Source: a virus. Taken from it: a stretch of 64,000 bases of DNA. Positions 1-64,000 of the stretch are shown in pieces. The position numbers were made by a program, and so were the translations under genes. Under the pieces are notes generated by a model. The model did no database searches. It was not told the DNA's origin and saw only the letters and a program-made list of their open reading frames with translations. The first letter of the stretch is position 1, and the number at the start of each line of letters is the position of its first letter. The stretch is from the IMG/VR virus record IMGVR_UViG_3300031963_000041, positions 40,495-104,494 of that record; one strand, written 5' to 3'.

Positions 1-129
1 GCTAGATTGGATGATGCAGGCATCAAGACGGACACAGCACTGGCCACAGAACAACCGCAGTTCCCAGGAACGCTGGCGCCGAACACTTTGACCAAAGAAG
101 AAGCCGACGCCCTGGTGATTCGTTCCTAG
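1..129 (+). CDS. C-terminal end of a protein cut by the window edge
   Basis: The first frame is open from base 1 to a TAG at 127-129 and encodes the last 42 residues of a protein, ending in ALVIRS. No motif is recognisable. The stop codon abuts the first stem-loop/promoter cassette, the same gene-end arrangement seen at 37.5, 49.6 and 49.9 kb. Confidence 0.6.
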   Translation, partial: ARLDDAGIKTDTALATEQPQFPGTLAPNTLTKEEADALVIRS

Positions 130-211
130 GTCAGTGGGCACTAACCTACGAAAACCCTACAAACAGTAGGGTTTTTTTGTGGTTGACCAAAAATCGCCAT
201 TTTGCTATAAT
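129..211 (+). promoter_or_regulatory. Stem-loop plus early promoter cassette, copy 1
   Basis: An 18-nt near-palindrome (129-146, arms GGTCAGT and ACTAACC, loop GGGC) is followed by a separate terminator and then by -35 TTGACC (183-188), a 17-nt spacer and TATAAT (206-211) with a TGC extended -10. The spacer AAAATCGCCATTTTGC and the start-site region TATAGTAAAC recur in other cassettes. It drives the gene at 244. Confidence 0.85.
151..178 (+). terminator. Intrinsic terminator between stem-loop and promoter
   Basis: CCCTAC (155-160) pairs with GTAGGG (166-171) across a 5-nt loop, and seven T residues follow. It would stop transcription from the partial gene at the window start just before the promoter at 183. 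Confidence 0.85.
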
Positions 212-243
212 ATGAGTTATAGTAAACAACTTGGAGCCACAGT

Positions 244-417
244 ATGTCTAAGAAACACTTTGAACTACTCGCCAAATACATCGATTCTATCATGGATCCG
301 CATTGCCGTTTGCAAGCGGCTATCGCGGTGGCATCTGCTTGTAAAGAAGCCAATCGCAGATTTGACTCGGATCGATTCTTTGCCGCTTGCAACATCGGCG
401 CCGCCGAGGTCAAATAA
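244..417 (+). CDS. Small phage protein, 57 aa
   Basis: ATG at 244 follows TTGGAG at a 7-nt spacing, directly downstream of the promoter at 183-211. The product starts MSKKHFELLAKYIDSI and is a small, mostly helical soluble protein with cysteines near the middle and C-terminus. It reads like the short early proteins of T4-type phages. No domain identified. First gene of an operon that leads into the DNA ligase. Confidence 0.7.
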   Translation: MSKKHFELLAKYIDSIMDPHCRLQAAIAVASACKEANRRFDSDRFFAACNIGAAEVK

Positions 418-418
418 C

Positions 419-619
419 ATGGCCTATCACGTTTTCCGACACAACCAGGACTATGGTCCACGATCGGGGCTGGAAGGTCCGTTCCACTATCCCAATGGCC
501 GGGTGCTGTATTATGATCCCAAGGCCGGTGAATACTGGGATCCACGCACAGATTTTTATGTGCCAAGAGATGAAGTCGCTGAATTACAGCAAAGCATTTT
601 TGATCAGGTGGCGGCATGA
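419..619 (+). CDS. Small phage protein, 66 aa
   Basis: Starts 1 nt after the previous stop (MAYHVFRHNQ) and ends IFDQVAA, overlapping the next gene by ATGA. The sequence is rich in Tyr, Pro and Asp with a central GRVLYYDPKAGEYWDP segment, which suggests a small beta-rich fold. A longer reading that begins at 179 would run through the promoter and the previous gene, so the internal ATG is preferred. Function unknown. Confidence 0.65.
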   Translation: MAYHVFRHNQDYGPRSGLEGPFHYPNGRVLYYDPKAGEYWDPRTDFYVPRDEVAELQQSIFDQVAA

Positions 620-792
620 CACAACGAGATGTCACCTTATCGATCACGTTCACACTGGATGACATCGAGGTGCTCCAGCGCATCTGGAATCGGTATGGTT
701 ATGTCATGGACGAGACCGGCATCATCTCTCACATATTAAACGAATATGAAATGAAGACTGCTGACAGTCTAAATACAAAGGTAAAGGCATGA
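616..792 (+). CDS. Small phage protein, 58 aa
   Basis: ATGA overlap with the upstream stop and ATGA overlap with the ligase start at 789 place it in one translationally coupled run. The product (MTQRDVTLSITFTLDDIEVL, then a helical tail) is hydrophilic and lacks a recognisable motif. Its place immediately before the ligase suggests an early DNA-metabolism operon, but no role can be assigned. Confidence 0.6.
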   Translation: MTQRDVTLSITFTLDDIEVLQRIWNRYGYVMDETGIISHILNEYEMKTADSLNTKVKA

Positions 793-2171
793 CACAGGCA
801 CGCGATTGGCACAATGATGAATTCAATGGATTAAAAGTGGCGGCAGATTGGATACAAGATCTCGAAGGCTCAGACTCTAGGCTACACAAAGAAGCAGTGA
901 TCGAAAAGGCTCTGGTAGCGGCTCGATTAGGGTCGGCAGGGGCGCAGTGTTTTTTATACAACTGCTACCTGACCTACAATCCTTATTTCGTCTATGGTGT
1001 GAAGAAGGTTCCAGAAACCCAAGGACTCACAGGAAAAGACAATCCCTGGACTGAGTTCTGGGCTCTCACAGAAGGCCTCCGAACCCGTAGCATCACTGGC
1101 AACAAGGCACGTGATAGGATCGACGAACTGGCCGGTCGTTTTGACTCAGACGAGTGGAACGGCCTGGCCCGTCGTGTGCTGATCAAAGATCTCCGCTGTG
1201 GTATTTCAGAAAAGACCTTAAACAAAGTGCTGGGTAACTCGGAATGGAAGATACCGGTGTTCACTTGCCAACTGGCGCAAGACTCGGGCGATCATCCGGC
1301 CAAGATGAAAGGTCGAAAACGTATCGAATGTAAACTGGATGGTGTGCGTGTGCTGGCAGTGGTCAGCGGTAGCACAGTGAACCTCTACAGCCGCAACGGC
1401 AAACCCTTTGACAACTTTCCGCAGATCGCTGAAGCCATAGAAGATTGCAGGGCTGTGTTCCGTCACGGACTGAACTCAGGTGGTAGATTTGTGTTGGATG
1501 GTGAGATCGTGGGAGAGTCATTCCAGAAACTCATGCGTCAAGCACATCGTAAAAGCGATGCCCAAACTGATGGCATGGTTTATCATATCTTTGATATCAT
1601 TCCTCTGGAAGATTTTGAGCGTGGGTTCTGGAACGCACAACAGCACAAGAGACTGGACATACTTAACCGGGCAATGGAACCGCTACAAGAGCAGACCGAT
1701 TGCCTCCGTATCATGCCCGGACTGGAAGTGGATCTCGACACCGGAGAAGGTCATGACATCATGGATCGATTCGCCCAAGATGCTGTCACGGCCGGCTATG
1801 AAGGTATCATGATCAAGTCGGTGGATGCGCCCTATGAGTGCAAGCGAACGTCTTTTTGGATGAAGTGGAAACCCACCATAACAGTGGATTTGGAAATCGT
1901 GGGTTTCGAACAAGGAACTGGTCGCAACGAAAAGCGATTGGGTGCTATAATTTGTGAAGGAGATGACAATGGCAGAAATATTCGTGTTAATGTTGGCAGT
2001 GGTTTGTCTGATAGCGATAGGGATGACTTCTGGACCGCTCGCGATGACCTACTTGGTCGATTGGTTGAAATCCAAGCGGACGCAGTCACACAAAACCAAG
2101 ACGGATCATACTCACTGAGATTTCCACGATTCGTGAGATTCCGTGGGTTTGAACCTGGAGAAAAAATTTGA
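789..2171 (+). CDS. ATP-dependent DNA ligase (T4 gp30-like)
   Basis: 460 aa, near the 487 aa of T4 ligase. It seals nicks by forming a lysyl-AMP intermediate. The nucleotidyltransferase signature CKLDGVRV places the adenylated lysine at residue 182; VLDGEIVG (motif III), MVYHIFDI (IIIa), YEGIMIK (IV) and KWKPTITVDLEIVG (V) follow in order, and a C-terminal OB-like segment contains IRVNVGSG. The N-terminal 150 residues are the helical part typical of phage ligases. It lies in the early operon led by the promoter at 183 and probably acts in replication and recombination. Complete, with all catalytic motifs intact. Confidence 0.95.
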   Translation: MTQARDWHNDEFNGLKVAADWIQDLEGSDSRLHKEAVIEKALVAARLGSAGAQCFLYNCYLTYNPYFVYGVKKVPETQGLTGKDNPWTEFWALTEGLRTRSITGNKARDRIDELAGRFDSDEWNGLARRVLIKDLRCGISEKTLNKVLGNSEWKIPVFTCQLAQDSGDHPAKMKGRKRIECKLDGVRVLAVVSGSTVNLYSRNGKPFDNFPQIAEAIEDCRAVFRHGLNSGGRFVLDGEIVGESFQKLMRQAHRKSDAQTDGMVYHIFDIIPLEDFERGFWNAQQHKRLDILNRAMEPLQEQTDCLRIMPGLEVDLDTGEGHDIMDRFAQDAVTAGYEGIMIKSVDAPYECKRTSFWMKWKPTITVDLEIVGFEQGTGRNEKRLGAIICEGDDNGRNIRVNVGSGLSDSDRDDFWTARDDLLGRLVEIQADAVTQNQDGSYSLRFPRFVRFRGFEPGEKI

Positions 2172-2299
2172 ATCTGATGATTTGGTTCGCAGTGGTCATA
2201 TTATCAATGGAGTCATTGATATCTGGCAACGGTGCGGCATTGGTGGCCGGTTTGACACTGGCTGTAATTGGTATTGTCGTGGAGGCAAGACGAGCATGA
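2168..2299 (+). CDS. Small membrane protein, 43 aa
   Basis: TTG at 2168 overlaps the ligase stop and sits 7 nt after GGAG (2157-2160). The product has two short hydrophobic stretches (IWFAVVILSM and AALVAGLTLAVIGIVV) ending in EARRA, consistent with one or two membrane helices. It overlaps the next ORF by ATGA. Function unknown. Confidence 0.55.
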   Translation: MNLMIWFAVVILSMESLISGNGAALVAGLTLAVIGIVVEARRA

Positions 2300-2382
2300 G
2301 ACATATTCCCCGTTCTGAGTGGTGGGCTTACATCAAATGGCGCATCCGTAAAATGTTTGCCCGACAGAGATATGAAGTTTAG
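2296..2382 (+). CDS. Very small basic ORF, 28 aa
   Basis: MRHIPRSEWWAYIKWRIRKM and eight further residues, rich in Trp and Arg. ATGA overlap with the previous gene and an 11-nt overlap with the next support translation, but the short length limits confidence. Confidence 0.4.
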   Translation: MRHIPRSEWWAYIKWRIRKMFARQRYEV

Positions 2383-2521
2383 GATCTATTGGCGCATACT
2401 GAGCCCGTGGTTATTGATTCCAGCGGCCTTGGTGGCCGTTCCCGTTATTGTAGCCTGGATGTGGATACGTCATCCCCGTCAGTGCTTTGAGGCATGGCGT
2501 AACGGCAAAGGAATCTATTGA
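2372..2521 (+). CDS. Small membrane protein, 49 aa
   Basis: One clear membrane helix (LLIPAALVAVPVIVAWMWI) is flanked by basic residues (MKFRIYWR in front, RHPRQ behind), so the N-terminus is probably cytoplasmic. It overlaps its neighbours on both sides. With the ORF at 2168 it makes a pair of tiny membrane proteins behind the ligase. Function unknown. Confidence 0.55.
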   Translation: MKFRIYWRILSPWLLIPAALVAVPVIVAWMWIRHPRQCFEAWRNGKGIY

Positions 2522-2808
2522 TGATAGAACTCGATATACGGCTTCGCAATCCATGGCCGCCAAGGCCTTTCCGCAATATTGCCTGTTGGTCTTGGCAGAT
2601 GTTCCGCAATAAAACCTTTGAATTGCAGTTCAGCCACTATGCATTTAATTGGCTAGAAGCCAAACTAGATCTCAACTGGCGACAGACTGATCATGCAGGT
2701 CCGTGGCTCATGATCAATGTTTTTGGGTGGACCATGGATGTCAGGATCTATGATCGTCGTCATTGGGATGATGTTACCAACACCTGGAGAGATGATGCAA
2801 CCCTGTAA
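2521..2808 (+). CDS. Conserved-looking phage protein, 95 aa
   Basis: ATG at 2521 follows AAAGGA at about 8 nt; a TTG three bases earlier is the alternative. The product begins MIELDIRLRNPWPPRPFRN and has many Trp and Phe residues (NIACWSWQMFRNKTFELQ), a pattern I associate with an uncharacterised family of T4-type phages. Soluble, no catalytic motif. The gene overlaps the next by 14 nt. Confidence 0.7.
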   Translation: MIELDIRLRNPWPPRPFRNIACWSWQMFRNKTFELQFSHYAFNWLEAKLDLNWRQTDHAGPWLMINVFGWTMDVRIYDRRHWDDVTNTWRDDATL

Positions 2809-3082
2809 AACTGACTATTATACCTGTTCGTGCCATTCGGCCGAGCACACTTTGAGATTTGACTATGACCCTGATGATGGTGAACTCTACACCACGGTGT
2901 ATCTGCTTGCATACAGACCCTGGTATCAGCGTGTGTGGTTGGCTGTGAAATATGTGTTTGGACGCAATCGCCGCTATGGTGACTTTGACTGTTTCACTTT
3001 GGATCCTCGAGATCGCGATCGTTTCGTGAACATGGCAGTGACGTTCCAACGATTCCATGATCGCAACAGCACAGCGGTGTGA
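2795..3082 (+). CDS. Conserved-looking phage protein, 95 aa
   Basis: Start chosen at ATG 2795, 6 nt after GGAG; ATG 2792 is also in frame. The product contains YTCSCHSAEHTLRFDYD near the N-terminus and a basic segment around VKYVFGRNRRYGDFDCF. The paired Cys-x-Cys-His could bind metal but no fold is recognised. Part of the close-packed early run behind the ligase. Confidence 0.7.
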   Translation: MQPCKTDYYTCSCHSAEHTLRFDYDPDDGELYTTVYLLAYRPWYQRVWLAVKYVFGRNRRYGDFDCFTLDPRDRDRFVNMAVTFQRFHDRNSTAV

Positions 3083-3297
3083 TGCGAGAAGTTTGGCTAG
3101 ATGACGGCGGTATAGGATACGAGCAGGCTGGACAGCGTTTTGAATCAGCGCATCGCTGGGCCAAAAAAAATTGTGTCAGTTATCAAAAACATGAGGTAGT
3201 AGACGTGACGGATGTGTCTCATACCCATGATTTGATCGCTCGGTATTTGTTCCGTGACGAACGGGATGTAATTATGTTTGAATTGAAATGGTCCTGA
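3082..3297 (+). CDS. Small protein with C-terminal FELKWS motif, 71 aa
   Basis: ATG 3082 overlaps the upstream TGA. The C-terminus RYLFRDERDVIMFELKWS resembles the ends of the products at 45693 (FYFDSDQDYFAFTLKWS) and 59671 (FKFYTEQDRMLFLTGWS). The three are probably paralogues of one small phage family. Function unknown. Confidence 0.65.
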   Translation: MREVWLDDGGIGYEQAGQRFESAHRWAKKNCVSYQKHEVVDVTDVSHTHDLIARYLFRDERDVIMFELKWS

Positions 3298-3797
3298 TGA
3301 AAGCATTGGAAGATCCCGATCTCTCTGCTGAACAAAAGCAGTTACTTAATGAAATACAAGGCATCCGCTATGTTGTGATCAACAAACAACATGGCGGTTT
3401 TGGTCTCAGTCCAGACGCTATCAAACGCTATTTAGAAATCAAGGGCATAGAATACTACGTCGAGGAAAATGATCGATTTGGTGGACTCGTAGGACCCAAA
3501 CACTGGTTGGTGCCCAAACAACAGCAACTACAAGAACCTGATGCTGAAACTTGGCATTCGATGACCATGGCCCAAAGACAACAGCATAATCAACTCTATG
3601 ATCAACAGGTATTTTCTGATCGTGACGTAGATAGAGATGACCCTGTGCTGGTGCAAGTGGTGCAGGAAATGGGCGCTGATGCCGGTGGCAGATTTGCGGC
3701 ATTAAAGGTAGTTGAGATCCCCGCCGATGTAGAATGGCAAATAGAAGAATACGACGGTCTGGAGTGGGTGGCCGAAAAGCATAGAACTTGGGATTGA
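3297..3797 (+). CDS. Phage protein with HGGFGLS motif, 166 aa
   Basis: ATG 3297 overlaps the upstream TGA; an in-frame ATG at 3288 is possible. The segment RYVVINKQHGGFGLSPDAI and the C-terminal ADVEWQIEEYDGLEWVAEKH are hallmark stretches of an uncharacterised protein family that is widespread in large phages. Soluble and Gln/Asp rich. I know of no experimentally assigned role. Confidence 0.75.
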   Translation: MKALEDPDLSAEQKQLLNEIQGIRYVVINKQHGGFGLSPDAIKRYLEIKGIEYYVEENDRFGGLVGPKHWLVPKQQQLQEPDAETWHSMTMAQRQQHNQLYDQQVFSDRDVDRDDPVLVQVVQEMGADAGGRFAALKVVEIPADVEWQIEEYDGLEWVAEKHRTWD

Positions 3798-3802
3798 ATT
3801 GT

Positions 3803-3810
3803 GCTATAAT
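3803..3810 (+). promoter_or_regulatory. Extended -10 promoter giving a leaderless mRNA
   Basis: TGCTATAAT (3803-3810 plus flanking base) ends 6 nt before ATG 3817. No good -35 lies 17 nt upstream, so it would rely on the extended -10. The predicted start site coincides with the ATG, and no Shine-Dalgarno sequence precedes it. Confidence 0.55.
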
Positions 3811-3816
3811 AATATC

Positions 3817-4086
3817 ATGGAACCAGGACTACATCGAATCTACGTCAGCGTCACCACACAAGAGCAATGGTATTCGATCATGCGAGAGTGCCGAGATTGG
3901 TTTGGAAAAAACTGGCGCACACAACCTCGAGTAAAGAGAAAACTCACGGAAAACTCTCGCTACGGGAAAAATCGTCCTGGAGTATCCGTATGGTTTGAAG
4001 TGCCTGATCTGCGTTTTGCTACCTGGATCTCGGTCAAAATGAGTCTACAAGTGGCTGGGGAGGACAAGCATAAAGCCGGTAAATAG
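3817..4086 (+). CDS. Small phage protein on a probable leaderless message, 89 aa
   Basis: MEPGLHRIYVSVTTQEQWYS begins six bases after a TATAAT box and has no ribosome-binding site, so the message may be leaderless. The product is basic in its middle (VKRKLTENSRYGKNR) and appears alpha/beta. A longer in-frame reading from 3799 would start inside the -10 box and is rejected. Function unknown. Confidence 0.65.
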   Translation: MEPGLHRIYVSVTTQEQWYSIMRECRDWFGKNWRTQPRVKRKLTENSRYGKNRPGVSVWFEVPDLRFATWISVKMSLQVAGEDKHKAGK

Positions 4087-4090
4087 TTCT

Positions 4091-5650
4091 ATGTTTCTCA
4101 CATACTTGATGCTGGCTGTGGCGCTGTGCCTCAGCGCCATCGCCGCATTCTATTCGATCATAGGTCTCACTGCCATATTTGCCGCGGCTGTGATTCCTGT
4201 GGCCGTCATGGGAACCATATTGGAGATAGCCAAACTAACGGTCACTGTATGGTTGCATGAATACTGGCATCGTTGTAAACGAGCCATGAAAATATACTTG
4301 GTGCCTGCGGTGGGTATGCTGATGTTGATCACTTCCATGGGCATCTTTGGCTTCCTGTCAAAGGCCCATCTAGATCAAGCAGTTCCCACTGGGGATGTGG
4401 CCGCACAAGTGGCCTTGCTAGACGAAAAGATAAAGACACAGCGAGACAACATCGAAGCCGCCCGACGTGCCCTGGCCCAGATGGATGCGGCTGTGGACCA
4501 AACACTCAGCAGATCATCTGACGAGAAGGGTGCTGACAAAGCCGCGGCACTGCGCCGTGCTCAGGCCCGTGAGCGTGGCAACCTGCAAGGAGACATCTCT
4601 CGCGCACAGACCGAGATAGCAAAATTAAACGAACAACGGGCACCCATAGCCGCAAATCTACGCAAAGTAGAAGCCGAGGTAGGTCCAATCAAATACATAG
4701 CGGCCTTGATCTATGGAGACAATCCTGATGCCAACTTACTGGAAAAGGCCGTGCGTTGGGTGATCATAATACTTGTGGTAGTGTTTGATCCCTTGGCCAT
4801 ATTCATGTTGTTGGCCGCCACTGAGAGTTACAAGTGGGAAAAATACGGTGCTCGAGATGATCCCGATGAACCAGAAAATCCGCCACCTGACAGCCCAGTG
4901 ATGGATCGCATAAACGAATGGCGCGACAAAATAAAAAAATGGAGGCAACCCAATGGTACCAATGCTGATGATGGCCAACCTATTGCCCAGGATCTGGCTA
5001 GACAACCTGACAGAGATGATGCTGATGTTCAACCCACCGCTCCGATGGTGGCTATCCCACCTACGCAATGGGGCGGGCAAGATCTAACAAAACAAATCGT
5101 TGAAAATAATCGGCCCGGTGAACCTGTTTATGTCGACATGCCGGACATTGTCACTGTGCGTCCGGATGTGCAGTATGTAGGTGATGCCGATGAAGAAGAA
5201 ACTCCTGAAGAAAAAGATCCTGTAAAAAGGGCCAAGCGCCAATGGAAAGCGGACAATCCTGATGACACTTTACACAGACACGAAAAATTGTTGGCACAGG
5301 GCAAGATAGAACGACTACCATGGGAACAGAGTCTACAACTGCAGGCAGATGATCAAGAACAATATGCCAATGTTGATTTTGGAACACGATTCCCTACAAC
5401 TCCCGGTCGTGGGGATGCGTTTATCCGTGTAGATTTCCTGCCAACTAAACTGTTCAAATGGAATGGTGCGAAATGGATTGAAGTGGACAAAGAAATCACT
5501 GATTCATTCACCTACAATGATGAGTATATCGAATATCTAATCGCCAAGATCGGTTCTGGTGAGTATGATGCTGATCTGCTCAACGAAAACGAAAGACAAC
5601 AAATAGAAGCTAGGCTACGAGATGATCCCAAATTCAACGGTCCAGCATGA
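4091..5650 (+). CDS. Large membrane and coiled-coil protein, 519 aa
   Basis: The N-terminus carries three hydrophobic helices within about 95 residues (starting MFLTYLMLAVALCLSAIA), followed by a long charged coiled coil (about residues 100-200, DEKIKTQRDNIEAARRALAQ), another membrane segment (VRWVIIILVVVFDPLAIFML, about 225-245) and a Pro/Asp-rich cytoplasmic tail of 270 residues. The layout resembles an uncharacterised inner-membrane protein of marine T4-type phages. It overlaps clpX by ATGA, so the two are co-translated, which hints at a membrane-linked role in protein handling; this is inference. Confidence 0.75.
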   Translation: MFLTYLMLAVALCLSAIAAFYSIIGLTAIFAAAVIPVAVMGTILEIAKLTVTVWLHEYWHRCKRAMKIYLVPAVGMLMLITSMGIFGFLSKAHLDQAVPTGDVAAQVALLDEKIKTQRDNIEAARRALAQMDAAVDQTLSRSSDEKGADKAAALRRAQARERGNLQGDISRAQTEIAKLNEQRAPIAANLRKVEAEVGPIKYIAALIYGDNPDANLLEKAVRWVIIILVVVFDPLAIFMLLAATESYKWEKYGARDDPDEPENPPPDSPVMDRINEWRDKIKKWRQPNGTNADDGQPIAQDLARQPDRDDADVQPTAPMVAIPPTQWGGQDLTKQIVENNRPGEPVYVDMPDIVTVRPDVQYVGDADEEETPEEKDPVKRAKRQWKADNPDDTLHRHEKLLAQGKIERLPWEQSLQLQADDQEQYANVDFGTRFPTTPGRGDAFIRVDFLPTKLFKWNGAKWIEVDKEITDSFTYNDEYIEYLIAKIGSGEYDADLLNENERQQIEARLRDDPKFNGPA

Positions 5651-6846
5651 AAGAAGATACTTCATACGAACTTTGCAGTTTCTGCAACAAACACAAAGAC
5701 GATGTTAAAAAACTCATAGTGGCCAATGATGTGGCCATCTGCAACGATTGCGTGGATCTTTGCCAAAAACTCTTGCAAGAGGATCCGGTAACGAGAGAAC
5801 ACAATCACACAGACATTGATCCTCAAGAACTCAAACGTTATCTAGATCAGTATGTGATAGGGCAGGACCGTGCCAAGGTTGTCTTGGCAGTGGCCATCGC
5901 CAATCATTACAAACGCATACAGAATCGCGATCCTGAAATAGAACTAGACAAGGCCAATATCCTGATGCTGGGCCCCACAGGATCGGGCAAGACCCTGCTG
6001 GCTCGCACCGTGGCACGTTATCTCGACGTGCCTTTTGCCATCGCAGATGCCACTAGCATAACCGAAGCCGGATATGTGGGCGATGATGTAGAAAGTCTCA
6101 TACAGCGATTGCTCACTGCCGCTGGTGGCGATGTGGAAAAATGTCGTCGTGGTATAATATTTGTTGATGAAATTGACAAGATCGCTCGAAAAAGCGAATC
6201 AACATCTATCACCAGAGATGTGAGTGGTGAAGGTGTGCAACAGGCCCTGTTGAAGCTGGTAGAAGGCACAGTATGCCGAGTTCCGGCTGGTGGCGGCCGC
6301 AAACACCCTGGTGGCGAAATGATCGAAATAGACACTGCCAATATACTGTTCATTGCCGGCGGCGCATTCGTGGGCCTAGACCAGATAGTGAAGAAACGAC
6401 TGTTCGGGTCCTCCATGGGATTCAATGCTGAAGTCAAAGTATCAGGTGACGTGGATCTACAAAAGACCATGCCCGATGATCTGGTAAAATTTGGTCTGAT
6501 ACCTGAATTCGTCGGCCGTTTCCCTAGTTGGGTCAGCCTAGATGAACTGACCACGGATGATCTGGTGCATGTGCTCACAGATACCAAGAATTCATTGATA
6601 CGTCAATATCAACACCTGTTTGCTTCAGACAGCATAGATCTTGATTTCGAGAACGAGGCCTTGACCACCATAGCACAGCGTTCTGCAGATTTCGGTACTG
6701 GTGCCCGCGCCTTGCACAGCGAACTTGAGCGTGTGTTGATGCCACACATGTTCGCTATCAAACGCTATCGTGATCGGGGGATAAACCGCGTAGTTATTAA
6801 CCGAGAGCAAATAAATAACCCACAACCCGTTTACAAGGAGGAATAG
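5647..6846 (+). CDS. clpX: ATP-dependent Clp protease unfoldase ClpX
   Basis: 399 aa against about 424 in E. coli. AAA+ unfoldase that recognises substrates and feeds them to ClpP. The zinc-binding domain has C10, C13, C32 and C35; Walker A is GPTGSGKT (109-116), Walker B IIFVDEID (170-176), and the GYVG pore loop is at 142-145. KSESTSITRDVSGEGVQQAL is strongly conserved. The ClpP-docking loop reads SSMGF, matching the IGF loop of cellular ClpX. It follows a membrane protein by ATGA overlap and precedes a bS21 gene with a strong AAGGAGG site. ClpP paralogues lie at 30.3 and 32.5 kb and ClpS at 7.9 kb, so the phage may run its own complete protease. All key residues are present. Confidence 0.96.
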   Translation: MKEDTSYELCSFCNKHKDDVKKLIVANDVAICNDCVDLCQKLLQEDPVTREHNHTDIDPQELKRYLDQYVIGQDRAKVVLAVAIANHYKRIQNRDPEIELDKANILMLGPTGSGKTLLARTVARYLDVPFAIADATSITEAGYVGDDVESLIQRLLTAAGGDVEKCRRGIIFVDEIDKIARKSESTSITRDVSGEGVQQALLKLVEGTVCRVPAGGGRKHPGGEMIEIDTANILFIAGGAFVGLDQIVKKRLFGSSMGFNAEVKVSGDVDLQKTMPDDLVKFGLIPEFVGRFPSWVSLDELTTDDLVHVLTDTKNSLIRQYQHLFASDSIDLDFENEALTTIAQRSADFGTGARALHSELERVLMPHMFAIKRYRDRGINRVVINREQINNPQPVYKEE

Positions 6847-6847
6847 T

Positions 6848-7060
6848 TTGGGTAAAACAGTGATCGTTCCGGATGGCAATGTAGAAAAGGCCCTGCGCCG
6901 ATTCAAAAAAAAGATACAGAATTCAGGTCTGTTGTTCGAACTCAAAGAACGTGAGACCTATGTCAAACCCACTACCCGCCGTAAACTCAAAGCCTCTGCC
7001 GCTAAAAAACGTTGGCAAAAATATCTACGTAGCCAGCAACTGCCTCCCAAAAAGTTCTAA
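6848..7060 (+). CDS. rpsU: Ribosomal protein bS21 homologue
   Basis: 70 aa, the usual bS21 size (71 in E. coli). bS21 sits on the 30S platform near the anti-Shine-Dalgarno region and helps mRNA initiation. The diagnostic stretches ALRRFKKKIQNSGLLFELK and ETYVKPTTRRKLKASAAKK align with cellular bS21, and the C-terminus is Lys/Arg-rich. The TTG start at 6848 has an excellent AAGGAGG six bases away. Phage-borne bS21 is known from aquatic phages. It may replace the host copy and favour phage messages; an infA gene at 60.2 kb strengthens that idea. Confidence 0.93.
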   Translation: MGKTVIVPDGNVEKALRRFKKKIQNSGLLFELKERETYVKPTTRRKLKASAAKKRWQKYLRSQQLPPKKF

Positions 7061-7311
7061 TGTATATCCGGTTCCGGTTGCCACAACACGGCGACTATCA
7101 CCGCACCCTGGAATTCATCAAACAGCAGGTGCAAAGTTGGGCTGAACAATATGGTGTGAGATACACGCAAAAAACCATAAAATACGAACATCGTGTGGCT
7201 TTTGATCACGACGAAACCTATACCATGTGGGCCATGACATGGAACCCACCAGAACAGTTCCGGCGCTGGTTGGAATATGAATTGGTTAATGTGGCCGGCG
7301 AGCGATATTGA
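7060..7311 (+). CDS. Small phage protein, 83 aa
   Basis: The ATG shares its A with the bS21 stop codon. The product starts MYIRFRLPQHGDYHRTLEF and has an aromatic C-terminal half (ETYTMWAMTWNPPEQFRRW). It is soluble with no motif I can name, and is likely co-translated with bS21. The promoter for hsp20 begins inside its last codons. Confidence 0.65.
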   Translation: MYIRFRLPQHGDYHRTLEFIKQQVQSWAEQYGVRYTQKTIKYEHRVAFDHDETYTMWAMTWNPPEQFRRWLEYELVNVAGERY

Positions 7312-7338
7312 CAACTCTCAAAAAATCCTGTATAAATA
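7308..7338 (+). promoter_or_regulatory. Promoter of hsp20, sigma70 and late-type boxes superimposed
   Basis: TTGACA (7308-7313), 17-nt spacer and TATAAA (7331-7336) form a near-consensus sigma70 promoter. The same -10 region reads TATAAATA (7331-7338), the exact T4 late consensus, so the site might serve both classes. A 60-nt leader separates it from ATG 7399. Confidence 0.75.
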
Positions 7339-7398
7339 TATTTGTAGGTGCCGATGGTCGGGCCTACATAGTCAACTTGCTTAAAAAAGGAGAATGTT

Positions 7399-7836
7399 AT
7401 GACTAAAATCACATCTTTTGATCTCACCCCCTTCTATCGTAATACCATTGGCGTCGACCGCTTGTTCGACCGTATCATGGATCAGTTTGACCATGCCGCG
7501 CAAAGCCAGAACTACCCGCCTTACAACATCCTGAAAACAGGAGAAGACACCTATGAAATCCAGGTGGCAGTGGCTGGGTTTGCCGAAGGTGAAGTGAATG
7601 TAGATTTCCATGAAGGACAGTTGGTGATCACCGGTGAAAAGAACACCGATGACTCAGAATTGAACTATCTACATCGCGGTATCTCGGCTCGCAAGTTCCT
7701 GCGCACATTCCAACTGGCTGATTATGTAGAGGTTCGCGATGCTGTGATGAAAGACGGCATCTTGAACGTGCATCTACAGCGCATCGTGCCCGAAGAAATG
7801 AAGCCAAAGCGTATTGCAATCTCATACGCAAAATAA
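7399..7836 (+). CDS. Small heat-shock protein (Hsp20/IbpA type)
   Basis: 145 aa, typical for IbpA-like alpha-crystallin chaperones that hold unfolded proteins without ATP. The N-terminal SFDLTPFYRNTIGVDRLFD matches proteobacterial IbpA, and the crystallin domain runs from about residue 35 (YNILKTGEDTYEIQVAVAGF) through LHRGISARKFLRTFQLADYV. ATG 7399 follows AAAGGAG. Hsp20 genes are common in T4-type cyanophages. Here it lies between clpX/rpsU and clpS, making a protein-quality-control block. Confidence 0.93.
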   Translation: MTKITSFDLTPFYRNTIGVDRLFDRIMDQFDHAAQSQNYPPYNILKTGEDTYEIQVAVAGFAEGEVNVDFHEGQLVITGEKNTDDSELNYLHRGISARKFLRTFQLADYVEVRDAVMKDGILNVHLQRIVPEEMKPKRIAISYAK

Positions 7837-7876
7837 TATAATAGCGTAAATACAGTGGAGGGCACCCGCCCTCTAC
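7814..7876 (+). promoter_or_regulatory. clpS promoter region and 5' hairpin
   Basis: TTGCAA (7814-7819), 17-nt spacer, TATAAT (7837-7842) and a GTAAATAC late-type box (7846-7853) lie at the end of hsp20. A 9-bp hairpin with an ACCC tetraloop (GTGGAGGGC 7855-7863 with GCCCTCTAC 7868-7876) would form at or near the 5' end of the mRNA, probably as a stabiliser. It lacks a T-run, so it is not a standard terminator. Confidence 0.65.
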
Positions 7877-7895
7877 TGAGGACAAAGGGAACGAC

Positions 7896-8216
7896 ATGTC
7901 AGAAACTGCTACACAACCCAAAACTAAAACAACCGTCAGGCCCAGAGAGGTGCTCAAAGAACCTCCCATGTTCAAAGTTATCTACATCAATGACAATAAA
8001 ACTGCCATGGAATTCGTGATTGAAAGCCTGGTAGAACATTTTGATTACAGCCCCTCAACAGCAGAAAAAATCACTTTCGACATCCATGAAGCAGGATCTG
8101 CAGTGGTGGCCGTGTTGCCCTATGAGATAGCCGAACAAAAAGGCATCGAAGTCACTGTGATGGCACGTGGTGCCGGGTATCCTTTACAGGTCAAACTAGA
8201 GCCAGATTCGGCCTAG
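7896..8216 (+). CDS. clpS: ClpS, N-degron adaptor of the Clp protease
   Basis: 106 aa, identical in length to E. coli ClpS. Cellular ClpS binds N-terminal Phe, Leu, Trp or Tyr and delivers substrates to ClpA. The core PPMFKVIYINDNKTAMEFVI matches the conserved ClpS stretch with the DDN/NDN loop, and VIESLVEHFDYSP and AVLPYEIAEQK follow. The charged N-terminal extension used for unfoldase control is present (TKTTVRPREV). No ClpA is in this window, so it either works with host ClpA or has been adapted to the phage ClpX. It ends 4 nt inside a convergent phosphoesterase gene. Confidence 0.92.
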   Translation: MSETATQPKTKTTVRPREVLKEPPMFKVIYINDNKTAMEFVIESLVEHFDYSPSTAEKITFDIHEAGSAVVAVLPYEIAEQKGIEVTVMARGAGYPLQVKLEPDSA

Positions 8217-9004
8217 AGACTTATTTCAATCCTACGAGGGTAATACACAGGCTTGCACCAAGGTGTGTTGCCTCTTCCTCTACAGTTGTTGACATATCTG
8301 ATGCCTTGTATGGTGGTATCAACATCGCCGTGGTAGTGTCCAAAACACCAAGTAGAGATCTTGCTCTCGGTGTCCTCGCCCAATACCTGCGTCATATAAC
8401 TGTTGCCTGAACAGTTGATCCTATAGCTGTCGGCTATCTCGATGTCATGATGTATGAGATCCAAACGCGGTGGAGTATGGGTGATCAACACTATTTTTTT
8501 CACGTCTTGATGCGTCTGCAATCTACGCACTGATCTGGCCAGATAAGCGAAATCCTGCATGCTCATGGATTCTATGGCATCCGAAACTGTCCTATCAACT
8601 TGGTATCTGTCTTGGAACCACAACCGCGTCTGATCATAGTCCACTCCAGGTTCAAAATCGAAACTCCACCAACCATTGGTACCCAGGAATGCTACACCAT
8701 CAACGATGACTACATTGTCTTGGAGATAGGTAACATTGGGTATGTCGCTTATTTCTTCCACTAGACTGCGATAACTGTCCCCAAGATCGTTCAAGGTCCA
8801 TCGATGCTCGTCGTTGCCATCTATGAACATCACTGCACGATATCGTTGGCTGAGTTTTTCCAAAGCATCTTTGACCAAGGCACGGTCTCGAGACACATCT
8901 CCGGCCACCACACAAAGAGTAGCAGTGGCCTGTCCTTCCCAATCAAATGGTTGATCCCAAGTTTCCACATGGAGGTCTGAAATTAAATCAAATGCTATTG
9001 GCAT
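8213..9004 (-). CDS. Calcineurin-like metallophosphoesterase
   Basis: 263 aa on the - strand, convergent with clpS. The metal-binding signature blocks are all visible in order: SDLHVE (N-terminus), AGDVSRD, GNDEH, ITHTPP and CFGHYHGDVD. Members hydrolyse phosphomonoesters or diesters, including nucleotides and RNA or DNA ends, so the substrate cannot be inferred. No clear Shine-Dalgarno precedes the ATG; a TAAATA box on the - strand (9011-9016) lies 7 nt upstream. A second phosphoesterase occurs at 40396. Confidence 0.88.
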   Translation of the reverse strand: MPIAFDLISDLHVETWDQPFDWEGQATATLCVVAGDVSRDRALVKDALEKLSQRYRAVMFIDGNDEHRWTLNDLGDSYRSLVEEISDIPNVTYLQDNVVIVDGVAFLGTNGWWSFDFEPGVDYDQTRLWFQDRYQVDRTVSDAIESMSMQDFAYLARSVRRLQTHQDVKKIVLITHTPPRLDLIHHDIEIADSYRINCSGNSYMTQVLGEDTESKISTWCFGHYHGDVDTTIQGIRYVNNCRGRGNTPWCKPVYYPRRIEISL

Positions 9005-9028
9005 GATACATATTTAAAAGGATTTTTT

Positions 9029-9403
9029 ATGCACATAATATTTGGCAAAGAAACAGCAGAGGGGTTGAAGGACAAATACACGGTGTTGGAACTGGATCAG
9101 ATACAGATACAATCCAATGGTCCGATTTTGGACAGTTTCTGTGTGTTGGACACTGATGCAGTGAGATTGGAAGAAATAGGTACCATGCCTAATATCATCA
9201 ATCTCCATGCCAAACTCATGGAAAACTATCGCAAGCGGAATTGGGGTTTCTGCGAACAGGCCATAGAACACCTACACGGACGCTGGGGCGGCACGCTGAA
9301 CAGCTTCTATGATGAAATTTCTCAGAGAATCGCTAAGTATAAACACAAGGACCCAGGTCCGGATTGGAACGGCGTATATGAAAAATTTAGTAGCGACCGT
9401 TAG
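9029..9403 (+). CDS. Phage protein, 124 aa
   Basis: ATG 9029 follows AAAAGGA. It starts MHIIFGKETAEGLKDKYTVL; the C-terminal part LMENYRKRNWGFCEQAIEHL then GRWGGTLNSFY and RI resembles the short helical tail found after some adenylate-cyclase domains, though no catalytic domain is present. I recognise the pattern from T4-type marine phages. Function unknown. It overlaps the lipoprotein gene that follows. Confidence 0.7.
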   Translation: MHIIFGKETAEGLKDKYTVLELDQIQIQSNGPILDSFCVLDTDAVRLEEIGTMPNIINLHAKLMENYRKRNWGFCEQAIEHLHGRWGGTLNSFYDEISQRIAKYKHKDPGPDWNGVYEKFSSDR

Positions 9404-9770
9404 TGTCGCTTTTTTACTGTCGGCTTGTGCTTTATTCCCTAGTTATTTTGACTATAATGAGCAAGCCCGTTTGGTAGACATCATCGAACTGACCAAGACA
9501 GATGCAGTATGTGCCACTGAAGAAATCAGAACAGTGAGCAGAGATATACGCCACAAAGTAGATTGGCTGACCACATACAGTGCCAGCTTGCCTGACAATT
9601 CCAAGATACAAGAGATGAATCGTAATCTCAGTGAAATAGTGGGAGATTTTGATCAACGCTATCGTGGAGACCGACCACCTAGTAAATTTTTCTGTAGTGC
9701 CAAAATTAAAAACATAAACGAAGCCGCTCGCAAGATGTTGTCAGTGAGTGGAAGGAGACCTCGAGCATGA
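9378..9770 (+). CDS. Lipoprotein, 130 aa
   Basis: MKNLVATVSVAFLLSACALF is a lipoprotein signal peptide with lipobox LSAC; the lipidated Cys would be residue 16. The start at 9378 is preferred to an upstream in-frame ATG because it gives this signal exactly. The mature part is helical and charged with two further Cys. Its place ahead of secreted and lysis-type genes would suit an outer-membrane spanin subunit, but it lacks the Pro-rich character of many o-spanins. Confidence 0.7.
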   Translation: MKNLVATVSVAFLLSACALFPSYFDYNEQARLVDIIELTKTDAVCATEEIRTVSRDIRHKVDWLTTYSASLPDNSKIQEMNRNLSEIVGDFDQRYRGDRPPSKFFCSAKIKNINEAARKMLSVSGRRPRA

Positions 9771-10009
9771 ACATTCAACAAGTGGTAGAAAATTTCTGCA
9801 GACAAAACAATGCCTTGGGATATCGAGTGCAAAAAGCCTTGGAATATCGTGATGCATTGTCGCGAGGTGATGTCAACTCAGCAGAATTCCAGGAACTCAT
9901 GGAAGATCTGCAACGCCTTGACAACATCCAACTGTCAGCAGATGAACTGGATCAACAGATACTGTTCAACGACTGCATCAATCTGCTAAAAAATATACCA
10001 ATCTCTTAG
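9767..10009 (+). CDS. Small helical protein, 80 aa
   Basis: ATGA overlap with the lipoprotein gene. MNIQQVVENFCRQNNALGYR continues into an all-helical acidic protein (FQELMEDLQRLDNIQLSADE). No signal peptide and no motif. Probably co-translated with the lipoprotein. A late-type promoter follows 40 nt downstream, so this gene closes the transcription unit. Confidence 0.65.
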   Translation: MNIQQVVENFCRQNNALGYRVQKALEYRDALSRGDVNSAEFQELMEDLQRLDNIQLSADELDQQILFNDCINLLKNIPIS

Positions 10010-10048
10010 TAACAAATAAAACTACCGCTTATTTTTTGTCTTGGCTCC

Positions 10049-10056
10049 GTTAAATA
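10049..10056 (+). promoter_or_regulatory. Late-type promoter (GTTAAATA)
   Basis: GTTAAATA is 28 nt ahead of ATG 10085, with AAGGAGC (10068-10074) between. GCTCC at 10044-10048, just upstream of the box, could pair with the GGAGC of the ribosome site in read-through transcripts but would be absent from transcripts that start here, like the sequestration known for some T4 late genes. Confidence 0.5.
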
Positions 10057-10084
10057 TTATGTCGCCTAAGGAGCTAGACAAAAG

Positions 10085-10702
10085 ATGTTTTATAACTATA
10101 AAAAACTCTGGGCGGGCGTAGTTTTATCACTATCTATGACCGCAGTAGTTGCACAGACCGATCCAATCATCACAGATTCCACCAGCAGGTCTACGTCGAC
10201 TACCAATTCCAGTTCTACAACCACTATCAAAAGTCCGCCACCAACGGCAGTGGCACCCGCTGTGACCACCATCAACAATGATGTGTGTGCCGTGGCCGCG
10301 TCAGGTGCTGTGCAGACTCAGATCCTGGGTATCTCCATGGGGGGAACCATGCGTGACATGAACTGCGAACGCATCAAACTGTCAAAGAATTTATATGACA
10401 TGGGCATGAAGGTCGCCGCAGTGGCCACGCTGTGTCAAGATGAACGTATATTTACTGCCATGATGGCCGCTGGCACACCCTGCCCAGTAGAAGGTAAAAT
10501 TGGCGCCGATGCTCGTGCTGAGTGGGAACGTAGAGGTGTGCTAGATTCTACCAAGAAAGAAAACGTGGGGCATTATGCTACCAAGCCGCCCGTGATTGAC
10601 TTGAGCAAGCCCGCAGAAAAATCTCCACGCCGAGACGATTTTGCCTGTAAAGATTACGCCGGTAACGACCCTACAATCAAAGAAAGAATGGGTTGCAAAT
10701 AA
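10085..10702 (+). CDS. Secreted Ser/Thr-rich protein, 205 aa
   Basis: The signal peptide (to about residue 23, ending TAVVAQ) is followed by a Ser/Thr-rich linker with TTTIKSPPP and then a compact domain with several Cys (NNDVCAVAASGAVQTQILGI, DMNCERIKLSKNLYDMGMKV, TLCQDERIF). I have seen this domain pattern in T4-type aquatic phages. Expressed from the TAAATA box at 10051 together with the next gene, so a virion or lysis-stage envelope role is likely. Not enzymatic by eye. Confidence 0.75.
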   Translation: MFYNYKKLWAGVVLSLSMTAVVAQTDPIITDSTSRSTSTTNSSSTTTIKSPPPTAVAPAVTTINNDVCAVAASGAVQTQILGISMGGTMRDMNCERIKLSKNLYDMGMKVAAVATLCQDERIFTAMMAAGTPCPVEGKIGADARAEWERRGVLDSTKKENVGHYATKPPVIDLSKPAEKSPRRDDFACKDYAGNDPTIKERMGCK

Positions 10703-12244
10703 ATGAACATCTGGTTGCGGTTCTGGATCTTCTGGTCAGTGGCCACGTTTGCGCTATGGTTGCACCAGCCGGCACGGGCACAAACAGCTACATCTAATCT
10801 GATCAATCCTGCGGGCACAGCCTGGGGTATACCTAGTGCCCAGGTCCTGAACACAGCAGGTATCACTGCTGTGGAAGGTGGTGGTGTGTATGTGCCAGGC
10901 AGTCCTTACTACAACAGTGACACCAACACCATTAGATTCAGTTATATCATGGGCACAGTGGCACAGAGCATTGCCATCAACTCGGCTTTGGCCGGCACCG
11001 GCATCAAATGGGTGGGCTATGACTATTCTTGGGAGATACAAAATTCTCCGGGACAGTATGGAGGGACTCTGTTCAGCACTATCTCGCTAAATGGCAACAA
11101 TGGTAAGGCCTTGGAATCATATACTTACAACTATCCGCAAGGTATCACACCAGCATCCTCATGGTTGCTGGATTCAGGACGCAAATTGTTTTCTCAGAGC
11201 GGCGGCTATACTACCGGACAGGTAACCAGTCTCGACGTTACCTGGACTGGCAAGGACAGTCTTTTCTGGATGGGTCTTTATGGTCCGCGTGTGCGCAACA
11301 CTGATGTGAGACTGTTGTATGATGCGGACCAGTGTGCGATCAATCCCATCAGTGATCCCACTTGCCCTGGCTACCAGACTGCGATGTGTAGCGCCAATCC
11401 TCTTTTCAGTGCTTCTTGTCCGGGATATGCCCAGGCATTTCTCACACAACAATGTAGCATCTCTGCCTTGTATGATCCTTCATGTCCGGGCTATCAACAG
11501 GCCTATTTTACGCAACAATGCACGGCCAATCCCTTGTATGATCGTTCCTGTCCTGGTTACAACACAGCCTACGTCACGCAACAAAACACACAGGCCGCAT
11601 CAACGACCACGACAACCACATCTACGACCACCAGCTCGGTATCATTGACTGGAACTGTATCTACCACAGAACCTACCTTGACCATAGCCACTGACGGCTC
11701 GGTATCTACCGGCGTGGCAGTTGTACCTGACAGCCAAGTCAACACTGTGGTTACCAAGAAAGTTGAAACCACTGCCAGCCCTACTGGCACATTGAGCATA
11801 CAGATCCAGACCAAACCCTCTGCCGAGTCAGAACAGCAGAAAAAAGGTCGAGAAGCCACTGCGGCCGAGCGTGAACTCGCACTGAAAGAAGAAAAGAAAC
11901 GCGAAGAAGAATCTAGCGACCGACGCAAACAATTGGCCGAACGCCAGCGTCGTGCTGCCATGGAAAATGCTGTGGCACGTGGTCGCGAAGCCATACGTGA
12001 AGCCGATTCGGCCAAGACCTTGGATGAGCAGATGGCCAATCAATCTTATGTAGTGGCCACCATGAGTTTTGTGCCGGGCTTTGAAGCCTATGGTCAGGCT
12101 CGCCTACCAGATGCACAATTTTACGCACCTAGAGAAATCTATCGTGGACAACAGAACGTGGATAACCGCAGATTGTTGCAGGGACTCACTGGTGCTTCGG
12201 ACCGACGCCATGCAGACATGGTCGACAGACAGTATGCGAGATGA
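10703..12244 (+). CDS. Secreted beta-domain protein with Cys-Pro-Gly-Tyr repeats, 513 aa
   Basis: A signal peptide (ending PARAQ, about residue 27) leads into a beta-rich domain of 180 residues, four tandem 18-22-residue repeats of the type C-x3-PLYD-x-SCPGY-x2-AY-x-TQQ (residues 211-294), a Thr-rich linker, a charged coiled coil (about 380-440) and a C-terminal segment with VVATMSFVPGFEAY. The paired cysteines in each repeat suggest disulfide-clamped modules in the periplasm. It follows the secreted protein at 10085 and precedes coiled-coil membrane proteins, hinting at an envelope-spanning assembly. Function unknown. Confidence 0.8.
   Translation: MNIWLRFWIFWSVATFALWLHQPARAQTATSNLINPAGTAWGIPSAQVLNTAGITAVEGGGVYVPGSPYYNSDTNTIRFSYIMGTVAQSIAINSALAGTGIKWVGYDYSWEIQNSPGQYGGTLFSTISLNGNNGKALESYTYNYPQGITPASSWLLDSGRKLFSQSGGYTTGQVTSLDVTWTGKDSLFWMGLYGPRVRNTDVRLLYDADQCAINPISDPTCPGYQTAMCSANPLFSASCPGYAQAFLTQQCSISALYDPSCPGYQQAYFTQQCTANPLYDRSCPGYNTAYVTQQNTQAASTTTTTTSTTTSSVSLTGTVSTTEPTLTIATDGSVSTGVAVVPDSQVNTVVTKKVETTASPTGTLSIQIQTKPSAESEQQKKGREATAAERELALKEEKKREEESSDRRKQLAERQRRAAMENAVARGREAIREADSAKTLDEQMANQSYVVATMSFVPGFEAYGQARLPDAQFYAPREIYRGQQNVDNRRLLQGLTGASDRRHADMVDRQYAR
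11333..11584 (+). repeat. Four tandem Cys-Pro-Gly-Tyr coding repeats
   Basis: Codons 211-294 of the secreted protein encode four degenerate copies of an 18-22-residue unit with the invariant core CPGY and a conserved leading Cys. The last two copies are closest to each other (TQQC-x5-LYD-x-SCPGY). Confidence 0.8.
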
Positions 12245-12684
12245 TCATGGAGATACCCAAAGATTTATCCGGTGGCCTGAATGCCTTGAAACAGGCCAAG
12301 AAACTGGGAGATGACACCAGTAAATTTGTTGGCGAAATACAAGGCGACATGGAGAAAACTGTTCAGAATGAACAGAAAAAGCGAGTCCAGGAACGGCGCC
12401 AACAAGAACAACTCTTGATCAATGCAGAACTCACAGCCATACGTAAATTTGAAGAAGAACTACAACGAGAAGAGTTAGTAAAAAAATTAAAAACAGATTT
12501 GACTGCGAAGCATGGCAAGGATGCTTGGAATCAAGTGCAGAAGATCAAGACGGAGATACAGACGCAGAATGCACAAGACATGAAGTTTATTGACAGAGAT
12601 CGCCATCGGGTGCAGGATCTGTTCTGGTACTGCGTGGGCGTGGCTGCTTTGCTCACATATTTTTTCAAACTATATAAGGTATGA
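12241..12684 (+). CDS. Coiled-coil protein with C-terminal membrane anchor, 147 aa
   Basis: ATGA overlap with the preceding gene (ATG 12247 is an alternative start). About 115 charged, coiled-coil-forming residues (KKRVQERRQQEQLL, FEEELQREELVKKLK) precede one hydrophobic segment near the end (LFWYCVGVAALLTYFFKLY). The C-tail topology would leave the coiled coil in the cytoplasm unless the end inserts from outside. Part of the envelope/lysis-type run at 10-15.7 kb. Confidence 0.7.
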   Translation: MIMEIPKDLSGGLNALKQAKKLGDDTSKFVGEIQGDMEKTVQNEQKKRVQERRQQEQLLINAELTAIRKFEEELQREELVKKLKTDLTAKHGKDAWNQVQKIKTEIQTQNAQDMKFIDRDRHRVQDLFWYCVGVAALLTYFFKLYKV

Positions 12685-12797
12685 TCGTGGCCAAATTATT
12701 TGCCGTGGTAGCAGTGCTAGTGGGTTTGTTGGGCATCTGGTTGGAGCATCAGAGCATAGCAATAAAACAAGGCACGATACAGAATAGATCTCAATGA
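12681..12797 (+). CDS. Tiny membrane protein, 38 aa
   Basis: MIVAKLFAVVAVLVGLLGIW is a single membrane helix, followed by a short polar tail. ATGA overlap with the upstream stop. Size, topology and neighbourhood suit a small holin- or spanin-associated factor, but nothing specific is visible. Confidence 0.55.
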   Translation: MIVAKLFAVVAVLVGLLGIWLEHQSIAIKQGTIQNRSQ

Positions 12798-12889
12798 ACA
12801 GAGGTCTGATCAAGTCGCTAAAAAATTACAACGCCAACGAGGCGTGCAATAAAAGGAGAAGGAAATGGGAGAAGAAATCAAAGACGTAA
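12794..12889 (+). CDS. Possible tiny basic ORF, 31 aa
   Basis: ATGA overlap with the previous stop and a Lys/Arg-rich product (MNRGLIKSLKNYNANEACNK, then KRRRK). It runs 25 nt into the next gene and through that gene's ribosome-binding site, so it may be only a coupling ORF. Confidence 0.3.
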   Translation: MNRGLIKSLKNYNANEACNKRRRKWEKKSKT

Positions 12890-13344
12890 ACAAAAAGATC
12901 GATGACATGGATGCGGCGGTGAAAAAATACGCCAGCAAAGACACAGTGATCTCCATTGGAGGTTATGAGTTTACGCCAGCTAAACTCATGGTGGCTGCCA
13001 CCATAGTATCGTCTGTGTTGGGCGGATTGTATGGAGCTTTTGAAGTATACAAAGACTACCAGAGCATGAAGAAAAAGATCGCTGAGTATGTCACGCCAGA
13101 TCTAACAGAAATTTACAAGAAACTGGAACTGGTGCAACAGAGTTCAGAAAAAGGCACACAGTATACGCAAGACATCAAGAACGATCTCAAGCAAGATATC
13201 CGCAGGCTAGAAAATGTGGTAGAACAAGTAGAGCGCAGTAGCAAACAAAGCCAGCGCGAAACTGAAAAAGATGTGCGCGAACTGCGACGAGAAGTAGACG
13301 ACAAGATCAAAAAAGCCCTAGATAATCCCTTGGCAGGCAAATAA
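12865..13344 (+). CDS. Membrane-anchored coiled-coil protein, 159 aa
   Basis: ATG 12865 follows AAAAGGAGAAGG. The N-terminal 30 residues are charged, then one helix (LMVAATIVSSVLGGLYGAFE), then about 100 residues of coiled coil (YTQDIKNDLKQDIRRLENVV). A helix followed by a periplasmic coiled coil is the i-spanin layout, and lipoproteins are nearby; this is only a topological match. A strong terminator follows 7 nt after the stop. Confidence 0.7.
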   Translation: MGEEIKDVNKKIDDMDAAVKKYASKDTVISIGGYEFTPAKLMVAATIVSSVLGGLYGAFEVYKDYQSMKKKIAEYVTPDLTEIYKKLELVQQSSEKGTQYTQDIKNDLKQDIRRLENVVEQVERSSKQSQRETEKDVRELRREVDDKIKKALDNPLAGK

Positions 13345-13351
13345 GCGCTCG

Positions 13352-13372
13352 ACCCGCTTCGGCGGGTTTTTT
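13352..13372 (+). terminator. Intrinsic terminator
   Basis: ACCCGC (13352-13357), loop TTCG, GCGGGT (13362-13367) and a T-run. The stable UUCG tetraloop makes this a strong terminator. A GTTAAATA box starts immediately after it. Confidence 0.92.
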
Positions 13373-13380
13373 GTTAAATA
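13373..13380 (+). promoter_or_regulatory. Late-type promoter (GTTAAATA)
   Basis: Placed directly behind the terminator and 26 nt ahead of ATG 13407. The spacing matches the box at 10049, which supports function. Confidence 0.55.
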
Positions 13381-13406
13381 CAGCAAACAATAAACTAGGA
13401 GCTCGA

Positions 13407-13676
13407 ATGAACGATCGTAAACTGTTCAAATGGTTGGCCTTGCTGATTTTCATGCCCTTGATGCTGGCCATATTTGGCGGTGATAGATTCCGCTATCCCT
13501 GCCAAGATCCTGCCAACTGGGACAAAGACATGTGTAAGTTACCCGCTTGTGATGTCACAAGGACCTGCCCAGATCACATATTCAAAGGTGGCCGCGATCC
13601 ACGTCTAGGCCCGCCCAGTGCTGGAACTACGACTGCATCGGCACCCCAAACAACTCTAGGAGCGAATTGCAAATGA
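13407..13676 (+). CDS. Membrane-anchored small protein, 89 aa
   Basis: ATG 13407 follows TAGGAGC. One N-terminal membrane helix (WLALLIFMPLMLAIFG) is followed by a periplasmic-type domain with four Cys (YPCQDPANWDKDMCKLPACD, TRTCPDHIF) and a Pro/Thr-rich tail. Four Cys in 30 residues suggest disulfides. I recognise this Cys pattern from T4-type aquatic phages without a known role. ATGA overlap with the next gene. Confidence 0.7.
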   Translation: MNDRKLFKWLALLIFMPLMLAIFGGDRFRYPCQDPANWDKDMCKLPACDVTRTCPDHIFKGGRDPRLGPPSAGTTTASAPQTTLGANCK

Positions 13677-14209
13677 TTTTTAAATTTTTCAAAGAAAAAG
13701 ATCAAGAAGATCCATTTATCTACACCGAAGATCAGCTCATGGCCCGCCTGCGTTTTTTCATAGGTGTTTGCTTGGCGCTGACACTGACAGGCATAGTGTT
13801 TGTGGTGCTGTATTCAATCATATTCGTCACCCAGCCACTCAACGCTATGAGCCCCATAGATCAGAAGTTTTTTGAACTGATCATACCCATTGCTACGTTC
13901 CTTACCGGTACGCTGTCGGGCATCATGTTGGCCGGCAAAGACGATAAAGAAGCCAAGATGAAAGCCCTGGAAGCGGCCACGAGATCTACTCCTGTGAGTG
14001 GTAATCCCAGCAACAGCGGCACCAGTGGCATGGGAGGCCTGAGTGCATCTGCCAGTTTTGGCGGAGCATCAATGAGTTTTAACAAGCCCATGGGCGGATT
14101 CGGCGCACCCGGTGCCGCACCTACAGCACCCAGTTTTGGAGCACCTGCACCATTTGTAGCATCCTCGGGCAAGATGGGACCAGCACAGGATCCACACCCT
14201 GAGATCTGA
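13673..14209 (+). CDS. Two-helix membrane protein with Gly/Ala/Pro-rich tail, 178 aa
   Basis: ATG 13673 overlaps the upstream TGA (TTG 13667 is an alternative). Two membrane helices (FFIGVCLALTLTGIVFVVLY and LIIPIATFLTGTLSGIMLAG) are separated by a short loop, and a low-complexity tail of about 80 residues (SFNKPMGGFGAPGAAP) follows. Two helices, a short loop and location three genes before the endolysin make it a holin candidate, though the tail is long for a holin. Confidence 0.7.
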   Translation: MIFKFFKEKDQEDPFIYTEDQLMARLRFFIGVCLALTLTGIVFVVLYSIIFVTQPLNAMSPIDQKFFELIIPIATFLTGTLSGIMLAGKDDKEAKMKALEAATRSTPVSGNPSNSGTSGMGGLSASASFGGASMSFNKPMGGFGAPGAAPTAPSFGAPAPFVASSGKMGPAQDPHPEI

Positions 14210-14239
14210 TGAGCTGGTTCAAACACAGCCCTCACAGAT

Positions 14240-14560
14240 ATGAAAAAAATCATCGCCCTCATCCTCGCCATCCTACCGATCTCAGCGATGGCGAGCGAGT
14301 GGACCGAGCGGGACAAACCAGTGACCTGCGGCCCATTCCGGGAGATAGTGGAAACTTTGATGAAAGACAAGTATCGAGAGTTTCCACTGTGGATCGGAAA
14401 AAGTAGTCAAGACACCAGCCAATTCAGTCTTTTTCTCAATGAAACCACCGGAGCCTGGACTCTGGTGCAGTATGGTCGCGTCACCGGTTGTATCTTGGGC
14501 GTGGGTGAATCCTCTGACATCGTAAATGGGAATTTTCTTCCAAAATCTCAGCGATTTTGA
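14240..14560 (+). CDS. Secreted small protein, 106 aa
   Basis: MKKIIALILAILPISAMASE is a clean signal peptide cleaved after AMA. The mature part contains CGPFREIVETLMKDKYRE and TLVQYGRVTGCILGVGE, a pattern common to an uncharacterised exported family of aquatic phages; two Cys probably pair. No convincing Shine-Dalgarno; it may be coupled to a short ORF that starts at 14209. Followed by a 176-bp non-coding region with promoters. Confidence 0.75.
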   Translation: MKKIIALILAILPISAMASEWTERDKPVTCGPFREIVETLMKDKYREFPLWIGKSSQDTSQFSLFLNETTGAWTLVQYGRVTGCILGVGESSDIVNGNFLPKSQRF

Positions 14561-14577
14561 TTCTGAAGAAACTTTTT

Positions 14578-14647
14578 TTGACAACCACCAAAAAATACCA
14601 TAAAATAAACCTTGTATGAGACAAATTCAGGGCCGGTTGGTTAAATA
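14578..14647 (+). promoter_or_regulatory. Tandem promoters ahead of the endolysin
   Basis: In the 176-bp gap, TTGACA (14578-14583), 17-nt spacer and TAAAAT (14601-14606) form a near-consensus sigma70 promoter, and GTTAAATA (14640-14647) a late-type box. The rest of the gap is AT-rich leader ending in AAGGAGG. I see no further gene there. Confidence 0.65.
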
Positions 14648-14736
14648 TAGCCCATTTTGTAATATACGCCGATATCTGTGGTAATATTGGATTTACATAT
14701 TACTACGGTTCGAAACCTGTAAACAAGGAGGAAGTT

Positions 14737-15342
14737 ATGACAGAGACAACATCAAAGTCAAGAACGCACCAAGTTGACATGGCCAAACTTTTTGTAAGTC
14801 TGCCCCGTGTGATCGGCCTAATGATCGTAGCATCGATCTTGATCACAGTCACCAATTTGCGTCTGGATGCTCTTGCATCTGACAACGAAGCGGCCTCATG
14901 GCGCCAAGGCTTCGTGTCCACAGCGGATCGCTCCAAGCAACTAGAATGCTTGGCCCGCAATATCTATTGGGAAGCCGCCTCTGAGCCTTTTGAAGGCAAA
15001 GTGGGTGTGGCCCAAGTCACTATCAATCGCGTAGAAGACGGTCGTTTTGGCAAGGACGTCTGTGGAGTGGTTTATCAAAAGAACGTGGTATACGAAAAGG
15101 TCGTATGCCAATTCTCTTGGTACTGTGAACCACATCACAAGGTCCGACCCATACACCCTGCACTATGGGATGAGAGCATGGAAGTGGCCAAGAAGGTCCT
15201 ATTAGAGGGATTCCGACTGCCCAGCCTCAAGGAGGCCCTGTATTTCCATGCTGACTATGTAAATCCGGGTTGGCCCAACATGCAATACGTGGGCAAGTTT
15301 GGAGCACACAGATTCTACAAGAAGAAGGAGAAGGGCGCATGA
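14737..15342 (+). CDS. Endolysin: SleB-type cell-wall hydrolase with N-terminal anchor
   Basis: 201 aa. The C-terminal domain (from about residue 70) matches the SleB/hydrolase-2 family of muralytic enzymes: CLARNIYWEAASEPFEGKVG with the catalytic-type Glu at 79, VAQVTINRVEDGRFGKDVC, CQFSWYCE and the GAHRFYKK end. An N-terminal hydrophobic helix (VIGLMIVASILITVTNL) without an AxA cleavage site suggests a signal-arrest-release endolysin, secreted by the host Sec system and activated on membrane release. It has its own promoters and overlaps a small membrane protein that may be its holin or pinholin. Confidence 0.88.
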   Translation: MTETTSKSRTHQVDMAKLFVSLPRVIGLMIVASILITVTNLRLDALASDNEAASWRQGFVSTADRSKQLECLARNIYWEAASEPFEGKVGVAQVTINRVEDGRFGKDVCGVVYQKNVVYEKVVCQFSWYCEPHHKVRPIHPALWDESMEVAKKVLLEGFRLPSLKEALYFHADYVNPGWPNMQYVGKFGAHRFYKKKEKGA

Positions 15343-15662
15343 GCAAGTTTTTCCAATTCATAGGAAATGTCCGAGCAGGATTCAGCCAATATCTCGCCAA
15401 TCAGTTACACACGGTCTCAGCCGAAACACTGGGATGGCTGGCAGTGATCCTGATCCACTCGGCCACCATACCCACATTGCTGGCCATACTCACGGGACTC
15501 AGTGATCGCACTCCTTCTGTAGACGTGGTGCTGTTTATGTGGGCTGGTCTGGTGCTGTTGTTTGGACGAGCAGTGGTGCTCAAGGATACGTTAAACATTG
15601 TCACAATTGGTGCCGGATTCATCATCCAGGCTGTGATCATGGCGCTGATATTGTTCAAGTGA
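15339..15662 (+). CDS. Small membrane protein, candidate holin, 107 aa
   Basis: ATGA overlap with the endolysin and GAAGGAGAAGG upstream. Three hydrophobic helices are visible (LGWLAVILIHSATIPTLLAI, VVLFMWAGLVLLFG and IVTIGAGFIIQAVIMALILF) with an amphipathic N-terminus. Three helices at this size fit a class I holin, and the position behind the endolysin agrees. The last 72 nt overlap the convergent - strand gene. Confidence 0.72.
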   Translation: MSKFFQFIGNVRAGFSQYLANQLHTVSAETLGWLAVILIHSATIPTLLAILTGLSDRTPSVDVVLFMWAGLVLLFGRAVVLKDTLNIVTIGAGFIIQAVIMALILFK

Positions 15663-16892
15663 CCCTTGGTTGAGTCGTAGATGTCTGACCAGGTGCAAGG
15701 TGTATTTGTTAGATCGCGGACTCTGAGGCAAGTGTTGCTTTCGCCATTGACGCACATACCACCAGTATGAAGGATCCAATTTGTTCTGGGTCCTTCCATA
15801 TGCTTGCATGACGTTATGGTAAAGTTCATCTTTTATGAATTTCAGGAAATTATCCGAAAAGAACCGTTGTTTATTTCTCTGGGCCACGGCCCAGCAATGA
15901 GCAAGTATTTCATTGAGTTGTTCGGGAGCCATTGAAGACAACCTGTCAACCTCTTTGAGTATGAGATCAAGGCGGGTGGAATGATCGGACTCATGATCGT
16001 ATGACTCATCAATCCAAGGGCTAAAAGTCTCAAATCCATAGTATTTTAACACTGCCAGGGCGCCGGGTCCGGCAGCCAAGATAAATGGATGTCCGCAGGC
16101 TATGGGCCTGAGTGTTTTCTCAGTCAAGTGTATCCTTGGATCTTCAAACAGAGTTTCCAAGATCAGGCTTATACCAGTCTTGCAAAAATCTTCACTGTTA
16201 TAATAGGCGCTGGCCATGGCATCTGCTGTTGTAGGATTTGCAAAATCACATTGTCCATTGTGTTTTAGATGATCCATGACCTGTTGGCGATATTGTCTGG
16301 TACCAGTCTGATCTCTGCAATATATCAAAAATATTTTTTTGATCTTTTTTCTCTCGAGACTTTGATCATGTTGGGCAAATCTATACCAATCACGGGCAAT
16401 CAACGCATGGCTCCACCAGTAAGCGCCGCAATAACGACCAGTGGATTCATATTTTTGCAGTTGAGGGGAATTGATTTCAGAATGCAATAGGATCCATTGT
16501 TTTTGCCAAGACCATACTATGGTGTTTCTGAGATTTTGATCCTGCACAGGAAAGTTATAATCCTGTCGATTGAACTCTTCGGTTTTGTGTAACAACGGCT
16601 GTCCATCTTGATACAGTTCATAATTCAGTGGTTCTTGATCATGACAAAACAATACCGGTTGGAAATTCCTAGCCAATGAAAATCTGCTTAGTCCTATCTG
16701 ATCTGGATCTAAGAAGGTTTCTCCCAGCAGATTATCTATGCCATTGGGTCCTTTTGTGTGTTCATAGTCCTTTTGGTAGTCCAAAACGTTCTTGAGATCT
16801 TTATTACCCCATTGGTAAAAATACAACAACCAGAAACGTTTTTCTGTGACCTGATGTATAAAATCGTATAAATTATGAGCAGGCACTGTCAT
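15591..16892 (-). CDS. Glycosyltransferase-like protein, 433 aa
   Basis: - strand, convergent with the candidate holin and divergent from the sugar dehydrogenase. The C-terminal half has ILETLFEDPRIHLTEKTLRP, ACGHPFILAAGPG and YGFETFSPWIDESYDHE, the nucleotide-sugar-binding pattern of phage and capsule glycosyltransferases in the fucosyltransferase/GT-B range. The N-terminal half is aromatic and unassigned. Facing genes for a nucleotide-sugar dehydrogenase and an amidinotransferase, it may help build or attach a modified sugar. Codon use is more AT-rich than the lysis genes. Substrate unknown. Confidence 0.65.
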   Translation of the reverse strand: MTVPAHNLYDFIHQVTEKRFWLLYFYQWGNKDLKNVLDYQKDYEHTKGPNGIDNLLGETFLDPDQIGLSRFSLARNFQPVLFCHDQEPLNYELYQDGQPLLHKTEEFNRQDYNFPVQDQNLRNTIVWSWQKQWILLHSEINSPQLQKYESTGRYCGAYWWSHALIARDWYRFAQHDQSLERKKIKKIFLIYCRDQTGTRQYRQQVMDHLKHNGQCDFANPTTADAMASAYYNSEDFCKTGISLILETLFEDPRIHLTEKTLRPIACGHPFILAAGPGALAVLKYYGFETFSPWIDESYDHESDHSTRLDLILKEVDRLSSMAPEQLNEILAHCWAVAQRNKQRFFSDNFLKFIKDELYHNVMQAYGRTQNKLDPSYWWYVRQWRKQHLPQSPRSNKYTLHLVRHLRLNQGSLEQYQRHDHSLDDESGTNCDNV

Positions 16893-16907
16893 TTAATGGA
16901 GGAAACA

Positions 16908-18152
16908 ATGAATATAGGTTTTATTGGTCTAGGAAAACTGGGTCTAGACTGTGCAGAGGTATTTGCTGAACGTTACACAGTCCGAGGGTATGATATATAT
17001 CCGAGGTATAGTGATACCGTTGAAGTTTGTGGCATTGACGAAGTGGTCAAAAAAAGCGACTGGATCTTTATCGCTGTGCCAACTCCACACGCCGAGGGCT
17101 ATGATGGATCAGTGCCCAGCTCGCACATGGAGCCTCGAGACTTTGGGCATGATGCGGTGAAAGACGCTATTAGTCAGATCAATGAACATGCTGACACACC
17201 CAAGCGTGTGGTATTGATCTCTACAGTGTTGCCGGGAACCACACGCAGACATTTTGCCAACTTGTTGGGTCCACAGCATCAGTTCCTTTATAATCCTTAC
17301 CTCATAGCCATGGGCTCGGTCAAATGGGATATGGCCAATCCCGAAATGGTCATGATCGGGACAGAAACTGGTGATGCATCTGAGATGCGTGATCTAATCG
17401 ATCTATATCGCCCGTTGATGAAAAACAATCCCCGTTATGTCACAGGTACCTGGGACGAGTGCGAAGCCATCAAGATTTTCTACAACACATTCATTTCTGC
17501 CAAGGTTGGACTGGTGAACATGATACAGGATTTTGCGCTGAAGATTGGCAACATCAATGTGGATGTTGTGACCGATGCCCTTGCCCAATCAACCATGCGT
17601 ATCATGGGACCCAAATACATGACCGCGGGCATGGGCGATGCAGGTGCTTGCCATCCTCGAGACAACATCGCCTTGCGTTGGTTGGCCGAAGAGTATGACA
17701 TTGGCTATGACTTGTTTGACACCATCATGCATGCTCGAGAAATACAAGCAAAAAATCTAGCACACTTTTTAGTAGACCAAGCCAAAGAAAAGAATTTGCC
17801 TATAGTCATACATGGCAAGGCATACAAGCCTGATGTTGCCTACTGTATCGGTAGCTACTCCACGTTGATAGGATTCTATATCAAGGAGGCCGGTTATTCT
17901 GTGAAATACTTAGATCCCTTGGCAGATGACAGCGACGATGTAGTCCAATCGATCACTGGTCCTTGTGTATTGTTGCTGGCACACAATCGACAAATCACCT
18001 ATGGATACACTGGTGATGTGAGAGATGACACGTTCTATTCTCCCATAGCCTATGGTTCTGTCATTGTTGATCCTTGGCGGAAAATGCCTTCTACACCACA
18101 ATATAATGTGATCCATTATGGCAACACACGAGATGGCCGGACTGGATTATAA
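16908..18152 (+). CDS. Nucleotide-sugar dehydrogenase (UDP-glucose/GDP-mannose family)
   Basis: 414 aa; ATG 16908 follows ATGGAGGAAAC. The Rossmann motif GFIGLGKLGLD starts at residue 4; IAVPTPH and STVLPGTTRRH follow in the family order. The active-site loop reads GMGDAGACHPRDN with the catalytic Cys at 248, where most members have GFGGSCFPKD, so the loop is diverged but the thiol is kept. The central helix with EAIKIFYNTFISAKV is typical. It would oxidise the C6 hydroxyl of a nucleotide sugar to a uronate using NAD+. It overlaps the oxygenase-like gene and heads a three-gene run. Confidence 0.85.
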   Translation: MNIGFIGLGKLGLDCAEVFAERYTVRGYDIYPRYSDTVEVCGIDEVVKKSDWIFIAVPTPHAEGYDGSVPSSHMEPRDFGHDAVKDAISQINEHADTPKRVVLISTVLPGTTRRHFANLLGPQHQFLYNPYLIAMGSVKWDMANPEMVMIGTETGDASEMRDLIDLYRPLMKNNPRYVTGTWDECEAIKIFYNTFISAKVGLVNMIQDFALKIGNINVDVVTDALAQSTMRIMGPKYMTAGMGDAGACHPRDNIALRWLAEEYDIGYDLFDTIMHAREIQAKNLAHFLVDQAKEKNLPIVIHGKAYKPDVAYCIGSYSTLIGFYIKEAGYSVKYLDPLADDSDDVVQSITGPCVLLLAHNRQITYGYTGDVRDDTFYSPIAYGSVIVDPWRKMPSTPQYNVIHYGNTRDGRTGL

Positions 18153-18651
18153 AATTTACAGTTTGGATGTTTTTTGGGATGATGAATTCAAGCATCTAGA
18201 TTACATCCAAGAGCCGTTCAACGATTCAGAAGATGTGAGACGATGGATGGCCCAAGGATATCAACCCAAAATATGTGGATCCATGGCAGACATGAAAGGA
18301 CGTCAACCCAGTTGGAATCATCTTTTCGTAGACTATTTTTCTGCCATGGGGTGGAAAGATATTGGAACATCTTACTATAGAATGACTTCCGGAACAGTGA
18401 TGCCAGTGCATCAAGATCGTTATGTAAAGTATGTAAAATTGTTTGGACTGGAAGGTCAAGAATACAACATACGCCGGGCATTGGTGATGTTGGAAGATTG
18501 GCAGTCGGGACACTATCTAGAAGTGCAGGGCGATCCTGTGGTCAAATGGCATGCAGGCACAGTGGCAGAATGGATTTATGATGTGCCGCACATGGCAGCC
18601 AACATCGGTCTTGAAGATCGTTACACTCTACAAATAACAGGACATCTGTGA
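18118..18651 (+). CDS. 2-oxoglutarate/Fe(II) oxygenase-like protein, 177 aa
   Basis: A double-stranded beta-helix pattern with MPVHQD (H98, D100), the distal VPHMAANIG (H158) and RYTLQITG (R168) matches the H-x-D...H plus Arg arrangement of 2OG-dependent hydroxylases. It overlaps the dehydrogenase by 35 nt (ATG 18133 is an alternative start) and the amidinotransferase by GTGA. It may hydroxylate a sugar, amino acid or protein side chain made by the neighbouring enzymes. Moderately sure of the fold; substrate unknown. Confidence 0.65.
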   Translation: MATHEMAGLDYKIYSLDVFWDDEFKHLDYIQEPFNDSEDVRRWMAQGYQPKICGSMADMKGRQPSWNHLFVDYFSAMGWKDIGTSYYRMTSGTVMPVHQDRYVKYVKLFGLEGQEYNIRRALVMLEDWQSGHYLEVQGDPVVKWHAGTVAEWIYDVPHMAANIGLEDRYTLQITGHL

Positions 18652-19568
18652 AAATATCTAGCTACAATGAATGGGATCCTTTGCGATCCATAGTGATAGG
18701 ATCTGCCAAGCATGCCAATTGGCCTAGCCAAGATCCTGTGTTTGCCCTGGAAAGTGAAAAGACCTTGTGGAAAGAAACACCAGTTCCATCAGGTCCTGTG
18801 CCACAATGGATAGTGGATGAAGCAGAATCTGAACTGGATGATCTCGCACACAAACTCACTGGGCTAGGTGTAGAAGTATACCGTCCACAAGAAATAGATT
18901 TTGTTGCCTTGGGAGGGATGTATAACTATTGCCCCAGAGATAGATTATTGGTAGCCGGCGAAACCATAGTGGATCCTGCCATGATGTATCCTTGCAGAGA
19001 CATGGAATTGGCGGCCTATCATGATGTAGTTGATTCTTGTGAAAGATATCTGCACATGCCGCGCAACGAAGGCATGATATTGGACGCAGCCAATGTGTGC
19101 AGACTTGGCGATACTTGGCTATATCTAGAAAGTGCATCGGGCAATCGTAAAGCCTATGAATGGCTGTGCGAACAATTTCCACATATCACGATAGAACTTT
19201 GCAATTTTTATTCTGGCGTGCATATAGATTCTACCATAGTCCCGATCAGAGAAGGATTGGTCATTGTCAATGCCGCACGAGTCACACCAGAAAATCTGCC
19301 TAGGGCCTTGAAAGATTGGGAAGTGCTCTACGTTGACTATGTCAAAGAACAGGGATTTTATCAATACCCCTATGCTTCTAAATGGATAGCCTTAAATATG
19401 CTCGTGGTAGATCCTAACACAGTGATCATGGACAGTGATCAACGGGTGCTACAAAGAGAGTTAGAAAAACACGGTATCACAGTGATAGGACACCGATTGA
19501 GTCACAGTCGCACCTTGGGCGGTGGTTTCCATTGCGTGACGCTGGACCTATGGAGAGAGCATGCTTGA
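18648..19568 (+). CDS. Amidinotransferase (glycine/inosamine amidinotransferase family)
   Basis: 306 aa, shorter than animal AGAT (about 423) but near bacterial forms. It moves the amidino group of arginine to an amine. The catalytic triad is readable: Asp in LDAANVCRLG (D146), His in SGVHIDSTIVPI (H192) and Cys in GGGFHCVTLDLWR (C296); the His-Cys spacing of 104 equals that of human AGAT. GTG start overlaps the upstream stop (GTGA). With a sugar dehydrogenase and an oxygenase-like protein beside it, the enzyme may make a guanidino-modified sugar or small molecule. A rare gene to find in a phage. Confidence 0.88.
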   Translation: MKISSYNEWDPLRSIVIGSAKHANWPSQDPVFALESEKTLWKETPVPSGPVPQWIVDEAESELDDLAHKLTGLGVEVYRPQEIDFVALGGMYNYCPRDRLLVAGETIVDPAMMYPCRDMELAAYHDVVDSCERYLHMPRNEGMILDAANVCRLGDTWLYLESASGNRKAYEWLCEQFPHITIELCNFYSGVHIDSTIVPIREGLVIVNAARVTPENLPRALKDWEVLYVDYVKEQGFYQYPYASKWIALNMLVVDPNTVIMDSDQRVLQRELEKHGITVIGHRLSHSRTLGGGFHCVTLDLWREHA

Positions 19569-20853
19569 CGCACAACAACTGGCACACATAGTCGAACAAG
19601 AAATACGCAACGAAGCACGACTGCAGGTGCAACAGGCAGTGAGTCAACCCGAATGGCTCCAGGATCTCGAACAGCAGATCATTGGGTTCGTGCAGGATCG
19701 TATCACGGCTAGATTCAGCAATATCGGAACCTTGCCTGATCTCGTGACCACTGTGGAACACAAAGTAGGCGAAATGTTTGCCAGCGGATTTGTTCCTGAT
19801 TTGAATTCCTATGTTGATCAGGACAAGATCCGCCAGACAGTGGATCTAGCCGTAGAACGTTTTGTTGAAAATACCATCAACAATCTGTCTGTGGATCCGC
19901 AATGGGTTACCAAAATTGAAACGCTGATAGCACAGCGCACAGAAGATCGCCTACGCAATCTCTTGAGAGATATAGATCTAAATGCCAAGATTTCTCAGGC
20001 CATAATGGAAAACAAAGACCAGTTGATCACTGCTATCAAGAGAGATTTCCGCACTGCGGGCATAGTTGATCAATCCGGCTCCACCCAACTCACAGTCATG
20101 GACGGAGTGGTGGTCATCGAGCACGAAACTGTCACACACGATCTCACAGTGGAACATAACGTGAAGATCAACGGAGATGTCTTGGTCCAAGGTGACCTGG
20201 GCATACAAGGTCGCATCAACACTGACAACCAAACCTGGCAGGATCTCAGCCGCCATGTGGGCAATGTTACCTATGACCGCATCAAACAGGATTTCGCCAG
20301 CGAATTGATCGCCACAGTGATTGATTCTACCAAATCCGGCATTGAAATCGAAAACATCACAGTGGATGGGCACCCATTGGTCACGGGCAACACTCTCAGT
20401 GCCGGAGTGGTCAATAGCAATATCAAGAAACTAGGCACAGTGGAAAATCTCGAAGTATCGGGGACCACAAATCTAGCCAAGACTTTAACTGTGCAAAAAA
20501 ATCGCGTTGGCGTCAACACACAAGAACCTGACAGCGCACTCAGCGTATGGGACGAAGAAACCAATCTCGCTCTGGGCAAATACAGCAAGAACACCAGTTT
20601 CATTGGCAGCAATCGAAAACAAAATTTGGTGATCGGTGTCAATCGCCAGAATCACATAGAAGTAGACAGTGATGGCATGGTCACTGTGCAACAACTGCGG
20701 ATAGCACGTAATCGCTTGTCATGGAGCACTGAAGTGCCCGGTTACAGTGGCACCAAGGGTGACATAGTGTTTAATACCAATGCCAGTGATGGTATCTTTG
20801 CATGGGTATGTCTTGGTGCATTCCGTTGGCAAACTGTGAGGATGTCACAGTGA
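19561..20853 (+). CDS. Tail-fibre or virion-surface protein, 430 aa
   Basis: The N-terminal 170 residues are helical (starting MLDAQQLAHIVEQEIRNEAR), then beta-solenoid repeats appear (IEHETVTHDLTVEHNVKING, VLVQGDLGIQGRI), and RVGVNTQEPDSALSVWDEE is the stock phrase of phage fibre tips. The end, GDIVFNTNASDGIFAWVCLG, is also fibre-like. It overlaps the amidinotransferase by 8 nt and the next gene by GTGA. Likely trimeric; a receptor-binding or collar role is inferred. Confidence 0.75.
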   Translation: MLDAQQLAHIVEQEIRNEARLQVQQAVSQPEWLQDLEQQIIGFVQDRITARFSNIGTLPDLVTTVEHKVGEMFASGFVPDLNSYVDQDKIRQTVDLAVERFVENTINNLSVDPQWVTKIETLIAQRTEDRLRNLLRDIDLNAKISQAIMENKDQLITAIKRDFRTAGIVDQSGSTQLTVMDGVVVIEHETVTHDLTVEHNVKINGDVLVQGDLGIQGRINTDNQTWQDLSRHVGNVTYDRIKQDFASELIATVIDSTKSGIEIENITVDGHPLVTGNTLSAGVVNSNIKKLGTVENLEVSGTTNLAKTLTVQKNRVGVNTQEPDSALSVWDEETNLALGKYSKNTSFIGSNRKQNLVIGVNRQNHIEVDSDGMVTVQQLRIARNRLSWSTEVPGYSGTKGDIVFNTNASDGIFAWVCLGAFRWQTVRMSQ

Positions 20854-21398
20854 GGATAGTGTGTGTGCTGGCCGACGAGTTCTCGGCAACTCATATCGAG
20901 CCTGGGCAACTCAAAGACATAGGGGCTCTCTGGGGATCTTGGCGCACATGGCGTGCCTGGCAGACAGACAATGTTCTGTGCCACGATTTTTCCAAGGCCG
21001 ACGAATTGATAAAAAGAGCGTTCCATGCTGTGTGCAATCTCTACATACCCAACAAGAACTATGGTGCGTTGAACAGACCTTCCAAGGTAAATCTATATGA
21101 TGGAGATTTTCCAGGAGAGTTCGACCACCCTGAAGAGATCGTGTCCATGCATCTCGTGGCTGACTCCGCAGATTTGGTTTTGCTTTTTGGTTACGATGTC
21201 AGCAAGATTACCGAAACAGACAAGTTCCAAAAGCATAAGAAAACCAATTACCTTAATGCTTTTCGGGCCACCCTAAATACCTATCCTCAAACCCAATTTG
21301 TCTTGATTGATCATGCCAATGATTTGGATGCAAGCCTGACCAAAATCCCCAATCTCACTTGCGATAAATTTGAAGCCGTGTTACAATTACTTAATTGA
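20850..21398 (+). CDS. Conserved-looking phage protein, 182 aa
   Basis: GTG 20850 overlaps the fibre stop. MRIVCVLADEFSATHIEPGQ, then GALWGSWRTWRAWQTDNVLC and CNLYIPNKNYGALNRP, form an alpha/beta protein I associate with T4-type aquatic phages, where it often neighbours structural genes. The Trp/Cys segment is the family mark. No catalytic residues can be named. Confidence 0.7.
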   Translation: MRIVCVLADEFSATHIEPGQLKDIGALWGSWRTWRAWQTDNVLCHDFSKADELIKRAFHAVCNLYIPNKNYGALNRPSKVNLYDGDFPGEFDHPEEIVSMHLVADSADLVLLFGYDVSKITETDKFQKHKKTNYLNAFRATLNTYPQTQFVLIDHANDLDASLTKIPNLTCDKFEAVLQLLN

Positions 21399-21416
21399 TA
21401 ACTCTTCTAGGCTTTC

Positions 21417-22436
21417 ATGACTGCTCGAATTGGTTTTTGTTGTAAATGGTTAGACGATCCCAGTGAAACTGCTGGCATGAAAGTCAATGCCAAGAATCGT
21501 GAACTCAATGGGCGGAGCACTACCATGCGTTGGTTGCGTGAGCATGCAGACCAAGCAGAACAGCGCCAGTGGGACATCATGAATCACAATGCACAGGCCG
21601 CTCTCAACATGGTAGAACGTGTGGGCAGTCTACCTCATCATCTACGCATGGTTCGACTGGGGTCTGAAATGCTACAAGGCTACACAGAACCCAACTGGAT
21701 TGACTGGTGGCAACAAGCAGACATCCAACGACACCTAGAAAAGATCTTTGCTCCTGTGGGTGCCCGTGCCCGAGAGTTGGGAGTAAGACTTTCATTCCAT
21801 CCTGGACAGTTCTGTGTGTTAGCATCAGAGAACGACGGCATCGTGGAACGTAGCATCCAAGAGTTTGAATATCATGCAGACATGGCCCGCTGGATGGGCT
21901 ATGGCGCCACCTGGCATGATCATGGCTTCAAGATCAATGTTCACCTGTCGGGCAAGGGTGGGCCTGAAAAATTCTTGCGTAGCCTGGGCAAACTTAGCCC
22001 CGAGGCACGCAATCTCATAACTATCGAAAACGACGAGATATCAAATGGTTTGGACCTTACTTTGCTTGTGGCTGATAACGTGGCTCTTGTGCTGGACATT
22101 CATCACCATTGGGTCAAAACAGGAGAATACATCGATCCCCAAGATGATCGTGTTCAGCGTGTGGTTGAGTCTTGGCGTGACGTTCGCCCTGCTATGCATT
22201 ACAGTGTTAGTCGCGAAGATATTCTTGTTGATCATGATCCCCGAGTTCGCCCAGATCTTGCTGGACTTCTTGCACGAGGTCATAAAAAACAGCAACTCCG
22301 CGCCCACTCGGATTTCTATTGGAATTCGGCTGTGAACGACTGGGCCGCTGGTTTCTCCGATCAGTTTGACATCCAGTGCGAGGCCAAAGGTAAAAATCTA
22401 GCAAGAGATGGTTTCGCCAAGCACGTCACTGTGTGA
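21417..22436 (+). CDS. uvsE: UV damage endonuclease UvsE/UVDE
   Basis: 339 aa TIM-barrel nuclease that incises 5' of UV photoproducts without a glycosylase step. Diagnostic blocks: RIGFCCKWLD at the start, VRLSFHPGQFCVLASENDGI, ARWMGYGATWHDHGFKINVH, ITIENDE, VLDIHHHWVKTGEYI and RAHSDFYWN near the end. The metal-binding His, Glu and Asp of these blocks are all retained. An in-genome photodamage repair enzyme suits a phage of sunlit water. Confidence 0.93.
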   Translation: MTARIGFCCKWLDDPSETAGMKVNAKNRELNGRSTTMRWLREHADQAEQRQWDIMNHNAQAALNMVERVGSLPHHLRMVRLGSEMLQGYTEPNWIDWWQQADIQRHLEKIFAPVGARARELGVRLSFHPGQFCVLASENDGIVERSIQEFEYHADMARWMGYGATWHDHGFKINVHLSGKGGPEKFLRSLGKLSPEARNLITIENDEISNGLDLTLLVADNVALVLDIHHHWVKTGEYIDPQDDRVQRVVESWRDVRPAMHYSVSREDILVDHDPRVRPDLAGLLARGHKKQQLRAHSDFYWNSAVNDWAAGFSDQFDIQCEAKGKNLARDGFAKHVTV

Positions 22437-23202
22437 TATCCCTTTTGATGTAGAAGTTCCCTATGCCATGCGGCCGCACATGCGACCTTGGCAACCCGGT
22501 GAGTCCATACTGACCACGGACAGGGATTTTGATCGATATCAAGACGCCAAACTCAACAACTACAATCCGGTATATGGAGATTCAGCCAGTCGTGAACTGG
22601 TTTATCAAGCCGTAGATGCACTGAGAAAATATGATCCCACTGCACCTGTGATCCAAGGAGATGCTCCTGTATGGCAACTAACTCGGGCACTACAGGAAGA
22701 CTTTGTGATATGGGCACCCAATCGTGCCGGCGAACTCTCTGCACAGATACTGAGTGTGTGCTTGCCATCGGGGTGGGATCCTCAAACCAAAGTCAACAAG
22801 ACTTTCCTTGAAATACATGAACCCGTGCCAGACTTTGACATAGTCAACAAGGCATCTGGACACATCGCACGTATGATCACTACCCGGGGTCCTTTCATAA
22901 GATCAGTGTGGAGTATAGCCAACCGTCCTGCGTTGAGCAGACATCCCAGTGGTGTAGAAGCATGGTCCACGGAGACAATAGATGACATGTGGTTCAGATC
23001 GGAACGCCAGACCACTATACCCATACACAGTCAAGCCGCGCTGTTTTTGATCAGAGTCTACATGATACCACTACGGGATGTGTTCCAAGACGCAGATAAA
23101 AAACAAAGGATCATCAGCAGTGTGATGAGCATGACTGATGCTGTGATCGAATACAAAGGCCTAGGATACTTGCGGAGTTATTTCGCTAATCGGCGTGTCT
23201 AG
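22408..23202 (+). CDS. DUF3445 / heme-dependent oxidative N-demethylase-like protein
   Basis: 264 aa. ALQEDFVIW, VCLPSGWDPQTKVNKTFLEI, HEPVPDF, GPFIRSVWSIAN, WFRSERQTTIPI and LFLIRVYMIPLRDVF align in order with the DUF3445 alpha subunit of heme-dependent oxidative N-demethylases, which in bacteria strip methyl groups from amines using O2. It overlaps uvsE by 29 nt and is convergent with the AdoMet-decarboxylase-like gene. Cellular members work with partner subunits that are not seen here, so the activity may differ. Unusual cargo for a phage. Confidence 0.82.
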   Translation: MVSPSTSLCDIPFDVEVPYAMRPHMRPWQPGESILTTDRDFDRYQDAKLNNYNPVYGDSASRELVYQAVDALRKYDPTAPVIQGDAPVWQLTRALQEDFVIWAPNRAGELSAQILSVCLPSGWDPQTKVNKTFLEIHEPVPDFDIVNKASGHIARMITTRGPFIRSVWSIANRPALSRHPSGVEAWSTETIDDMWFRSERQTTIPIHSQAALFLIRVYMIPLRDVFQDADKKQRIISSVMSMTDAVIEYKGLGYLRSYFANRRV

Positions 23203-23548
23203 TCAGGAAATTGACACGCATCTTTCTGGGATGGAAATATTCATCGACCACGGCCTTGGCAGTTTCAATATCAAAAGTTCTGCAACTGAACACATCAAAA
23301 TAGGCCGTGCCATCTAGTTCCATGAAATGGCCACAGATATTTGATGTGGTGATCAACTGCATGAGGCTGTAGCCCTGTTTGGGGTCTCCGGGCAGGAGAT
23401 GTTCGATCACGGGTTCTCCGTGTGCTGTCATATCGATACGATCCACTAGATCCTTGACGAATCTATAGATGTTGTCGCGGTTGGATATAGATTCAATATC
23501 ACAACCACTACAATCCAACATCAGATGATAACCCCAGTGGGAACTCAT
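23186..23548 (-). CDS. S-adenosylmethionine decarboxylase-like protein (SpeD family)
   Basis: 120 aa, matching small bacterial SpeD. SHWGYHLMLDCSGCD at the N-terminus, GEPVIEHLLPGDPKQGYSLM, the core QLITTSNICGHF and YFDVFSCRTFD follow the SpeD order. In cellular SpeD the proenzyme cleaves at Glu-Ser in a SESH-type loop; here the same place reads TTSN, so the Ser is kept while the Glu and the following His are replaced. It may be non-processing or have another substrate. It sits behind a Lys/Ala-rich protein in a - strand operon with a late-type promoter. Confidence 0.72.
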   Translation of the reverse strand: MSSHWGYHLMLDCSGCDIESISNRDNIYRFVKDLVDRIDMTAHGEPVIEHLLPGDPKQGYSLMQLITTSNICGHFMELDGTAYFDVFSCRTFDIETAKAVVDEYFHPRKMRVNFLTRHAD

Positions 23549-23778
23549 TTGGCAGCAGGTTTCTTGGCTCTCACTGCTTTGGCACGGACAGCAGGTTTCT
23601 TTTCCCCAGCAGGTTTTTTGGCAGCCGGTTTTTTCTTAGGCGCCGCAGCCTCGGAGTATTGTGTGGACATAGGTATCACACCAGGTGTGGTCTGTGGTGC
23701 TTCAACTTTGTAAGGGGCCTCTGGGCAAGGACTTACGGTGGGCTTGGAACCAAAAAACTTTTTTAAAAATGCGAGCAT
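23545..23778 (-). CDS. Lys/Ala/Pro-rich basic protein, 77 aa
   Basis: [17 protein letters not shown] is followed by a low-complexity [15 protein letters not shown] tail of the kind found in histone H1-like or AlgP-like proteins. GGAG lies 7 nt before the start on the - strand. It overlaps the SpeD-like gene by ATGA. The tail probably binds DNA or other polyanions. Promoter: TAAATA on the - strand at 23805-23810. Confidence 0.75.
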
Positions 23779-23804
23779 TGCAGTCTCCTTTGTTTTATAT
23801 AGTG

Positions 23805-23810
23805 TATTTA
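23805..23810 (-). promoter_or_regulatory. Late-type promoter, - strand
   Basis: The - strand reads GTGTAAATACAC, a TAAATA core 27 nt ahead of ATG 23778. It is back to back with the + strand box at 23855, forming a divergent late control region of about 106 bp between genes. Confidence 0.5.
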
Positions 23811-23854
23811 CACAGCATATTATCGAAACCTAGCATATTGCACTGCAATGTAAC

Positions 23855-23860
23855 TAAATA
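23855..23860 (+). promoter_or_regulatory. Late-type promoter of isocitrate lyase
   Basis: AACTAAATA ends 25 nt ahead of ATG 23886, with CAGGAGGAAAC in between. Spacing and composition match the boxes at 10049 and 13373, which implies that aceA is expressed late. Confidence 0.5.
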
Positions 23861-23885
23861 TCCTGGCTCAACAGGAGGAAACACC

Positions 23886-25163
23886 ATGCAAGACCGTAGA
23901 TGGAAGGTATACAAACTGCAACAAGAATGGACAGAAAACCCGCGCTGGACCGGAATCAAACGTGATTATTCAGCCGAGGACGTGGTGCGTTTGCAAGGTT
24001 CCAACCCCATAGAATACAGTCTGGCACGGCGTGGCGCCGAAAAATTGTGGCGTTTGCTACATGAACAAGATTATGTCAACACCCTGGGAGCACTCACGGG
24101 CATGCAAGCCCTGCAACAGGTCAAGGCCGGTTTGAAGGCTATATATTTGAGTGGGTGGCAAGTGGCCGCTGATGCCAACTTGGCTGGCGCCATGTATCCT
24201 GATCAGAGCCTGTATCCCGCAGACTCTGTGCCAGCAGTGGTGCGTAGGATCAACAATGCTTTTACCAGAGCAGATCAGATCGCCTGGATGGAAGACCAAG
24301 AAGATCGAGATTTTTTCGCACCCATCGTGGCTGACGCAGAGGCAGGATTTGGTGGTGTGCTCAATGCGTTCGAACTCATGAAGGCCATGATCGAAGCCGG
24401 GGCCGCAGGTGTGCATTTTGAAGATCAATTAGCGTCCGTAAAGAAATGCGGACACATGGGAGGAAAAGTCCTTGTTCCAACACGAGAAGCCATCAATAAA
24501 CTTATTGCCGCTCGTCTCGCTTCTGATGTTATGGGAGTGCCTAGTCTTGTTATTGCTAGAACAGATGCCGAAGCCGGCGATCTTATCACTTCAGATATTG
24601 ATCCTAACGACGTTCCTTTTCTTACTGGTGAAAGAACTGTGGAGGGTTTCTATCGGACCCGAGCAGGATTCGACCAAGCAGTCAGTAGAGCCCTGGCCTA
24701 CTGTCCTTACGCAGATCTCGTATGGTGCGAAACAGGCAAACCCGACCTCGACTTCGCCAAGCGATTCGCCGAAGCCATACACCGACAGTTTCCGGGCAAG
24801 ATGTTAGCCTACAACTGCTCACCATCATTCAACTGGAGGAAGAACCTAGATGCAGACACAATTGGCCGTTTCCAACGTGAACTTGGAGCAATGGGTTACC
24901 GTTTTCAATTCATCACACTTGCTGGATTCCATGCTCTTAATCATGGCATGTTTGACCTTGCTCATGGCTATGCTAGGGACGGCATGTCTGCTTTCGTGGA
25001 GTTACAAGAGCGTGAGTTCGCGGATGCGAGCCGTGGTTTCGAAGCTGTCAAACATCAGAGAGAAGTAGGAACCAGTTACTTTGACCGCGTGACTACCACA
25101 GTGGAGGCTGATGCTTCCACCCAGGCTCTCAAAGGCTCAACAGAAGAAGAACAGTTCCACTGA
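23886..25163 (+). CDS. aceA: Isocitrate lyase
   Basis: 425 aa against about 434 in E. coli. It cleaves isocitrate to succinate and glyoxylate, the entry step of the glyoxylate shunt. The catalytic signature KKCGHMGGK has C188; the substrate and Mg2+ stretches [43 protein letters not shown] and [10 protein letters not shown] are all present, and the end STEEEQFH is the canonical C-terminus. ATG 23886 has a strong GGAGG; a longer frame from 23685 lacks support. No malate synthase is in the window. Complete and probably active, likely acquired from a host lineage. Confidence 0.96.
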
Positions 25164-25273
25164 TGGCAAGCACTTGGTCTAGAGTATCTCGACGCAAAAA
25201 GATCAAATACGCTGTGATCTCGGTATTATGGTGTGCAGGTCTGGCCATTGCGATATGGATCAATCTGCAATGA
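25163..25273 (+). CDS. Tiny membrane protein, 36 aa
   Basis: The ATG shares its A with the aceA stop. A basic N-terminus ([16 protein letters not shown]) precedes one helix (AVISVLWCAGLAIAIWI). It overlaps the next ORF by ATGA. Probably inserted in the inner membrane; unknown role. Confidence 0.5.
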   Translation: MASTWSRVSRRKKIKYAVISVLWCAGLAIAIWINLQ

Positions 25274-25464
25274 TGCGTAGCATTGAACGCATCTGGGCTC
25301 GAGCCACAGGTCATGTCATGGGCAACACTGACGAAGACCGCCCTAGAGTGCCCATCTTGACCATGAGAGAAGCAAGGGTAGCACTCTGCCTCAAAACGTT
25401 CTGGATAGTGATCCATGTGATCACTTGCGGATTCATAATAGCAAATGTCATAAGGCACTGGTAA
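25270..25464 (+). CDS. Small membrane protein, 64 aa
   Basis: Two adjacent ATGs (25270, 25273). A conserved-looking N-terminal MGNTDEDRPRVPILTMREA precedes one helix (FWIVIHVITCGFIIANVI). I recognise this combination from other T4-type aquatic phages; function unknown. It ends 1 nt before the aldolase. Confidence 0.65.
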   Translation: MMRSIERIWARATGHVMGNTDEDRPRVPILTMREARVALCLKTFWIVIHVITCGFIIANVIRHW

Positions 25465-25465
25465 A

Positions 25466-26095
25466 ATGTTAGAAACCATATGTGAAACATTAGTAGAGGC
25501 ATACCGCCGCAACTGGATCACCAGTCGAGACGGCAACGTCAGCATTCGGCATCATGATCGAGATCATTTCTACATCACACCATCAGGAGTGAGAAAGCAG
25601 ACCCTACAACCAGACCAGTTCAAGAAGATCATGATTCTTGAAAATGGTCCAGTGTCTCTCTGGCGAGAAGATTATTACACTGACATCAGCGCCAATCTCA
25701 AACCCAGCGGCGAGATTCCTTTGCACTTTGGACTGCAACGACGCATGGGACAACATGCCTCGGAGGTGCGTGTGGTAGTTCACTTGCATCCAACATACTG
25801 TGTGGCGGCCATGCACCGTGGCATCAATTTAGGCGACATTGTTGCGGACTTTCCAGAACTCAGTAGATATACCAAGGTAGCACCCAATGTGGGAGATGTG
25901 CCGCCTATAAGCCAAGAACTGGCAGATCGTTGCCACGAAAATTTACAATTAGATCAACAAGGCAACATCGCCTTTGACATCGTGGGCATCCGTGGACATG
26001 GTGTGGTTGCTATCGATACCTCACCGTGGCGTGCGTTTGAACACATAGAACGGCTGGAACATATCTGCAAGATAGTGTTGGCCTCGGGAGCGTGA
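25466..26095 (+). CDS. Class II aldolase/adducin-family protein
   Basis: 209 aa, the size of FucA/AraD/MtnB. SRDGNVSIR and ITPSGVRKQTL form the phosphate-binding region; the Glu of SGEIPLHFG and the zinc ligands in HLHPTYC and IRGHGVVA are kept. Members are zinc-dependent sugar-phosphate aldolases, epimerases or the MtnB dehydratase of methionine salvage; by eye I cannot choose. A methionine-salvage role would link it to the SpeD-like gene, but that is speculation. Confidence 0.85.
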   Translation: MLETICETLVEAYRRNWITSRDGNVSIRHHDRDHFYITPSGVRKQTLQPDQFKKIMILENGPVSLWREDYYTDISANLKPSGEIPLHFGLQRRMGQHASEVRVVVHLHPTYCVAAMHRGINLGDIVADFPELSRYTKVAPNVGDVPPISQELADRCHENLQLDQQGNIAFDIVGIRGHGVVAIDTSPWRAFEHIERLEHICKIVLASGA

Positions 26096-26706
26096 TGCAG
26101 TTCGTCAGCGATCGCGACGTGTATGACTCATGCCCACCACAGTGGTTGTGGGTCTATGACAAACTCATAGTGGCACGAAGACAGGGCATCGCCGCTGGAC
26201 CGGCTGGTATTCCCGTACCATGGTCCGGAGAATATGTGATAAGACCTATCACCAACATCCGCATGATGAGTCGAGGTGCGCAGATCGTGTGGATGGAAAA
26301 AGGTGACAGTGACACAGTGCCCGATGGATTTTTCTGGACCCAGGTGCTCGAAGGTCCGCATGTGTCAGTGGACTACCATTGGGGCCAACAGCATCTCACG
26401 GTGCAAGGTTTCAGAGATGATCCTCGGAGATTGGATCGTTTTTCACGGTGGTGTCGAACGGATTTAGATCGGCCTTTTCCTGGGATGTTGCACGATCTCA
26501 AGTATTATCAGGAATGGATCAACGTAGAATACATCGGCGATACAGTGATCGAAGTGCATCTACGATACAATGATGATTTCGCCAATCATGATAGTGATGA
26601 GATCTGGCCTGTATGGCCCGAATCCAGCCAACAACAGCCTCCCGGTACACAGTGGTATCACAGCCCTGCTGGTAGTAGATTGGGCTTCTGGATCAAGGAT
26701 AAGTAA
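26095..26706 (+). CDS. Phage protein with ATP-grasp-like features, 203 aa
   Basis: The ATG overlaps the aldolase stop. VYDKLIVARRQGIAAGPAG, then YVIRPITNIRMMSRGAQIVW and GFFWTQVLEGPHVSVDYHWG, are segments of an uncharacterised phage family whose order faintly recalls ATP-grasp ligases, but a complete ATP site is not visible. The last third is rich in Trp and acidic residues. Function unknown. Confidence 0.65.
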   Translation: MQFVSDRDVYDSCPPQWLWVYDKLIVARRQGIAAGPAGIPVPWSGEYVIRPITNIRMMSRGAQIVWMEKGDSDTVPDGFFWTQVLEGPHVSVDYHWGQQHLTVQGFRDDPRRLDRFSRWCRTDLDRPFPGMLHDLKYYQEWINVEYIGDTVIEVHLRYNDDFANHDSDEIWPVWPESSQQQPPGTQWYHSPAGSRLGFWIKDK

Positions 26707-26710
26707 TTTG

Positions 26711-27421
26711 ATGCTCCTATTCATATACATCCTGGTGATGACACACATCACCATAGCTTGTGTCACACTTTACTTGCATCGTAGCCAGGCACATAGAGGT
26801 GTGACATTTGATCCACGTGTGGCACATTTCATGAGATTTTGGCTGTGGCTCACCACAGGCATGGTCACCAAACAGTGGGTGGCCACACACAGAAAACATC
26901 ACAGATTCACTGACGCGGAAGGTGATCCGCACAGTCCGCAAAATGAAGGAATTTGGCAGATTTTATTAGGCGGTGCTTTTTACTATGCCTGGGCCGCAAA
27001 AGACAAAGCCATGGTCAACCAGTATGGTGTGGGCACGCCCGATGACTGGGTAGAGCGTCACATCTATGCACCATTCAACTGGTTGGGGGTGACCTTGATG
27101 TTCTTTATCAACTGCATGATTTGGGGCTGGGACTGGGGTTGGTTGCCTTGGCTATGGCAGATGATTTGGATCCCACTGTGGGCAGCCGGCGTCATAAACG
27201 GCCTGGGACACTGGTGGGGTTATAGGAACACTCAAACCAAAGACTATTCCACTAATATTGTGCCCTGGGCATTCTTCATCGGTGGTGAAGAACTACACAA
27301 CAATCATCATGCTGATCCAGCTTCGCCTAAACTCAGCCAAAAACCCTGGGAATGGGATCTAGGATGGACTTATATCAAAGGGCTAGAACGATTTGGTTTG
27401 GCCTACAACATCAAGTCTTAG
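26711..27421 (+). CDS. Fatty-acid desaturase
   Basis: 236 aa integral-membrane di-iron enzyme of the stearoyl-CoA desaturase type. The three histidine clusters are HRSQAHR, HRKHHRFTD and HNNHHADP, each between pairs of helices. It is shorter than most cellular members (about 280-400), mainly at both ends. It would place a double bond in membrane acyl chains and change fluidity during infection. ATG 26711 is chosen; TTG 26708 is adjacent. It overlaps the convergent gene by 11 nt. Confidence 0.92.
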   Translation: MLLFIYILVMTHITIACVTLYLHRSQAHRGVTFDPRVAHFMRFWLWLTTGMVTKQWVATHRKHHRFTDAEGDPHSPQNEGIWQILLGGAFYYAWAAKDKAMVNQYGVGTPDDWVERHIYAPFNWLGVTLMFFINCMIWGWDWGWLPWLWQMIWIPLWAAGVINGLGHWWGYRNTQTKDYSTNIVPWAFFIGGEELHNNHHADPASPKLSQKPWEWDLGWTYIKGLERFGLAYNIKS

Positions 27422-27791
27422 AAAACTTCATATTGATCGTGCCACCGGATTCAAATCCGTTCCAAGGCACCACAGTGGCTCCACCGTTTTGGGTCTGTGA
27501 GAATCCTGTGCCATTGACATCGGCATCCAAGCGGATGGTCTGATCCGTGGGTGCCATCCAGCCACGGTCCATGTATACTCCGGCCATGGGACCATAGGCC
27601 ACTGAACCTTGCATATACCACTGTTCCGGAACTGTCCAAAAACGCAAGGCGTTGGTATTGTTTGGATCAGATGTGGTCCAGGACCATGACTGACCAGGTG
27701 CGATAGTAGTTAAATCACCCACTGTGTTGTGGTTAACGGTTAGGTTATATTGGGTGTTGTTGACGATGTTGAGTGTAGCAGTCCAAGCCAT
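27411..27791 (-). CDS. Small beta-rich protein, 126 aa
   Basis: MAWTATLNIVNNTQYNLTVN, then IAPGQSWSWTTSDPNN and a hydrophilic beta-strand-rich remainder, with GGAGG before the ATG on the - strand. Asn/Thr/Trp-rich composition and the lack of a signal peptide or catalytic motif suggest a beta-sandwich surface or lectin-like domain. The two upstream in-frame starts lack ribosome sites. Convergent with the desaturase. I do not recognise the family. Confidence 0.7.
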   Translation of the reverse strand: MAWTATLNIVNNTQYNLTVNHNTVGDLTTIAPGQSWSWTTSDPNNTNALRFWTVPEQWYMQGSVAYGPMAGVYMDRGWMAPTDQTIRLDADVNGTGFSQTQNGGATVVPWNGFESGGTINMKFSKT

Positions 27792-27852
27792 GCAGTCCTC
27801 CATTTTGATAAAATTACTTAGCCAAAACACTATTATCTGGGTAGATTAATTA

Positions 27853-27882
27853 TTGTGCAGTGCAATAATTATCATATATAAT
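27853..27882 (+). promoter_or_regulatory. Promoter ahead of the phasin-like gene
   Basis: TTGTGC (27853-27858), 18-nt spacer and TATAAT (27877-27882). A 10-codon ORF and then the phasin-like gene follow within 70 nt. Confidence 0.55.
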
Positions 27883-27900
27883 AGTTCAAAGGAGATGCCG

Positions 27901-27933
27901 CATGGGGCGGGTCTCTAGCAGTAAACTCGCTTA
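27901..27933 (+). CDS. Possible 10-codon leader peptide
   Basis: AAAGGAG eight bases ahead of an ATG gives MGRVSSSKLA and a TAA, all between the promoter at 27877 and the phasin-like ATG at 27951. The ribosome site is as good as that of the main gene. It could be a leader peptide or chance. Confidence 0.35.
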
Positions 27934-27950
27934 ACTCAAGGAGAAACACT

Positions 27951-28226
27951 ATGTTTACATTAGACGCGACCATCGATGCAGTCCAGACCGGCAAGAAGCA
28001 ATTTGTCAAGACTTTCGTAACTGACGAAAAGATTGCCACAGCATTGAATGAGTTCATTGACAACCAATCCGAATATACCAAAAAAGCCGCCAAGGCCACT
28101 TTGGATGCTGGCACCACGGTTGTGCAAGAAACCATCAAGCATGCCCAGGAAGCCGCTAAATTTGACTATGTCAAATTCGGTGAGGGTATCATGAAAGCCT
28201 ACACATCCCAGACCAAAACCAAGTAA
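27951..28226 (+). CDS. Phasin-like protein, 91 aa
   Basis: MFTLDATIDAVQTGKKQFVK, then FIDNQSEYTKKAAKATLDAG and AQEAAKFDYVKFGEG, is an amphipathic all-helical protein like bacterial phasins, which coat polyhydroxyalkanoate granules. It is shorter than most phasins (110-190 aa). ATG 27951 follows CAAGGAGAAAC, and a strong terminator follows, so it is monocistronic. If it binds host storage granules it could affect carbon release; other amphipathic scaffolding roles are possible. Confidence 0.7.
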   Translation: MFTLDATIDAVQTGKKQFVKTFVTDEKIATALNEFIDNQSEYTKKAAKATLDAGTTVVQETIKHAQEAAKFDYVKFGEGIMKAYTSQTKTK

Positions 28227-28261
28227 TTTGGTAAAAAAACGGTTAACCGGTCACTAGACCA

Positions 28262-28304
28262 AAAATCCTACTTGTGTAATAATACACACATAGTAGGATT
28301 TTTT
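28262..28304 (+). terminator. Intrinsic terminator after the phasin-like gene
   Basis: AATCCTAC (about 28264-28271) pairs with GTAGGATT (28293-28300), with an inner GTGT/ACAC helix, followed by a T-run to 28304. A long two-part stem typical of a strong terminator. Confidence 0.85.
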
Positions 28305-28328
28305 ATGACCAATCTTTAAGGAGTTCGC

Positions 28329-28454
28329 ATGAAGCACTTGGTTTTTGCAGTATTGGTGGCCAGCCTTTTGGTTGGTTGTGGCACGATCGGTGGCGCGGTT
28401 TCCGGCGCCGGCCAAGATCTTTCCAAAGCCGGAGAATGGATCAAAAACAAATGA
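28329..28454 (+). CDS. Entericidin-like small lipoprotein, 41 aa
   Basis: MKHLVFAVLVASLLVGCGTI is a lipoprotein signal (Cys17); the mature 25 residues (GAVSGAGQDLSKAGEWIKNK) match the entericidin A/B pattern of a tiny Gly/Ala/Lys lipoprotein. Entericidins are bacteriolytic lipoproteins of a toxin-antidote locus in enterobacteria and common in betaproteobacteria. SD AAGGAG at about 8 nt. ATGA overlap with a larger lipoprotein. It could help lysis or envelope stress during infection. Confidence 0.75.
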   Translation: MKHLVFAVLVASLLVGCGTIGGAVSGAGQDLSKAGEWIKNK

Positions 28455-29131
28455 ACAAGTCAATCCTAGCCATGGCCTTGATCGCCGCCCTGGGTCTTTC
28501 GGCCTGTAGTTCTACCAAGACCACAGACGTAGGTCCCAATCGCACAGTGAACCCAGGCCCACAACAGGCTATCTCTGAGCAACGTGCCGCATCGGACTTC
28601 AAACGTGAAGGTGTCAAAGTCATCTATTCACTGTTGGGTGACCTGGATGCTGTAGAAGCCACTGGCTATGCTCCAGTTCAAGGCAACTCGGAACGTGCAG
28701 TGCAATCGGCCACCGAAGCGGCCTATGTGCTGGCCAAAGATCGCATGAGTTCGTTCTTGCATCCTGAGACCATCAATTCCAAAAGGTTCCTGGACACAGT
28801 GACCAAGAATTTAGAAAAGGCTCGCGACAACAAGACCAACAAGTTCGCCACAAACAAGAATCAGGATTTCGCTTTTGAAACATCTGATGAAGAAGCCGCT
28901 CGATCTGGCGAGATCAATCGCGAAGAGAACACAGCCGTGCGCAACGATGCTGTGAACATCCAGAGCAATCTACGCAAAACAGTATCTATCCAGCGTTCAG
29001 GTATCTTGGGCGGTGTGGTATTCAAAGAAGGCCGCATCATCAATGATGGTCGCAACGTGCAGGTAACAGTGCGTTGGGATAGGAAAGACAACAGCCAGCG
29101 CCGGATCATACTCAATGAAATGATGCGATAA
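28451..29131 (+). CDS. Lipoprotein, 226 aa
   Basis: MNKSILAMALIAALGLSACS has lipobox LSAC with Cys19. The mature part is helical then beta-rich, with RTVNPGPQQAISEQRAASDF and a C-terminal QVTVRWDRKDNSQRRIIL. It overlaps the entericidin-like gene by ATGA and the periplasmic gene behind it by TAATG. The three probably form one envelope-targeted operon. Not assignable to a named family by eye. Confidence 0.75.
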   Translation: MNKSILAMALIAALGLSACSSTKTTDVGPNRTVNPGPQQAISEQRAASDFKREGVKVIYSLLGDLDAVEATGYAPVQGNSERAVQSATEAAYVLAKDRMSSFLHPETINSKRFLDTVTKNLEKARDNKTNKFATNKNQDFAFETSDEEAARSGEINREENTAVRNDAVNIQSNLRKTVSIQRSGILGGVVFKEGRIINDGRNVQVTVRWDRKDNSQRRIILNEMMR

Positions 29132-30231
29132 TGCGTATTGTCGCTCTAGCACTGGCCACTACCTTGTTGGTCAGTGCGCCAGTGGTGGCACAGAGTGCCC
29201 CTGATTCGCTGAAGCCCAATCCTGTCAGCATCATCATACAGGTGGTTCCTTGGTTGCTCAAAGATGGCCATCCACATTACTTCGTGACCGCACGAGGGCA
29301 TGGGCGCACCACAGAAGAAGCCCGCATACAGGCCCTGAGAGCCGCGGTGGATCAAGCAGTGGGGTCGGTCATAGCATCCGAACGCGAAGTGCAAGATCGA
29401 ACACTGACAAGATCTGAAGTGGTAGCCCATGCGGCCGGTTTCGTGGACAGTTATGAAGTCAAAAGCGTAGAGCAACAAAACGGTCTAGTGGTCATGACCG
29501 TGGATGTGTGGGTGCGCCGCAGCCGATTGGCTGATCGTTTGTTGGGCGAACATCGAAAACCCGGACACATAGACAACGATCGTTTGACTGCCCAGGCCCA
29601 AACTCTAGATCACAGCCGCAAAAATGGCGATGCTCTGTTGCGCCAGGTCTTGGTGGATTTTCCGCACCGGGCCTATGACATAGAAAAACTGCCATCCAGG
29701 GTGTATTACAGTGACGATCGCCAGAAGAAACTGGAGTTGAATTTCGTGGTGCGCTGGCGCCCCACCTATGTGCAAAGCCTCAACGAAGCACTGGGCCAGG
29801 TGAGCCAAAACGCCAATGCCGGAGACTGCCTGGGCAGATATCGCCGTGATTGCCAATATCAAGGCTACGTCACTATCAAGGCCCGACCGGGCACACATGG
29901 ATGGAGCCGGACCGCGGCTTTTGATGATTCCATAACGCTGGCCTTGGTGCGCCAACACTTGATACACAGCAGACCCGCGGTGTTGTTTACTTTTTGGGAC
30001 CAAAATCGCAACATGATCTGGCGTGGATGCCATCGTTATTCGGATCTGGACAATCAGCAAGCGGGCATGCTGAACAATGAACGCTTGGCGCAACCCACGG
30101 ATCAAGGGGTGCAGATCAATACCTATATTGGATGGGCGGGCCGAGCAGGATTTAACCTTGACAGCGCCAACCCACCCGCTTTAGATCGCTACGAAATCGC
30201 AGTGGTGCGCGGAGATCAGTGCCCTAATTAA
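29131..30231 (+). CDS. Periplasmic protein with FlgT/LPP20-like N-terminal domain, 366 aa
   Basis: The signal peptide MRIVALALATTLLVSAPVVA precedes a domain VTARGHGRTTEEARIQALRA, VDQAVGSVI and AAGFVDSYEVKSVEQQNGLV, close to the N-terminal domain of the flagellar protein FlgT and related periplasmic proteins. The C-terminal 200 residues contain four Cys (GDCLGRYRRDCQYQG, GCHRY, DQCPN). In cells FlgT sits at the flagellar H-ring. On a phage it might coat or remodel outer-membrane structures; this is inference. Confidence 0.7.
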   Translation: MRIVALALATTLLVSAPVVAQSAPDSLKPNPVSIIIQVVPWLLKDGHPHYFVTARGHGRTTEEARIQALRAAVDQAVGSVIASEREVQDRTLTRSEVVAHAAGFVDSYEVKSVEQQNGLVVMTVDVWVRRSRLADRLLGEHRKPGHIDNDRLTAQAQTLDHSRKNGDALLRQVLVDFPHRAYDIEKLPSRVYYSDDRQKKLELNFVVRWRPTYVQSLNEALGQVSQNANAGDCLGRYRRDCQYQGYVTIKARPGTHGWSRTAAFDDSITLALVRQHLIHSRPAVLFTFWDQNRNMIWRGCHRYSDLDNQQAGMLNNERLAQPTDQGVQINTYIGWAGRAGFNLDSANPPALDRYEIAVVRGDQCPN

Positions 30232-30284
30232 ACTAGCCTATTTTGGATTTGCTCATAAGTAGTATGCAATCCAAAAAAATTTGT

Positions 30285-30290
30285 TATAAT
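30285..30290 (+). promoter_or_regulatory. -10 element ahead of the first clpP paralogue
   Basis: TTGTTATAATATGCG with TATAAT at 30285-30290; TATGCA near 30263 is a poor -35. The sequence GTTATAATATGCGTATATAAC is a partial palindrome and may be an operator. It gives a leader of about 30 nt with no clear Shine-Dalgarno. Confidence 0.45.
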
Positions 30291-30322
30291 ATGCGTATAT
30301 AACGAATTCACTACTCAAAAAT

Positions 30323-30904
30323 ATGTCGACCATGATCCAAGACAAAGACGATGTTGCATACTCGCCAGGTGACGATCTCAAAAAAAGTGGCATCTACACT
30401 TTTATGGGTGAAGTAGACGCTGAGTCCATGTTGCCCATCATTGAGTGGATCTTGCATGAAAACTACATAGTCAAGAAAAAGAAAAAAGAACTCATACTGA
30501 TGATCTGCAGTCGTGGCGGAGACATGGAAGAGGCCTTTGCGCTGATCGATGTCATGAACAGCAGTTCGATCCCCATCAAAACCGTGGGCCTGGGTCAGAT
30601 AGCCAGTTGTGGTCTGTTGATATTCCTGGCAGGCACCAAAACTCGCAGAGTGCTCACGCCCAACACTTCCATACTCAGCCACCAGTATTCATGGGGCAGT
30701 GATGGCAAGCATCACGAACTGTTTGCTATAACCAAGGAATTTGGATTGGCCCAACAACGGATGATCGATCACTACAGTGCTACCACTGGGCTGGATGAAG
30801 ATACCATCAAAACCAAATTGTTGCCTGCCAATGATGTTTGGCTCAGCGCCGAGGAAGCACTGGCACTGGGCATCTGTGATCACATAGCCAACGTCAGCCG
30901 TTAG
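30323..30904 (+). CDS. ClpP-like serine protease, diverged paralogue
   Basis: 193 aa. The nucleophile motif is GQIASCGLLIF with Ser95 (cellular ClpP: GxAASMG), the His is in ILSHQYS (H120) and the Asp in NDVWLSAEEALALGICD (D171). SRGGDMEEAFALID replaces the usual NSPGGS region. The catalytic triad is complete but the handle region differs from the canonical ClpP at 32520. The two may form a mixed tetradecamer, as known for ClpP1/P2 pairs of mycobacteria and cyanobacteria. Convergent with a large - strand gene. Confidence 0.85.
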   Translation: MSTMIQDKDDVAYSPGDDLKKSGIYTFMGEVDAESMLPIIEWILHENYIVKKKKKELILMICSRGGDMEEAFALIDVMNSSSIPIKTVGLGQIASCGLLIFLAGTKTRRVLTPNTSILSHQYSWGSDGKHHELFAITKEFGLAQQRMIDHYSATTGLDEDTIKTKLLPANDVWLSAEEALALGICDHIANVSR

Positions 30905-32457
30905 AAGTTCTTGCGGCGTTTTCTTCCTAGACCTCGTTCATCACCCACTGCCACTGTGTCTGACGCTTTGATGTCGGATCTTGGCGCTTGATAATCGGCG
31001 ATGTCCTGATCGCTACCGGGTTCAGTGCCGCCTGATGTGTCTGCGTTGGCCACGGCCTTGGGTTCTTTGTTGATGTTGAACACCAACTTGCCACCCGAAC
31101 TTGAAGTAGAACTGTAACTCTTCTCTGCTTCTATGGTCACTTGTGTGAACAATTTGCTGGGCCACACAGTGCGGAAACCCTTGATGATGATGTCCGTGCC
31201 TTTCTTGGCAGCTTCAGTATACATCTGCACAAAGGCCGAATTGTTGAGGATGTCTGCGGCCGCGTCAGAGAAATTGGTTCTTGTGTTGATCTCGTTGCAG
31301 ACTTTGTATGCCAGGCTGGCCACCATGTGCTCCAAAGGAACCACCTTGCTGGCATCTTTGACGGTTCTGTCATTGTAGATCTGGCGTAGATTGTCAGTCA
31401 ATCCTTGGACCTTGCGGATGTCCACAGACTGGGTCAAAGGCGTGAGCGTGGGTATGATGGCACCGGCTTCGGCTTCGTCGATGATACCCAACTGTGTGGC
31501 CAGTTCAATGGGTCCGCTCCAGTGATTGCCTTGTTCTATGGTTTCCAAGATATCTATCACTGATTGATATTGATCCACTATGTCTCCAAGGCCTGCATCG
31601 CGCAGTTCTCGGGCAGACTTCAACAAGTTGATCACTGATGCCATGGCGCCTTTGGCGCCTTTGGAACTGAGTTTGATCTGCTTGCCATTGGGAGCGATCA
31701 ACAGACTGTCAAACAGGCCACCACTCACGCCTTCGTTGAACGATACCACGCAATCAGAATAATTTCCACCCAAGAACACTTCGGCGGCTTTGCCAGCGTT
31801 GCCTGTGATGGGTTTGCCCTGGATCAAGGCCACGGGCTGTAGCATCTCGCAGAAGTAGTCCCGGAATCCGTTGAAATCAATGCCTTCGCCGGGCACGATG
31901 ATGGGAAAGTCTGTGGCTTGGTAGAATATGCGAGTGGCTTGACCAATGGGGCTGTCTTCTCCGAACTTGGCCATGATCTGTTGATAGATAGATTCTGGTG
32001 TTTGGCTCCGGAATTCCGTGAGCACTTGGCTGGGCTTGTAACCCACAGTTTCTTTTTCGCCACGTGCTGTCTTGTAGGTAAACTCTCCAGGTATGTCTGC
32101 GGTCTGGAAAAATGTGTTCTTGGTCCGTATTGGGTTGATCTCTTTGGCAAATTTTACCAGGTATCTGCGGCCCACTGCTGTATCAAAAGTGGCCAAGCCA
32201 AATGCTTTGGTGCCGGCTGTGGGGCGATTTATGGGCTCTACACCGGGTTTTAGTTTGGCCTTGAGTTTGTCAAAAACCTGCATCATTTCTTCAGAACTGT
32301 CATAGGCACCAGATTCGGGATAGAATTGCAGGCCCTGGAACACTATGAGATCGTCTTGCTCTTTGCTCCCGGTGCGCACGAATTCCTCACCGGGATTCCT
32401 GGCGCTGAGTCCACGTGATTCTTCTAGGTTTTCTATGATATCGATTAGGTTTCTCAT
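30901..32457 (-). CDS. Large phage protein of unknown function, 518 aa
   Basis: Starts MRNLIDIIENLEESRGLSAR and ends GLGRKRRKNF. Central parts include FLGGNYSDCVVSFNEGVSGG and LIAPNGKQIKLSSKGAKG, a hydrophilic alpha/beta protein without signal or membrane segments. The D-x(n)-IKLSSK stretch vaguely recalls nuclease folds but no complete active site is visible. It lies between and opposite to the two clpP genes, sharing a 62-bp divergent region with clpP, so co-regulation is possible. Confidence 0.75.
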   Translation of the reverse strand: MRNLIDIIENLEESRGLSARNPGEEFVRTGSKEQDDLIVFQGLQFYPESGAYDSSEEMMQVFDKLKAKLKPGVEPINRPTAGTKAFGLATFDTAVGRRYLVKFAKEINPIRTKNTFFQTADIPGEFTYKTARGEKETVGYKPSQVLTEFRSQTPESIYQQIMAKFGEDSPIGQATRIFYQATDFPIIVPGEGIDFNGFRDYFCEMLQPVALIQGKPITGNAGKAAEVFLGGNYSDCVVSFNEGVSGGLFDSLLIAPNGKQIKLSSKGAKGAMASVINLLKSARELRDAGLGDIVDQYQSVIDILETIEQGNHWSGPIELATQLGIIDEAEAGAIIPTLTPLTQSVDIRKVQGLTDNLRQIYNDRTVKDASKVVPLEHMVASLAYKVCNEINTRTNFSDAAADILNNSAFVQMYTEAAKKGTDIIIKGFRTVWPSKLFTQVTIEAEKSYSSTSSSGGKLVFNINKEPKAVANADTSGGTEPGSDQDIADYQAPRSDIKASDTVAVGDERGLGRKRRKNF

Positions 32458-32519
32458 TGCAGATATTTTCAGTGTATGCTATACTTATCTAGGATACTTA
32501 CTTACAACAAGGAGAAACA

Positions 32520-33110
32520 ATGCCCAATCTAGTGCCTATCGTGCTGGAACAGACTAGCCGTGGAGAACGCAGTTATGACATCTACAGCCGCCTGCTGAGA
32601 GATCGCATCATCATGCTGGATACAGACGTAAACTCACATTCAGCCAGCCTCATAGTGGCGCAGATGCTGTTCCTAGAAGCGGAAAATCCTGACAGAGACA
32701 TCTTGTTCTATATCAACTCACCAGGCGGGTCAATCACAGCGGGCATGAGCATCTATGATACCATGCAGTTCATCAAGTGTGATGTTTCTACCATAGTGTG
32801 TGGATTGGCCGCGTCGATGGGCTCCATGCTGGCCTGCGCCGGCACTGCTGGCAAGCGGTTCATCCTGCCACACAGCCAGCACATGATCCATCAACCTCTG
32901 GGTGGAGCTGAAGGACAGGTCACTGAAGTGGAGATCCGTTACAAAGAACTCATGCGCTGGAAGAAGACCTTGACTGAACTCTATGTCCAGCACACCGGCA
33001 AAGACTATGCGACTCTGGAGAAAGATATGGATCGAGACAACTGGATGACAGCACAACAGGCCGTGGAGTATGGCCTAGCTGATCGCATCATCACCCAACG
33101 AGATGTCTAA
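32520..33110 (+). CDS. clpP: ATP-dependent Clp protease proteolytic subunit ClpP
   Basis: 196 aa, typical length for a mature Clp[35 protein letters not shown] with Ser99, [13 protein letters not shown] with His124 and [18 protein letters not shown] with Asp173 give an intact catalytic triad and oligomer interface. Starts behind AAGGAGAAAC; a TATACT -10 lies at 32480-32485. It overlaps the radical SAM gene by 8 nt. Paired with phage ClpX at 5.6 kb. Confidence 0.96.
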
Positions 33111-34425
33111 TCAAAGAATATTCTGCAACAGCCCGTGGTATGAATTACATATCTACTGGGACGGCGCTTTGGCGTTTTGCTGTCATGCCACTCCCAATGT
33201 TCCCTATGATACATCGCTGAAACAGCGATACAACATCAGGAACATGTCCATAAAGGAGTGGTATGATTCTGTGCCCATGCGTGAAGCTAGATTACAAGTG
33301 CTAGGGGATCAGCAATGGAATCATTGTGCTAGATGCTGGCACGAAGAACAGGTCAGTGACACCAGTCGTCGGCATCGTAGCAATCAGAAATCAGTGATAT
33401 TCACCAAGCAGAATTTTGCAGAAAGTTACCAGCAAAGTCCTGGGTTCGAAAAATTTGAACACAGTCGATCCAACGCAGGTGCATATGATGGCATGCCAAT
33501 CGATCTGCACATTGATCTTGGCAACTACTGCAATCTCGCCTGCAAGATGTGTAACCCGTCAGCATCCAGCCGCATCGCCAGCCAACATCGTCAATGGAAC
33601 ATGATCAGTGCTGTATCACAGGATTGGACCGCTGATCCAGAAGTATGGAATAGATTCCGCGAGGAGTTAGTATCAATATCCAAACTCAAGAACATACATT
33701 TCATGGGCGGGGAGACCATAATACAACCTCGGTTCCATGATCTAGTGGATTTCCTGATCGATCATGGTCGCACAGATGTGTGCATGAGTTTCGTGACCAA
33801 TGGCACTTCCTTTGACAAAAAGATCATCGAAAAACTCAAACGGTTCCCCAGGGTGGGTCTTGAGATCAGCATAGAAACTCTGGACACGCTCAATGAATAC
33901 ACTCGCCAGGGCACAGATAATAGCATGGTGCTGGCCAACATCGAGAATTACATCAATGAGTGCAATGGCACCACGATCACAGTGACCTTGAGACCAGCAC
34001 CGGGATTGCTGACAGTGCGCAGTTATTGGCAAGTCATTGAGTTGGCTTTGCAAAAGGGGTTGTTGATCAAAAGCAATCTCTGCACAGATCCAGATTTCCT
34101 TGATATCACTGTGGTACCCAAAAACATAAGAGATCAGTATCGACTGCCATATCTTGATTTGTTGACAAGATATGCACTGGATGAAGCCGATGTGTGGTCT
34201 GACTATAACGAAAGTGACCCCAACAACTTCCGCAGGGTGGCCAAAAATCAGATATTACAAATACTGCGGATATTGGATCTACCAGAACCTGATGATCGAG
34301 ATCGTCGTTGGTCAGCATTGGTACAGCATCTCGATCGCTGGGATCGTGTGTTTGGATTTGACGCTCGTGTGTTGTATCCAGAATTTGCCCACATACTTGA
34401 CAAGCATGGCTACCTACAGAACTAA
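33103..34425 (+). CDS. Radical SAM protein with N-terminal twitch/SPASM-like domain, 440 aa
   Basis: An N-terminal Cys-rich module (C8, C26, C27, C75, C78: [26 protein letters not shown]) precedes the radical SAM core [16 protein letters not shown] (C143, C147, C150), the GGE-type strand FMGGETII and FVTNGTSF. The N-terminal twitch order matches a phage and bacterial subfamily rather than the C-terminal SPASM of peptide-maturing enzymes. It makes a 5'-deoxyadenosyl radical; substrate unknown. A paralogue is at 57730. It overlaps clpP. Confidence 0.88.
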
Positions 34426-34873
34426 GATCGATATCGAAATCGATTCTGTGTGGCATGAGGAACTGCCTGAGATAATCGTGAAGATAGGCCCAGAATGGCG
34501 CTGGGCCGGCCCTCTCGAAAAAGCCACCCATTTTTCCCATACATGGGAATCCGGCAAAGGTGATGCCAAAGTTTCAGTTGAATTGCTCAACAAACAAGAT
34601 TCAGACACAGTGGGGAACAAAGACAAAGCCGTGGTAATAAAGGGTGTGAGATTAAACGATATCAGCACTGACAAATTACTATGGCAAGGACGTTATCGTC
34701 CTCGATACCCAGAACCCTGGGCCACTGAACAACGGAAGTCTGGACAGGATCTACCAGAATATCTATCTGCTCACACTTACCTGGGATGGAATGGAATCTG
34801 GACACTGGATTTCGACATCCCAGTGTTTACTTGGATACACCGGATCGAGGATCTGGGTTGGATCTACGATTAG
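34406..34873 (+). CDS. Conserved-looking phage protein, 155 aa
   Basis: ATG 34406 lies 20 nt inside the radical SAM gene. [20 protein letters not shown] begins a beta-rich protein that ends TYLGWNGIWTLDFDIPVFTW and GWIYD, a C-terminal pattern I associate with T4-type phages. No membrane or catalytic features. It meets the tiny - strand ORFs tail to tail (4-nt overlap). Confidence 0.7.
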   Translation: MATYRTKIDIEIDSVWHEELPEIIVKIGPEWRWAGPLEKATHFSHTWESGKGDAKVSVELLNKQDSDTVGNKDKAVVIKGVRLNDISTDKLLWQGRYRPRYPEPWATEQRKSGQDLPEYLSAHTYLGWNGIWTLDFDIPVFTWIHRIEDLGWIYD

Positions 34874-34944
34874 TTAGGTTTGCGACTGGGATAGTTCAAT
34901 TGTTCCCACTCTTCGTCGGTGTAAGGCCACCAATTTAACAGCAT
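34870..34944 (-). CDS. Tiny - strand ORF, 24 aa
   Basis: MLLNWWPYTDEEWEQLNYPS and four more residues. The ATG overlaps the end of the next upstream - strand gene, with GGGAGA ahead of it. The aromatic, acidic sequence is unlike random antisense, but the length makes it uncertain. Confidence 0.4.
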   Translation of the reverse strand: MLLNWWPYTDEEWEQLNYPSRKPN

Positions 34945-35069
34945 TGGCTTTTTTCTCCCATTATACGCTGAGCCGTTTTGTAATTTCCTTGTCGGGCGTG
35001 GAAGCTGGCCGCTCTGGCCCGTGCTATGGATTCAAAAAAACAATATACAGAATTCCAAAAATTTTTCAT
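34935..35069 (-). CDS. Small - strand protein, 44 aa
   Basis: MKNFWNSVYCFFESIARARA, then ASFHARQGNYKTAQRIM, is an amphipathic helix-turn-helix-sized peptide of a pattern I know from small phage proteins beginning MKNFWN. AAAGGAAAT precedes the ATG. A perfect TATAAATA late box lies 30 nt upstream on the same strand. It fills most of the 370-bp gap between the genes at 34406 and 35242. Confidence 0.6.
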   Translation of the reverse strand: MKNFWNSVYCFFESIARARAASFHARQGNYKTAQRIMGEKSQCC

Positions 35070-35099
35070 CTTTATTTCCTTTCTCATGGTTTCTACTGA

Positions 35100-35107
35100 T
35101 ATTTATA
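35100..35107 (-). promoter_or_regulatory. Late-type promoter TATAAATA, - strand
   Basis: The + strand reads TATTTATA, so the - strand has the exact T4 late consensus TATAAATA, 30 nt ahead of ATG 35069. Confidence 0.6.
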
Positions 35108-35148
35108 TGTTGCACTACCACAAAATGTTAAAATATTATGACAACCAA

Positions 35149-35212
35149 GGTTAGTGCGCACTAACCCAGTGTTTTTGCCCAGGTTGACCAGAAATCGCCA
35201 TTTTGCTATAAT
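35149..35212 (+). promoter_or_regulatory. Stem-loop plus early promoter cassette, copy 2
   Basis: A perfect 18-nt palindrome GGTTAGTGCGCACTAACC (35149-35166) followed by a short T-run, then TTGACC (35184-35189), spacer AGAAATCGCCATTTTGC and TATAAT (35207-35212). The 17-nt spacer is nearly identical to copy 1. Between stem and -35 it shares GTTTTTGCCCAGG with the copy at 49935. Confidence 0.9.
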
Positions 35213-35241
35213 TTGGGTATAGTGATACACAAGGAGCAACA

Positions 35242-35616
35242 ATGAGCGACTTTAAATCTTGGGAAGAAATGTCAGATCTAGAACGTGCATCATGCACTTT
35301 CTGGGACATGTATAAAGACGCCTACGGTGTGCGCCCACGTGGCATCGACACCAGCGGCTGGACCTTGGCGGATTTCGACCGCGAGTTTGCATCCCTAGGT
35401 CAGGTCATCGAAGCCGAAGAAGCCCAACGCCGCGAAAGCGAAGCCGAGGCCACGGCCCGGGTGGAGAAAGCCATTGACACCCTGATGCGTTCAGGTGCCC
35501 GGGATCGTGCGACAGCGATACGTTGGTTGCATGAATCACACGATACCCAGGGAGACGATGAGTATCTCTGTTTCCAACTGGGCCTGCCTTACGGTTATTT
35601 CCGTAAGGCGGCTTGA
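35242..35616 (+). CDS. Early phage protein, 124 aa
   Basis: ATG 35242 follows CAAGGAGC behind cassette 2. MSDFKSWEEMSDLERASCTF and WDMYKDAYGVRPRGID mark a family with a Y-K-D-x-Y-G-x-R-P-R box common in large phages. A charged helix (EAEEAQRRESEAEATARVE) follows. The last codons contain a perfect 9-bp hairpin (35586-35609) that opens a structured RNA region. Confidence 0.75.
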   Translation: MSDFKSWEEMSDLERASCTFWDMYKDAYGVRPRGIDTSGWTLADFDREFASLGQVIEAEEAQRRESEAEATARVEKAIDTLMRSGARDRATAIRWLHESHDTQGDDEYLCFQLGLPYGYFRKAA

Positions 35617-35720
35617 TGTTTGAGGCCGTGATAGGCAGGTGCCTGCCTTGGGGAGCCTTGATACCCCAGAACCCGAAGCAGTCTATTTTTGCTGATTATA
35701 GACTATAAAGAAAAATCAGC
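35586..35720 (+). ncRNA. Structured leader RNA with H-type pseudoknot
   Basis: Consecutive stems: GCCTTACGG/CCGTAAGGC (35586-35594, 35601-35609), AGGCAG/CTGCCT (35633-35638, 35643-35648), TGGGG/CCCCA (35649-35653, 35664-35668). Then AGTCTAT (35680-35686) pairs with ATAGACT (35698-35704) while its loop segment GCTGATT (35691-35697) pairs with AATCAGC (35714-35720): a classic H-type pseudoknot with no gap between stems, a 4-nt first loop and a 9-nt A-rich last loop. It ends 14 nt before AAGGAG of the gene at 35747. Probably a cis-acting translation control element, like the T4 gene 32 leader in layout. Confidence 0.6.
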
Positions 35721-35746
35721 ACTTATTATATCACAAGGAGATACAC

Positions 35747-36022
35747 ATGCCCACAATCAGCGAAGTCAATCACGAAATCATGCACGGCGATTTCACCAAT
35801 GATCAACTCAATGCCATCGCCCTGGCCATCAAGTATCGCCGGCGCCAGATTGGACAAGAAGTAAAAGTCACCATCCGTGTGGGCACTCCGGTGAAGTTCT
35901 ATCATCCCAAACTGGGCCAGGACATCTTTGGCACCGTGGACCGTGTGAAGCAGAAATTTATCCTGGTGCAGACACTGGGTGGTCGCTACAATGTTCCGGC
36001 CAACCTTTTGGAACGAGTATGA
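35747..36022 (+). CDS. Small phage protein with KOW/SH3-like segment, 91 aa
   Basis: MPTISEVNHEIMHGDFTNDQ, then LNAIALAIKYRRRQIGQE and a beta part VGTPVKFYHPKLGQDIFGTV, FILVQTLGGRYNVPANLLE. The second half resembles a small SH3/KOW barrel, often nucleic-acid binding. The ATG is preceded by AAGGAG and a pseudoknot leader, which suggests translational control. I know the family from aquatic phages but not its role. Confidence 0.75.
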   Translation: MPTISEVNHEIMHGDFTNDQLNAIALAIKYRRRQIGQEVKVTIRVGTPVKFYHPKLGQDIFGTVDRVKQKFILVQTLGGRYNVPANLLERV

Positions 36023-36474
36023 AACAGCAGATCCGATACGATCATACCTTTGAGTTTGACCTCACGGGCCGGGTGCAGTTTGGTGATCTGCCCATAGATA
36101 CCGTGCATGACTTGTTCCAGGATGGTCGTGTGGCCAGCAAGTTCCTGGAGAACATCTTGCCAGTATGGTTCGAAGATCTAGAATACGTGGATCAAGACGG
36201 CTATGATCATGTGCAGACATCCACTGGTCGCAGGCTGGACCTCAAAGGCTTCACCCGCGGTGGTGCCAGTTATGCTCCCAGCAACATGCTGGGTGCCGGG
36301 CGCAAGATCGATAGAGAGAAATTGCATGAGCATGCTCTCACCATCGACTACATACTGAGTGATATCACAGAATTCCCCCGGGTGCGCATCGTGTTCAAAC
36401 GTGGAACCGAATTGGTAGAAAACTATCCTGCGGGCAAGATACCCACACAAGAACGAGAACGACTGTTTGGATAA
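36019..36474 (+). CDS. Possible PD-(D/E)XK nuclease, partner of the methyltransferase, 151 aa
   Basis: ATGA overlap upstream and an 8-nt overlap with a DNA methyltransferase downstream. The stretch DGYDHVQTSTGRRLDLKGFT fits a PD-(D/E)XK active site (Asp, then DLK with strand context), and SNMLGAGRKIDREKLHEHA and SDITEFPRVRIVF follow as in a restriction-like fold. The pairing with a methyltransferase suggests a compact restriction-modification unit, but the fold call is by eye only. Confidence 0.6.
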   Translation: MKQQIRYDHTFEFDLTGRVQFGDLPIDTVHDLFQDGRVASKFLENILPVWFEDLEYVDQDGYDHVQTSTGRRLDLKGFTRGGASYAPSNMLGAGRKIDREKLHEHALTIDYILSDITEFPRVRIVFKRGTELVENYPAGKIPTQERERLFG

Positions 36475-37261
36475 AAATAACATCATATTGCAGGACTGCG
36501 TTACAGGCATGCAGGCCTTGCCCGAAGCCAGTGTCGATATCTGCGTGACTTCTCCGCCCTACAACCTGGGCATTGGTTACAGCACCTATCGCGACGACCG
36601 GCCACGGCAGGACTATCTCCGATGGCTGGGGTCGGTGTTCGGCGAGATCAAAAGAGTGCTGACCGATGACGGACACTTCTGGCTCAACGTAGGTTACAGC
36701 AATCAAGATCCCTGGGTGGCACAAGACGTGGCGCAGGTGGCTCGTGATCATTTCGTGCTCCAGAATTCCGTGATGTGGGTCAAATCGATCTATGTCAACG
36801 GAAAGACATCGGGACACTTCAAACCAGTGAACTCCGAACGTTACATCGCTCCCACATGGGAGCATGTGTTCCATTTCACCAAGGCAGGTCGGAGCCCATT
36901 GGACAAACTCACCATTGGTGTGCCCTACGAATACTATGCGGAGAATCTACGCAATCCCAAGACTGCCGGAACCAAACCCAATCTACGCTGTCGTGGCAAC
37001 ACCTGGTTCATACCCTATGAGACCATCAGCAACCGGGCCAAGCATCGAGGCGATCATCCGGCCACTTTTCCTGTGGCCTTGGCCGAAAATTGCATCCGTG
37101 TGTCAGGCATCACATCAGGCACTGTGCTGGACCCATTCATGGGATCAGGCACTACTGCCATCGCGGCCCATCGCTGTGGTCTGTCATGGATGGGCTTTGA
37201 AATTGATGCAAACTACAGGGACTTTGCCCTGGATCGCATAGCCGCAGAAACCGCTGGTTGA
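36467..37261 (+). CDS. DNA methyltransferase, beta-class with TSPPY motif
   Basis: 264 aa. Motif IV is TSPPYNLGIGY (residues 28-38) and motif I lies C-terminal as LDPFMGSGTT, the beta-class order. TSPPY is most frequent in N4-cytosine enzymes but also occurs in N6-adenine ones. The segment between (RPRQDYLRWLGSVFGEIKRV) is typical. TTG start overlaps the possible nuclease gene. It may protect phage DNA from host or self restriction. Confidence 0.92.
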   Translation: MDKNNIILQDCVTGMQALPEASVDICVTSPPYNLGIGYSTYRDDRPRQDYLRWLGSVFGEIKRVLTDDGHFWLNVGYSNQDPWVAQDVAQVARDHFVLQNSVMWVKSIYVNGKTSGHFKPVNSERYIAPTWEHVFHFTKAGRSPLDKLTIGVPYEYYAENLRNPKTAGTKPNLRCRGNTWFIPYETISNRAKHRGDHPATFPVALAENCIRVSGITSGTVLDPFMGSGTTAIAAHRCGLSWMGFEIDANYRDFALDRIAAETAG

Positions 37262-37287
37262 CCAGAAATAGTGATTTCGGTTATAAT
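37258..37287 (+). promoter_or_regulatory. Early promoter giving a leaderless mRNA
   Basis: TTGACC (37258-37263), 18-nt spacer, TATAAT (37282-37287), all overlapping the methyltransferase stop. ATG 37294 lies 6 nt after the -10 box, at the expected start of transcription. No stem-loop accompanies this copy. Confidence 0.75.
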
Positions 37288-37293
37288 ATGGGT

Positions 37294-37524
37294 ATGCTAA
37301 GAAATGACCGAATCACCTGGGGCCTCAAATGGGCCGGAACTATCGTAACCCTGGCTGGAGCACTCTGCACCAGCCTCCGCATTGATCCTTTGAACGTATA
37401 TCTGCTGAATCTAGGCAGTTTGGTTTTTGTGCTATGGGCCGTGCGTATCCGCGACCGTGCCATGATCACTGTGAACGTGGGCTTATTGTCCATATACCTT
37501 GTAGGGTTATTTTTCACTAGGTAA
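37294..37524 (+). CDS. Three-helix membrane protein, 76 aa
   Basis: MLRNDRITWGLKWAGTIVTL, then LNVYLLNLGSLVFVLWAVRI and MITVNVGLLSIYLVGLFF: three helices with a conserved-looking R-I-R-D-R loop. The layout resembles half-transporter (SemiSWEET-like) proteins seen in phages. The start at 37294 is placed at the predicted transcription start; an upstream ATG at 37288 would begin within 1 nt of the -10 box. The stop overlaps cassette 3. Confidence 0.75.
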   Translation: MLRNDRITWGLKWAGTIVTLAGALCTSLRIDPLNVYLLNLGSLVFVLWAVRIRDRAMITVNVGLLSIYLVGLFFTR

Positions 37525-37573
37525 GTGCGCACTAACCTAGCGGTTGACCAAAAAAGCCATTTTCGGTTATAAT
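37520..37573 (+). promoter_or_regulatory. Stem-loop plus early promoter cassette, copy 3
   Basis: GGTAAGTGCGCACTAACC (37520-37537) contains the stop codon of the membrane protein, followed at once by TTGACC (37544-37549), 18-nt spacer and TATAAT (37568-37573). The initial transcribed region TATAGTAAAC is shared with other copies. Confidence 0.9.
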
Positions 37574-37602
37574 ATAGGTATAGTAAACATCAAGGAGCAG
37601 AT

Positions 37603-37881
37603 ATGTCATATTACATCATAGTCAAAGCCACAGGACTCATCGTTTCGGATGGCCCAAATCGCACTCGTGCCTATCGCACTCAAGGTGCCGCCAAGGCCAC
37701 CATCACTAGATTGGTCAAGAAAGCCGGTTGGAAGGGCAACGAGTTTGAAATCACTCACACCCGCGATTACCAACCACGCATGGTCACTCGTCGGAATTTG
37801 ATGTCAGGCCAGGAGTTCCAAGAAGATGTGAACACTCCTTACTTCTGCTCGCCTGCATCCGAATCCTACTGGAGCATGTGA
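37603..37881 (+). CDS. Early phage protein, 92 aa
   Basis: ATG 37603 after CAAGGAGC. MSYYIIVKATGLIVSDGPNR, GAAKATITRLVKKAGW and the end RRNLMSGQEF and FCSPASESYWSM form a pattern recurrent in T4-type phages. Small and basic, possibly nucleic-acid binding. Overlaps the next gene by 4 nt. Confidence 0.75.
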   Translation: MSYYIIVKATGLIVSDGPNRTRAYRTQGAAKATITRLVKKAGWKGNEFEITHTRDYQPRMVTRRNLMSGQEFQEDVNTPYFCSPASESYWSM

Positions 37882-38279
37882 TCGTGGCGCTGAAGATCAT
37901 GCGCGAAGTCACTGAATGGAAGGGCGTGGAATATCGCCTGCCCAACCATGTGTATCTCATGGATGGCGACAAGGTCTATGCCTACTCCAAATGGGGTCAA
38001 AGCGAGCCCCAATACATGAAGACCTTTCTCCGCATGGATCGCAGGGGCAGAAAGTTTGAAGAAGTCAAAAAGAACACCTGGAAGTTCGATCTATCAATAC
38101 AGACCGAAGCCCCTGCCAAAGAGCCAGAACCTCAAGGTGAGATCTGGACTGTGCAAGGGAGCAAAGGCAACCAATATTTTGTCAATCTTTCGGCCGGACA
38201 CTGGTCATGCACCTGTCCCGGATTTGGATTCCGACGCCATTGTCGGCATGTGGACGAACTGCAAACTGCCCAAAAATAA
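37878..38279 (+). CDS. Protein with C-terminal SWIM-like zinc finger, 133 aa
   Basis: GTG start inside the previous stop region. The N-terminal half (MREVTEWKGVEYRLPNHVYL, MDRRGRKFEEV) is a phage-specific domain; the C-terminus NLSAGHWSCTCPGFGFRRHC plus RHV has the C-x-C...C-x-H ligands of a SWIM zinc finger, which usually binds DNA or proteins. A Pro/Glu linker (about residues 75-86) joins them. Possibly a DNA-binding early regulator. Confidence 0.78.
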   Translation: MIVALKIMREVTEWKGVEYRLPNHVYLMDGDKVYAYSKWGQSEPQYMKTFLRMDRRGRKFEEVKKNTWKFDLSIQTEAPAKEPEPQGEIWTVQGSKGNQYFVNLSAGHWSCTCPGFGFRRHCRHVDELQTAQK

Positions 38280-38298
38280 ACCGCCTCAAGGGCGGTTT
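38278..38298 (-). terminator. Bidirectional terminator between convergent genes
   Basis: AAACCGCC (38278-38285), loop TCAAG, GGCGGTTT (38291-38298). On the - strand it is followed by ATTTTT, so it best terminates the - strand gene at 38327; on the + strand only a weak T-run follows. Confidence 0.75.
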
Positions 38299-38326
38299 AT
38301 CCTTTCGAAAACCCGGTGAGCCTGGA

Positions 38327-38485
38327 TTACTTCTTGGCTTCTTTCTTTTCGTCTTTCTTGTCCTTCTTTTCTTCTTTCTTCACTTCGGCTTTTTTTGGCT
38401 CTTCTTTCTTAGCAGGAGCGGGTGTCTGGGCGACGGCCACACCAGCGGCAAAAAGACCAGCGATAAGAGTTGCGATTGCTTTCAT
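38327..38485 (-). CDS. Secreted Lys/Glu-rich small protein, 52 aa
   Basis: MKAIATLIAGLFAAGVAVAQ is a signal peptide (cleaved near VAQ); the mature part is an alternating Lys/Glu/Ala low-complexity tail (KKEEPKKAEVKKEEKKDKK). Very similar secreted tails occur in betaproteobacteria, which points to host-derived DNA. GGAGG lies 7 nt ahead of the ATG on the - strand. Function unknown; perhaps an envelope-associated polyampholyte. Confidence 0.75.
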   Translation of the reverse strand: MKAIATLIAGLFAAGVAVAQTPAPAKKEEPKKAEVKKEEKKDKKDEKKEAKK

Positions 38486-38580
38486 GATTCCTCCAATTGG
38501 ATAAAAGCGGTGTGAGCAAGACCATCCTGCCCACAATGCTATATATCACGTTTCAATGATACAAGATGGGTAAACTCACA

Positions 38581-38654
38581 GCAGTAATTCTACCAAAATC
38601 GTAGATCTTACTGCCGACATAGTGTATTATTATAACACGCTGTAAAACACAGCG
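38581..38654 (+). promoter_or_regulatory. Operator-like inverted repeat, promoter and 5' hairpin of an HTH gene
   Basis: In the 190-bp divergent gap, GCAGTAA...TTACTGC with an inner TCTAC/GTAGA (38581-38614) is a long imperfect palindrome. TATTATTATAAC (38625-38636) supplies a -10, and a perfect CGCTGT/ACAGCG hairpin (38638-38654) lies at the predicted RNA start. Both could bind the HTH protein encoded next. The remainder of the gap shows nothing else. Confidence 0.5.
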
Positions 38655-38677
38655 ACTTACTATAGAAAGGTAATACT

Positions 38678-38947
38678 GTGAAATTTATCAATCCCGAAAC
38701 CAAGACGTTCCGTGTGCTCAAAGCACTGCAAAATGGTCAACCCGTGACCGAATCCAAGGCCAAGAAAATGGGCATCGGCAATCTCAACGCCGAAATCCAT
38801 CGCATCCGCCAGCATGGATTCGCTGTCTACACCAACCGTCGCACCGCAGGTAATGGTGTGAACGTGACTGAGTATGTGTTGGGCAAACCAAGCCGTAACA
38901 TGGTTGCTTTGGCATACAAAGCACAGGCCATGGGTATCACGGTCTAA
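38678..38947 (+). CDS. Helix-turn-helix type DNA-binding protein, 89 aa
   Basis: GTG start after AAAGGT. TFRVLKALQNGQPVTESKAK, KMGIGNLNAEIHRIRQHGF and AVYTNRRTAGNGVNVTEYVL look like a winged helix-turn-helix with a beta-wing, a pattern found in small phage proteins. The upstream palindrome suggests autoregulation. A strong terminator follows, so it is monocistronic. Confidence 0.72.
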   Translation: MKFINPETKTFRVLKALQNGQPVTESKAKKMGIGNLNAEIHRIRQHGFAVYTNRRTAGNGVNVTEYVLGKPSRNMVALAYKAQAMGITV

Positions 38948-38992
38948 TCAAAGGTTCGCTGGCCAACCCAAATTGGTCACCCTTGTCCAAAA

Positions 38993-39018
38993 GGCTACCA
39001 CGGTAGCCTTTTTTTTTT
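38993..39018 (+). terminator. Intrinsic terminator
   Basis: GGCTAC (38993-38998), loop CACG, GTAGCC (39003-39008), then ten T residues. It separates the HTH gene from the promoter at 39021. Confidence 0.92.
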
Positions 39019-39020
39019 GA

Positions 39021-39049
39021 TTGACCGGTAATTTCTTTTTTGCTATAAT
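39021..39049 (+). promoter_or_regulatory. Early promoter giving a leaderless mRNA
   Basis: TTGACC (39021-39026), 17-nt spacer and TATAAT (39044-39049). ATG 39055 is 6 nt downstream and no Shine-Dalgarno can fit, so translation must start at the 5' end. Confidence 0.8.
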
Positions 39050-39054
39050 TAGAT

Positions 39055-39519
39055 ATGCTAAAAAAACTCATGCAACGATTAGGACGACATCGGGTGATCA
39101 TGGATCGCCAGGACGACGAACCTTATCTGGAAAGATATTATCTATTCCTCAAGGATCGCCAACGGTTTCCGTTCAATGTGTTCTTGCACCGATTCCTCAA
39201 GGGTGATCCCCACGATGTGCATGATCATCCCTGGCCCTATGCCACTCTGATATTGAAAGGCGGATACTATGAATGGGTTCCACAGTTTGATAGCCAAGGG
39301 CGCAAATCCAGTGAGATTCGTCACTGGCGTGGCCCCGGACATTTCCGCATCTGTGGTGCTGGCAGTTACCATCGCATTGAACTCAAACCGGGTGTGACTG
39401 CCTGGACCTTGTTCATGCCCGGACCACATCGACGCGAATGGGGATTTTTGTTTAACAACAAGTGGATCCCCCACAACGAATATTTCCAACTGAGACGTTT
39501 GCTAAACAACAAGGAGTAA
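39055..39519 (+). CDS. Cupin-like protein, 154 aa
   Basis: Begins at the predicted transcription start. VFLHRFLKGDPHDVHDHPWP, YATLILKGGYYEW and YHRIELKPGVTAWTLFMPGP follow the two-motif beta-barrel cupin order, with His residues placed for a metal site. Found in many large phages as an uncharacterised cupin. An oxygenase, isomerase or sugar-binding role is possible. It is followed by AAGGAGTAAGGCC and the next gene. Confidence 0.78.
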   Translation: MLKKLMQRLGRHRVIMDRQDDEPYLERYYLFLKDRQRFPFNVFLHRFLKGDPHDVHDHPWPYATLILKGGYYEWVPQFDSQGRKSSEIRHWRGPGHFRICGAGSYHRIELKPGVTAWTLFMPGPHRREWGFLFNNKWIPHNEYFQLRRLLNNKE

Positions 39520-39523
39520 GGCC

Positions 39524-40057
39524 ATGCCCAACTGGTGTTCCAACACTTTGACCCTGTCGCACGAAGATCCTGCACAAATACGTCGCGCGGCCGATGCGTT
39601 CCAACGCGGAGAACTCCTACAAGAATTGGTGCCCAATCCCAGCAGTGAATGGAACTATGAATGGTCATGCGAACATTGGGGAACCAAATGGGACGTGGGC
39701 GGCAAAGATTATGGTGAACCTGACATCTCTGATGATGGTCGAAGCATGACCGTGAACTTTGATTCGGCTTGGGCACCGCCCACAGCGGCCTATGATGTCA
39801 TGCTCGATCAAGGATTTGATGTGGAAGCCATGTATTATGAGCCTGGTTGTGCGTTCGCAGGGATCTACTCTGGCGGTTCAGACGACAACTACGATCTCAC
39901 AGACATGGACAGCAAGGCCGCCAAAGAAGCCTTGCCCCCGGATCTAGACGATTGGTTCGCCATCTCAGAAACCATGGCCGAATACGAAGACGAAGAGCCC
40001 TTGACAGAATGGTATATACAAGGTGCCAAAGACAAAGGACTGATCAAAGATGAGTGA
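39524..40057 (+). CDS. YubB/Api92-like protein, 177 aa
   Basis: MPNWCSNTLTLSHEDPAQIR is the signature start of the YubB/Api92 (DUF1281) family of phages and plasmids, followed by SEWNYEWSCEHWGTKWDVGG and FDSAWAPPTAAYDVMLDQGF with a ferredoxin-like alpha/beta arrangement. Acidic C-terminus. Function unknown in the family. ATGA overlap downstream. Confidence 0.85.
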   Translation: MPNWCSNTLTLSHEDPAQIRRAADAFQRGELLQELVPNPSSEWNYEWSCEHWGTKWDVGGKDYGEPDISDDGRSMTVNFDSAWAPPTAAYDVMLDQGFDVEAMYYEPGCAFAGIYSGGSDDNYDLTDMDSKAAKEALPPDLDDWFAISETMAEYEDEEPLTEWYIQGAKDKGLIKDE

Positions 40058-40418
40058 TTTTATTGTAGGTGGTATCCTGGGCATGCTCCTGGGCATATGG
40101 CTGTTCTATCTTGTGATGAAAATGGCCGTGCATATCACTGTGGCCCGAGCCAGCAAAGAATTACAGGACCTAGAGAAGGCCATAGAGCAATATCACGAAG
40201 AAGACATGATACCGTGCCGTGTGGAGTCGCATCAAGGCATGTTTTTCGTGTATAATGATCAAACCAATGAATTTATGGCACAAGGCAATACCTTGACCGA
40301 ACTGAGAGAGCGCATCAAAGCCCGCTGGTCCAACATACGTGTGAGCGTGGTGGCCGGTGACGAAGCAGTTCTCCAACAACTGAAAGAGCAATTAAATGAA
40401 AGTAGCAGTAGCCAGTGA
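40050..40418 (+). CDS. Membrane-anchored phage protein, 122 aa
   Basis: An N-terminal helix (IVGGILGMLLGIWLFYLVMK) is followed by a helical cytoplasmic part and a small beta domain RVESHQGMFFVYNDQTNEFM, AQGNTLTELRERIKARW. This beta piece is a recognisable phage module. It overlaps genes on both sides. Function unknown. Confidence 0.72.
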   Translation: MSDFIVGGILGMLLGIWLFYLVMKMAVHITVARASKELQDLEKAIEQYHEEDMIPCRVESHQGMFFVYNDQTNEFMAQGNTLTELRERIKARWSNIRVSVVAGDEAVLQQLKEQLNESSSSQ

Positions 40419-41277
40419 TGTGCATCTGGAATTTGGAGATTGTGATATCCCCAACACAGAGTCAGCCGATGTGCTGATCCTATCGGGCGATATCTGTGTA
40501 GCCCGCGACATCGGTCGCCCGGATACCACCAATTTCATGGAAGGTGCTCGTAGCCAACGCATACGAGATTTCTTCCAGCGTGTAAGCGAGGCATTCCCTC
40601 ATGTGATTTTTGTCATGGGCAATCATGAACACTATCACGGAGACTTTGCAAAGAGTTACAGCATCCTGAAAAACATGTTGGCCGACACCCATCTCCACAA
40701 TGTTTACCTTTTGGAAAAAGCGTGCCGGGATATAGATGGTTGGACATTCATCGGTGGCACCTTGTGGACAGACTTTAACGGAGCCGATCTTCAGACCATG
40801 CAACATGCGTCATGGGGCATGAACGATTATCACGGAATCCGCAATTCTAATTCTGGGCATGCTTCGGGCATCTGGAAACTGATCCCCGAGCATACCTTGC
40901 GAGACCATTATGCCATGCGAGATTACATCCGGGTGGTGCTGGACAACCGCAGAGATCAAGGTCTGCGCGATCGCCGGGTGGTAGTGGTTGGACATCATGC
41001 GCCCAGCCGTTCCTCAACACACCCACGCTATCGACATGACATCCTGATGAATGGTTGCTACTCCACACCCATGGACGAGTTCATCCTAACACACCCGGAG
41101 ATCGTGTTATGGACACATGGTCACACTCACGAAGATTTTGATTACATGATCGGATCAACCCGTGTGGTATGCAACCCACGCGGCTACATTGGACACGAAG
41201 AAAGGGCCGACCGATGGCAGGCAAAATACATAGATTTGGACAGTATGTCCGCTACAGCGGAGTCAGTGTCATTGTAG
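40396..41277 (+). CDS. Calcineurin-like metallophosphoesterase, 293 aa
   Basis: ASDVHLEFGD at the N-terminus, ILSGDICVARD, FVMGNHEHYHGD, VVGHHAPSRSS and LWTHGHTHEDFDY supply all metal ligands of the family. It starts 23 nt inside the preceding gene. The sequence is distinct from the - strand phosphoesterase at 8213 apart from motifs. Broad phosphoesterase activity is expected; specificity unknown. Confidence 0.92.
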   Translation: MKVAVASDVHLEFGDCDIPNTESADVLILSGDICVARDIGRPDTTNFMEGARSQRIRDFFQRVSEAFPHVIFVMGNHEHYHGDFAKSYSILKNMLADTHLHNVYLLEKACRDIDGWTFIGGTLWTDFNGADLQTMQHASWGMNDYHGIRNSNSGHASGIWKLIPEHTLRDHYAMRDYIRVVLDNRRDQGLRDRRVVVVGHHAPSRSSTHPRYRHDILMNGCYSTPMDEFILTHPEIVLWTHGHTHEDFDYMIGSTRVVCNPRGYIGHEERADRWQAKYIDLDSMSATAESVSL

Positions 41278-41417
41278 CACTAAATCCACTGTGGTGGAAG
41301 GTGTTACCCTGGGCCAGGAATGAAACGGTAGCAGAATGGGGAGCCGCAGAACACACCTACGCCTGCGGCTTCCTTGGTGTTACTATTCGGGTTTGGATCG
41401 ACTCGGGAGATTGGTAA
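41214..41417 (+). CDS. Small phage protein, 67 aa
   Basis: MAGKIHRFGQYVRYSGVSVI, then NPLWWKVLPWARNETVAEWG and the end FLGVTIRVWIDSGDW, a compact aromatic protein of a phage-wide small family. It starts 64 nt inside the phosphoesterase gene in another frame. The TAATG end overlaps a possible 24-aa ORF. Confidence 0.7.
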   Translation: MAGKIHRFGQYVRYSGVSVIVALNPLWWKVLPWARNETVAEWGAAEHTYACGFLGVTIRVWIDSGDW

Positions 41418-41491
41418 TGGCCACAGAGATCACAGTGGCAAAGAAAAATATTTTAGACTATTTGATTTTAATTGGATATACTGAGAGTTGA
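41417..41491 (+). CDS. Possible tiny ORF, 24 aa
   Basis: MATEITVAKKNILDYLILIG and four residues, starting at a TAATG junction. Its stop lies on the -35 box of the next promoter. Weak evidence beyond the start-stop overlap. Confidence 0.3.
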   Translation: MATEITVAKKNILDYLILIGYTES

Positions 41492-41594
41492 CAATAATAA
41501 ATATCTTTGCTATACTAATGGCATAGTATTAAAAATCAGTTTGATACTATTATTTTATTACATCTGAAGATGTAATCTAGCTAGGTCTGAAGAT
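41488..41594 (+). promoter_or_regulatory. Promoter and structured leader of the ParB-like gene
   Basis: TTGACA (41488-41493), 17-nt spacer, TATACT (41511-41516). The 115-nt leader holds ATAGTAT/ATACTAT (41523-41529, 41544-41550) and a perfect 8-bp ATTACATC-TGAA-GATGTAAT hairpin (41557-41576); TCTGAAGAT is repeated at 41563 and 41586. The leader is more AT-rich than its surroundings. Confidence 0.65.
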
Positions 41595-41631
41595 TTAGTT
41601 AGTGATACAAGCATTCTACAAAGGAGAAATG

Positions 41632-42642
41632 ATGCTTACTAAAACTACCCCACAATCGTGGCATGCCCACACACCTATCCCGCAAACTCGCATAGTTGAT
41701 CCTATCGAACTCGACGATGAACTGAAATCATTGCCGCTGTTTGGTGCACCTCCGAGAGGAGTTATGGCCGGTTACGAACGAGTATCAGTTAATGCTCCAA
41801 TGGCAATAGCTCAGCGACCTTTTCATCCAAAAAATGTTCGCAAAAACATTATAAAAACTAAAGGCCAGATTGATTGGAATTTGTTTGGTGTAGCTACTGC
41901 TGTTCGAAACAAAAAAACAGGCGAAACATGCATTATCAACGGGCAACATCGTATTAGTCTTATTAAGACTTTGGATCCCAGCATTAAAGATGTTCCAGCA
42001 CACATCATCGAAGAAGATGACGAAGTTTATGTAGCCAAATTATTTGGTTATATGAACGGTGGAGCCAGTGATGCGGTTACTCGTGAAGAAAGACTTTGGG
42101 CAGATATTGTTGCTCAAGACCCACAGGCCTTGAATATTGAGCGTATATTAGTTAAATGTGGTCTTGGATGCGGAATTGTAAATGAGCTCGACTCCAAAGG
42201 AAATAGAAATATACAAGTCAATGTCGCAGGATTTGAAAAATGTATTGCTATAGGAGAGGACGAAACAATCAGAGCACTTGCTTTGATACGCAAAGCCTAC
42301 CCACAGGAGAAAAAAAATATTGATCAACAACTTCTGGGATTGACTACGTTTCTTGGTATTAGAGAATACGACAAGATCATGGACCCAACAACTAAACTAA
42401 GTCAAAGATTTGATGAGTGGTTTATCAACGTAGTTCCTCAAAGTTTATCTTTTGACAAAGGTTTAAAGTTTTTTGCCAACAGAAATTGGGCACCAAGTTG
42501 GGAAGATGCGATAGCATACGGTATTGCTAAAAAGTTTAGATTTTGGTTAGGAGTTCGTGGATTCCCTCAAATCGGAATGACTACGTTAAACGATCTTAAA
42601 CGCCGTCATAGCAAGAAATTTGAAGACGAGGATGAAGAATAA
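41632..42642 (+). CDS. ParB/sulfiredoxin-fold protein (DUF6551-like), 336 aa
   Basis: The segment NLFGVATAVRNKKTGETCII, NGQHRISLIKTL has the G-Q-H-R motif of ParB-like NTP-binding folds, followed by VPAHIIEEDDEVYVAKLFGY and an all-helical C-terminus. Such phage proteins are uncharacterised. Codon use is clearly AT-shifted (many NNT and NNA codons) relative to neighbours, so the gene with its leader looks recently acquired. ATG 41632 fits the AAGGAG site best; 41629 is possible. Confidence 0.78.
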   Translation: MLTKTTPQSWHAHTPIPQTRIVDPIELDDELKSLPLFGAPPRGVMAGYERVSVNAPMAIAQRPFHPKNVRKNIIKTKGQIDWNLFGVATAVRNKKTGETCIINGQHRISLIKTLDPSIKDVPAHIIEEDDEVYVAKLFGYMNGGASDAVTREERLWADIVAQDPQALNIERILVKCGLGCGIVNELDSKGNRNIQVNVAGFEKCIAIGEDETIRALALIRKAYPQEKKNIDQQLLGLTTFLGIREYDKIMDPTTKLSQRFDEWFINVVPQSLSFDKGLKFFANRNWAPSWEDAIAYGIAKKFRFWLGVRGFPQIGMTTLNDLKRRHSKKFEDEDEE

Positions 42643-42826
42643 TACCAACGATCCATGTTGGAAAAGCCCGGGTCACGAAATGCGTGCCTGGGCCGAAGAA
42701 TGGGAAAAAGAGATAGGTAATCAAGGTCACGGCCTTGGGGATTTATCTCAACCTTGTCAGGCAAAACCAGGAGAAATTTGTCCAGCCTGCGACAAAGAAT
42801 GGCAATGGCCGCAACAATTACCTTGA
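42632..42826 (+). CDS. Small phage protein, 64 aa
   Basis: MKNNTNDPCWKSPGHEMRAW, then AEEWEKEIGNQG and a Cys motif CQAKPGEICPACDKEW that could bind zinc. It starts 11 nt inside the ParB-like gene and overlaps the next by 28 nt. Unknown function. Confidence 0.6.
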   Translation: MKNNTNDPCWKSPGHEMRAWAEEWEKEIGNQGHGLGDLSQPCQAKPGEICPACDKEWQWPQQLP

Positions 42827-43002
42827 CAAGAAAACAGTTAGAACGTATAATAACACACATGGCTCTTGATGATGGCATTGAGAGTGTGACTATTTTTGAA
42901 ACTAACACATCCGGCATTGGTGCTAGCCATCATGCCTTGTTTAATAAAAGTCAGATCGAACGCAGTTTCGAAGATGATATAACAGACGTGGAGGTGTGGT
43001 AA
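42799..43002 (+). CDS. Small phage protein with internal promoter, 67 aa
   Basis: MAMAATITLTRKQLERIITH, then SVTIFETNTSGIGASHHALF: the LTRKQLE...TSGIG pattern fits a small family of aquatic phages, which supports the start at 42799 or 42805. A perfect TTGACA-17-TATAAT pair lies inside the gene (42823-42851), so a shorter 47-aa form from ATG 42859 could be made from a leaderless transcript. Confidence 0.65.
   Translation: MAMAATITLTRKQLERIITHMALDDGIESVTIFETNTSGIGASHHALFNKSQIERSFEDDITDVEVW
42823..42851 (+). promoter_or_regulatory. Promoter inside a coding sequence
   Basis: TTGACA (42823-42828), 17-nt spacer, TATAAT (42846-42851). In-frame ATG 42859 follows 8 nt after the -10. It would drive the paralogue pair and genes downstream. 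Confidence 0.7.
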
Positions 43003-43202
43003 TGCACGAAAGATTTAAGCAACTTAGTTTGATGGCAGGCGGCAGCCATTATCCTAGTATCAACCCAGATCTACAGCAACGATTTGGCGAGTTGATCGTG
43101 CAGGAGTGCATTGAGCAACTGCTAGAGTGGAAGAACGAACCTTTTCCATTTGATGAGAAAACCGCTGTGTGGATTTTAAAAGAACATTTTGGAGTCAAAT
43201 GA
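43002..43202 (+). CDS. Small phage protein, paralogue A, 66 aa
   Basis: MHERFKQLSLMAGGSHYPSI, then FGELIVQECIEQLL and the end ILKEHFGVK: a small helical family (L-I-V-x-E-C ... K-E-H-F-G-V) very common in aquatic phages. TAATG junction upstream and ATGA downstream. The following gene is a tandem paralogue. Confidence 0.75.
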   Translation: MHERFKQLSLMAGGSHYPSINPDLQQRFGELIVQECIEQLLEWKNEPFPFDEKTAVWILKEHFGVK

Positions 43203-43405
43203 ACCAACGGATTAGAGAACTTGCTGAACAGGCCAATCTGACTATCGCGACCAGTCCACTGTGGGAACACAAAGTTCAAGAATTCGCCCAGTTGATTGTT
43301 AAAGAGTGTGCTGAGATTGCCGATGTAGAACGACCTAGTTCGCTTGGATGTGGATATATCACCAAGACCAAAGGCATGTTGATCAAAGAACATTTTGGAG
43401 TCAAA
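43179..43405 (+). repeat. 21-nt direct repeat at the ends of two tandem paralogues
   Basis: A 21-nt block starting AAAGAACATTTTGGAG is identical at 43179-43199 and 43385-43405, encoding the shared K-E-H-F-G-V-K end. It gives a ready site for deletion or amplification of the second paralogue. Confidence 0.85.
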
Positions 43406-43411
43406 GAATGA
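43199..43411 (+). CDS. Small phage protein, paralogue B, 70 aa
   Basis: MNQRIRELAEQANLTIATSP, then FAQLIVKECAEIAD and LIKEHFGVKE. Same family as the gene before it; the last 21 nt before the stop region are identical in both genes. Likely a tandem duplication that diverged in the N-terminal half. ATGA overlap with the next gene. Confidence 0.75.
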   Translation: MNQRIRELAEQANLTIATSPLWEHKVQEFAQLIVKECAEIADVERPSSLGCGYITKTKGMLIKEHFGVKE

Positions 43412-44133
43412 AAGTTTACATTTCTAACTATCGCCATCACTGGTATAGTCCTTACAAGATCCTAGAATATACATTTTTCTGGACTGACTGGAGCCGTTGT
43501 GGTCGCTGGAATCTCACGCAAACTCTTGAAGACGAAAAGAGAGAAAAGAGCCAGTGGGTGGACCATCCTGAGTGGGTGGACCGCTGGGCGGATAGGATCG
43601 AACCCATGAGCCGCGCCATCCAGTGGGTGTTGGACAAGATCCATCCGCCCGTGAACTATGTCAAGATCGATCACTGGGATACCTGGTCCATGGATTCCAC
43701 CCTGGCCCAGATCGTGTTGCCCATGTTGCGACAACTGCAAGACACCAAGCATGGTGCTCCGTTTGTGGATGATGCAGACGTGCCTGAGCATCTGCGTAGC
43801 ACTGCCGCTCCGCCCCGAGAAAACGAGTATGACACTGATGCCAATCACTTCCTGCGTTGGGACTGGGCTATTGGTGAAATGATCTATGCATTTGAAATGA
43901 AGAACAAAGATGATTGGGCCTCAGAGTTTCATTCAGGCGAGATTGATATGCTGTGGGTGCCAGTGGACAAAGATGGCAACGAAGTCGCCAAAGGCGAACA
44001 CAAATATATGGAGATGCGCCGTGGTCCCAAGGACACACATGAAATCGACATGGACGGCATGAAGGCTGTGCAGGATCGCATCTCCAACGGATTCCGATTG
44101 TTTGGCAAATACTATGAGGCACTATGGGACTGA
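43408..44133 (+). CDS. Conserved-looking phage protein, 241 aa
   Basis: ATG 43408 overlaps the previous TGA. VKIDHWDTWSMDSTLAQIVL, PMLRQLQDTKHGAPFVDDAD, VPEHLRSTAAPPRENEYDTD and NHFLRWDWAIGEMIYAFE are hallmark stretches of a protein found across many large phages. It is acidic and Trp-rich, with no predicted catalysis. The role is unknown despite wide distribution. Confidence 0.82.
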   Translation: MKVYISNYRHHWYSPYKILEYTFFWTDWSRCGRWNLTQTLEDEKREKSQWVDHPEWVDRWADRIEPMSRAIQWVLDKIHPPVNYVKIDHWDTWSMDSTLAQIVLPMLRQLQDTKHGAPFVDDADVPEHLRSTAAPPRENEYDTDANHFLRWDWAIGEMIYAFEMKNKDDWASEFHSGEIDMLWVPVDKDGNEVAKGEHKYMEMRRGPKDTHEIDMDGMKAVQDRISNGFRLFGKYYEALWD

Positions 44134-44837
44134 CCGCAAACGCACCCCGCACCATCCATGAATTGCTGTCAGAATGGGTGGATGATGTGCGAGATAAAAA
44201 ACCCGTGCAAGAACTGGCCTTTGCCGATGATCCCATCGCTCTAAGCTGGGCCAGTTATCATGTATGGCAGAAATTTCCTACCAGACGCTGGGTCAATCTC
44301 AACGAAGTGGATGCCCATCAACATGATCGTGAGATAGCGGCAGTGACTCGCAGATACTATAGAGATCGCTTTACCATGCAGGTGCTTAGAGGCAAACCAT
44401 TGACAGCGTTCCAGACCGTGCTGTATGGCATCGTGTCGGGCGAACAGTCTATCATGTCAGACCAGATGGGTGCGCTGATGAAGATTCCATATTTTTACAT
44501 AGAGGATGTGGCGCTGGACGCCATGGTAACCCAGACCCAAAGCGTTGATCTCCCGGGTGGTTATGCAGTGACCGCCCACGAACAGACTATCACGCCTCTG
44601 ACCTATGTGTTCGCCAGTCGCAAGAACCAGGAAAGCCATCAATGGTGGTGGACTGATCCCGAAGGTCATGCAGTGCAGTGGTCCGTGAACACTGCAAATC
44701 CCTTGGCCAGCGTGGTGCGCAGTCTCTATGAGCGAGGTCAGCCCGTCGGTGTGCGAGCGTCTTGGCATCCCACTCGCCATCGCGGCACCCGGCAGAGCAC
44801 AGTGTATTTCAGGATCAGCAACGTGGAGTTGATATGA
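44124..44837 (+). CDS. Phage protein, 237 aa
   Basis: Starts 10 nt inside the previous gene. MGLTANAPRTIHELLSEWVD, then a mixed alpha/beta sequence with FTMQVLRGKPLTAFQTVLYG and the beta end TRQSTVYFRISNVELI. Many Trp and Gln residues. I do not recognise a domain. It overlaps the next gene by 4 nt. Confidence 0.68.
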   Translation: MGLTANAPRTIHELLSEWVDDVRDKKPVQELAFADDPIALSWASYHVWQKFPTRRWVNLNEVDAHQHDREIAAVTRRYYRDRFTMQVLRGKPLTAFQTVLYGIVSGEQSIMSDQMGALMKIPYFYIEDVALDAMVTQTQSVDLPGGYAVTAHEQTITPLTYVFASRKNQESHQWWWTDPEGHAVQWSVNTANPLASVVRSLYERGQPVGVRASWHPTRHRGTRQSTVYFRISNVELI

Positions 44838-45073
44838 GTTTGAAACATGCCGTGGATGAACTCACACTGGCACTGCATGGTAGAACAGCCCGGCAGACTC
44901 TGACACGAGATACATACCAACAATGGGACAGAGGATTCATCTTCGATGCCATGCGCGATCAGCGATATGGCCAGGCGTTCTGCAACGAGTTTGGAATCAC
45001 GGACAATTTCTTGTATTATGAACGAGACATACAACGTGCCCGAGAGCGCATACACCGGCACTATCTGCTGTGA
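44834..45073 (+). CDS. Small phage protein, 79 aa
   Basis: MSLKHAVDELTLALHGRTAR, then WDRGFIFDAMRDQRYGQAFC and NEFGITDNFLYYE, a motif set repeated in T4-type aquatic phages. Mostly helical, soluble. Overlap of 4 nt with each neighbour places it in the same operon. Confidence 0.75.
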   Translation: MSLKHAVDELTLALHGRTARQTLTRDTYQQWDRGFIFDAMRDQRYGQAFCNEFGITDNFLYYERDIQRARERIHRHYLL

Positions 45074-45270
45074 AATATCAAGTGAGATTCCGGCAACAAC
45101 AGCAGAACTGTTGTCCACCTAAAAAATATTGGTTGGTAAGGACCGAAGTCGTAGAAGCAGATTCTCCTGAGCAGGCCCAACAACAGGTTGAACATGCATG
45201 GAGATACAACCATGCCATAGAAATCAAGACAGTAGAGGAAATCAATGACAAGCAACACAAAGGAATCTAA
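45070..45270 (+). CDS. Small phage protein, 66 aa
   Basis: GTG start overlaps the upstream TGA. MKYQVRFRQQQQNCCPPKKY, then EADSPEQAQQQVEHAWRY forms a beta-alpha-beta size protein, rich in Gln. No recognisable family. It directly abuts the GGCT gene. Confidence 0.6.
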   Translation: MKYQVRFRQQQQNCCPPKKYWLVRTEVVEADSPEQAQQQVEHAWRYNHAIEIKTVEEINDKQHKGI

Positions 45271-45732
45271 GTGAAACTGTATTTCGCCTATGGTGCCAAT
45301 CTCAGCCACGAAAGCATGGCCCATCGCTGTCCTCGTGCCCGCCCATTCCAATCATTCTATCTGCGTGGTTGGCAACTGGATTTTGCCACGCATGCCACAA
45401 TACGACCCAACCCAGGACGATCGGTGCCCGGTGCGCTGTGGCGCATCACTGACGACTGCGAAGCCAGTTTGGATGCCTTTGAAGGTTACCCTCTCTATTA
45501 TTCCAAAAGGATCCTGGCGCAGGACGGCTACGAATTCATGGTCTATATCATGAACCGACCCCAATATGGATCAACCTATTGGAGTTATGTAGACCTCATA
45601 GCCCAAGGCTATCAGGATTGGAATCTGGATACCGAGCCACTTTGGCAACAGGTTGACCAGATATTGCTTCCTGCGTATAATGAAAAAGAACAGTGGACGA
45701 AGTCACCAGACAAAGATTCCGTGCCGTTTTAG
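45271..45732 (+). CDS. Gamma-glutamylcyclotransferase-like protein (GGCT/AIG2 fold)
   Basis: 153 aa with GTG start. LYFAYGANLSHESMAHRC is the substrate-binding YGxN loop, and the catalytic-type Glu is in DAFEGYPLYY. The fold converts gamma-glutamyl compounds, including glutathione products, to 5-oxoproline. Found in several T4-type phages. It might spare glutathione or act on a modified amino acid. The promoter for the next gene lies in its last codons. Confidence 0.88.
   Translation: MKLYFAYGANLSHESMAHRCPRARPFQSFYLRGWQLDFATHATIRPNPGRSVPGALWRITDDCEASLDAFEGYPLYYSKRILAQDGYEFMVYIMNRPQYGSTYWSYVDLIAQGYQDWNLDTEPLWQQVDQILLPAYNEKEQWTKSPDKDSVPF
45653..45681 (+). promoter_or_regulatory. Early promoter inside the GGCT gene
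   Basis: TTGACC (45653-45658), 17-nt spacer, TATAAT (45676-45681). GTG 45693 follows 11 nt after the -10, so the leader would be only a few bases and has no Shine-Dalgarno. Confidence 0.65.
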
Positions 45733-45959
45733 CGGCCAATGGTTACCAAGTGCGCGACGGGGACAGTTTCCGCCATGCCACCGAAGTGATCAAACCATTT
45801 GGTGCCATAGACGACATCATACGATGGTGCAAGTCCGAATGCCGCGAAGATTGGCGTTGGCAGATGGTGGATATGAGTTCTGATCATCGTCCGGGTAGAT
45901 ATATTTTTTACTTTGACAGCGATCAGGATTATTTTGCTTTTACTTTGAAATGGAGTTGA
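45693..45959 (+). CDS. Small protein with C-terminal FTLKWS motif, 88 aa
   Basis: MDEVTRQRFRAVLAANGYQV and the end FYFDSDQDYFAFTLKWS. The C-terminal beta hairpin is shared with the products at 3082 and 59671. It overlaps the GGCT gene by 40 nt in a different frame and has its own promoter. Unknown role. Confidence 0.65.
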   Translation: MDEVTRQRFRAVLAANGYQVRDGDSFRHATEVIKPFGAIDDIIRWCKSECREDWRWQMVDMSSDHRPGRYIFYFDSDQDYFAFTLKWS

Positions 45960-45961
45960 CT

Positions 45962-46216
45962 ATGAACATACGAGGTTTTTTACGTTGGCAGTTTGAAGGC
46001 ACACTGAGCAGTCCCAGTTTTTATGGCTTTGCGTTGACCATCCTGGCTTTGGTTGCACTAGCGGCCGGATGCCCCAAACCCTGGCCCATGATCATGACGA
46101 TCCTAGGTGGTGCTATCGTGGTCATTGACGCGGCCCGTGCTTGGTTTCGTTTCAGTTACACTCTATACGATCTAGAGCAGAAACAGATCGAGCGCGAATT
46201 GAAAGGTCGACAATAA
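45962..46216 (+). CDS. Membrane protein, 84 aa
   Basis: ATG 45962 after GGAG. MNIRGFLRWQFEGTLSSPSF precedes two helices (YGFALTILALVALAAG and PMIMTILGGAIVVIDAAR) and a charged tail. I recognise the FEGTLSSPSFYGFA start from other phages. TAATG junction with the next gene. Confidence 0.7.
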   Translation: MNIRGFLRWQFEGTLSSPSFYGFALTILALVALAAGCPKPWPMIMTILGGAIVVIDAARAWFRFSYTLYDLEQKQIERELKGRQ

Positions 46217-46368
46217 TGAAAATCCTTGCTATCTTGATCGCTGGCTTGTCTGGCGCCATGTTTGCCCTGACCTGGAACACCCCAGCGGCCGTGGCCTGGG
46301 CCATAGCCTTCTGTGGATGGGTGCCACACTGTTTCAGTTCCGAGGAGAGCATCAATGGCAACTCGTAA
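46216..46368 (+). CDS. Small membrane or exported protein, 50 aa
   Basis: MKILAILIAGLSGAMFALTW could be a signal peptide or membrane helix; a second hydrophobic part AAVAWAIAFCGWVPHCF follows. It overlaps the next gene by 14 nt. Unknown role, probably inner membrane. Confidence 0.6.
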   Translation: MKILAILIAGLSGAMFALTWNTPAAVAWAIAFCGWVPHCFSSEESINGNS

Positions 46369-47377
46369 ACAGAAACAAGATTTGATCAATACTTTGAAAT
46401 TCACCCCTCGCACCTATCGTGTGGAGTTGGGTGCCTATGGCGGTGAAGTGTATGCTGGTCGCGTTGATCGCAAAATCTACCAATACTTCCAGAGCCGCAA
46501 TATTGATTTAGACGAATTCGCATCTGACTGGGACAACGAACTAGAAGTGCCCGATGAAATGCAACCTTTTCCTCCTGGATCGCCCTACGAATGCGATGGC
46601 TTAGTGCATGCATCAGGCGCAACCATGGACGATACCAACTATATCACTGTGTATGACGAAAACGGTGAAGAAGTTTGGCGACACAGCCTAGATCTCAATG
46701 CCCTGGACGATTCTGAGATTCCAGTCAATGAGTGGGAATCATTTACCATGGACGATCTCAAAAACGGTGAAGTGGCCTACTGGGGAGCACAGGGTGAAAA
46801 GGGTCTGTTGTTCGGTGGCGAATTTGAAATCAAGGAACCGTTTGATCCCAAGAAACTCATGTTGAATTTCTCCAATGCTGATGGATGGTATATCTGCAAC
46901 GGAGTTGACTACGACGGTGAGTCCATCGACAACAACGATCTCAGCACCACAGGCAAGTGGGGCGAGAACAAATGGATCTTTGGTGGAGACGAAGAAGCCT
47001 ATGATCCCTCTGATGCTGTTCCAGAAGGCGAAGAAAACGGTGGTGCGGGTTGGCCAGCCAGTTACTACCCCGATGATGATGAAAAGATTTCTTTCAAGTT
47101 TAAAAAACACAAACCGGTGCATCAAGGCTGGTATGAATGCAACTGGGGCTATGGTAACACCTTTGGCAAACTGTATTGGAACGGCACGGCATTTGTAGAT
47201 TTTGAATACAACAAAGAGCAATCCATCGATCAGGATGGTGTGGTTTCATGGACAGGATTGAACTGGGACACGTCTGACTGGAACAACTGTCCACAATCAG
47301 ATGAGCCAGACGAACCATGGGATCCGGCCTTTGAAACTGGCCAAACAGTGGCATCCAAAAAATCCTGGCCTTTTTAA
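46355..47377 (+). CDS. Acidic phage protein, 340 aa
   Basis: ATG 46355 follows GAGGAGAGC. MATRKQKQDLINTLKFTPRT, YGGEVYAGRVDRKIYQYFQS, then a very acidic Trp/Asp/Glu-rich sequence with HQGWYECNWGYGNTFGKLYW. No catalytic motif. The composition suggests a partner of basic proteins or DNA mimicry, which is speculative. Recognisable as a T4-type phage family. Confidence 0.75.
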   Translation: MATRKQKQDLINTLKFTPRTYRVELGAYGGEVYAGRVDRKIYQYFQSRNIDLDEFASDWDNELEVPDEMQPFPPGSPYECDGLVHASGATMDDTNYITVYDENGEEVWRHSLDLNALDDSEIPVNEWESFTMDDLKNGEVAYWGAQGEKGLLFGGEFEIKEPFDPKKLMLNFSNADGWYICNGVDYDGESIDNNDLSTTGKWGENKWIFGGDEEAYDPSDAVPEGEENGGAGWPASYYPDDDEKISFKFKKHKPVHQGWYECNWGYGNTFGKLYWNGTAFVDFEYNKEQSIDQDGVVSWTGLNWDTSDWNNCPQSDEPDEPWDPAFETGQTVASKKSWPF

Positions 47378-47398
47378 ACTTCAATTTAATTTCTCATC

Positions 47399-48538
47399 AT
47401 GACATCATATTTTAAAACTGCAACCAAAGGCACCAATCCATTTGCACCTCCTCCCAAAGACATCCAGACACCTTTGGTATCTACGGGCAATATCTACGAA
47501 CCTCTGGTACAACGTGCCATGGGCATCGCCAACGAAGATGTAATTGAAAAAGCCATTGAATCGCTGAAGGCTAGACTTGGTGGTCAGCGATACAAACAGG
47601 AACACTTCGGTCGCCTAGAACTGATTGATCCAAATCTGATTGACATCAACATTGATATCCAACGTCTGCTGGAAAAAGCGCACATCGGTGGCAACATCAT
47701 TGAACTGTTTGATCCCAGGATCATGCAACCTTTGAACGTGATCTACATCAAGGCCACTGGTCGCTACAGTGCCTGGGAGGGCCAACAGAGTGGAACAGCC
47801 TTTGCACTGATGTTTTACTTTGGATTGATCGATCCAGACACACTGATTCAGTGCAAGGTTGTGGATGATGATCTTGAGGTTCCAGGATCCACACTTCGAG
47901 GTGAAGCAGTGGGCAACTATGGTTTCCGTTGCATCAACTACAAAGGTCGCAAAGAGCCCGATCTGTTCTATATTTTCCGTAGCATGGTCAATGGTGTCAG
48001 ATTGTATGACAGTGAACTTACTGAAGACCTGCAGGCCAATGAGATACAGAACATGCTACAATCGCACAACATGTTTGCCGCTCCCGGAGTAGAAGCACAA
48101 GGTCAACGAGCCAAACCCGGTATGGTAACCCATGTCAGTAGCATGCTCAAGCTGGCCGGACATGGCACTGAACCTGACCACTTTGAAGTGACCAAGGGTG
48201 ATCTTGACTGGGTGCTCAAGTGGCATGATCAGTTCTATGCCAGCGAAAAAGGTGTAGATGGCGGCTATCTCATCACGTTTGGTAGATTCGCTGTGCTGTG
48301 TCGCAACCAAGGCATAGAAATCACTCGCGAGCATGAACTAGAATTCTACAAGCACATGAAACGCTATGGGTCGCCTAAAGCGTTCCATCAAGACTGCTGG
48401 CAACGCTACAAAAAATGGGCCGGATCGGGATGGAAGGATGCCTGTCTGTTGCCCATCTGGATCAAAGACTACATGAAAAAAGGAGGCACACTGCCTCTGC
48501 CCACAGTGCCAAACTATGACGAATACAAGTCTCTCTGA
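47399..48538 (+). CDS. ParB-like fold protein with GQQ variant motif, 379 aa
   Basis: VIYIKATGRYSAWEGQQSGT occupies the place of the ParB-like GQHR site but reads GQQS, and LMFYFGLIDPDTLIQCKVVD follows in the expected order. The C-terminal half is helical (DLDWVLKWHDQFYASEKGVD, YKHMKRYGSPKAFHQDCWQR). No Shine-Dalgarno; the 21-nt leader is AT-rich. Distant relative of the gene at 41632, with an altered active-site motif. Confidence 0.7.
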   Translation: MTSYFKTATKGTNPFAPPPKDIQTPLVSTGNIYEPLVQRAMGIANEDVIEKAIESLKARLGGQRYKQEHFGRLELIDPNLIDINIDIQRLLEKAHIGGNIIELFDPRIMQPLNVIYIKATGRYSAWEGQQSGTAFALMFYFGLIDPDTLIQCKVVDDDLEVPGSTLRGEAVGNYGFRCINYKGRKEPDLFYIFRSMVNGVRLYDSELTEDLQANEIQNMLQSHNMFAAPGVEAQGQRAKPGMVTHVSSMLKLAGHGTEPDHFEVTKGDLDWVLKWHDQFYASEKGVDGGYLITFGRFAVLCRNQGIEITREHELEFYKHMKRYGSPKAFHQDCWQRYKKWAGSGWKDACLLPIWIKDYMKKGGTLPLPTVPNYDEYKSL

Positions 48539-48884
48539 CGCACATAATTTTTACCTTTGGCGCCATCGTTATGTGGACGATGATACCGAAGCAGTGATCA
48601 CACGCACCTGTTTTGGTATCACTGGCAATCTCGATTCCAGGCAAAATGGCTATGAAGGTCATGTGGGACACGCAGTGCGCTGGGCGGCCACTTGGTCTGG
48701 GCCCGAACGCCCTATCCGAGAACTGGAACATCGTCTCAAGGCAGCCTTCCGTGATTATCTCGTCAGCGGACACAATGACTATGTATATGAGTGGGTGGAC
48801 GAAACCATACCATTCGAAACCATCCGCAACTGGGTGGAGTGGGAAGTAGAAAACACATTTTCTGATATCCGCCGTGACACATAG
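48516..48884 (+). CDS. GIY-YIG-like protein, 122 aa
   Basis: FYLWRHRYVDDDTEAVITRT, CFGITGNLDSRQNGYEGHVG, then IRELEHRLKAAFRDYLV and YEWVDETIPFETIRNWVEWE: strand-loop-strand, a conserved G-I-T and Arg, and a downstream L-E recall the GIY-YIG nuclease core (normally GIY...YIG, R, E). The first Tyr motif is not obvious, so this is a distant match. It overlaps both neighbours and precedes a methyltransferase. Confidence 0.6.
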   Translation: MTNTSLSDAHNFYLWRHRYVDDDTEAVITRTCFGITGNLDSRQNGYEGHVGHAVRWAATWSGPERPIRELEHRLKAAFRDYLVSGHNDYVYEWVDETIPFETIRNWVEWEVENTFSDIRRDT

Positions 48885-49599
48885 CATCTACCAGCAGGAC
48901 TGTGTAGTGGGCATGCAGGAACACGTGGCCGATGGCACAGTAGATCTCATATTCACTGATCCGCCCTATGGCATAGCCGGTGATCAACTAGACACGCACT
49001 ACAATCGAGACGACAGCAAGGTCATCGCCGGTTATGTGGATGTGCCCAGAGATCAATATGCCCAATGGTGTCATGCCTGGATCCAGGAATGTGAGCGAGT
49101 GTTGCGGCCCGGTGGATCCTTGTATATCGTGTCTGGCTATTCAAATCTACATCATATTCTCAACGCCTTGCACTACACACAACTCGAAGAAATCAATCAT
49201 ATCATCGCCCAATACACCTTTGGAGTATACACCAAAAAGAAATGGGTCTCGAGCCATTACCATGTGCTGTTCTGGTCCAAGCGAGAACGAGGCCAACAGA
49301 AGAGGATCTTCAACACACATTGTCGTTTTGCTGATACCACAGAATCATACAACGACCGACTCAGTGTGCAGACCTTGCCTAGAGAATACAAGACGGGCGA
49401 GATCCGCAACAACAATCAGTTGGCCGAATCGTTCATTGAAAAGTTCATCGATTACAGTTCCAATCTAGGAGACTTGGTGCTGGATCCCTTTGGAGGATCG
49501 TTCTCCACGGGCCGTGCCGCTCTCCGGTTGGGACGTAGATTCGTTGGATTCGAACTCAACCCACACGCATACCAACATTTTGGGCAGACCCTAGGTTAG
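48874..49599 (+). CDS. DNA methyltransferase, beta-class with DPPY motif
   Basis: 241 aa, GTG start inside the previous gene. Motif IV FTDPPYGIAGDQ (DPPY at 29-32) and C-terminal motif I LDPFGGSFSTGRAALRLG give the beta-class order; DPPY usually marks N6-adenine methylation. Distinct from the TSPPY enzyme at 36467. It may modify phage DNA at another site. The stop codon TAG lies inside the stem of cassette 4. Confidence 0.92.
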   Translation: MTHSIYQQDCVVGMQEHVADGTVDLIFTDPPYGIAGDQLDTHYNRDDSKVIAGYVDVPRDQYAQWCHAWIQECERVLRPGGSLYIVSGYSNLHHILNALHYTQLEEINHIIAQYTFGVYTKKKWVSSHYHVLFWSKRERGQQKRIFNTHCRFADTTESYNDRLSVQTLPREYKTGEIRNNNQLAESFIEKFIDYSSNLGDLVLDPFGGSFSTGRAALRLGRRFVGFELNPHAYQHFGQTLG

Positions 49600-49646
49600 T
49601 GCCCACTGACCCCGCGGTTGACCAGAAATAGCCATTTTGCTATAAT
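49594..49646 (+). promoter_or_regulatory. Stem-loop plus early promoter cassette, copy 4
   Basis: GGTTAGTGCCCACTGACC (49594-49611) pairs with one G-U in the RNA; loop GCCC. TTGACC (49618-49623), spacer AGAAATAGCCATTTTGC, TATAAT (49641-49646). The stem overlaps the methyltransferase stop codon. Confidence 0.9.
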
Positions 49647-49672
49647 TAGGACATACTTTAAAAAGGAGCCCT

Positions 49673-49939
49673 ATGAAACTGGACCCATGGACGCAGTTCA
49701 ATCTCAGCAGAGAAGATCAACAGTTCTTCACAGCATTCGCCAGCCCCACCACAGAATCCAGCCTAGTCAAAGATGTGCCCATTGGCGCCCTGGAACAGGT
49801 GCGCCCTATCCTGGCCCGCATCCGAGCCCTCAGCGGACGCAAGACCTACATCATGTTCCGTGGGCGCAAAAATCGATACCACGGGCAAAGCACCACTTGG
49901 AAACAAGATGCCAACCGTTTTGCGGTGTATTTTAGGTAA
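49673..49939 (+). CDS. Early phage protein, 88 aa
   Basis: ATG 49673 after AAAGGAGC. MKLDPWTQFNLSREDQQFFT, then IRALSGRKTYIMFRGRKNRY and a basic end HGQSTTWKQDANRFAVYFR. The basic C-terminal half suggests nucleic-acid contact. Single-gene unit bounded by cassettes 4 and 5. Unknown function. Confidence 0.7.
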   Translation: MKLDPWTQFNLSREDQQFFTAFASPTTESSLVKDVPIGALEQVRPILARIRALSGRKTYIMFRGRKNRYHGQSTTWKQDANRFAVYFR

Positions 49940-49999
49940 GTGGGCACTAACCTACGGGTTTTTGCCCAGGTTGACCGAAATTTACCATTTTGCTATAAT
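49935..49999 (+). promoter_or_regulatory. Stem-loop plus early promoter cassette, copy 5
   Basis: GGTAAGTGGGCACTAACC (49935-49952) contains the upstream TAA; GTTTTTGCCCAGG follows, then TTGACC (49971-49976), 17-nt spacer and TATAAT (49994-49999), and TATAGTAAAT at the start region. It drives a long operon of small genes to about 52.5 kb. Confidence 0.9.
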
Positions 50000-50031
50000 A
50001 TAGGTATAGTAAATGATAAGGAGTTAGCCCT

Positions 50032-50331
50032 ATGTTAAAAAGAACACTGAAATTCACCAATGCCGCGGACATCGATGACATCATCCGTGCATACGATTTC
50101 AAACCCATGGCAGGTCGTGAAGACTGCTATGTGGAAGGCAAGGTCATCACCAAAGGTTACAATCCTGAAATGGGTTATTCATGTTTCTGCATCAAAGCCA
50201 CCCGTGACGTGTTCGGTGGTGAAGACCAGCCCGAAGGAACCCGAGGTAGCCGAGTAGGCAAACTGGTCTACGTGCCTTTTGAAGTTGATTTCCTCGAGCA
50301 CGATGCTCGTATCATGAACCTTTCCAAGTAA
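50032..50331 (+). CDS. Early phage protein, 99 aa
   Basis: ATG 50032 after AAGGAG. MLKRTLKFTNAADIDDIIRA, YDFKPMAGREDCYVEGKVIT and YSCFCIKATRDVFGGE: beta-rich with three Cys. Recognisable as a recurrent early protein of T4-type phages, function unknown. First gene behind cassette 5. Confidence 0.75.
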   Translation: MLKRTLKFTNAADIDDIIRAYDFKPMAGREDCYVEGKVITKGYNPEMGYSCFCIKATRDVFGGEDQPEGTRGSRVGKLVYVPFEVDFLEHDARIMNLSK

Positions 50332-50341
50332 GGAGCCCAAA

Positions 50342-50683
50342 ATGGAATACACTCAAGATCAAGTGAACGCAATCGTGGCCGAAGCCAAAAGCGAAGCATT
50401 CAAGGCCGCAGACAATTTTTTCCAGACTCGTTTGGGCGGCCGAGACCAGATGGCCTGTGGTTTTGCCTGGGTTGACATCTTTGGTATCAAAGGTAATACC
50501 CGATTGGGTCGCATGCTCAAGACAGCAGGTCTGCGCAAGAGTTACTCAGGCGGTCTGCAGATCTGGAACCCAGCCAATTATGGTTGCCAGAACGTTGACA
50601 CTCTTGAAGCCGGTGCCGAAGCGGCCGCCAAGATTTTTGAGAAGTATGGTTTCCGTGCCTATGCTGGTAGCCGCTTAGACTAA
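50342..50683 (+). CDS. Early phage protein, 113 aa
   Basis: MEYTQDQVNAIVAEAKSEAF, GRDQMACGFAWVDIFGIKGN, then the end FEKYGFRAYAGSRLD. The C-G-F-A-W-V...G-I-K-G-N-T segment is characteristic of a common phage family. Soluble, alpha/beta. The SD is AAGGAGCC. Confidence 0.78.
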   Translation: MEYTQDQVNAIVAEAKSEAFKAADNFFQTRLGGRDQMACGFAWVDIFGIKGNTRLGRMLKTAGLRKSYSGGLQIWNPANYGCQNVDTLEAGAEAAAKIFEKYGFRAYAGSRLD

Positions 50684-50692
50684 GGAGACAGC

Positions 50693-50884
50693 ATGAAATT
50701 TGAAGACATCAAAGCCGAAATCTCCCGTAGCGACATCGTGGTGTTGAAACAAAGATACGAACTGTATCGTGATCTCAAAAGCATGGGAGTGGTTGACATC
50801 ATGGTGCGAGATTTGCTAGAATTAGAACTTGCTCGCCGGGGTGTGTTTGAAGACCTTGGCCCTTATCGAACCATCAATAGTTAA
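50693..50884 (+). CDS. Early phage protein, 63 aa
   Basis: MKFEDIKAEISRSDIVVLKQ, then LKSMGVVDIMVRDLLELELA is an all-helical small protein behind AAGGAGAC. No recognisable family. Part of the cassette-5 operon. Confidence 0.65.
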   Translation: MKFEDIKAEISRSDIVVLKQRYELYRDLKSMGVVDIMVRDLLELELARRGVFEDLGPYRTINS

Positions 50885-50893
50885 GGAGACAAT

Positions 50894-51361
50894 GTGAACT
50901 GTTCACCTACACTGACCGCAGAAGAATTCAAAGTGTTGCACAACAGCCTCTGTGCTTTGAGCACTATCGACCATCCTCGAGTGTCTGAATTAGTCGAACG
51001 CATCCGCGAGGTAGCCCTCAAAGGTGCCTACGAGCAAGATTCGGCGGCATTCGACCGCAAATGGAAACAATATGATCATTGGCGTGGGCACTACGGGCTG
51101 ACCAGCACCTGGAGCATCTACGAAGTGGACAACATGACCCTATGCCATCCCTACAAGGACGCAGAGTATGTGGTCTATGATCAGCACTGGGGCGACGGTG
51201 GTGAAGTGGTTCGCAAGATCGAAGGCCGAGATTGGAATGCCTTGTATCGCGCCGCTGACTCTGCCATACAAGCCTCGGGCGATGGCCATCATTGCTTCAT
51301 CGAATCATTTGAGCCCATCGCTGATAAACCCGGGCATCTGCGGTTGAGCACCGGCAGTTGA
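50894..51361 (+). CDS. Early phage protein, 155 aa
   Basis: GTG start after AAGGAGAC. TLTAEEFKVLHNSLCALSTI at the N-terminus is helical; the middle KWKQYDHWRGHYGLTSTWSI and YEVDNMTLCHPYKDAEYVVY and the end GHHCFIESFEPIADKPGHLR are phage-family stretches. Many Trp and His. Function unknown. Confidence 0.72.
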   Translation: MNCSPTLTAEEFKVLHNSLCALSTIDHPRVSELVERIREVALKGAYEQDSAAFDRKWKQYDHWRGHYGLTSTWSIYEVDNMTLCHPYKDAEYVVYDQHWGDGGEVVRKIEGRDWNALYRAADSAIQASGDGHHCFIESFEPIADKPGHLRLSTGS

Positions 51362-51362
51362 T

Positions 51363-51701
51363 ATGAGCAAGACCGTGGCGCTGATGTGGGATTGTCTGGG
51401 CTTGGAGGCCGCTGTGAATGTCACTGACATCAATCAGCAAAGAATGTGGGCCGCACTAAAAGGGCAGGATCTGACCAAAGTGCGAACCGAGCCCAACCTC
51501 ATGCACTGGCGTTTACGAGCCCAGGCCAACACGCAAAGGCACTACGAGATCTATCTCTTGGAAATAGAGGATGACATCACTGTGGAAGATATCACTCAGG
51601 CATTCGAAGATGCTCCACAACAGATGGCCGATACTGTGCGGAGGATTGGTCATAAATTTTATTCAGATCGAGCGAGAGAGGATACAATAAAGATTAGGTA
51701 A
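51363..51701 (+). CDS. Early phage protein, 112 aa
   Basis: MSKTVALMWDCLGLEAAVNV, LRAQANTQRHYEIYLLEIED and MADTVRRIGHKFYSDRARED: the M-W-D-C-x-G-L-E start and the R-H-Y-E-I-Y core are typical of a family in large phages. Alpha/beta, soluble. Starts 1 nt after the preceding stop. Confidence 0.78.
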   Translation: MSKTVALMWDCLGLEAAVNVTDINQQRMWAALKGQDLTKVRTEPNLMHWRLRAQANTQRHYEIYLLEIEDDITVEDITQAFEDAPQQMADTVRRIGHKFYSDRAREDTIKIR

Positions 51702-51710
51702 GGAGAAGAT

Positions 51711-51908
51711 ATGCAAGTGAAACAAGGAAGTCTGTGGAGCAGTAGCGACGGCAAAGAATTCGTGGTGCTCCATGTGGTAGATGTAGATGGACACACCTGG
51801 GTGCATTATCGTGACCAGGAGTGCCCTGAATGTCATGAACATTCATGTTATATAGAAAGTTTCTTAGAACGTTTCACACCAATAATCAATGACCGGAGGA
51901 CGAGATAA
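51711..51908 (+). CDS. Small Cys/His-rich phage protein, 65 aa
   Basis: ATG 51711 after AAGGAGAAG. MQVKQGSLWSSSDGKEFVVL, then CPECHEHSCYIESFLERF, where C-x2-C-x2-H-x-C could bind zinc. The beta start looks like a small SH3-like barrel. TAATG junction with the next gene. Confidence 0.7.
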   Translation: MQVKQGSLWSSSDGKEFVVLHVVDVDGHTWVHYRDQECPECHEHSCYIESFLERFTPIINDRRTR

Positions 51909-52318
51909 TGGGTCTAGACATGTATGCTTACGCGGCCGCCCGCGCTGGACAACAAAAAGAATTCTGGGACACGGCTGAGTTGGCCCAAGGTAGCAACGAA
52001 TATGAGAGCAAGACCGTGGCCCGACCCAGAGAGATCGCCTACTGGCGCAAGCATCCCAACCTACACGGCTGGTTTCGGGCCGAATGGGAAAGCCTGGGCA
52101 ACGAAGGTTCGTTCAATGGTGATGAACTGGAGATCACCTGGGACATGCTGGAACGCCTGGAATACGATGTGCGGAATGGCGAACTGCCCCAGACACAAGG
52201 TTTCTTCTTCGGCAACAACTCCGATGCTGACTACTACAACGATGACTTAGAGTTTATCAAAAACGCCCGTGCGGAATTGTTCATGGGTCTCAAAGTATTC
52301 TACAATTCATCATGGTAA
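51908..52318 (+). CDS. MGLDMYAYA-family phage protein, 136 aa
   Basis: MGLDMYAYAAARAGQQKEFW is the hallmark N-terminus of a family found in many phages and some bacteria, followed by IAYWRKHPNLHGWFRAEWES and NNSDADYYNDDLEFIKNARA. GGAGG lies ahead of the ATG. No enzymatic role has been assigned to the family to my knowledge. Overlaps the next gene by 7 nt. Confidence 0.85.
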   Translation: MGLDMYAYAAARAGQQKEFWDTAELAQGSNEYESKTVARPREIAYWRKHPNLHGWFRAEWESLGNEGSFNGDELEITWDMLERLEYDVRNGELPQTQGFFFGNNSDADYYNDDLEFIKNARAELFMGLKVFYNSSW

Positions 52319-52533
52319 AAGAAACCGATTTCAGACTTTGGTTGCGCCACATGTGGTTGGCCAATTGCGAAGAGCATGATGCTTATGGTGAACCACCTTA
52401 TTCCATGACGGAATACTGGCGCCAGTATCGATGGTTCTTGCGCACTCAGTATCGCCGACACAAGAATCGCCCGCAGTATATTTCTCCAGAAATCCGGAGC
52501 ATCATGCGCCCACCGCAGGACGCAGGGTGCTAG
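52312..52533 (+). CDS. Small phage protein, 73 aa
   Basis: MVKETDFRLWLRHMWLANCE, then EHDAYGEPPYSMTEYWRQYR and a basic C-terminal end. The HxAYGExPY segment is seen in related phages. Helical, with Cys near both ends. It closes the operon; cassette 6 begins 6 nt after its stop. Confidence 0.68.
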   Translation: MVKETDFRLWLRHMWLANCEEHDAYGEPPYSMTEYWRQYRWFLRTQYRRHKNRPQYISPEIRSIMRPPQDAGC

Positions 52534-52538
52534 AACTA

Positions 52539-52603
52539 GGTAAGTGCGCACTAACATAGCGATTTTAGGGTGGTTGACCAGAAATGGCATTTTCGGTTAT
52601 AAT
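52539..52603 (+). promoter_or_regulatory. Stem-loop plus early promoter cassette, copy 6
   Basis: GGTAAGTGCGCACTAACA (52539-52556), then TTGACC (52574-52579), 18-nt spacer and TATAAT (52598-52603), with TATAGTAAATGA following. The spacer is CAGAAATGGCATTTTCGGT-like, as in copy 3. Unlike the other copies it does not overlap the upstream stop. Confidence 0.88.
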
Positions 52604-52632
52604 ATAGGTATAGTAAATGATTGGAGCCACTT

Positions 52633-53343
52633 ATGTATAGAACTTATTTCCGCCCAATGACAGCCCGTAGCCGCAAACCTCGCCAACAGCCCGCTGATGC
52701 AGTGGTATCAGCTGAAACAGTATGGGGTGCCGCGGCTCATGCGGACAGGGTCAACGGTGGTGAGTATCGCAAGGAGCCCGAATATCGTGTGCGCGAAGAT
52801 GGCACCATCACTGACGAAGTGGTGCGCCAGCCCAACAAGGTCCACATGTGGGCGGCCATCCGCGACAACTCCCTGATCACTGACGCAGATCGTGATACCG
52901 GTCGTGCCGCTTTGGATTATGTCCGCAAGAATCTGATTATCAAAGGTCTCAAAGGATCTATGTCAGATTTCGATCGTTCTTTGACCTCAGTGGTTGACAT
53001 CACTGAATTCCAGACCGGTGCAGATCGCTATGAAATCGCTCTTGTGACCAGCCAGATCCGTGCATTCCGTGAAGGCACACGCATCGAAGCCGTGATGGAC
53101 GATGTGAACCGGGCTCCGTTGGCTGACGTGGGTGCCAAGGTATCGGGACATGCCCGAGTGATCCGCGTGGTCTACAGCACCAATTACAATGTCTACTTCG
53201 TCACTGCCAAGACTGATACCAATCACATGGTGTTCTTCAGTTACAGAGAGCGCCTGGCAGTGGACAGTGAGATCGATTTCCGTGGCACCGTGAAAGCACA
53301 CAGACCGGATGCCACCCAACTCAATCGTGTGCGTTTGGCATAA
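52633..53343 (+). CDS. Phage protein, 236 aa
   Basis: ATG 52633 follows TTGGAG. MYRTYFRPMTARSRKPRQQP, GAAAHADRVNGGEYRKEPEY, VRKNLIIKGLKGSMSDFDRS and IALVTSQIRAFREG are recurrent in T4-type phage proteins of this size. A basic N-terminus and a beta-rich C-terminus (VTAKTDTNHMVFFSYRERLA). First gene behind cassette 6; function unknown. Confidence 0.76.
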   Translation: MYRTYFRPMTARSRKPRQQPADAVVSAETVWGAAAHADRVNGGEYRKEPEYRVREDGTITDEVVRQPNKVHMWAAIRDNSLITDADRDTGRAALDYVRKNLIIKGLKGSMSDFDRSLTSVVDITEFQTGADRYEIALVTSQIRAFREGTRIEAVMDDVNRAPLADVGAKVSGHARVIRVVYSTNYNVYFVTAKTDTNHMVFFSYRERLAVDSEIDFRGTVKAHRPDATQLNRVRLA

Positions 53344-53352
53344 GGAGACCGT

Positions 53353-53478
53353 ATGCAATTCTTGATAGGTATCGTGGTAGGCATCGTGATCGCCACTGCT
53401 GGTTTCAGCGGTGTGGCTCGCATGCTGGACCGTGGAGTAGAAGCAGTGAAAACCCAAACCGAGGAACTTACCAAATGA
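53353..53478 (+). CDS. Small membrane protein, 41 aa
   Basis: ATG 53353 after TAAGGAGACC. One helix (FLIGIVVGIVIATAGFSGVA) followed by RMLDRGVEAVKTQTEELTK; the L-I-G-I-V-x-G-I...G-F-S-G-V-A-x-x-L-D-R-G-V pattern is widespread in T4-type phages. ATGA overlap downstream. Confidence 0.72.
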   Translation: MQFLIGIVVGIVIATAGFSGVARMLDRGVEAVKTQTEELTK

Positions 53479-53813
53479 GTCTTGACCCTTTGACTGACGC
53501 CAACTTTGATCTAGAACAACAGATCCTGCGATGCTGGAACATCGTGGATGACATCAGAGAGATCGTGGAAGATCTCCAAAGCGGACACATGGACCAGGCC
53601 GAAATGGTAGAGGCACTGACAGCCTACCGACAGGTCTATGCCAACCGTTTTGAGCGCACCTTCCGCACCTATGAAACCGTGTGTCGTGGCCTGCATGGGC
53701 TCAGGGCACAGGTCCGAGACTTTGAACTTGCCCAAACTGCTGGCCCAAAATCCGGCAAAATGGGCAAATCAAAGAAGCAGAAACCGGTTGACACAAAATC
53801 GGAATCTTGCTAA
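53475..53813 (+). CDS. Helical phage protein, 112 aa
   Basis: MSLDPLTDANFDLEQQILRC, then WNIVDDIREIVEDLQSGHMD and a coiled helix to FELAQTAGPKSGK with a Lys-rich end. The F-D-L-E-Q-x-I-x-x-C-W start is common to a phage family. The promoter at 53788 lies in its last codons. Confidence 0.76.
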   Translation: MSLDPLTDANFDLEQQILRCWNIVDDIREIVEDLQSGHMDQAEMVEALTAYRQVYANRFERTFRTYETVCRGLHGLRAQVRDFELAQTAGPKSGKMGKSKKQKPVDTKSESC

Positions 53814-53816
53814 AAT
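53788..53816 (+). promoter_or_regulatory. Early promoter with a leaderless 26-codon ORF
   Basis: TTGACA (53788-53793), 17-nt spacer, TAAAAT (53811-53816). ATG 53823 is 7 nt after the -10 and opens a 26-codon ORF that runs into the next gene. Confidence 0.7.
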
Positions 53817-53822
53817 ATGGGT

Positions 53823-53903
53823 ATGCTAAGAAATTGGCATATCAAGTTTAATTTAAATTCAACTTTAGGCAACTTAGAAAGGCAATTTTATTATGGCAAC
53901 TGA
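53823..53903 (+). CDS. Possible 26-aa leader ORF
   Basis: MLRNWHIKFNLNSTLGNLER and six residues, ending 11 nt inside the next gene. It starts where the transcript should start. The ATGCTAAGAAAT start is identical to that of the leaderless gene at 37294, so it may be a promoter-linked start signal or a translational coupler. Confidence 0.35.
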   Translation: MLRNWHIKFNLNSTLGNLERQFYYGN

Positions 53904-54228
53904 AAAACTCTTTACTGTAGCAGGCACAGCAACAAACCCAGATGGCACAACCAAGGCTCGTTTCGCCAACGACATGGTAGCCCGCGTCAAGATCTTGACC
54001 AAGGCCAAGTGCTCCAACATCAACCTCGTGGAACTTCCACGTGCCATGACCAAACTCGAGGCATTGCAGTATCTGCAAGAGCAAGGTCAGACTGGTGATG
54101 CTGGCTATGCAGTAGCCAACAAGTTGGCTGAGAAGACCAAGATCGCCAAGCGTGGCGAGATCAAGGTCGCGGCCAAGCCCAAGGCTGTGAAAGCCAAGCA
54201 GACCACTGCTGTGGCCGACGAAGCCTAA
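53893..54228 (+). CDS. Early phage protein, 111 aa
   Basis: MATEKLFTVAGTATNPDGTT, KARFANDMVARVKILTKAKC and VELPRAMTKLEALQYLQE, then a Lys/Ala-rich tail (KVAAKPKAVKAKQTTAV). The LFTVAGT...ARFAND start recurs in T4-type phages. The basic tail suggests nucleic-acid binding. A good terminator follows, so this gene forms its own unit with its promoter at 53788. Confidence 0.8.
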   Translation: MATEKLFTVAGTATNPDGTTKARFANDMVARVKILTKAKCSNINLVELPRAMTKLEALQYLQEQGQTGDAGYAVANKLAEKTKIAKRGEIKVAAKPKAVKAKQTTAVADEA

Positions 54229-54247
54229 TCGCTGTCAGCGATCTACA

Positions 54248-54277
54248 AAAGCGGCTCCAGCAGGGCCGCTTTTTTTA
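54248..54277 (+). terminator. Intrinsic terminator
   Basis: AAAGCGGC (54248-54255) pairs with GCCGCTTT (54265-54272), 9-nt loop, T-run to 54276. TAAATA (54294-54299) follows it, 8 nt ahead of the next ATG. Confidence 0.88.
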
Positions 54278-54307
54278 TGACTTCAAAAAGGATTAAATAA
54301 CTACACC

Positions 54308-54577
54308 ATGGATCGTCAAGAAGATCTGGCATTTGAAATACTCAACGAAGAAGCCGTAAGAGAGTTGGTGGTAAACCTCTGTTGGGTCCTTACCGAACAT
54401 GGCATAACCGAGATCCACGTGGGTGGGCTCATGCGGTTGGTAGGAATAGATTGCGAAACTGCCTCCGACTACGATGGTGATGTAATGGTCATCACGGACA
54501 TACAACAAAAAATAAAAGAAGAAGGCGAAACCAGCGAGTTGATTGAAACACGCCCAGCCGACAGCACTTTACACTGA
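54308..54577 (+). CDS. Phage protein, 89 aa
   Basis: MDRQEDLAFEILNEEAVREL, VVNLCWVLTEHGITEIHVGG and LMRLVGIDCETASDYDGDVM form a small acidic alpha/beta protein. No Shine-Dalgarno; a TAAATA late-type box ends 8 nt before the ATG, so the message could be leaderless. Unknown function. TGATG junction downstream. Confidence 0.65.
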   Translation: MDRQEDLAFEILNEEAVRELVVNLCWVLTEHGITEIHVGGLMRLVGIDCETASDYDGDVMVITDIQQKIKEEGETSELIETRPADSTLH

Positions 54578-54801
54578 TGAACGAACCACTTTATATCGTG
54601 ATCTTCCGTGGATCCGATGCCCAGAAGCACCTCTTGTCTTGGGCAAAACAACACGGATTGGATCAACGTCATGTTGACAAAAACCGATTGAATCTCTATA
54701 ATCAAAACATGCTTGATAAATTCCGTATGACCTGGACCCAGACCTGGAGTGCCGTGACCATATGGGATTGCTGGAACAAGCGCCACCTAGAGGTCCGCTG
54801 A
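54577..54801 (+). CDS. Small phage protein, 74 aa
   Basis: MNEPLYIVIFRGSDAQKHLL, SWAKQHGLDQRHVDKNRLNL and TWTQTWSAVTIWDCWNKRHL: alpha/beta with an aromatic end. TTGACA (54674-54679), 17-nt spacer and TATAAT (54697-54702) lie inside it and probably drive the following genes. Confidence 0.65.
   Translation: MNEPLYIVIFRGSDAQKHLLSWAKQHGLDQRHVDKNRLNLYNQNMLDKFRMTWTQTWSAVTIWDCWNKRHLEVR
54674..54702 (+). promoter_or_regulatory. Promoter inside a coding sequence
   Basis: Perfect TTGACA-17-TATAAT. The nearest downstream start is TTG 54802, about 95 nt away. Confidence 0.65.
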
Positions 54802-55083
54802 TTGCAACGATTCCGAGAATTCTGGAGTGCCAGTTTGCACTCAGACCCCCGTGCTTTTGCCTTAGAGATAACCAGTTTCGTGTTCACCGTGATAGCCAGC
54901 GTTTGGTTGGCTGTTTCGGCAGTGGCACCTAACATGGCCTTGATTTATCCAATCTTTTTTATTGGTAGCGCCGCTGGCTGTTGGGGCTACTACCGGCGCC
55001 AGTTGATCTGGCCCATGTTGCTCACGGCTTACTTCATGATCATCAATGTGTATGGTTTTGGTGTGGCTGTGCTCTGGTGGTGA
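54802..55083 (+). CDS. Three-helix membrane protein, 93 aa
   Basis: TTG start after AGAGGTCCGC. MQRFREFWSASLHSDPRAFA leads to helices ITSFVFTVIASVWLAVSAVA, ALIYPIFFIGSAAGCWGYYR and MLLTAYFMIINVYGFGVAVL. The YP-x-FF-x-GS...YxRR pattern is shared with small membrane proteins of other aquatic phages. Function unknown. Confidence 0.72.
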   Translation: MQRFREFWSASLHSDPRAFALEITSFVFTVIASVWLAVSAVAPNMALIYPIFFIGSAAGCWGYYRRQLIWPMLLTAYFMIINVYGFGVAVLWW

Positions 55084-55093
55084 TAAAAACCAC

Positions 55094-55122
55094 TTGACAA
55101 CCCTGCAACATTCATACATAAT
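55094..55122 (+). promoter_or_regulatory. Promoter of the small helical genes at 55.1 kb
   Basis: TTGACA (55094-55099), 17-nt spacer, CATAAT (55117-55122), then CAAGGAG seven bases ahead of ATG 55143. Confidence 0.75.
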
Positions 55123-55142
55123 ATCGCAAGCAAGGAGTTGAA

Positions 55143-55313
55143 ATGGACAACGCACAATTTACCGAACAGATCAAGATATTGCTGGACGAATATCGGTCAC
55201 TCAGTAGATCACTGGCCACGGCCCAAGACCCCGATGCAGTCAAGCAACAGATGCACGACAACGTGCGCAGGCAGAATGCCTTGCGCCAACAAGCAAAAAC
55301 ACAAGGAGAATAG
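55143..55313 (+). CDS. Small helical protein, 56 aa
   Basis: MDNAQFTEQIKILLDEYRSL, then a charged helical sequence rich in Gln and Ala (VKQQMHDNVRRQNALRQQ). ATG 55143 has a good ribosome site. One nt separates it from the next gene's TAG-T-ATG junction. Unknown function. Confidence 0.7.
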   Translation: MDNAQFTEQIKILLDEYRSLSRSLATAQDPDAVKQQMHDNVRRQNALRQQAKTQGE

Positions 55314-55314
55314 T

Positions 55315-55503
55315 ATGAGCAATCACGACGCAATCAAAACCGCTTTTGAAACCTACATCGCCGAGAACGACAAGTTCGCAGGCAAAGGTGTCAAAGCCGC
55401 CGCGGCCCGGGCCCGCAAAGCCCTGCAAGAAATGTCAAAGGCCATCAAGGAACGCCGCAAAGAAATCACGGCTGAAAAAGAGGCCATGGCAGCTACCAAA
55501 TAA
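55315..55503 (+). CDS. Histone H1/Hc1-like basic protein, 62 aa
   Basis: FETYIAENDKFAGKGVKAAA and ARARKALQEMSKAIKERRKE: Lys/Arg/Ala-rich amphipathic helices with the A-R-A-R-K-A-L-x-E-x-x-K motif of bacterial Hc1-like nucleoid proteins. Probably DNA binding, either phage nucleoid or host-chromatin targeting. GGAGAA is upstream; it shares an operon with the 56-aa protein and perhaps the BI-1 gene. Confidence 0.7.
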   Translation: MSNHDAIKTAFETYIAENDKFAGKGVKAAAARARKALQEMSKAIKERRKEITAEKEAMAATK

Positions 55504-55514
55504 GGAGCATCACT

Positions 55515-56183
55515 ATGTCTACATTATCAGCCGCACAGAGTCTCAACACCGCAGTGGCCGGAGTCTTGGGTCGCATGGCCGGGGGAGTGTTTGCTACCTT
55601 GGTATTCGCAGCCTTGGTTGCTGGCATGGGCCTGGTTCCTGTGCTGTTCTCAGGTATCCTAGGCTACGTGATCATATTCGCACCTTTGCTGATGAGTTTA
55701 TTTCTCATGTGGAAAGGTGACAGTCTCACTGAGCAAGGTATCAAACTGTGGTTCTTTGCCTTCGCGGCAGCCATGGGTCTGAGCCTCAGCCTGTTGTTCG
55801 CTGTGTATACCACCGGATCCATAGTGCAGGCCTTGGTTGGCACCACTGTGAGTTTCACTGCGTTAGCGGGTTGGGGATATTTCACCAAACGAGACATCTC
55901 GGGTTGGGGTCCGTTCCTGTTCGCAGGTGTGATCGGTTTGATCATCGCCAGCGTGATCGGTATGTTCGTGGCATCCACTGCCCTGCAGATGACCATAAAT
56001 GTATTGACCATCCTGATATTCCTGGGACTCACTGCCTATGACATGAATCGCATCCGTGACATGTTCTGGTCGGCCAGTGAGCAGGAAATAGGTCGCATGC
56101 AATGGTTTGGTGCATTGAGCCTATATATCAACTTCATCAACATCTTCGTGAGCCTGTTGCAACTGTTTGGTAATCGAGAATAG
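55515..56183 (+). CDS. Bax inhibitor-1 family membrane protein (YbhL/YccA-like)
   Basis: 222 aa with seven hydrophobic helices: VFATLVFAALVAGMGLVPVL, IIFAPLLMSLFLMW, FFAFAAAMGLSLSLLFAVYT and so on, and the late NVLTILIFLGLTAYDMNRI with the family's Y-D-x-x-R-I motif, ending YINFINIFVSLLQLFGNRE. Cellular members are pH-sensitive calcium leak channels or, as YccA, inhibit the FtsH protease. On a phage it could protect phage proteins from FtsH or control lysis timing. Strong family match. Confidence 0.92.
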   Translation: MSTLSAAQSLNTAVAGVLGRMAGGVFATLVFAALVAGMGLVPVLFSGILGYVIIFAPLLMSLFLMWKGDSLTEQGIKLWFFAFAAAMGLSLSLLFAVYTTGSIVQALVGTTVSFTALAGWGYFTKRDISGWGPFLFAGVIGLIIASVIGMFVASTALQMTINVLTILIFLGLTAYDMNRIRDMFWSASEQEIGRMQWFGALSLYINFINIFVSLLQLFGNRE

Positions 56184-56185
56184 CC

Positions 56186-56392
56186 ATGATTTTTCTCACT
56201 CCCGAAGAGTGGAAATCACTCCGAGATAAAATGATCAAAGCCGCACCCAAGACCCTGCTGGTCTTGGCTGTGCTGGTCATTGGTTATTGGGCAGGATGGT
56301 ATATGAAGGGCAGTGACATCGCTTTGGATTGCAAGTATGCCAATTCATTTAGAGTGGAAACCAGCGCCTTTACCTGCACCAGGAAAATATGA
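56186..56392 (+). CDS. Membrane-anchored small protein, 68 aa
   Basis: MIFLTPEEWKSLRDKMIKAA, one helix (TLLVLAVLVIGYWAGWYM), then a periplasmic tail with two Cys. It starts 2 nt after the BI-1 gene and overlaps the AbrB-like gene by 4 nt. Unknown. Confidence 0.65.
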   Translation: MIFLTPEEWKSLRDKMIKAAPKTLLVLAVLVIGYWAGWYMKGSDIALDCKYANSFRVETSAFTCTRKI

Positions 56393-56571
56393 CGCAGACA
56401 ACTTGGTCTGCTGAAGTGGTAGAAGATCCTGACACCGGAGAACTGATGCTGGACCTTGGTCTGGCGCTGTGCGACCAATTGGGTTGGCAGCCAGGTGATG
56501 AGGTGGAATGGGTCGACAACAAGGACGGAACATGGACTATACAAAAGAAGACACCTTCTCAATCGATCTAG
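56389..56571 (+). CDS. AbrB/SpoVT-like small protein, 60 aa
   Basis: WSAEVVEDPDTGELMLDLGL and LGWQPGDEVEWVDNKDGTWT: the swapped-hairpin AbrB pattern (G-x-L-x-L...G-W-x-x-G-D-x-x-x-W) is clear. Usually a DNA-binding antitoxin or regulator; many phages carry it without a toxin. No toxin gene is obvious next to it. It overlaps the following gene by 40 nt. Confidence 0.78.
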   Translation: MTQTTWSAEVVEDPDTGELMLDLGLALCDQLGWQPGDEVEWVDNKDGTWTIQKKTPSQSI

Positions 56572-56969
56572 GCAATATTTCTTGCGACACCTCTATGAGT
56601 TCCACTGGTATTGCGTGGGATCCTCATTACGGCGCCATACCTTCCATCACAGTTTCACCCAACACGTGGTCCACAACGTCTGCGGGACAGTGGACCCTGG
56701 ACGAGTCCAGGTTGGTAGCACCCAACTCAGCCAAGATACAACTCACAGGCGAAAACGCTGACATAGAGATCAACGGACGCAGTGTCATGCAGATCTTAGA
56801 CGGCATCGAAAGTCGCCTGGGCCTGCTACATGCCCGTGAAGATCTAGAAAACGAGTGGTCGGAACTCCGGGTCCTGGGCGATCGCTATCGCGACATGGTG
56901 CGCAACATAGAAGAAAAATCAAAGATGTGGGACACACTGAAAAAGATGCCACCACCTGAAATCAAATGA
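56532..56969 (+). CDS. Phage structural-type protein, 145 aa
   Basis: ATG 56532 after AAGGACGG. A beta-rich N-terminus (TGIAWDPHYGAIPSITVSPN) is followed by ENADIEINGRSVMQILDGIE and a coiled helix to LHAREDLENEWSELRVLGDR. The D-I-x-I-N-G-x-S...I-E-x-R-L-x-x-L segment is well known in T4-type phages, often near structural genes. ATGA overlap with nadE. Confidence 0.75.
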   Translation: MDYTKEDTFSIDLGNISCDTSMSSTGIAWDPHYGAIPSITVSPNTWSTTSAGQWTLDESRLVAPNSAKIQLTGENADIEINGRSVMQILDGIESRLGLLHAREDLENEWSELRVLGDRYRDMVRNIEEKSKMWDTLKKMPPPEIK

Positions 56970-57733
56970 CACCAAAACAACGTATCAACTACATTACAAA
57001 GTGGATTAAAAGTTATGCCACCAGACACAAAATCAATACCTTGGTGGTGGGTGTATCGGGCGGCATAGATTCGGCCGTGGTATCCACGCTGTGTGCTCGT
57101 GCAGGACTGTATGTCATTGCTGTGAGCATGCCCATCCGGCAAAGCGAACACACACATGATCTCAGCATGCGGCATGGACAGTGGCTGAAAGACACGTTTG
57201 AACTGGTGGATCACTTTGTTATCGATCTCACATCCGCCTTTGAACAATTTGAACATGCTACCCGTGTGTTCAGCGATGAACTGGCCTATGCCAACAGTCG
57301 TGCTAGATTACGCATGATGACCTTGTATCAATTAGCGCAAGCCAACTCCGGCATCGTTGTGGGCACAGGCAACAAGGTTGAAGACTTTGGAGTGGGGTTC
57401 TTTACCAAGTATGGCGACGGTGGTGTGGATATCAGTCCCATTGGAGACTGCATGAAAACTGAAGTGTGGGCCATGGGTCGTGAACTGGGCGTGTTGCAAG
57501 ATATCATTGATGCCGCTCCCACTGATGGTTTATGGGCAGATGGTCGCACTGACGAACAACAGTTAGGCATGACCTACGCCGACCTTGAAGTGGCCATGCG
57601 CATGGACCAGGGCGAAATACAGTGCGATAACAAAGAGCTCAAGAAAAATCTAAAACGATATCGAGAGATCCGTGCTCGCAATCTACACAAGATGCAGGCT
57701 ATTCCGGTGTGTAAATTCAAAGATCAAGAATGA
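56966..57733 (+). CDS. nadE: NAD synthetase (ammonia-dependent NadE)
   Basis: 255 aa, near E. coli NadE (275). It amidates nicotinate adenine dinucleotide to NAD+. The ATP-pyrophosphatase P-loop VVGVSGGIDSAV (residues 28-38), ANSRARLRMMTLY, VVGTGNKVEDFGVGFFTKYG and DISPIGDCMKTEVW are all conserved. No glutaminase domain, so it uses ammonia. ATGA overlap with the radical SAM gene downstream, which links the two. It could restore NAD+ consumed by host defences or by phage metabolism. Confidence 0.95.
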   Translation: MTPKQRINYITKWIKSYATRHKINTLVVGVSGGIDSAVVSTLCARAGLYVIAVSMPIRQSEHTHDLSMRHGQWLKDTFELVDHFVIDLTSAFEQFEHATRVFSDELAYANSRARLRMMTLYQLAQANSGIVVGTGNKVEDFGVGFFTKYGDGGVDISPIGDCMKTEVWAMGRELGVLQDIIDAAPTDGLWADGRTDEQQLGMTYADLEVAMRMDQGEIQCDNKELKKNLKRYREIRARNLHKMQAIPVCKFKDQE

Positions 57734-59136
57734 CGCCTTGGCAGGAATTTTATCTAAGCATAAAAGATTCATCATGGCCGGACTGCGACCATGAACAAGA
57801 TTTTTTATCTCTACCACAGTGGATACAGGATGAGTGTCAACAAGTTCATGGTTATGTGATAGGTAGTTACAGAAATCAGCCTCGATATCAACACAAAACA
57901 TTTCCCATAAAAACTGCCACAGCTTGTCAACTCAAATGGAACTGGAGCACAGTTTATCTTACGACAGAAAATACTGCCAGTTGTCATCGCACCAATCATC
58001 ACAAGTTTGATATCGATGTATTTGATTTTCACAACACTCCTAGCAAGTTGGACGATAGATCTCGCATGCTCCAGGGATTTTGGCCCGAAAAAGGTTGTGG
58101 TTATTGTCGAGATATAGAAACGGCCGGAGGACAAAGTGACAGGATAACCAATCTTGATATGCCTGGAATGTTTGCTCCGCCAGAACTGGATGATGATCTT
58201 GTTGCTATCCAAGTCACTCCTCGTATATTAGAAGTTTACTTTGACAATGTCTGTAATTTGAAATGTGTGTATTGCGGTCCGCATTTCAGCAGTTTATGGG
58301 ATGCTGAAAACAAAAAACATGGTAAGTTTGAAAAAAATGGTTTGATCATCTCGAATACATTTAAGAAAAGTCCTGATATCGCAAAAAATAAAACCAAGAT
58401 GTTTGAGTGGATATCGCAACACGGACATAGCCTTACCAACTTTAATTTCCTTGGCGGCGAGCCTTTGTTCCAAAAAGATCTCGATGATTGTCTGGATTTT
58501 TTTGATCACAACCCAATGCCGGAACTAGAGTTCCAGATTTTTACCAATCTCAATGCTACTCCGGCTCGAGTGTCTGCGGTGGTAAGCAAAATTAAAAATC
58601 TCATTGACAAACAACATCTCAAAACTTTTGTGGTAACTGCCAGTCTCGATTGCTGGGGACCTGAACAAGAATATGCACGTTTTCCTCTCAAACTAGACAT
58701 TTGGGAAAAAAATTTCCGATACCTGCTTGATCAATCTTGGATTAGATTAATAGTAGGTAGCACACTGACTCCTCTCACTATCAAGACTCTGCCTGATCTT
58801 ATTGAGCGCATCAATCAATGGAGAAAGATACGCCATGTATCTCATTACATGAACAGTGCAGAATCACCGTTGCACATGCATGTTGATATTTTAGGCGATG
58901 TTTTCGTGGATGATTTTAATAGAGCTATCCAGATCATGCCCGAGAATGATGCGGAGCAGATCAATATCAAAAAATATCTGCAAGGCATTGCTCAAGAAAG
59001 CGCCAGCAAAGGATTTGACACAGAGGAAATCATAAAGCTCCGAGAATTTTTAACCGAACTCGATCGGCGTAGAGCAACCAATTGGCAACGAGTTTTTCCT
59101 TGGTTAGAGCCTATTTTTCAGCAGGTTGACCAATAA
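57730..59136 (+). CDS. Radical SAM protein with N-terminal twitch-like domain, 468 aa
   Basis: The N-terminal module has C66, C85, C123 and C126 (TASCHRTNHHK, GCGYCRDIE); the radical SAM core is VCNLKCVYCGPHFSS (C175, C179, C182), followed by FNFLGGEPLFQ and FTNLNATP. Same domain order as the 440-aa protein at 33103, yet diverged. AT-richer codon use than nadE. Substrate unknown; no adjacent precursor peptide is obvious. A promoter lies in its last codons. Confidence 0.88.
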   Translation: MTPWQEFYLSIKDSSWPDCDHEQDFLSLPQWIQDECQQVHGYVIGSYRNQPRYQHKTFPIKTATACQLKWNWSTVYLTTENTASCHRTNHHKFDIDVFDFHNTPSKLDDRSRMLQGFWPEKGCGYCRDIETAGGQSDRITNLDMPGMFAPPELDDDLVAIQVTPRILEVYFDNVCNLKCVYCGPHFSSLWDAENKKHGKFEKNGLIISNTFKKSPDIAKNKTKMFEWISQHGHSLTNFNFLGGEPLFQKDLDDCLDFFDHNPMPELEFQIFTNLNATPARVSAVVSKIKNLIDKQHLKTFVVTASLDCWGPEQEYARFPLKLDIWEKNFRYLLDQSWIRLIVGSTLTPLTIKTLPDLIERINQWRKIRHVSHYMNSAESPLHMHVDILGDVFVDDFNRAIQIMPENDAEQINIKKYLQGIAQESASKGFDTEEIIKLREFLTELDRRRATNWQRVFPWLEPIFQQVDQ

Positions 59137-59154
59137 TCCAAAAGGTATTATAAT
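59126..59154 (+). promoter_or_regulatory. Early promoter
   Basis: TTGACC (59126-59131), 17-nt spacer, TATAAT (59149-59154), overlapping the upstream stop. ATG 59161 follows 6 nt after the -10 but opens only a short frame; the real gene starts at 59184 behind TTGGAG. Confidence 0.75.
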
Positions 59155-59183
59155 AATACAATGATAACATTTTGGAGTCATCA

Positions 59184-59585
59184 ATGACCATGCACTTGGA
59201 AGGCCCTTGGTTGACCACCACTGGCAAAGTAAAAAGCAAACGCCGCCGGTGGGCATCTGCTGATGCGGCCCGCCGAGCCCGTGATCTCAAAGCCGAGTGG
59301 GAGCAACGACAACTGGAATGGGCCAAACTGGCTCCTAATTTTTCCGGTAAAAAAGTTTCTGTGACTGTGAGCAAAAAATTTCCATCCTACGGTCCGCCAC
59401 CCGGACGCGAGACTCCTTATATCCCCAGCCTCAATGGTGGTGTGGATTCTACCCCGGCAGTGAAAGCGCCGGACAAGGTCTACACTGGCACCAAGATCAA
59501 GGGCATAGGTACCATGCACAAATCTAATGCAGTTCCTATCTTTTCAGACGAAGAAGCCGAAGCCATCGCTCACATGAGACGATAA
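59184..59585 (+). CDS. Conserved-looking phage protein, 133 aa
   Basis: MTMHLEGPWLTTTGKVKSKR, RRWASADAARRARDLKAEWE and the end YTGTKIKGIGTMHKSNAVPI, FSDEEAEAIAHMRR. This N- and C-terminal combination is one of the most recurrent small-protein families of aquatic T4-type phages. Basic N-terminal third; extended C-terminus. Role unknown. TAATG junction downstream. Confidence 0.85.
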   Translation: MTMHLEGPWLTTTGKVKSKRRRWASADAARRARDLKAEWEQRQLEWAKLAPNFSGKKVSVTVSKKFPSYGPPPGRETPYIPSLNGGVDSTPAVKAPDKVYTGTKIKGIGTMHKSNAVPIFSDEEAEAIAHMRR

Positions 59586-59674
59586 TGCCTAATCCAGGAC
59601 CGTTGATCGCTTATGTGTTGTTCTGTGTGGTCGTGCCCTTGGCCTTGGCCGCGCTTTACATATTTTTGTCATGA
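59585..59674 (+). CDS. Tiny membrane protein, 29 aa
   Basis: MPNPGPLIAYVLFCVVVPLA followed by LAALYIFLS: a single hydrophobic helix. TAATG start and ATGA end overlaps argue for translation in an operon. Unknown. Confidence 0.55.
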   Translation: MPNPGPLIAYVLFCVVVPLALAALYIFLS

Positions 59675-59889
59675 TCCTATATCCAGCAAGAGTAGAATGG
59701 CAAGCCGGAGATACCATACTGAGTTGGGACGGATTCTTGGAGAGCGTGATCGAAGTGTTTGGACTTCCCGGCGATCGTTATGTCACTGAACTGGATGCCA
59801 ACTACATGGATTTCAAATTTTACACCGAGCAGGACCGCATGTTGTTTTTGACAGGTTGGTCAGCCCGCACTTTACCGGAGCAACGATGA
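59671..59889 (+). CDS. Small protein with FKFYTEQDRMLF motif, 72 aa
   Basis: MILYPARVEWQAGDTILSWD, then MDFKFYTEQDRMLFLTGWSA. The beta hairpin near the end is shared with products at 3082 and 45693. ATGA overlap with both neighbours. Unknown function. Confidence 0.68.
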   Translation: MILYPARVEWQAGDTILSWDGFLESVIEVFGLPGDRYVTELDANYMDFKFYTEQDRMLFLTGWSARTLPEQR

Positions 59890-60188
59890 TAGAACAAGGA
59901 CTTTGGGAATACGATCAAGTGGATGCCGAAGAGCGAGAACAACTAAAAAAGTGGTTGCGTGGCCTGCTACAGGAACGAGTGGTCACTGTGGAATTCGTCA
60001 AGGCCGATGGTAGCCCCAGGCGCATGGAATGCACACTGGCCGAGAGCGCAGGGGCTAAATATTCCACCAATGAAAGCACACGAAAAAAACCTCATCCTGA
60101 CACCTGCGTGGTCTGGGATACCAATCAAAACGCCTGGCGCAGTTTCCGCTGGGATCGTCTAAAACGGATCACATTCAATCTTGGCTAA
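59886..60188 (+). CDS. DUF2693/SH3-barrel phage protein, 100 aa
   Basis: [20 protein letters not shown], then [20 protein letters not shown] is the DUF2693-like SH3 barrel seen in many phages. A helical N-terminus ([15 protein letters not shown]) precedes it. It overlaps infA by 8 nt, so the two are translated together. Confidence 0.8.
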
Positions 60189-60399
60189 AGAAGAAGGCGT
60201 AAAAATGGAAGGCACTGTGGTTGACGTGCTACCCAATGCCATGTTCCGGGTAAAAATAGACGGGCACGAAAATCCTGTGATGGGCATCATTTCGGGCAAG
60301 ATGCGCATGCACAACATCAAGATCCTGCTGGGAGATAGGGTAGAGATGGAGTTCAGTCTCTACGACCTAACCAAAGGGCGCATCACCCGTAGGAGATAA
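60181..60399 (+). CDS. infA: Translation initiation factor IF-1
   Basis: 72 aa, exactly the length of bacterial IF-1, an OB-fold protein that binds the 30S A site during initiation. [20 protein letters not shown], then [40 protein letters not shown] and [12 protein letters not shown] match IF-1 throughout. TTG start inside the upstream gene. The last 105 nt are repeated at 62003 with eight synonymous differences, so the 3' end seems to have been replaced during insertion of the two genes that follow. Together with phage bS21 it suggests control over initiation. Confidence 0.95.
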
Positions 60400-61269
60400 A
60401 TGTTGTCTTTCTACATTGTGCCCAGTTTGGACACACACAATACCAAATTTACTTACGGTGAAGCACCGGAAAGATCCTGGTACTACGAATTTGTGACCGG
60501 AAAACAAGATCTCTTGATCACTGTGGGAGACAGTTGGACCTGGGGAGATAGTCTGGGTCAGATCGATTTTGACAAAGGAATCTTCGATGATATCACTCAC
60601 AGGACTTCGCATGTTTTTGGCAGACTGCTGGCAGACAAACTAAACAGAGACTTTCTCATGTTGGCCAAGTGTGGTGCTACCAATTCGGAAATACACAGAA
60701 TGGCGTTTGGGTATATCGATCAGATCAAATCAAAATATCGTAAAATTACTGTGGTAATCACGCTCACAGAATTAATGAGAGAAATCACAGGGGATCCATG
60801 GTGGTTAGACCCAGCGCCAACTGAAAATTCATTGGATGGATTCCTAACAGACTATGAATACAATATGCTGGCAACTTTTCATGCGGCCATGCTTGAGCAT
60901 CCTGATGTGCAATGGATCTTGGCAAGAAACTTTACAGTGTCCTATCCATCAAACATCAGTAAGTTTCCGTATATGCTGAAAAAAACCTGGGTTGATATCT
61001 TAGCAGAAGCACAAGAAGATAAATCATTGTATCCACAGGACGCTAGAATTGTCAGTCAGTTAGGATTTGTTCCGTTGGAAGAATATTTACAAAAACGATC
61101 GTTGCATCGGTCCTGGCGACGAGATTTATATGGTCTCATGAGTTCAGCTTCGCTGGCTATAGATTGGTTGATGGACAGTGATCTAAACTATAAAAAAGCC
61201 ACCAAACATCCCACTGAACGAGGGCATGAATTGTGGGCAGATTATCTATACGATATTGTAAAAGGATGA
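60400..61269 (+). CDS. SGNH/GDSL hydrolase-like protein, 289 aa
   Basis: ATG 60400 follows the infA stop directly. The nucleophile block is TVGDSWTWGD, block II-like KCGATNSEIHRMA follows, and HPTERGHELWADYL is block V with the catalytic-type His. SGNH enzymes cleave acyl esters, often O-acetyl groups on glycans. AT-richer than neighbours, and within the segment flanked by the infA repeats. It may act on host surface sugars or be a fibre-associated deacetylase. Confidence 0.82.
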   Translation: MLSFYIVPSLDTHNTKFTYGEAPERSWYYEFVTGKQDLLITVGDSWTWGDSLGQIDFDKGIFDDITHRTSHVFGRLLADKLNRDFLMLAKCGATNSEIHRMAFGYIDQIKSKYRKITVVITLTELMREITGDPWWLDPAPTENSLDGFLTDYEYNMLATFHAAMLEHPDVQWILARNFTVSYPSNISKFPYMLKKTWVDILAEAQEDKSLYPQDARIVSQLGFVPLEEYLQKRSLHRSWRRDLYGLMSSASLAIDWLMDSDLNYKKATKHPTERGHELWADYLYDIVKG

Positions 61270-61282
61270 TATAAAACTAATC

Positions 61283-61978
61283 ATGAAAAACAAAATTGTG
61301 GGGTTCGGGGATAGTTTCGTATTTGGCAGTGAACTTGATGACAACGACGACGGACATAACTCCTGGATCGGCCTATCGGCAAAAAAACTAGGAGTCACAT
61401 ATGAGACCACTGCTGTTCCAGGATGCGGTAACGAAAATATCGCTCGACAAATACTGACATATTTTTCTAACAATCCATCAGATGATGTGGTAGCAGTGAT
61501 CAATTGGACCTGGGGAGCTCGATGGGATTTTTATGTTCCAGGATTGGAACAATGGACCACGTTGGGTTTAACCTGTGTTCCTAGCAAACTGGCACCAATG
61601 GTAGGAATAGAAGAAGCAGAAAAAATACTGGAATTTTATAACAAATATCCTGGACATTCTACCTTATGGGACAAATGGCGGAGTCTGCAAACAATCTACA
61701 TGGTGCAAACATTTTTAAAACATAAAAAAATATCCAATATTCAGACTTACATGGATTATGAACTTTGGGACACTCAATGGCATGCTCCAGACTACATCAG
61801 GACCTTGCAAGATTTTACTAGGCCTTGCATGCAAAATTTTCAGGGTTTGAATTTCTTGGATTGGAGCAGGTCAAAGGGATTTACAGTCACCGACCCAGGT
61901 CTGCACCCCCTAAAAGAGGCTCATGATGCAGCCTGTGATTTGTGGGTGGATAGTTATGCCCAAGCATTAAAAGACTAA
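61283..61978 (+). CDS. SGNH/GDSL hydrolase-like protein, 231 aa
   Basis: MKNKIVGFGDSFVFGSELDD (nucleophile Ser in GDS), PGCGNENIARQIL (block II region) and the C-terminal LHPLKEAHDAACDLWVD (block V). A shorter, diverged relative of the gene before it. Also AT-rich. Both lie in the cargo between the infA ends. Late-type TAAATA (61976-61981) overlaps its stop. Confidence 0.82.
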   Translation: MKNKIVGFGDSFVFGSELDDNDDGHNSWIGLSAKKLGVTYETTAVPGCGNENIARQILTYFSNNPSDDVVAVINWTWGARWDFYVPGLEQWTTLGLTCVPSKLAPMVGIEEAEKILEFYNKYPGHSTLWDKWRSLQTIYMVQTFLKHKKISNIQTYMDYELWDTQWHAPDYIRTLQDFTRPCMQNFQGLNFLDWSRSKGFTVTDPGLHPLKEAHDAACDLWVDSYAQALKD

Positions 61979-62002
61979 ATATCTATATGCACATTAGTTT
62001 AA

Positions 62003-62107
62003 GGCAAGATGCGCATGCACAACATCAAGATCCTGCTGGGCGATAGGGTAGAGATGGAGTTCAGCCTCTACGATCTAACCAAAGGTCGCATCACACGCAG
62101 GCGCTAA
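62003..62107 (+). pseudogene. Duplicated 3' end of infA
   Basis: 105 nt that match the last 105 nt of infA (60295-60399) with eight differences, all synonymous; the encoded 34 residues are identical. There is no start codon or 5' part. The relic stop codon doubles as part of a TAAATA box (62105-62110). This looks like the original infA end, left behind when a 1.6-kb segment carrying its own infA 3' end recombined in. Confidence 0.9.
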
Positions 62108-62110
62108 ATA
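62105..62110 (+). promoter_or_regulatory. Late-type promoter (CTAAATA)
   Basis: CTAAATACC overlapping the infA relic stop, 17 nt ahead of ATG 62128 with AAAGGA between. Similar to the box at 63487. Confidence 0.5.
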
Positions 62111-62127
62111 CCATAAAGGAATGCTTT

Positions 62128-62559
62128 ATGGGATTCGTAAAAGGCAACGACGGTAAACCCCGTTCTATTAAAAATCCACTGGAAGGCTCGATAGGAGACG
62201 CCGATCTCGGTGAGGTCACGTTCCAGAGCATAACCATCGGCGGAAATGTTGCCGCCGCAAACATACTCACAAATGGCTATCGATATGCCAACGGTGTTGC
62301 AGTGGTATTCGGCGGTGGTAATGTTACTGCAAATTCAGTGAGTTACTCCCAGACCAATCCAGGAGACTGGCCCACAGTGCTAGCCAATGTGCAGGGCGCA
62401 CTGGACAGCGTGGCCAACACCGTGGCCAACATAGAAACAGGTAGCGGATTTAGTTTTATGGGACCTTACAGTAACGATGCCACAGCCGCCGCAGGCGGAG
62501 TGGCCATTGGTCAGGTGTATTTCAACAACTCTGGTGGGTTGGTAGTGAGGCAAACATGA
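62128..62559 (+). CDS. Tail-fibre or virion-surface protein, 143 aa
   Basis: MGFVKGNDGKPRSIKNPLEG, then TFQSITIGGNVAAANILTNG, YRYANGVAVVFGGGN and the end GVAIGQVYFNNSGGLVVRQ. Repeating Gly/Asn beta-strand pattern of T4-type fibre or neck-fibre proteins. Late-type promoter in front. ATGA overlap with the SOD gene. Confidence 0.78.
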   Translation: MGFVKGNDGKPRSIKNPLEGSIGDADLGEVTFQSITIGGNVAAANILTNGYRYANGVAVVFGGGNVTANSVSYSQTNPGDWPTVLANVQGALDSVANTVANIETGSGFSFMGPYSNDATAAAGGVAIGQVYFNNSGGLVVRQT

Positions 62560-63134
62560 TGGAAACAGCCGCCGCAATAGCAGAATTTATCAATCTAGTA
62601 GAAGCATCTACTCGTCCTGCCAAACTGGAAACCACTCCTTTGCCCTACGGGATGAAAGATCTAGATCCGGTGATGAGCGAAAAAACCCTGGATTATCATT
62701 TTGAGCATCTGGCCCGTGGCTACGCCAAACGCTACAACGCAGGTGAAGGCAACGCAGATTTCAATCGTGCTGGCAGTTTCTTGCACAACATGTTCTTCCC
62801 GCAGTTTCGTGCTCCCAAGAGCGGCAATCGCCCTAGAGGATCCAGCCTCAAACTCATCGAGCAAAAGTTTGAAGATTTTGATACATTCAAGGACTCAGTG
62901 AAAGAAACCGCCATGAAGATACAGGGATCGGGATGGGTATATCTATCCACTGCAGGCGAAATCAAGACCATCAAAAATCATGCTGTTCGCACTGACATAG
63001 CCTTGCTGATCGACTGGTGGGAACATGCCTGGGCCCTGGATTACCAAAGTGACAAAGAAGCCTATCTCAACAATGTGTGGCGCATCATCAACTGGGACAT
63101 CATCAACGAGCGCATTGGTATCATCGAGGAATAA
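62556..63134 (+). CDS. Fe/Mn superoxide dismutase
   Basis: 192 aa, typical length (SodB 193). LPYGMKDLDPVMSEKTLDYH supplies H48, FLHNMFFPQF supplies H77, and IDWWEHAWALDY supplies D153 and H157: all four metal ligands are in place. The usual HHxxY gateway stretch is changed (HFEHLARGYAKRY), so metal preference cannot be told. It would remove superoxide made in stressed or photo-oxidised hosts. Unusual place, between fibre genes. Confidence 0.88.
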   Translation: MMETAAAIAEFINLVEASTRPAKLETTPLPYGMKDLDPVMSEKTLDYHFEHLARGYAKRYNAGEGNADFNRAGSFLHNMFFPQFRAPKSGNRPRGSSLKLIEQKFEDFDTFKDSVKETAMKIQGSGWVYLSTAGEIKTIKNHAVRTDIALLIDWWEHAWALDYQSDKEAYLNNVWRIINWDIINERIGIIEE

Positions 63135-63137
63135 ACT

Positions 63138-63461
63138 ATGCAGTTAACGGAATCAGCACAGAGCAAGATACAAGACATATTCGCCGAGGAAAACAATGCC
63201 AATCTCAAACTGCGTGTGTTCGTGCAGGGCGGTGGTTGCTCGGGCATGCAGTATGGTTTCACATTTGATGAAGCACAAAACGAAGACGACTTTGATTTTG
63301 ATTACAATGGTGTCAAACTCTTGGTAGATTCCATGTCATGGGGCTACCTGCAAGGTGCTACAATAGACTACAAAGACGACATCATGGGCAGTAGTTTCAG
63401 CATAGAAAACCCCAACGCACAGACCACCTGCGGTTGCGGATCAAGTTTCTCACCTTACTAG
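63138..63461 (+). CDS. erpA: A-type Fe-S carrier, ErpA/IscA-like
   Basis: 107 aa. The three cluster-binding cysteines are in [13 protein letters not shown] (C34) and TTCGCGSSF (C98, C100), with the family's NPNA ahead of the pair. ErpA/IscA proteins hand [4Fe-4S] or [2Fe-2S] clusters to client enzymes. [18 protein letters not shown] is closest to ErpA of proteobacteria. Clients might include the two phage radical SAM proteins. Three nt behind the SOD gene. Confidence 0.92.
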
Positions 63462-63486
63462 CATAGATCCAAACTGCCTGTTCCGG

Positions 63487-63492
63487 TAAATA
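63487..63492 (+). promoter_or_regulatory. Late-type promoter (GTAAATA)
   Basis: GGTAAATATACC, 18 nt before ATG 63511 with AAAGGAAC between. Its position in front of a fibre gene fits late expression. Confidence 0.5.
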
Positions 63493-63510
63493 TACCAAAG
63501 GAACAGGTAG

Positions 63511-64000
63511 ATGGCCCAAGATATTATCAATATTGGCCCACAGCCCAATGACGGGCAGGGTGACAATTTACGCACAGCGTTTGACAAAACCAACGACAAT
63601 TTCAATCAGATCTGGACAGCCGGTCCTGTAGGATCCAATGTCCGTATCGCAGGCAACGTCATCTCCACGCTCCAGGTCAATCAAGATCTAGCCCTGAGCC
63701 CCAATGGTGTGGGCAATGTGCGCCTCAACAACAACACCATTCCCGGCGCCAACAACACCTGGTTCCTGGGCTCTGCCACCATGCAGTGGCGCGGTTTGTA
63801 TACGGCGTCGGTAGAAACCGGCAACATAACCATCACTGGCACGCTCACAGTGCCCGGCGATGCTGTGATCCAGGGCAATCTCACTGTGGAAGGCGATACC
63901 ATACAGATTGGCAACATCGTCACTGACACCAAGACCATACAGTTGGCCAACACAGCGGCCAATGCCATCCAGGCCAATGGATCGGGCATCACTGTGGGTG
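63511..64000 (+). CDS. Tail-fibre protein, N-terminal part, cut by the window edge
   Basis: MAQDIINIGPQPNDGQGDNL and RTAFDKTNDNFNQIW is the stock opening of T4-type fibre or neck proteins, then WFLGSATMQWRGLYTASVET and repeats TGTLTVPGDAVIQGNLTVEG. 163 residues are visible and the frame remains open at 64000. A beta-solenoid shaft is expected. The likely virion component nearest the right edge of the window. Confidence 0.88.
   Translation, partial: MAQDIINIGPQPNDGQGDNLRTAFDKTNDNFNQIWTAGPVGSNVRIAGNVISTLQVNQDLALSPNGVGNVRLNNNTIPGANNTWFLGSATMQWRGLYTASVETGNITITGTLTVPGDAVIQGNLTVEGDTIQIGNIVTDTKTIQLANTAANAIQANGSGITVG

Follow-up and report, generated by a model that had tools for sequence, protein, structure and literature searches.

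Large phages exchange accessory genes, and how a given gene block came to lie where it does is a question usually asked of finished mosaics in which the joints have been erased. The locus described here raises this question in an unusual form. The 3' end of infA, the gene for translation initiation factor IF-1, is present twice, and two cargo genes, termed S1 and S2, are lodged between the copies. Where did the second gene end come from, and with which gene was it joined? The locus is part of the window, i.e., a stretch of 64,000 nt (positions 40,495 to 104,494 of the 104-kb IMG/VR virus record IMGVR_UViG_3300031963_000041). We are confident, short of certainty, that an unequal, illegitimate crossover at a short shared sequence joined an infA-S1-S2-SOD parent to an infA-ORF143-SOD parent (SOD, superoxide dismutase), two related large phages. 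The joint is readable almost base by base. It displays which gene met which, how short the stretch was at which they met, and for what reason the product could have been viable. The features of the locus are as follows (window positions, strand, description, basis).

60181-60399, +: infA (translation initiation factor IF-1), complete, TTG start, read as that of parent A (Pfam eIF-1a, E 1.9e-19; relatives)
60295-60399, +: upstream copy of the repeated infA 3' end (repeat search, alignment, synonymous test)
60400-61269, +: S1, cargo gene 1, 289 aa, probable SGNH/GDSL hydrolase, begins right after the infA stop (GDS motif, weak)
61283-61978, +: S2, cargo gene 2, 231 aa, predicted SGNH-fold hydrolase; homologues of relatives lie in the same infA-SOD slot (model comparison, synteny)
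61987-62010, +: putative vestige, first 8 codons of the left parent's SOD, MHISLRQD, 8 nt past the S2 stop (L087/L090-type junctions)
62003-62010, +: GGCAAGAT, overlap of two parental matches, crossover placed here (L090 match 61282-62010; L013 match 62003-62213)
62003-62107, +: putative vestige, infA 3' end of the right parent (repeat, alignment, tree, L013 match)
62128-62559, +: ORF143, read as the right parent's resident gene; its homologue directly follows infA in L013 (synteny)
62556-63134, +: Fe/Mn superoxide dismutase (SOD), complete, read as the right parent's, other N-terminal type METAAAIAEFINLVEA (Pfam Sod_Fe_C, E 1.3e-22)
63138-63461, +: IscA/HesB-like Fe-S protein, part of the conserved neighbourhood, on its right side (Pfam Fe-S_biosyn, E 8.1e-20; synteny)

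The Repeated infA End

The last 105 nt of infA recur downstream of S2. The two copies differ at 8 of 105 bases, i.e., they are 92% identical overall, and their first 38 nt are identical; an unaided repeat finder reports the pair as 112 nt at 91%. Both copies encode the same 34 residues plus stop, and all eight base differences are synonymous. The recurrence, the eight differences and the common 34 residues had been pointed out in an earlier note made from the sequence alone, and are confirmed by alignment and translation. In simulations 8 changes were placed randomly on either copy under four settings. An all-synonymous outcome was obtained in at most 2 of 100,000 trials (0, 1, 1, and 2 in the four settings). 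Drift of a dead infA duplicate is rejected on these grounds. Therefore, both infA ends diverged within working genes, which bears out the claim of the note that they had evolved in functional genes before being joined.

The cargo is AT-richer than its surroundings. GC is 0.39-0.42 across S1 and S2 vs. 0.47-0.51 in the adjoining DNA; a comparable trough is also found at 57.75-59.25 kb. S1 has a GDS motif and sub-threshold matches to Pfam GDSL families (E 0.039 and 0.088). Its structure model has a pLDDT of 39 and provides no usable fold, and its sequence has no match among PDB sequences. By its motif S1 is likely an SGNH/GDSL hydrolase. Homologues of S1 in viral contigs were found only in the window's own phage, using six short peptide patterns which may miss distant ones.

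For S2 the picture is clearer. The model has a pLDDT of 81.8, and the top PDB matches are structures of Escherichia coli TesA (best E 1.9e-6; TM-score by target 0.65-0.70, rmsd 5-6). Residues G9, D10, S11, H208, and H214, i.e., the GDS block and two C-terminal His, are invariant in 13 of 13 aligned sequences. The Pfam search returned no GDSL match for S2 (best DUF6071, E 0.065), the search of PDB sequences a single match (E 0.78), and PHROGs no match for either S1 or S2. The prediction that S2 is an SGNH-fold hydrolase is supported by the model comparison. Two patterns applied to bacterial and archaeal genomes hit 18 stretches, none of which was confirmed as a relative of S2. Thus, of the AT-richer segment with two SGNH genes that had been described earlier, the base composition and, by the model, the fold of S2 stand; for S1 the assignment is likely only.

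The infA-SOD Slot in Related Phages

An infA search of viral contigs yielded 422 relatives, of which the best 80 were taken. In all, 92 loci were classified (L001, L003-L080, L087-L099). Left out were L002 and L081-L086, which repeat the window's phage, L100-L103, in which no infA was found, and later loci from the same contigs. In 46 of the 92 loci the SOD match starts at most 32 nt after the infA stop; in 33 infA and SOD are separated by 157-2,736 nt; in 11 SOD is not in the compared stretch, and in 2 infA is not. Counted by distinct infA DNA there are 36 SOD-adjacent loci, 22 filled ones and 11 without SOD. Ten of the 33 filled slots were found via S2, which inflates the filled share. Phages of this group therefore have a cargo slot between infA and SOD, empty in some loci and variously filled in others.

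What fills the slot is diverse. There are S2-type genes and radical-SAM genes, of which two were scanned and one falls just below the Pfam cut-off. A family that BLAST links distantly to S2, often paired, has sub-threshold matches to DUF6473. Further fillings are a metallophosphatase-type gene with a glycosyltransferase behind it, and a RimK-like ATP-grasp gene. Homologues of S2, 69-76% identical, are positioned between infA and SOD in all ten loci L087-L096. L013 has the arrangement infA-ORF143-SOD. Our literature search, which most subscription papers lay outside of, showed nothing on the infA-SOD slot or on infA in such phages among the titles listed. The joint points to a fixed place of accessory-gene exchange in large phages at which the frequency of scars can be counted.

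As an individual example, L029 (5216-6588) carries directly after infA a gene pair of about 207 and 250 aa from the family distantly linked to S2 by BLAST, again with sub-threshold DUF6473 matches. Similar pairs exist in L061, L032, L036, L042, and L053 and seem recurrent at the slot; in the last four no SOD was found in the compared stretch.

A second infA end was found in none of the 89 infA loci from other contigs, some of which are near-identical to each other; it is restricted to the window's phage. Weak second infA-like matches in other loci comprise 13-16 nt or have a protein E above 0.02, e.g., L029 at 5597-5692 (E 0.028) and the L017 group (0.03-0.06). They were treated as chance.

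The slot preserves traces of earlier occupants elsewhere. In L092, L094, and L095 infA is followed by a 511-residue radical-SAM gene. Between that gene and S2 (L092:2374-2520, the same in L094 and L095) is a remnant of the other radical-SAM type, its final 45 codons, which are 96% identical to L088. The three loci are identical in the relic stretch and are counted as one event; microhomology at the L092 relic was sought and none was resolved. In L017 the 157-nt gap after infA and before SOD (4308-4470) holds what is left, in decayed form, of that radical-SAM gene end. L018-L021 and L023 share infA DNA and gap size with L017, the locus that the relic scan covered. Judged from these alignments, the relics fit a left-anchored replacement which spares the 3' end of the previous occupant. 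Ragged replacement at the infA-SOD slot is not unique to the window's phage; it also appears in L092/L094/L095 and in L017.

The Joint: A Probable SOD Start Meets an infA End

Past the S2 stop the window continues with 8 nt and then with ATGCACATTAGTTTAAGGCAAGAT, which reads MHISLRQD. The same spacing of 8 nt between the S2 stop and the ATG of SOD is present in 7 of 7 distinct S2-SOD junctions of relatives. In these the SOD N-termini are MHHTIRQD (L087, L090), MHHTIRHD (L091), and MNNSIRQD (L093); those of L088, L092, and L096 are different. In an ungapped comparison of 35 nt (61976-62010) the window matches L090 at 26, L093 at 25, L087 at 24, and L091 at 22 positions. Each of these scores is reached by a single one of 127,930 window positions, the joint site. 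L088, L092, and L096, three of the seven distinct junctions, match at 15-16 of 35, which is chance level.

As the last 8 nt could stem from infA alone, a control was run on 61976-62002 (27 nt), i.e., without them. L090 and L093 then match at 19 positions each, L087 at 17, and L091 at 16; in the order L090, L093, L087, and L091 these scores are reached by 2, 1, 3, and 27 of 127,948 positions. The match to the SOD start, present in four of the seven distinct relatives, holds without the last 8 nt.

Two parental matches overlap at this point. With default BLAST scoring, the L090 match extends from 61282 to 62010 and the L013 match from 62003 to 62213, through the infA stop and the infA-ORF143 spacer, in which a single base differs from the window. 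The overlap is 8 nt, 62003-62010. It is situated in the start of the SOD ascribed to parent A and at codons 39-41 of infA. Taken from infA, GGCAAGAT matches L090 and L087 in the SOD register at 7 of 8 positions, a value reached by 1 and 2, respectively, of 212 infA 8-mers. This points to shared sequence at the crossover. The L090 counterpart is GACAAGAT, one base off the window; the true shared run of the parents may have been shorter than 8, 6 in a case like L090. Where the infA match begins on the left varies with the scoring: under softer settings L013 matches from 61998 on, and a match to L004 starts at 61987.

The joint thus consists of the first 8 codons of a SOD and the last 34 codons of infA, mutually out of frame; the SOD frame stops after 19 residues. 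The complete SOD of the window is of the other N-terminal type; its N-terminus resembles that of L003, less closely that of L008, as expected if this gene came from the other parent. Two different parental arrangements meet: L087/L090-type S2-SOD to the left of the joint and L013-type infA-ORF143 to the right. The comparison proposed in the earlier note, with a relative lacking the SGNH pair, turned out positive: L013 matches the downstream copy and its right flank unbroken to 62213. The second of the note's alternatives, recombination with a related phage, is supported. The sequence comparisons support a recombination reading which places the joint to about 8 nt and names SOD as the second gene involved.

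Kinship of the Two infA Ends

In a tree of infA ends the two copies are sisters (support 99/93) inside a 12-row clade; the tree has 102 columns, its bootstrap is not settled, and the downstream copy has zero branch length. Eight of the 10 relatives in this clade are nearer to the downstream copy and two are equally far from both. Outside the clade the nearer copy varies both ways (rows with GRMR in place of GKMR were left out of this comparison). By this tree both infA ends come from the window's own clade. Since the two ends are sisters, the parents were probably close relatives. The closest other infA, among the matches listed, is about 86% identical in protein; the infA proteins of S2-bearing relatives are only about 53-64% identical. 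Because of the latter distance S2 probably reached the lineage of parent A earlier.

Several observations speak against the two-parent reading, among them the three S2-SOD junctions at chance level and the scoring-dependent left edge of the infA match. S1 has been found only in the window's phage, and close parents of either type were not found among the viral-contig loci listed (best 80 of 422 for infA; S1 and S2 searches). That phages with exactly infA-S1-S2-SOD and infA-ORF143-SOD existed is what we infer. Directly seen are the two kinds of parental junction in relatives, the vestige of a SOD start, the overlap, and the synonymous-only divergence of the infA ends.

A Proposed History and Its Alternatives

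The simplest history would be a single out-of-register crossover. One cell would have been infected by both parent A (infA-S1-S2-SOD) and parent B (infA-ORF143-SOD). The SOD start of parent A would have been joined to the middle of infA of parent B at the 8-nt overlap. The recombinant would then read infA(A)-S1-S2-[SOD(A) first 8 codons / infA(B) last 34 codons]-ORF143-SOD(B). Such a product would keep one complete infA and one complete SOD and would combine two alternative cargos, with a SOD start and an infA end left as vestiges. The joining would be the work of a recombinase, from phage or host, or of end joining at short homology. A RecA-like protein is encoded in all three large contigs searched, RecT in none.

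The same anatomy would result from a double exchange, in which the left end of a donor fragment was brought in by homologous recombination, inside infA or upstream of it, and the right end by way of GGCAAGAT. The left flank beyond infA would then be recipient DNA. L092, in which the edge at infA is clean and the right one ragged (new radical-SAM gene, old tail), speaks for such a course; against it, a double exchange needs an additional event. The relatives compared have flanks that look mosaic, so that flank affinity does not decide between single and double exchange, and the left junction is not locatable in the sequence. We regard the double exchange as a tenable variant, somewhat improbable on its own and contained in the confidence given to the crossover reading as a whole. 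Generalizing from here, one might suppose that the infA-SOD slot is recombinase-free and refilled by infA-anchored, right-ragged exchanges, the scars being reversible, integrase-free cassettes. This is speculative and rather unlikely. If true, recombination between the infA ends would cleanly delete S1-S2 and restore infA-ORF143-SOD.

Three other explanations dispense with the two parents or with the event itself. Integrative elements that insert at the 3' ends of conserved genes duplicate the gene end around their cargo. At first sight this fits: a gene end is duplicated around a cargo, infA is restored, its displaced end lies beyond the cargo, and the copies share their first 38 nt. The earlier note had pictured a cargo that came in at the infA 3' end and restored the gene, as integrative elements do that target the ends of essential genes. 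Read in this way, S1-S2 would be a mobile unit with a replacement infA end, inserted by site-specific recombination. However, Pfam detects no recombinase in S1 or S2, and the two families searched in the large contigs, Phage_integrase (PF00589) and Resolvase (PF00239), gave no match in any of the three, the controls having matched 14 of 14 and 10 of 14 genomes. In addition, the right edge of the cargo matches the start of another gene, SOD, and infA is not a recurrent target in any of the 89 loci from other contigs. We consider the integrative origin extremely improbable, and the claim is abandoned. An in-place tandem duplication of infA followed by loss of most of the second copy would agree with the two ends being each other's closest relatives. 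Yet a dead copy would not give eight of eight synonymous differences, and a SOD start before the second copy and an ORF143 after it, as in L013, would be unexplained; this origin is very unlikely. Finally, all sequences are metagenome assemblies, and two phages of one sample might have been fused by the assembler. However, the entire region 60181-62600 (2,420 bases) is 100% identical in two further IMG/VR contigs, 3300008259 and 3300032116, one of them 209 kb and the other 315 kb long. Outside this region, 20 kb of the window's record are the same in the 315-kb contig; against the 209-kb contig, approximately 19.5 kb were compared and showed 1 substitution and an indel of about 56 bases. Because the identical 2,420 bases are present in two contigs, one of which differs from the record elsewhere, a one-off assembly join at the repeated infA end is unlikely. 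Moreover, an assembler should not be misled by an overlap of only about 8 nt. A chimera of two phages would come as a great surprise. An exact 26-nt infA pattern was found, beyond the window, only in these two contigs, and a DNA comparison of the 3.2-kb region with phage records returned no match.

Comparison With Known Systems

Crossover between the two parents as proposed here is a known kind of phage mosaicism, and the locus is a well-preserved instance; its useful parts are the clarity of the scar and the slot. Promoter-stem-loop cassettes reportedly guide shuffling, a notion attributed to Arbiol in 2010 and to Comeau in 2014. Mosaicism at short homologies has been described for temperate lambdoid phages with Red/RecT-type proteins, where RecET-promoted recombination at 5-13 bp is cited as rare (10^-8), and illegitimate and homeologous recombination are judged to contribute to a similar extent (PMC2327257). 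The likeness consists of a joint at very short shared sequence between related phages. The present case differs from what is described there in that contigs of 316-344 kb with a RecA-like protein and without a RecT match are involved, that the joint is out of register, and that cargo was added instead of swapped.

Relaxed homologous recombination with Rad52-like recombinases of phages similarly involves exchange between diverged related phages. In that work, crossovers are inside homologous regions, whereas the right joint here is between non-homologous genes; illegitimate events are judged there to be probably much rarer in the evolution of phages than homologous ones, which speaks against the crossover reading (PMC3945230). 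In T4-like cyanophages, blocks of orphan genes are gained and lost between widely shared genes. This compares with accessory genes bordered by shared genes at the infA-SOD slot; the cyanophage case considered is a 9.5-kb deletion, unlike the gain of cargo here (PMC4503421).

Further Features of the Window

Within the AT-rich trough upstream of infA, a radical-SAM gene (57730-59136) is positioned between an NAD synthase and a 137-aa ORF. Among the loci compared, close homologues (61-63%) are present only in L026 and L096. The region may represent a second cargo slot.

Eight copies, 63-100% alike, are present of a promoter-like unit that is 40 nt long and has TTGACC and TATAAT-like boxes. By repeat comparison they are located at
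172-211, 35173-35212, 39010-39049, 49607-49646, 49960-49999, 52563-52602, 53777-53816, and 59115-59154.
The last copy is a few genes upstream of infA.

The window further encodes an isocitrate lyase family gene (23685-25163; Pfam ICL, E 3.5e-107), with a class II aldolase (25466-26095) and a fatty acid desaturase (26570-27421) nearby. A phage-encoded Clp set, i.e., ClpX, ClpS, and two different ClpP-family genes, plus HSP20, is found at 5647-6846, 7399-8216, 30323-30904, and 32520-33110.
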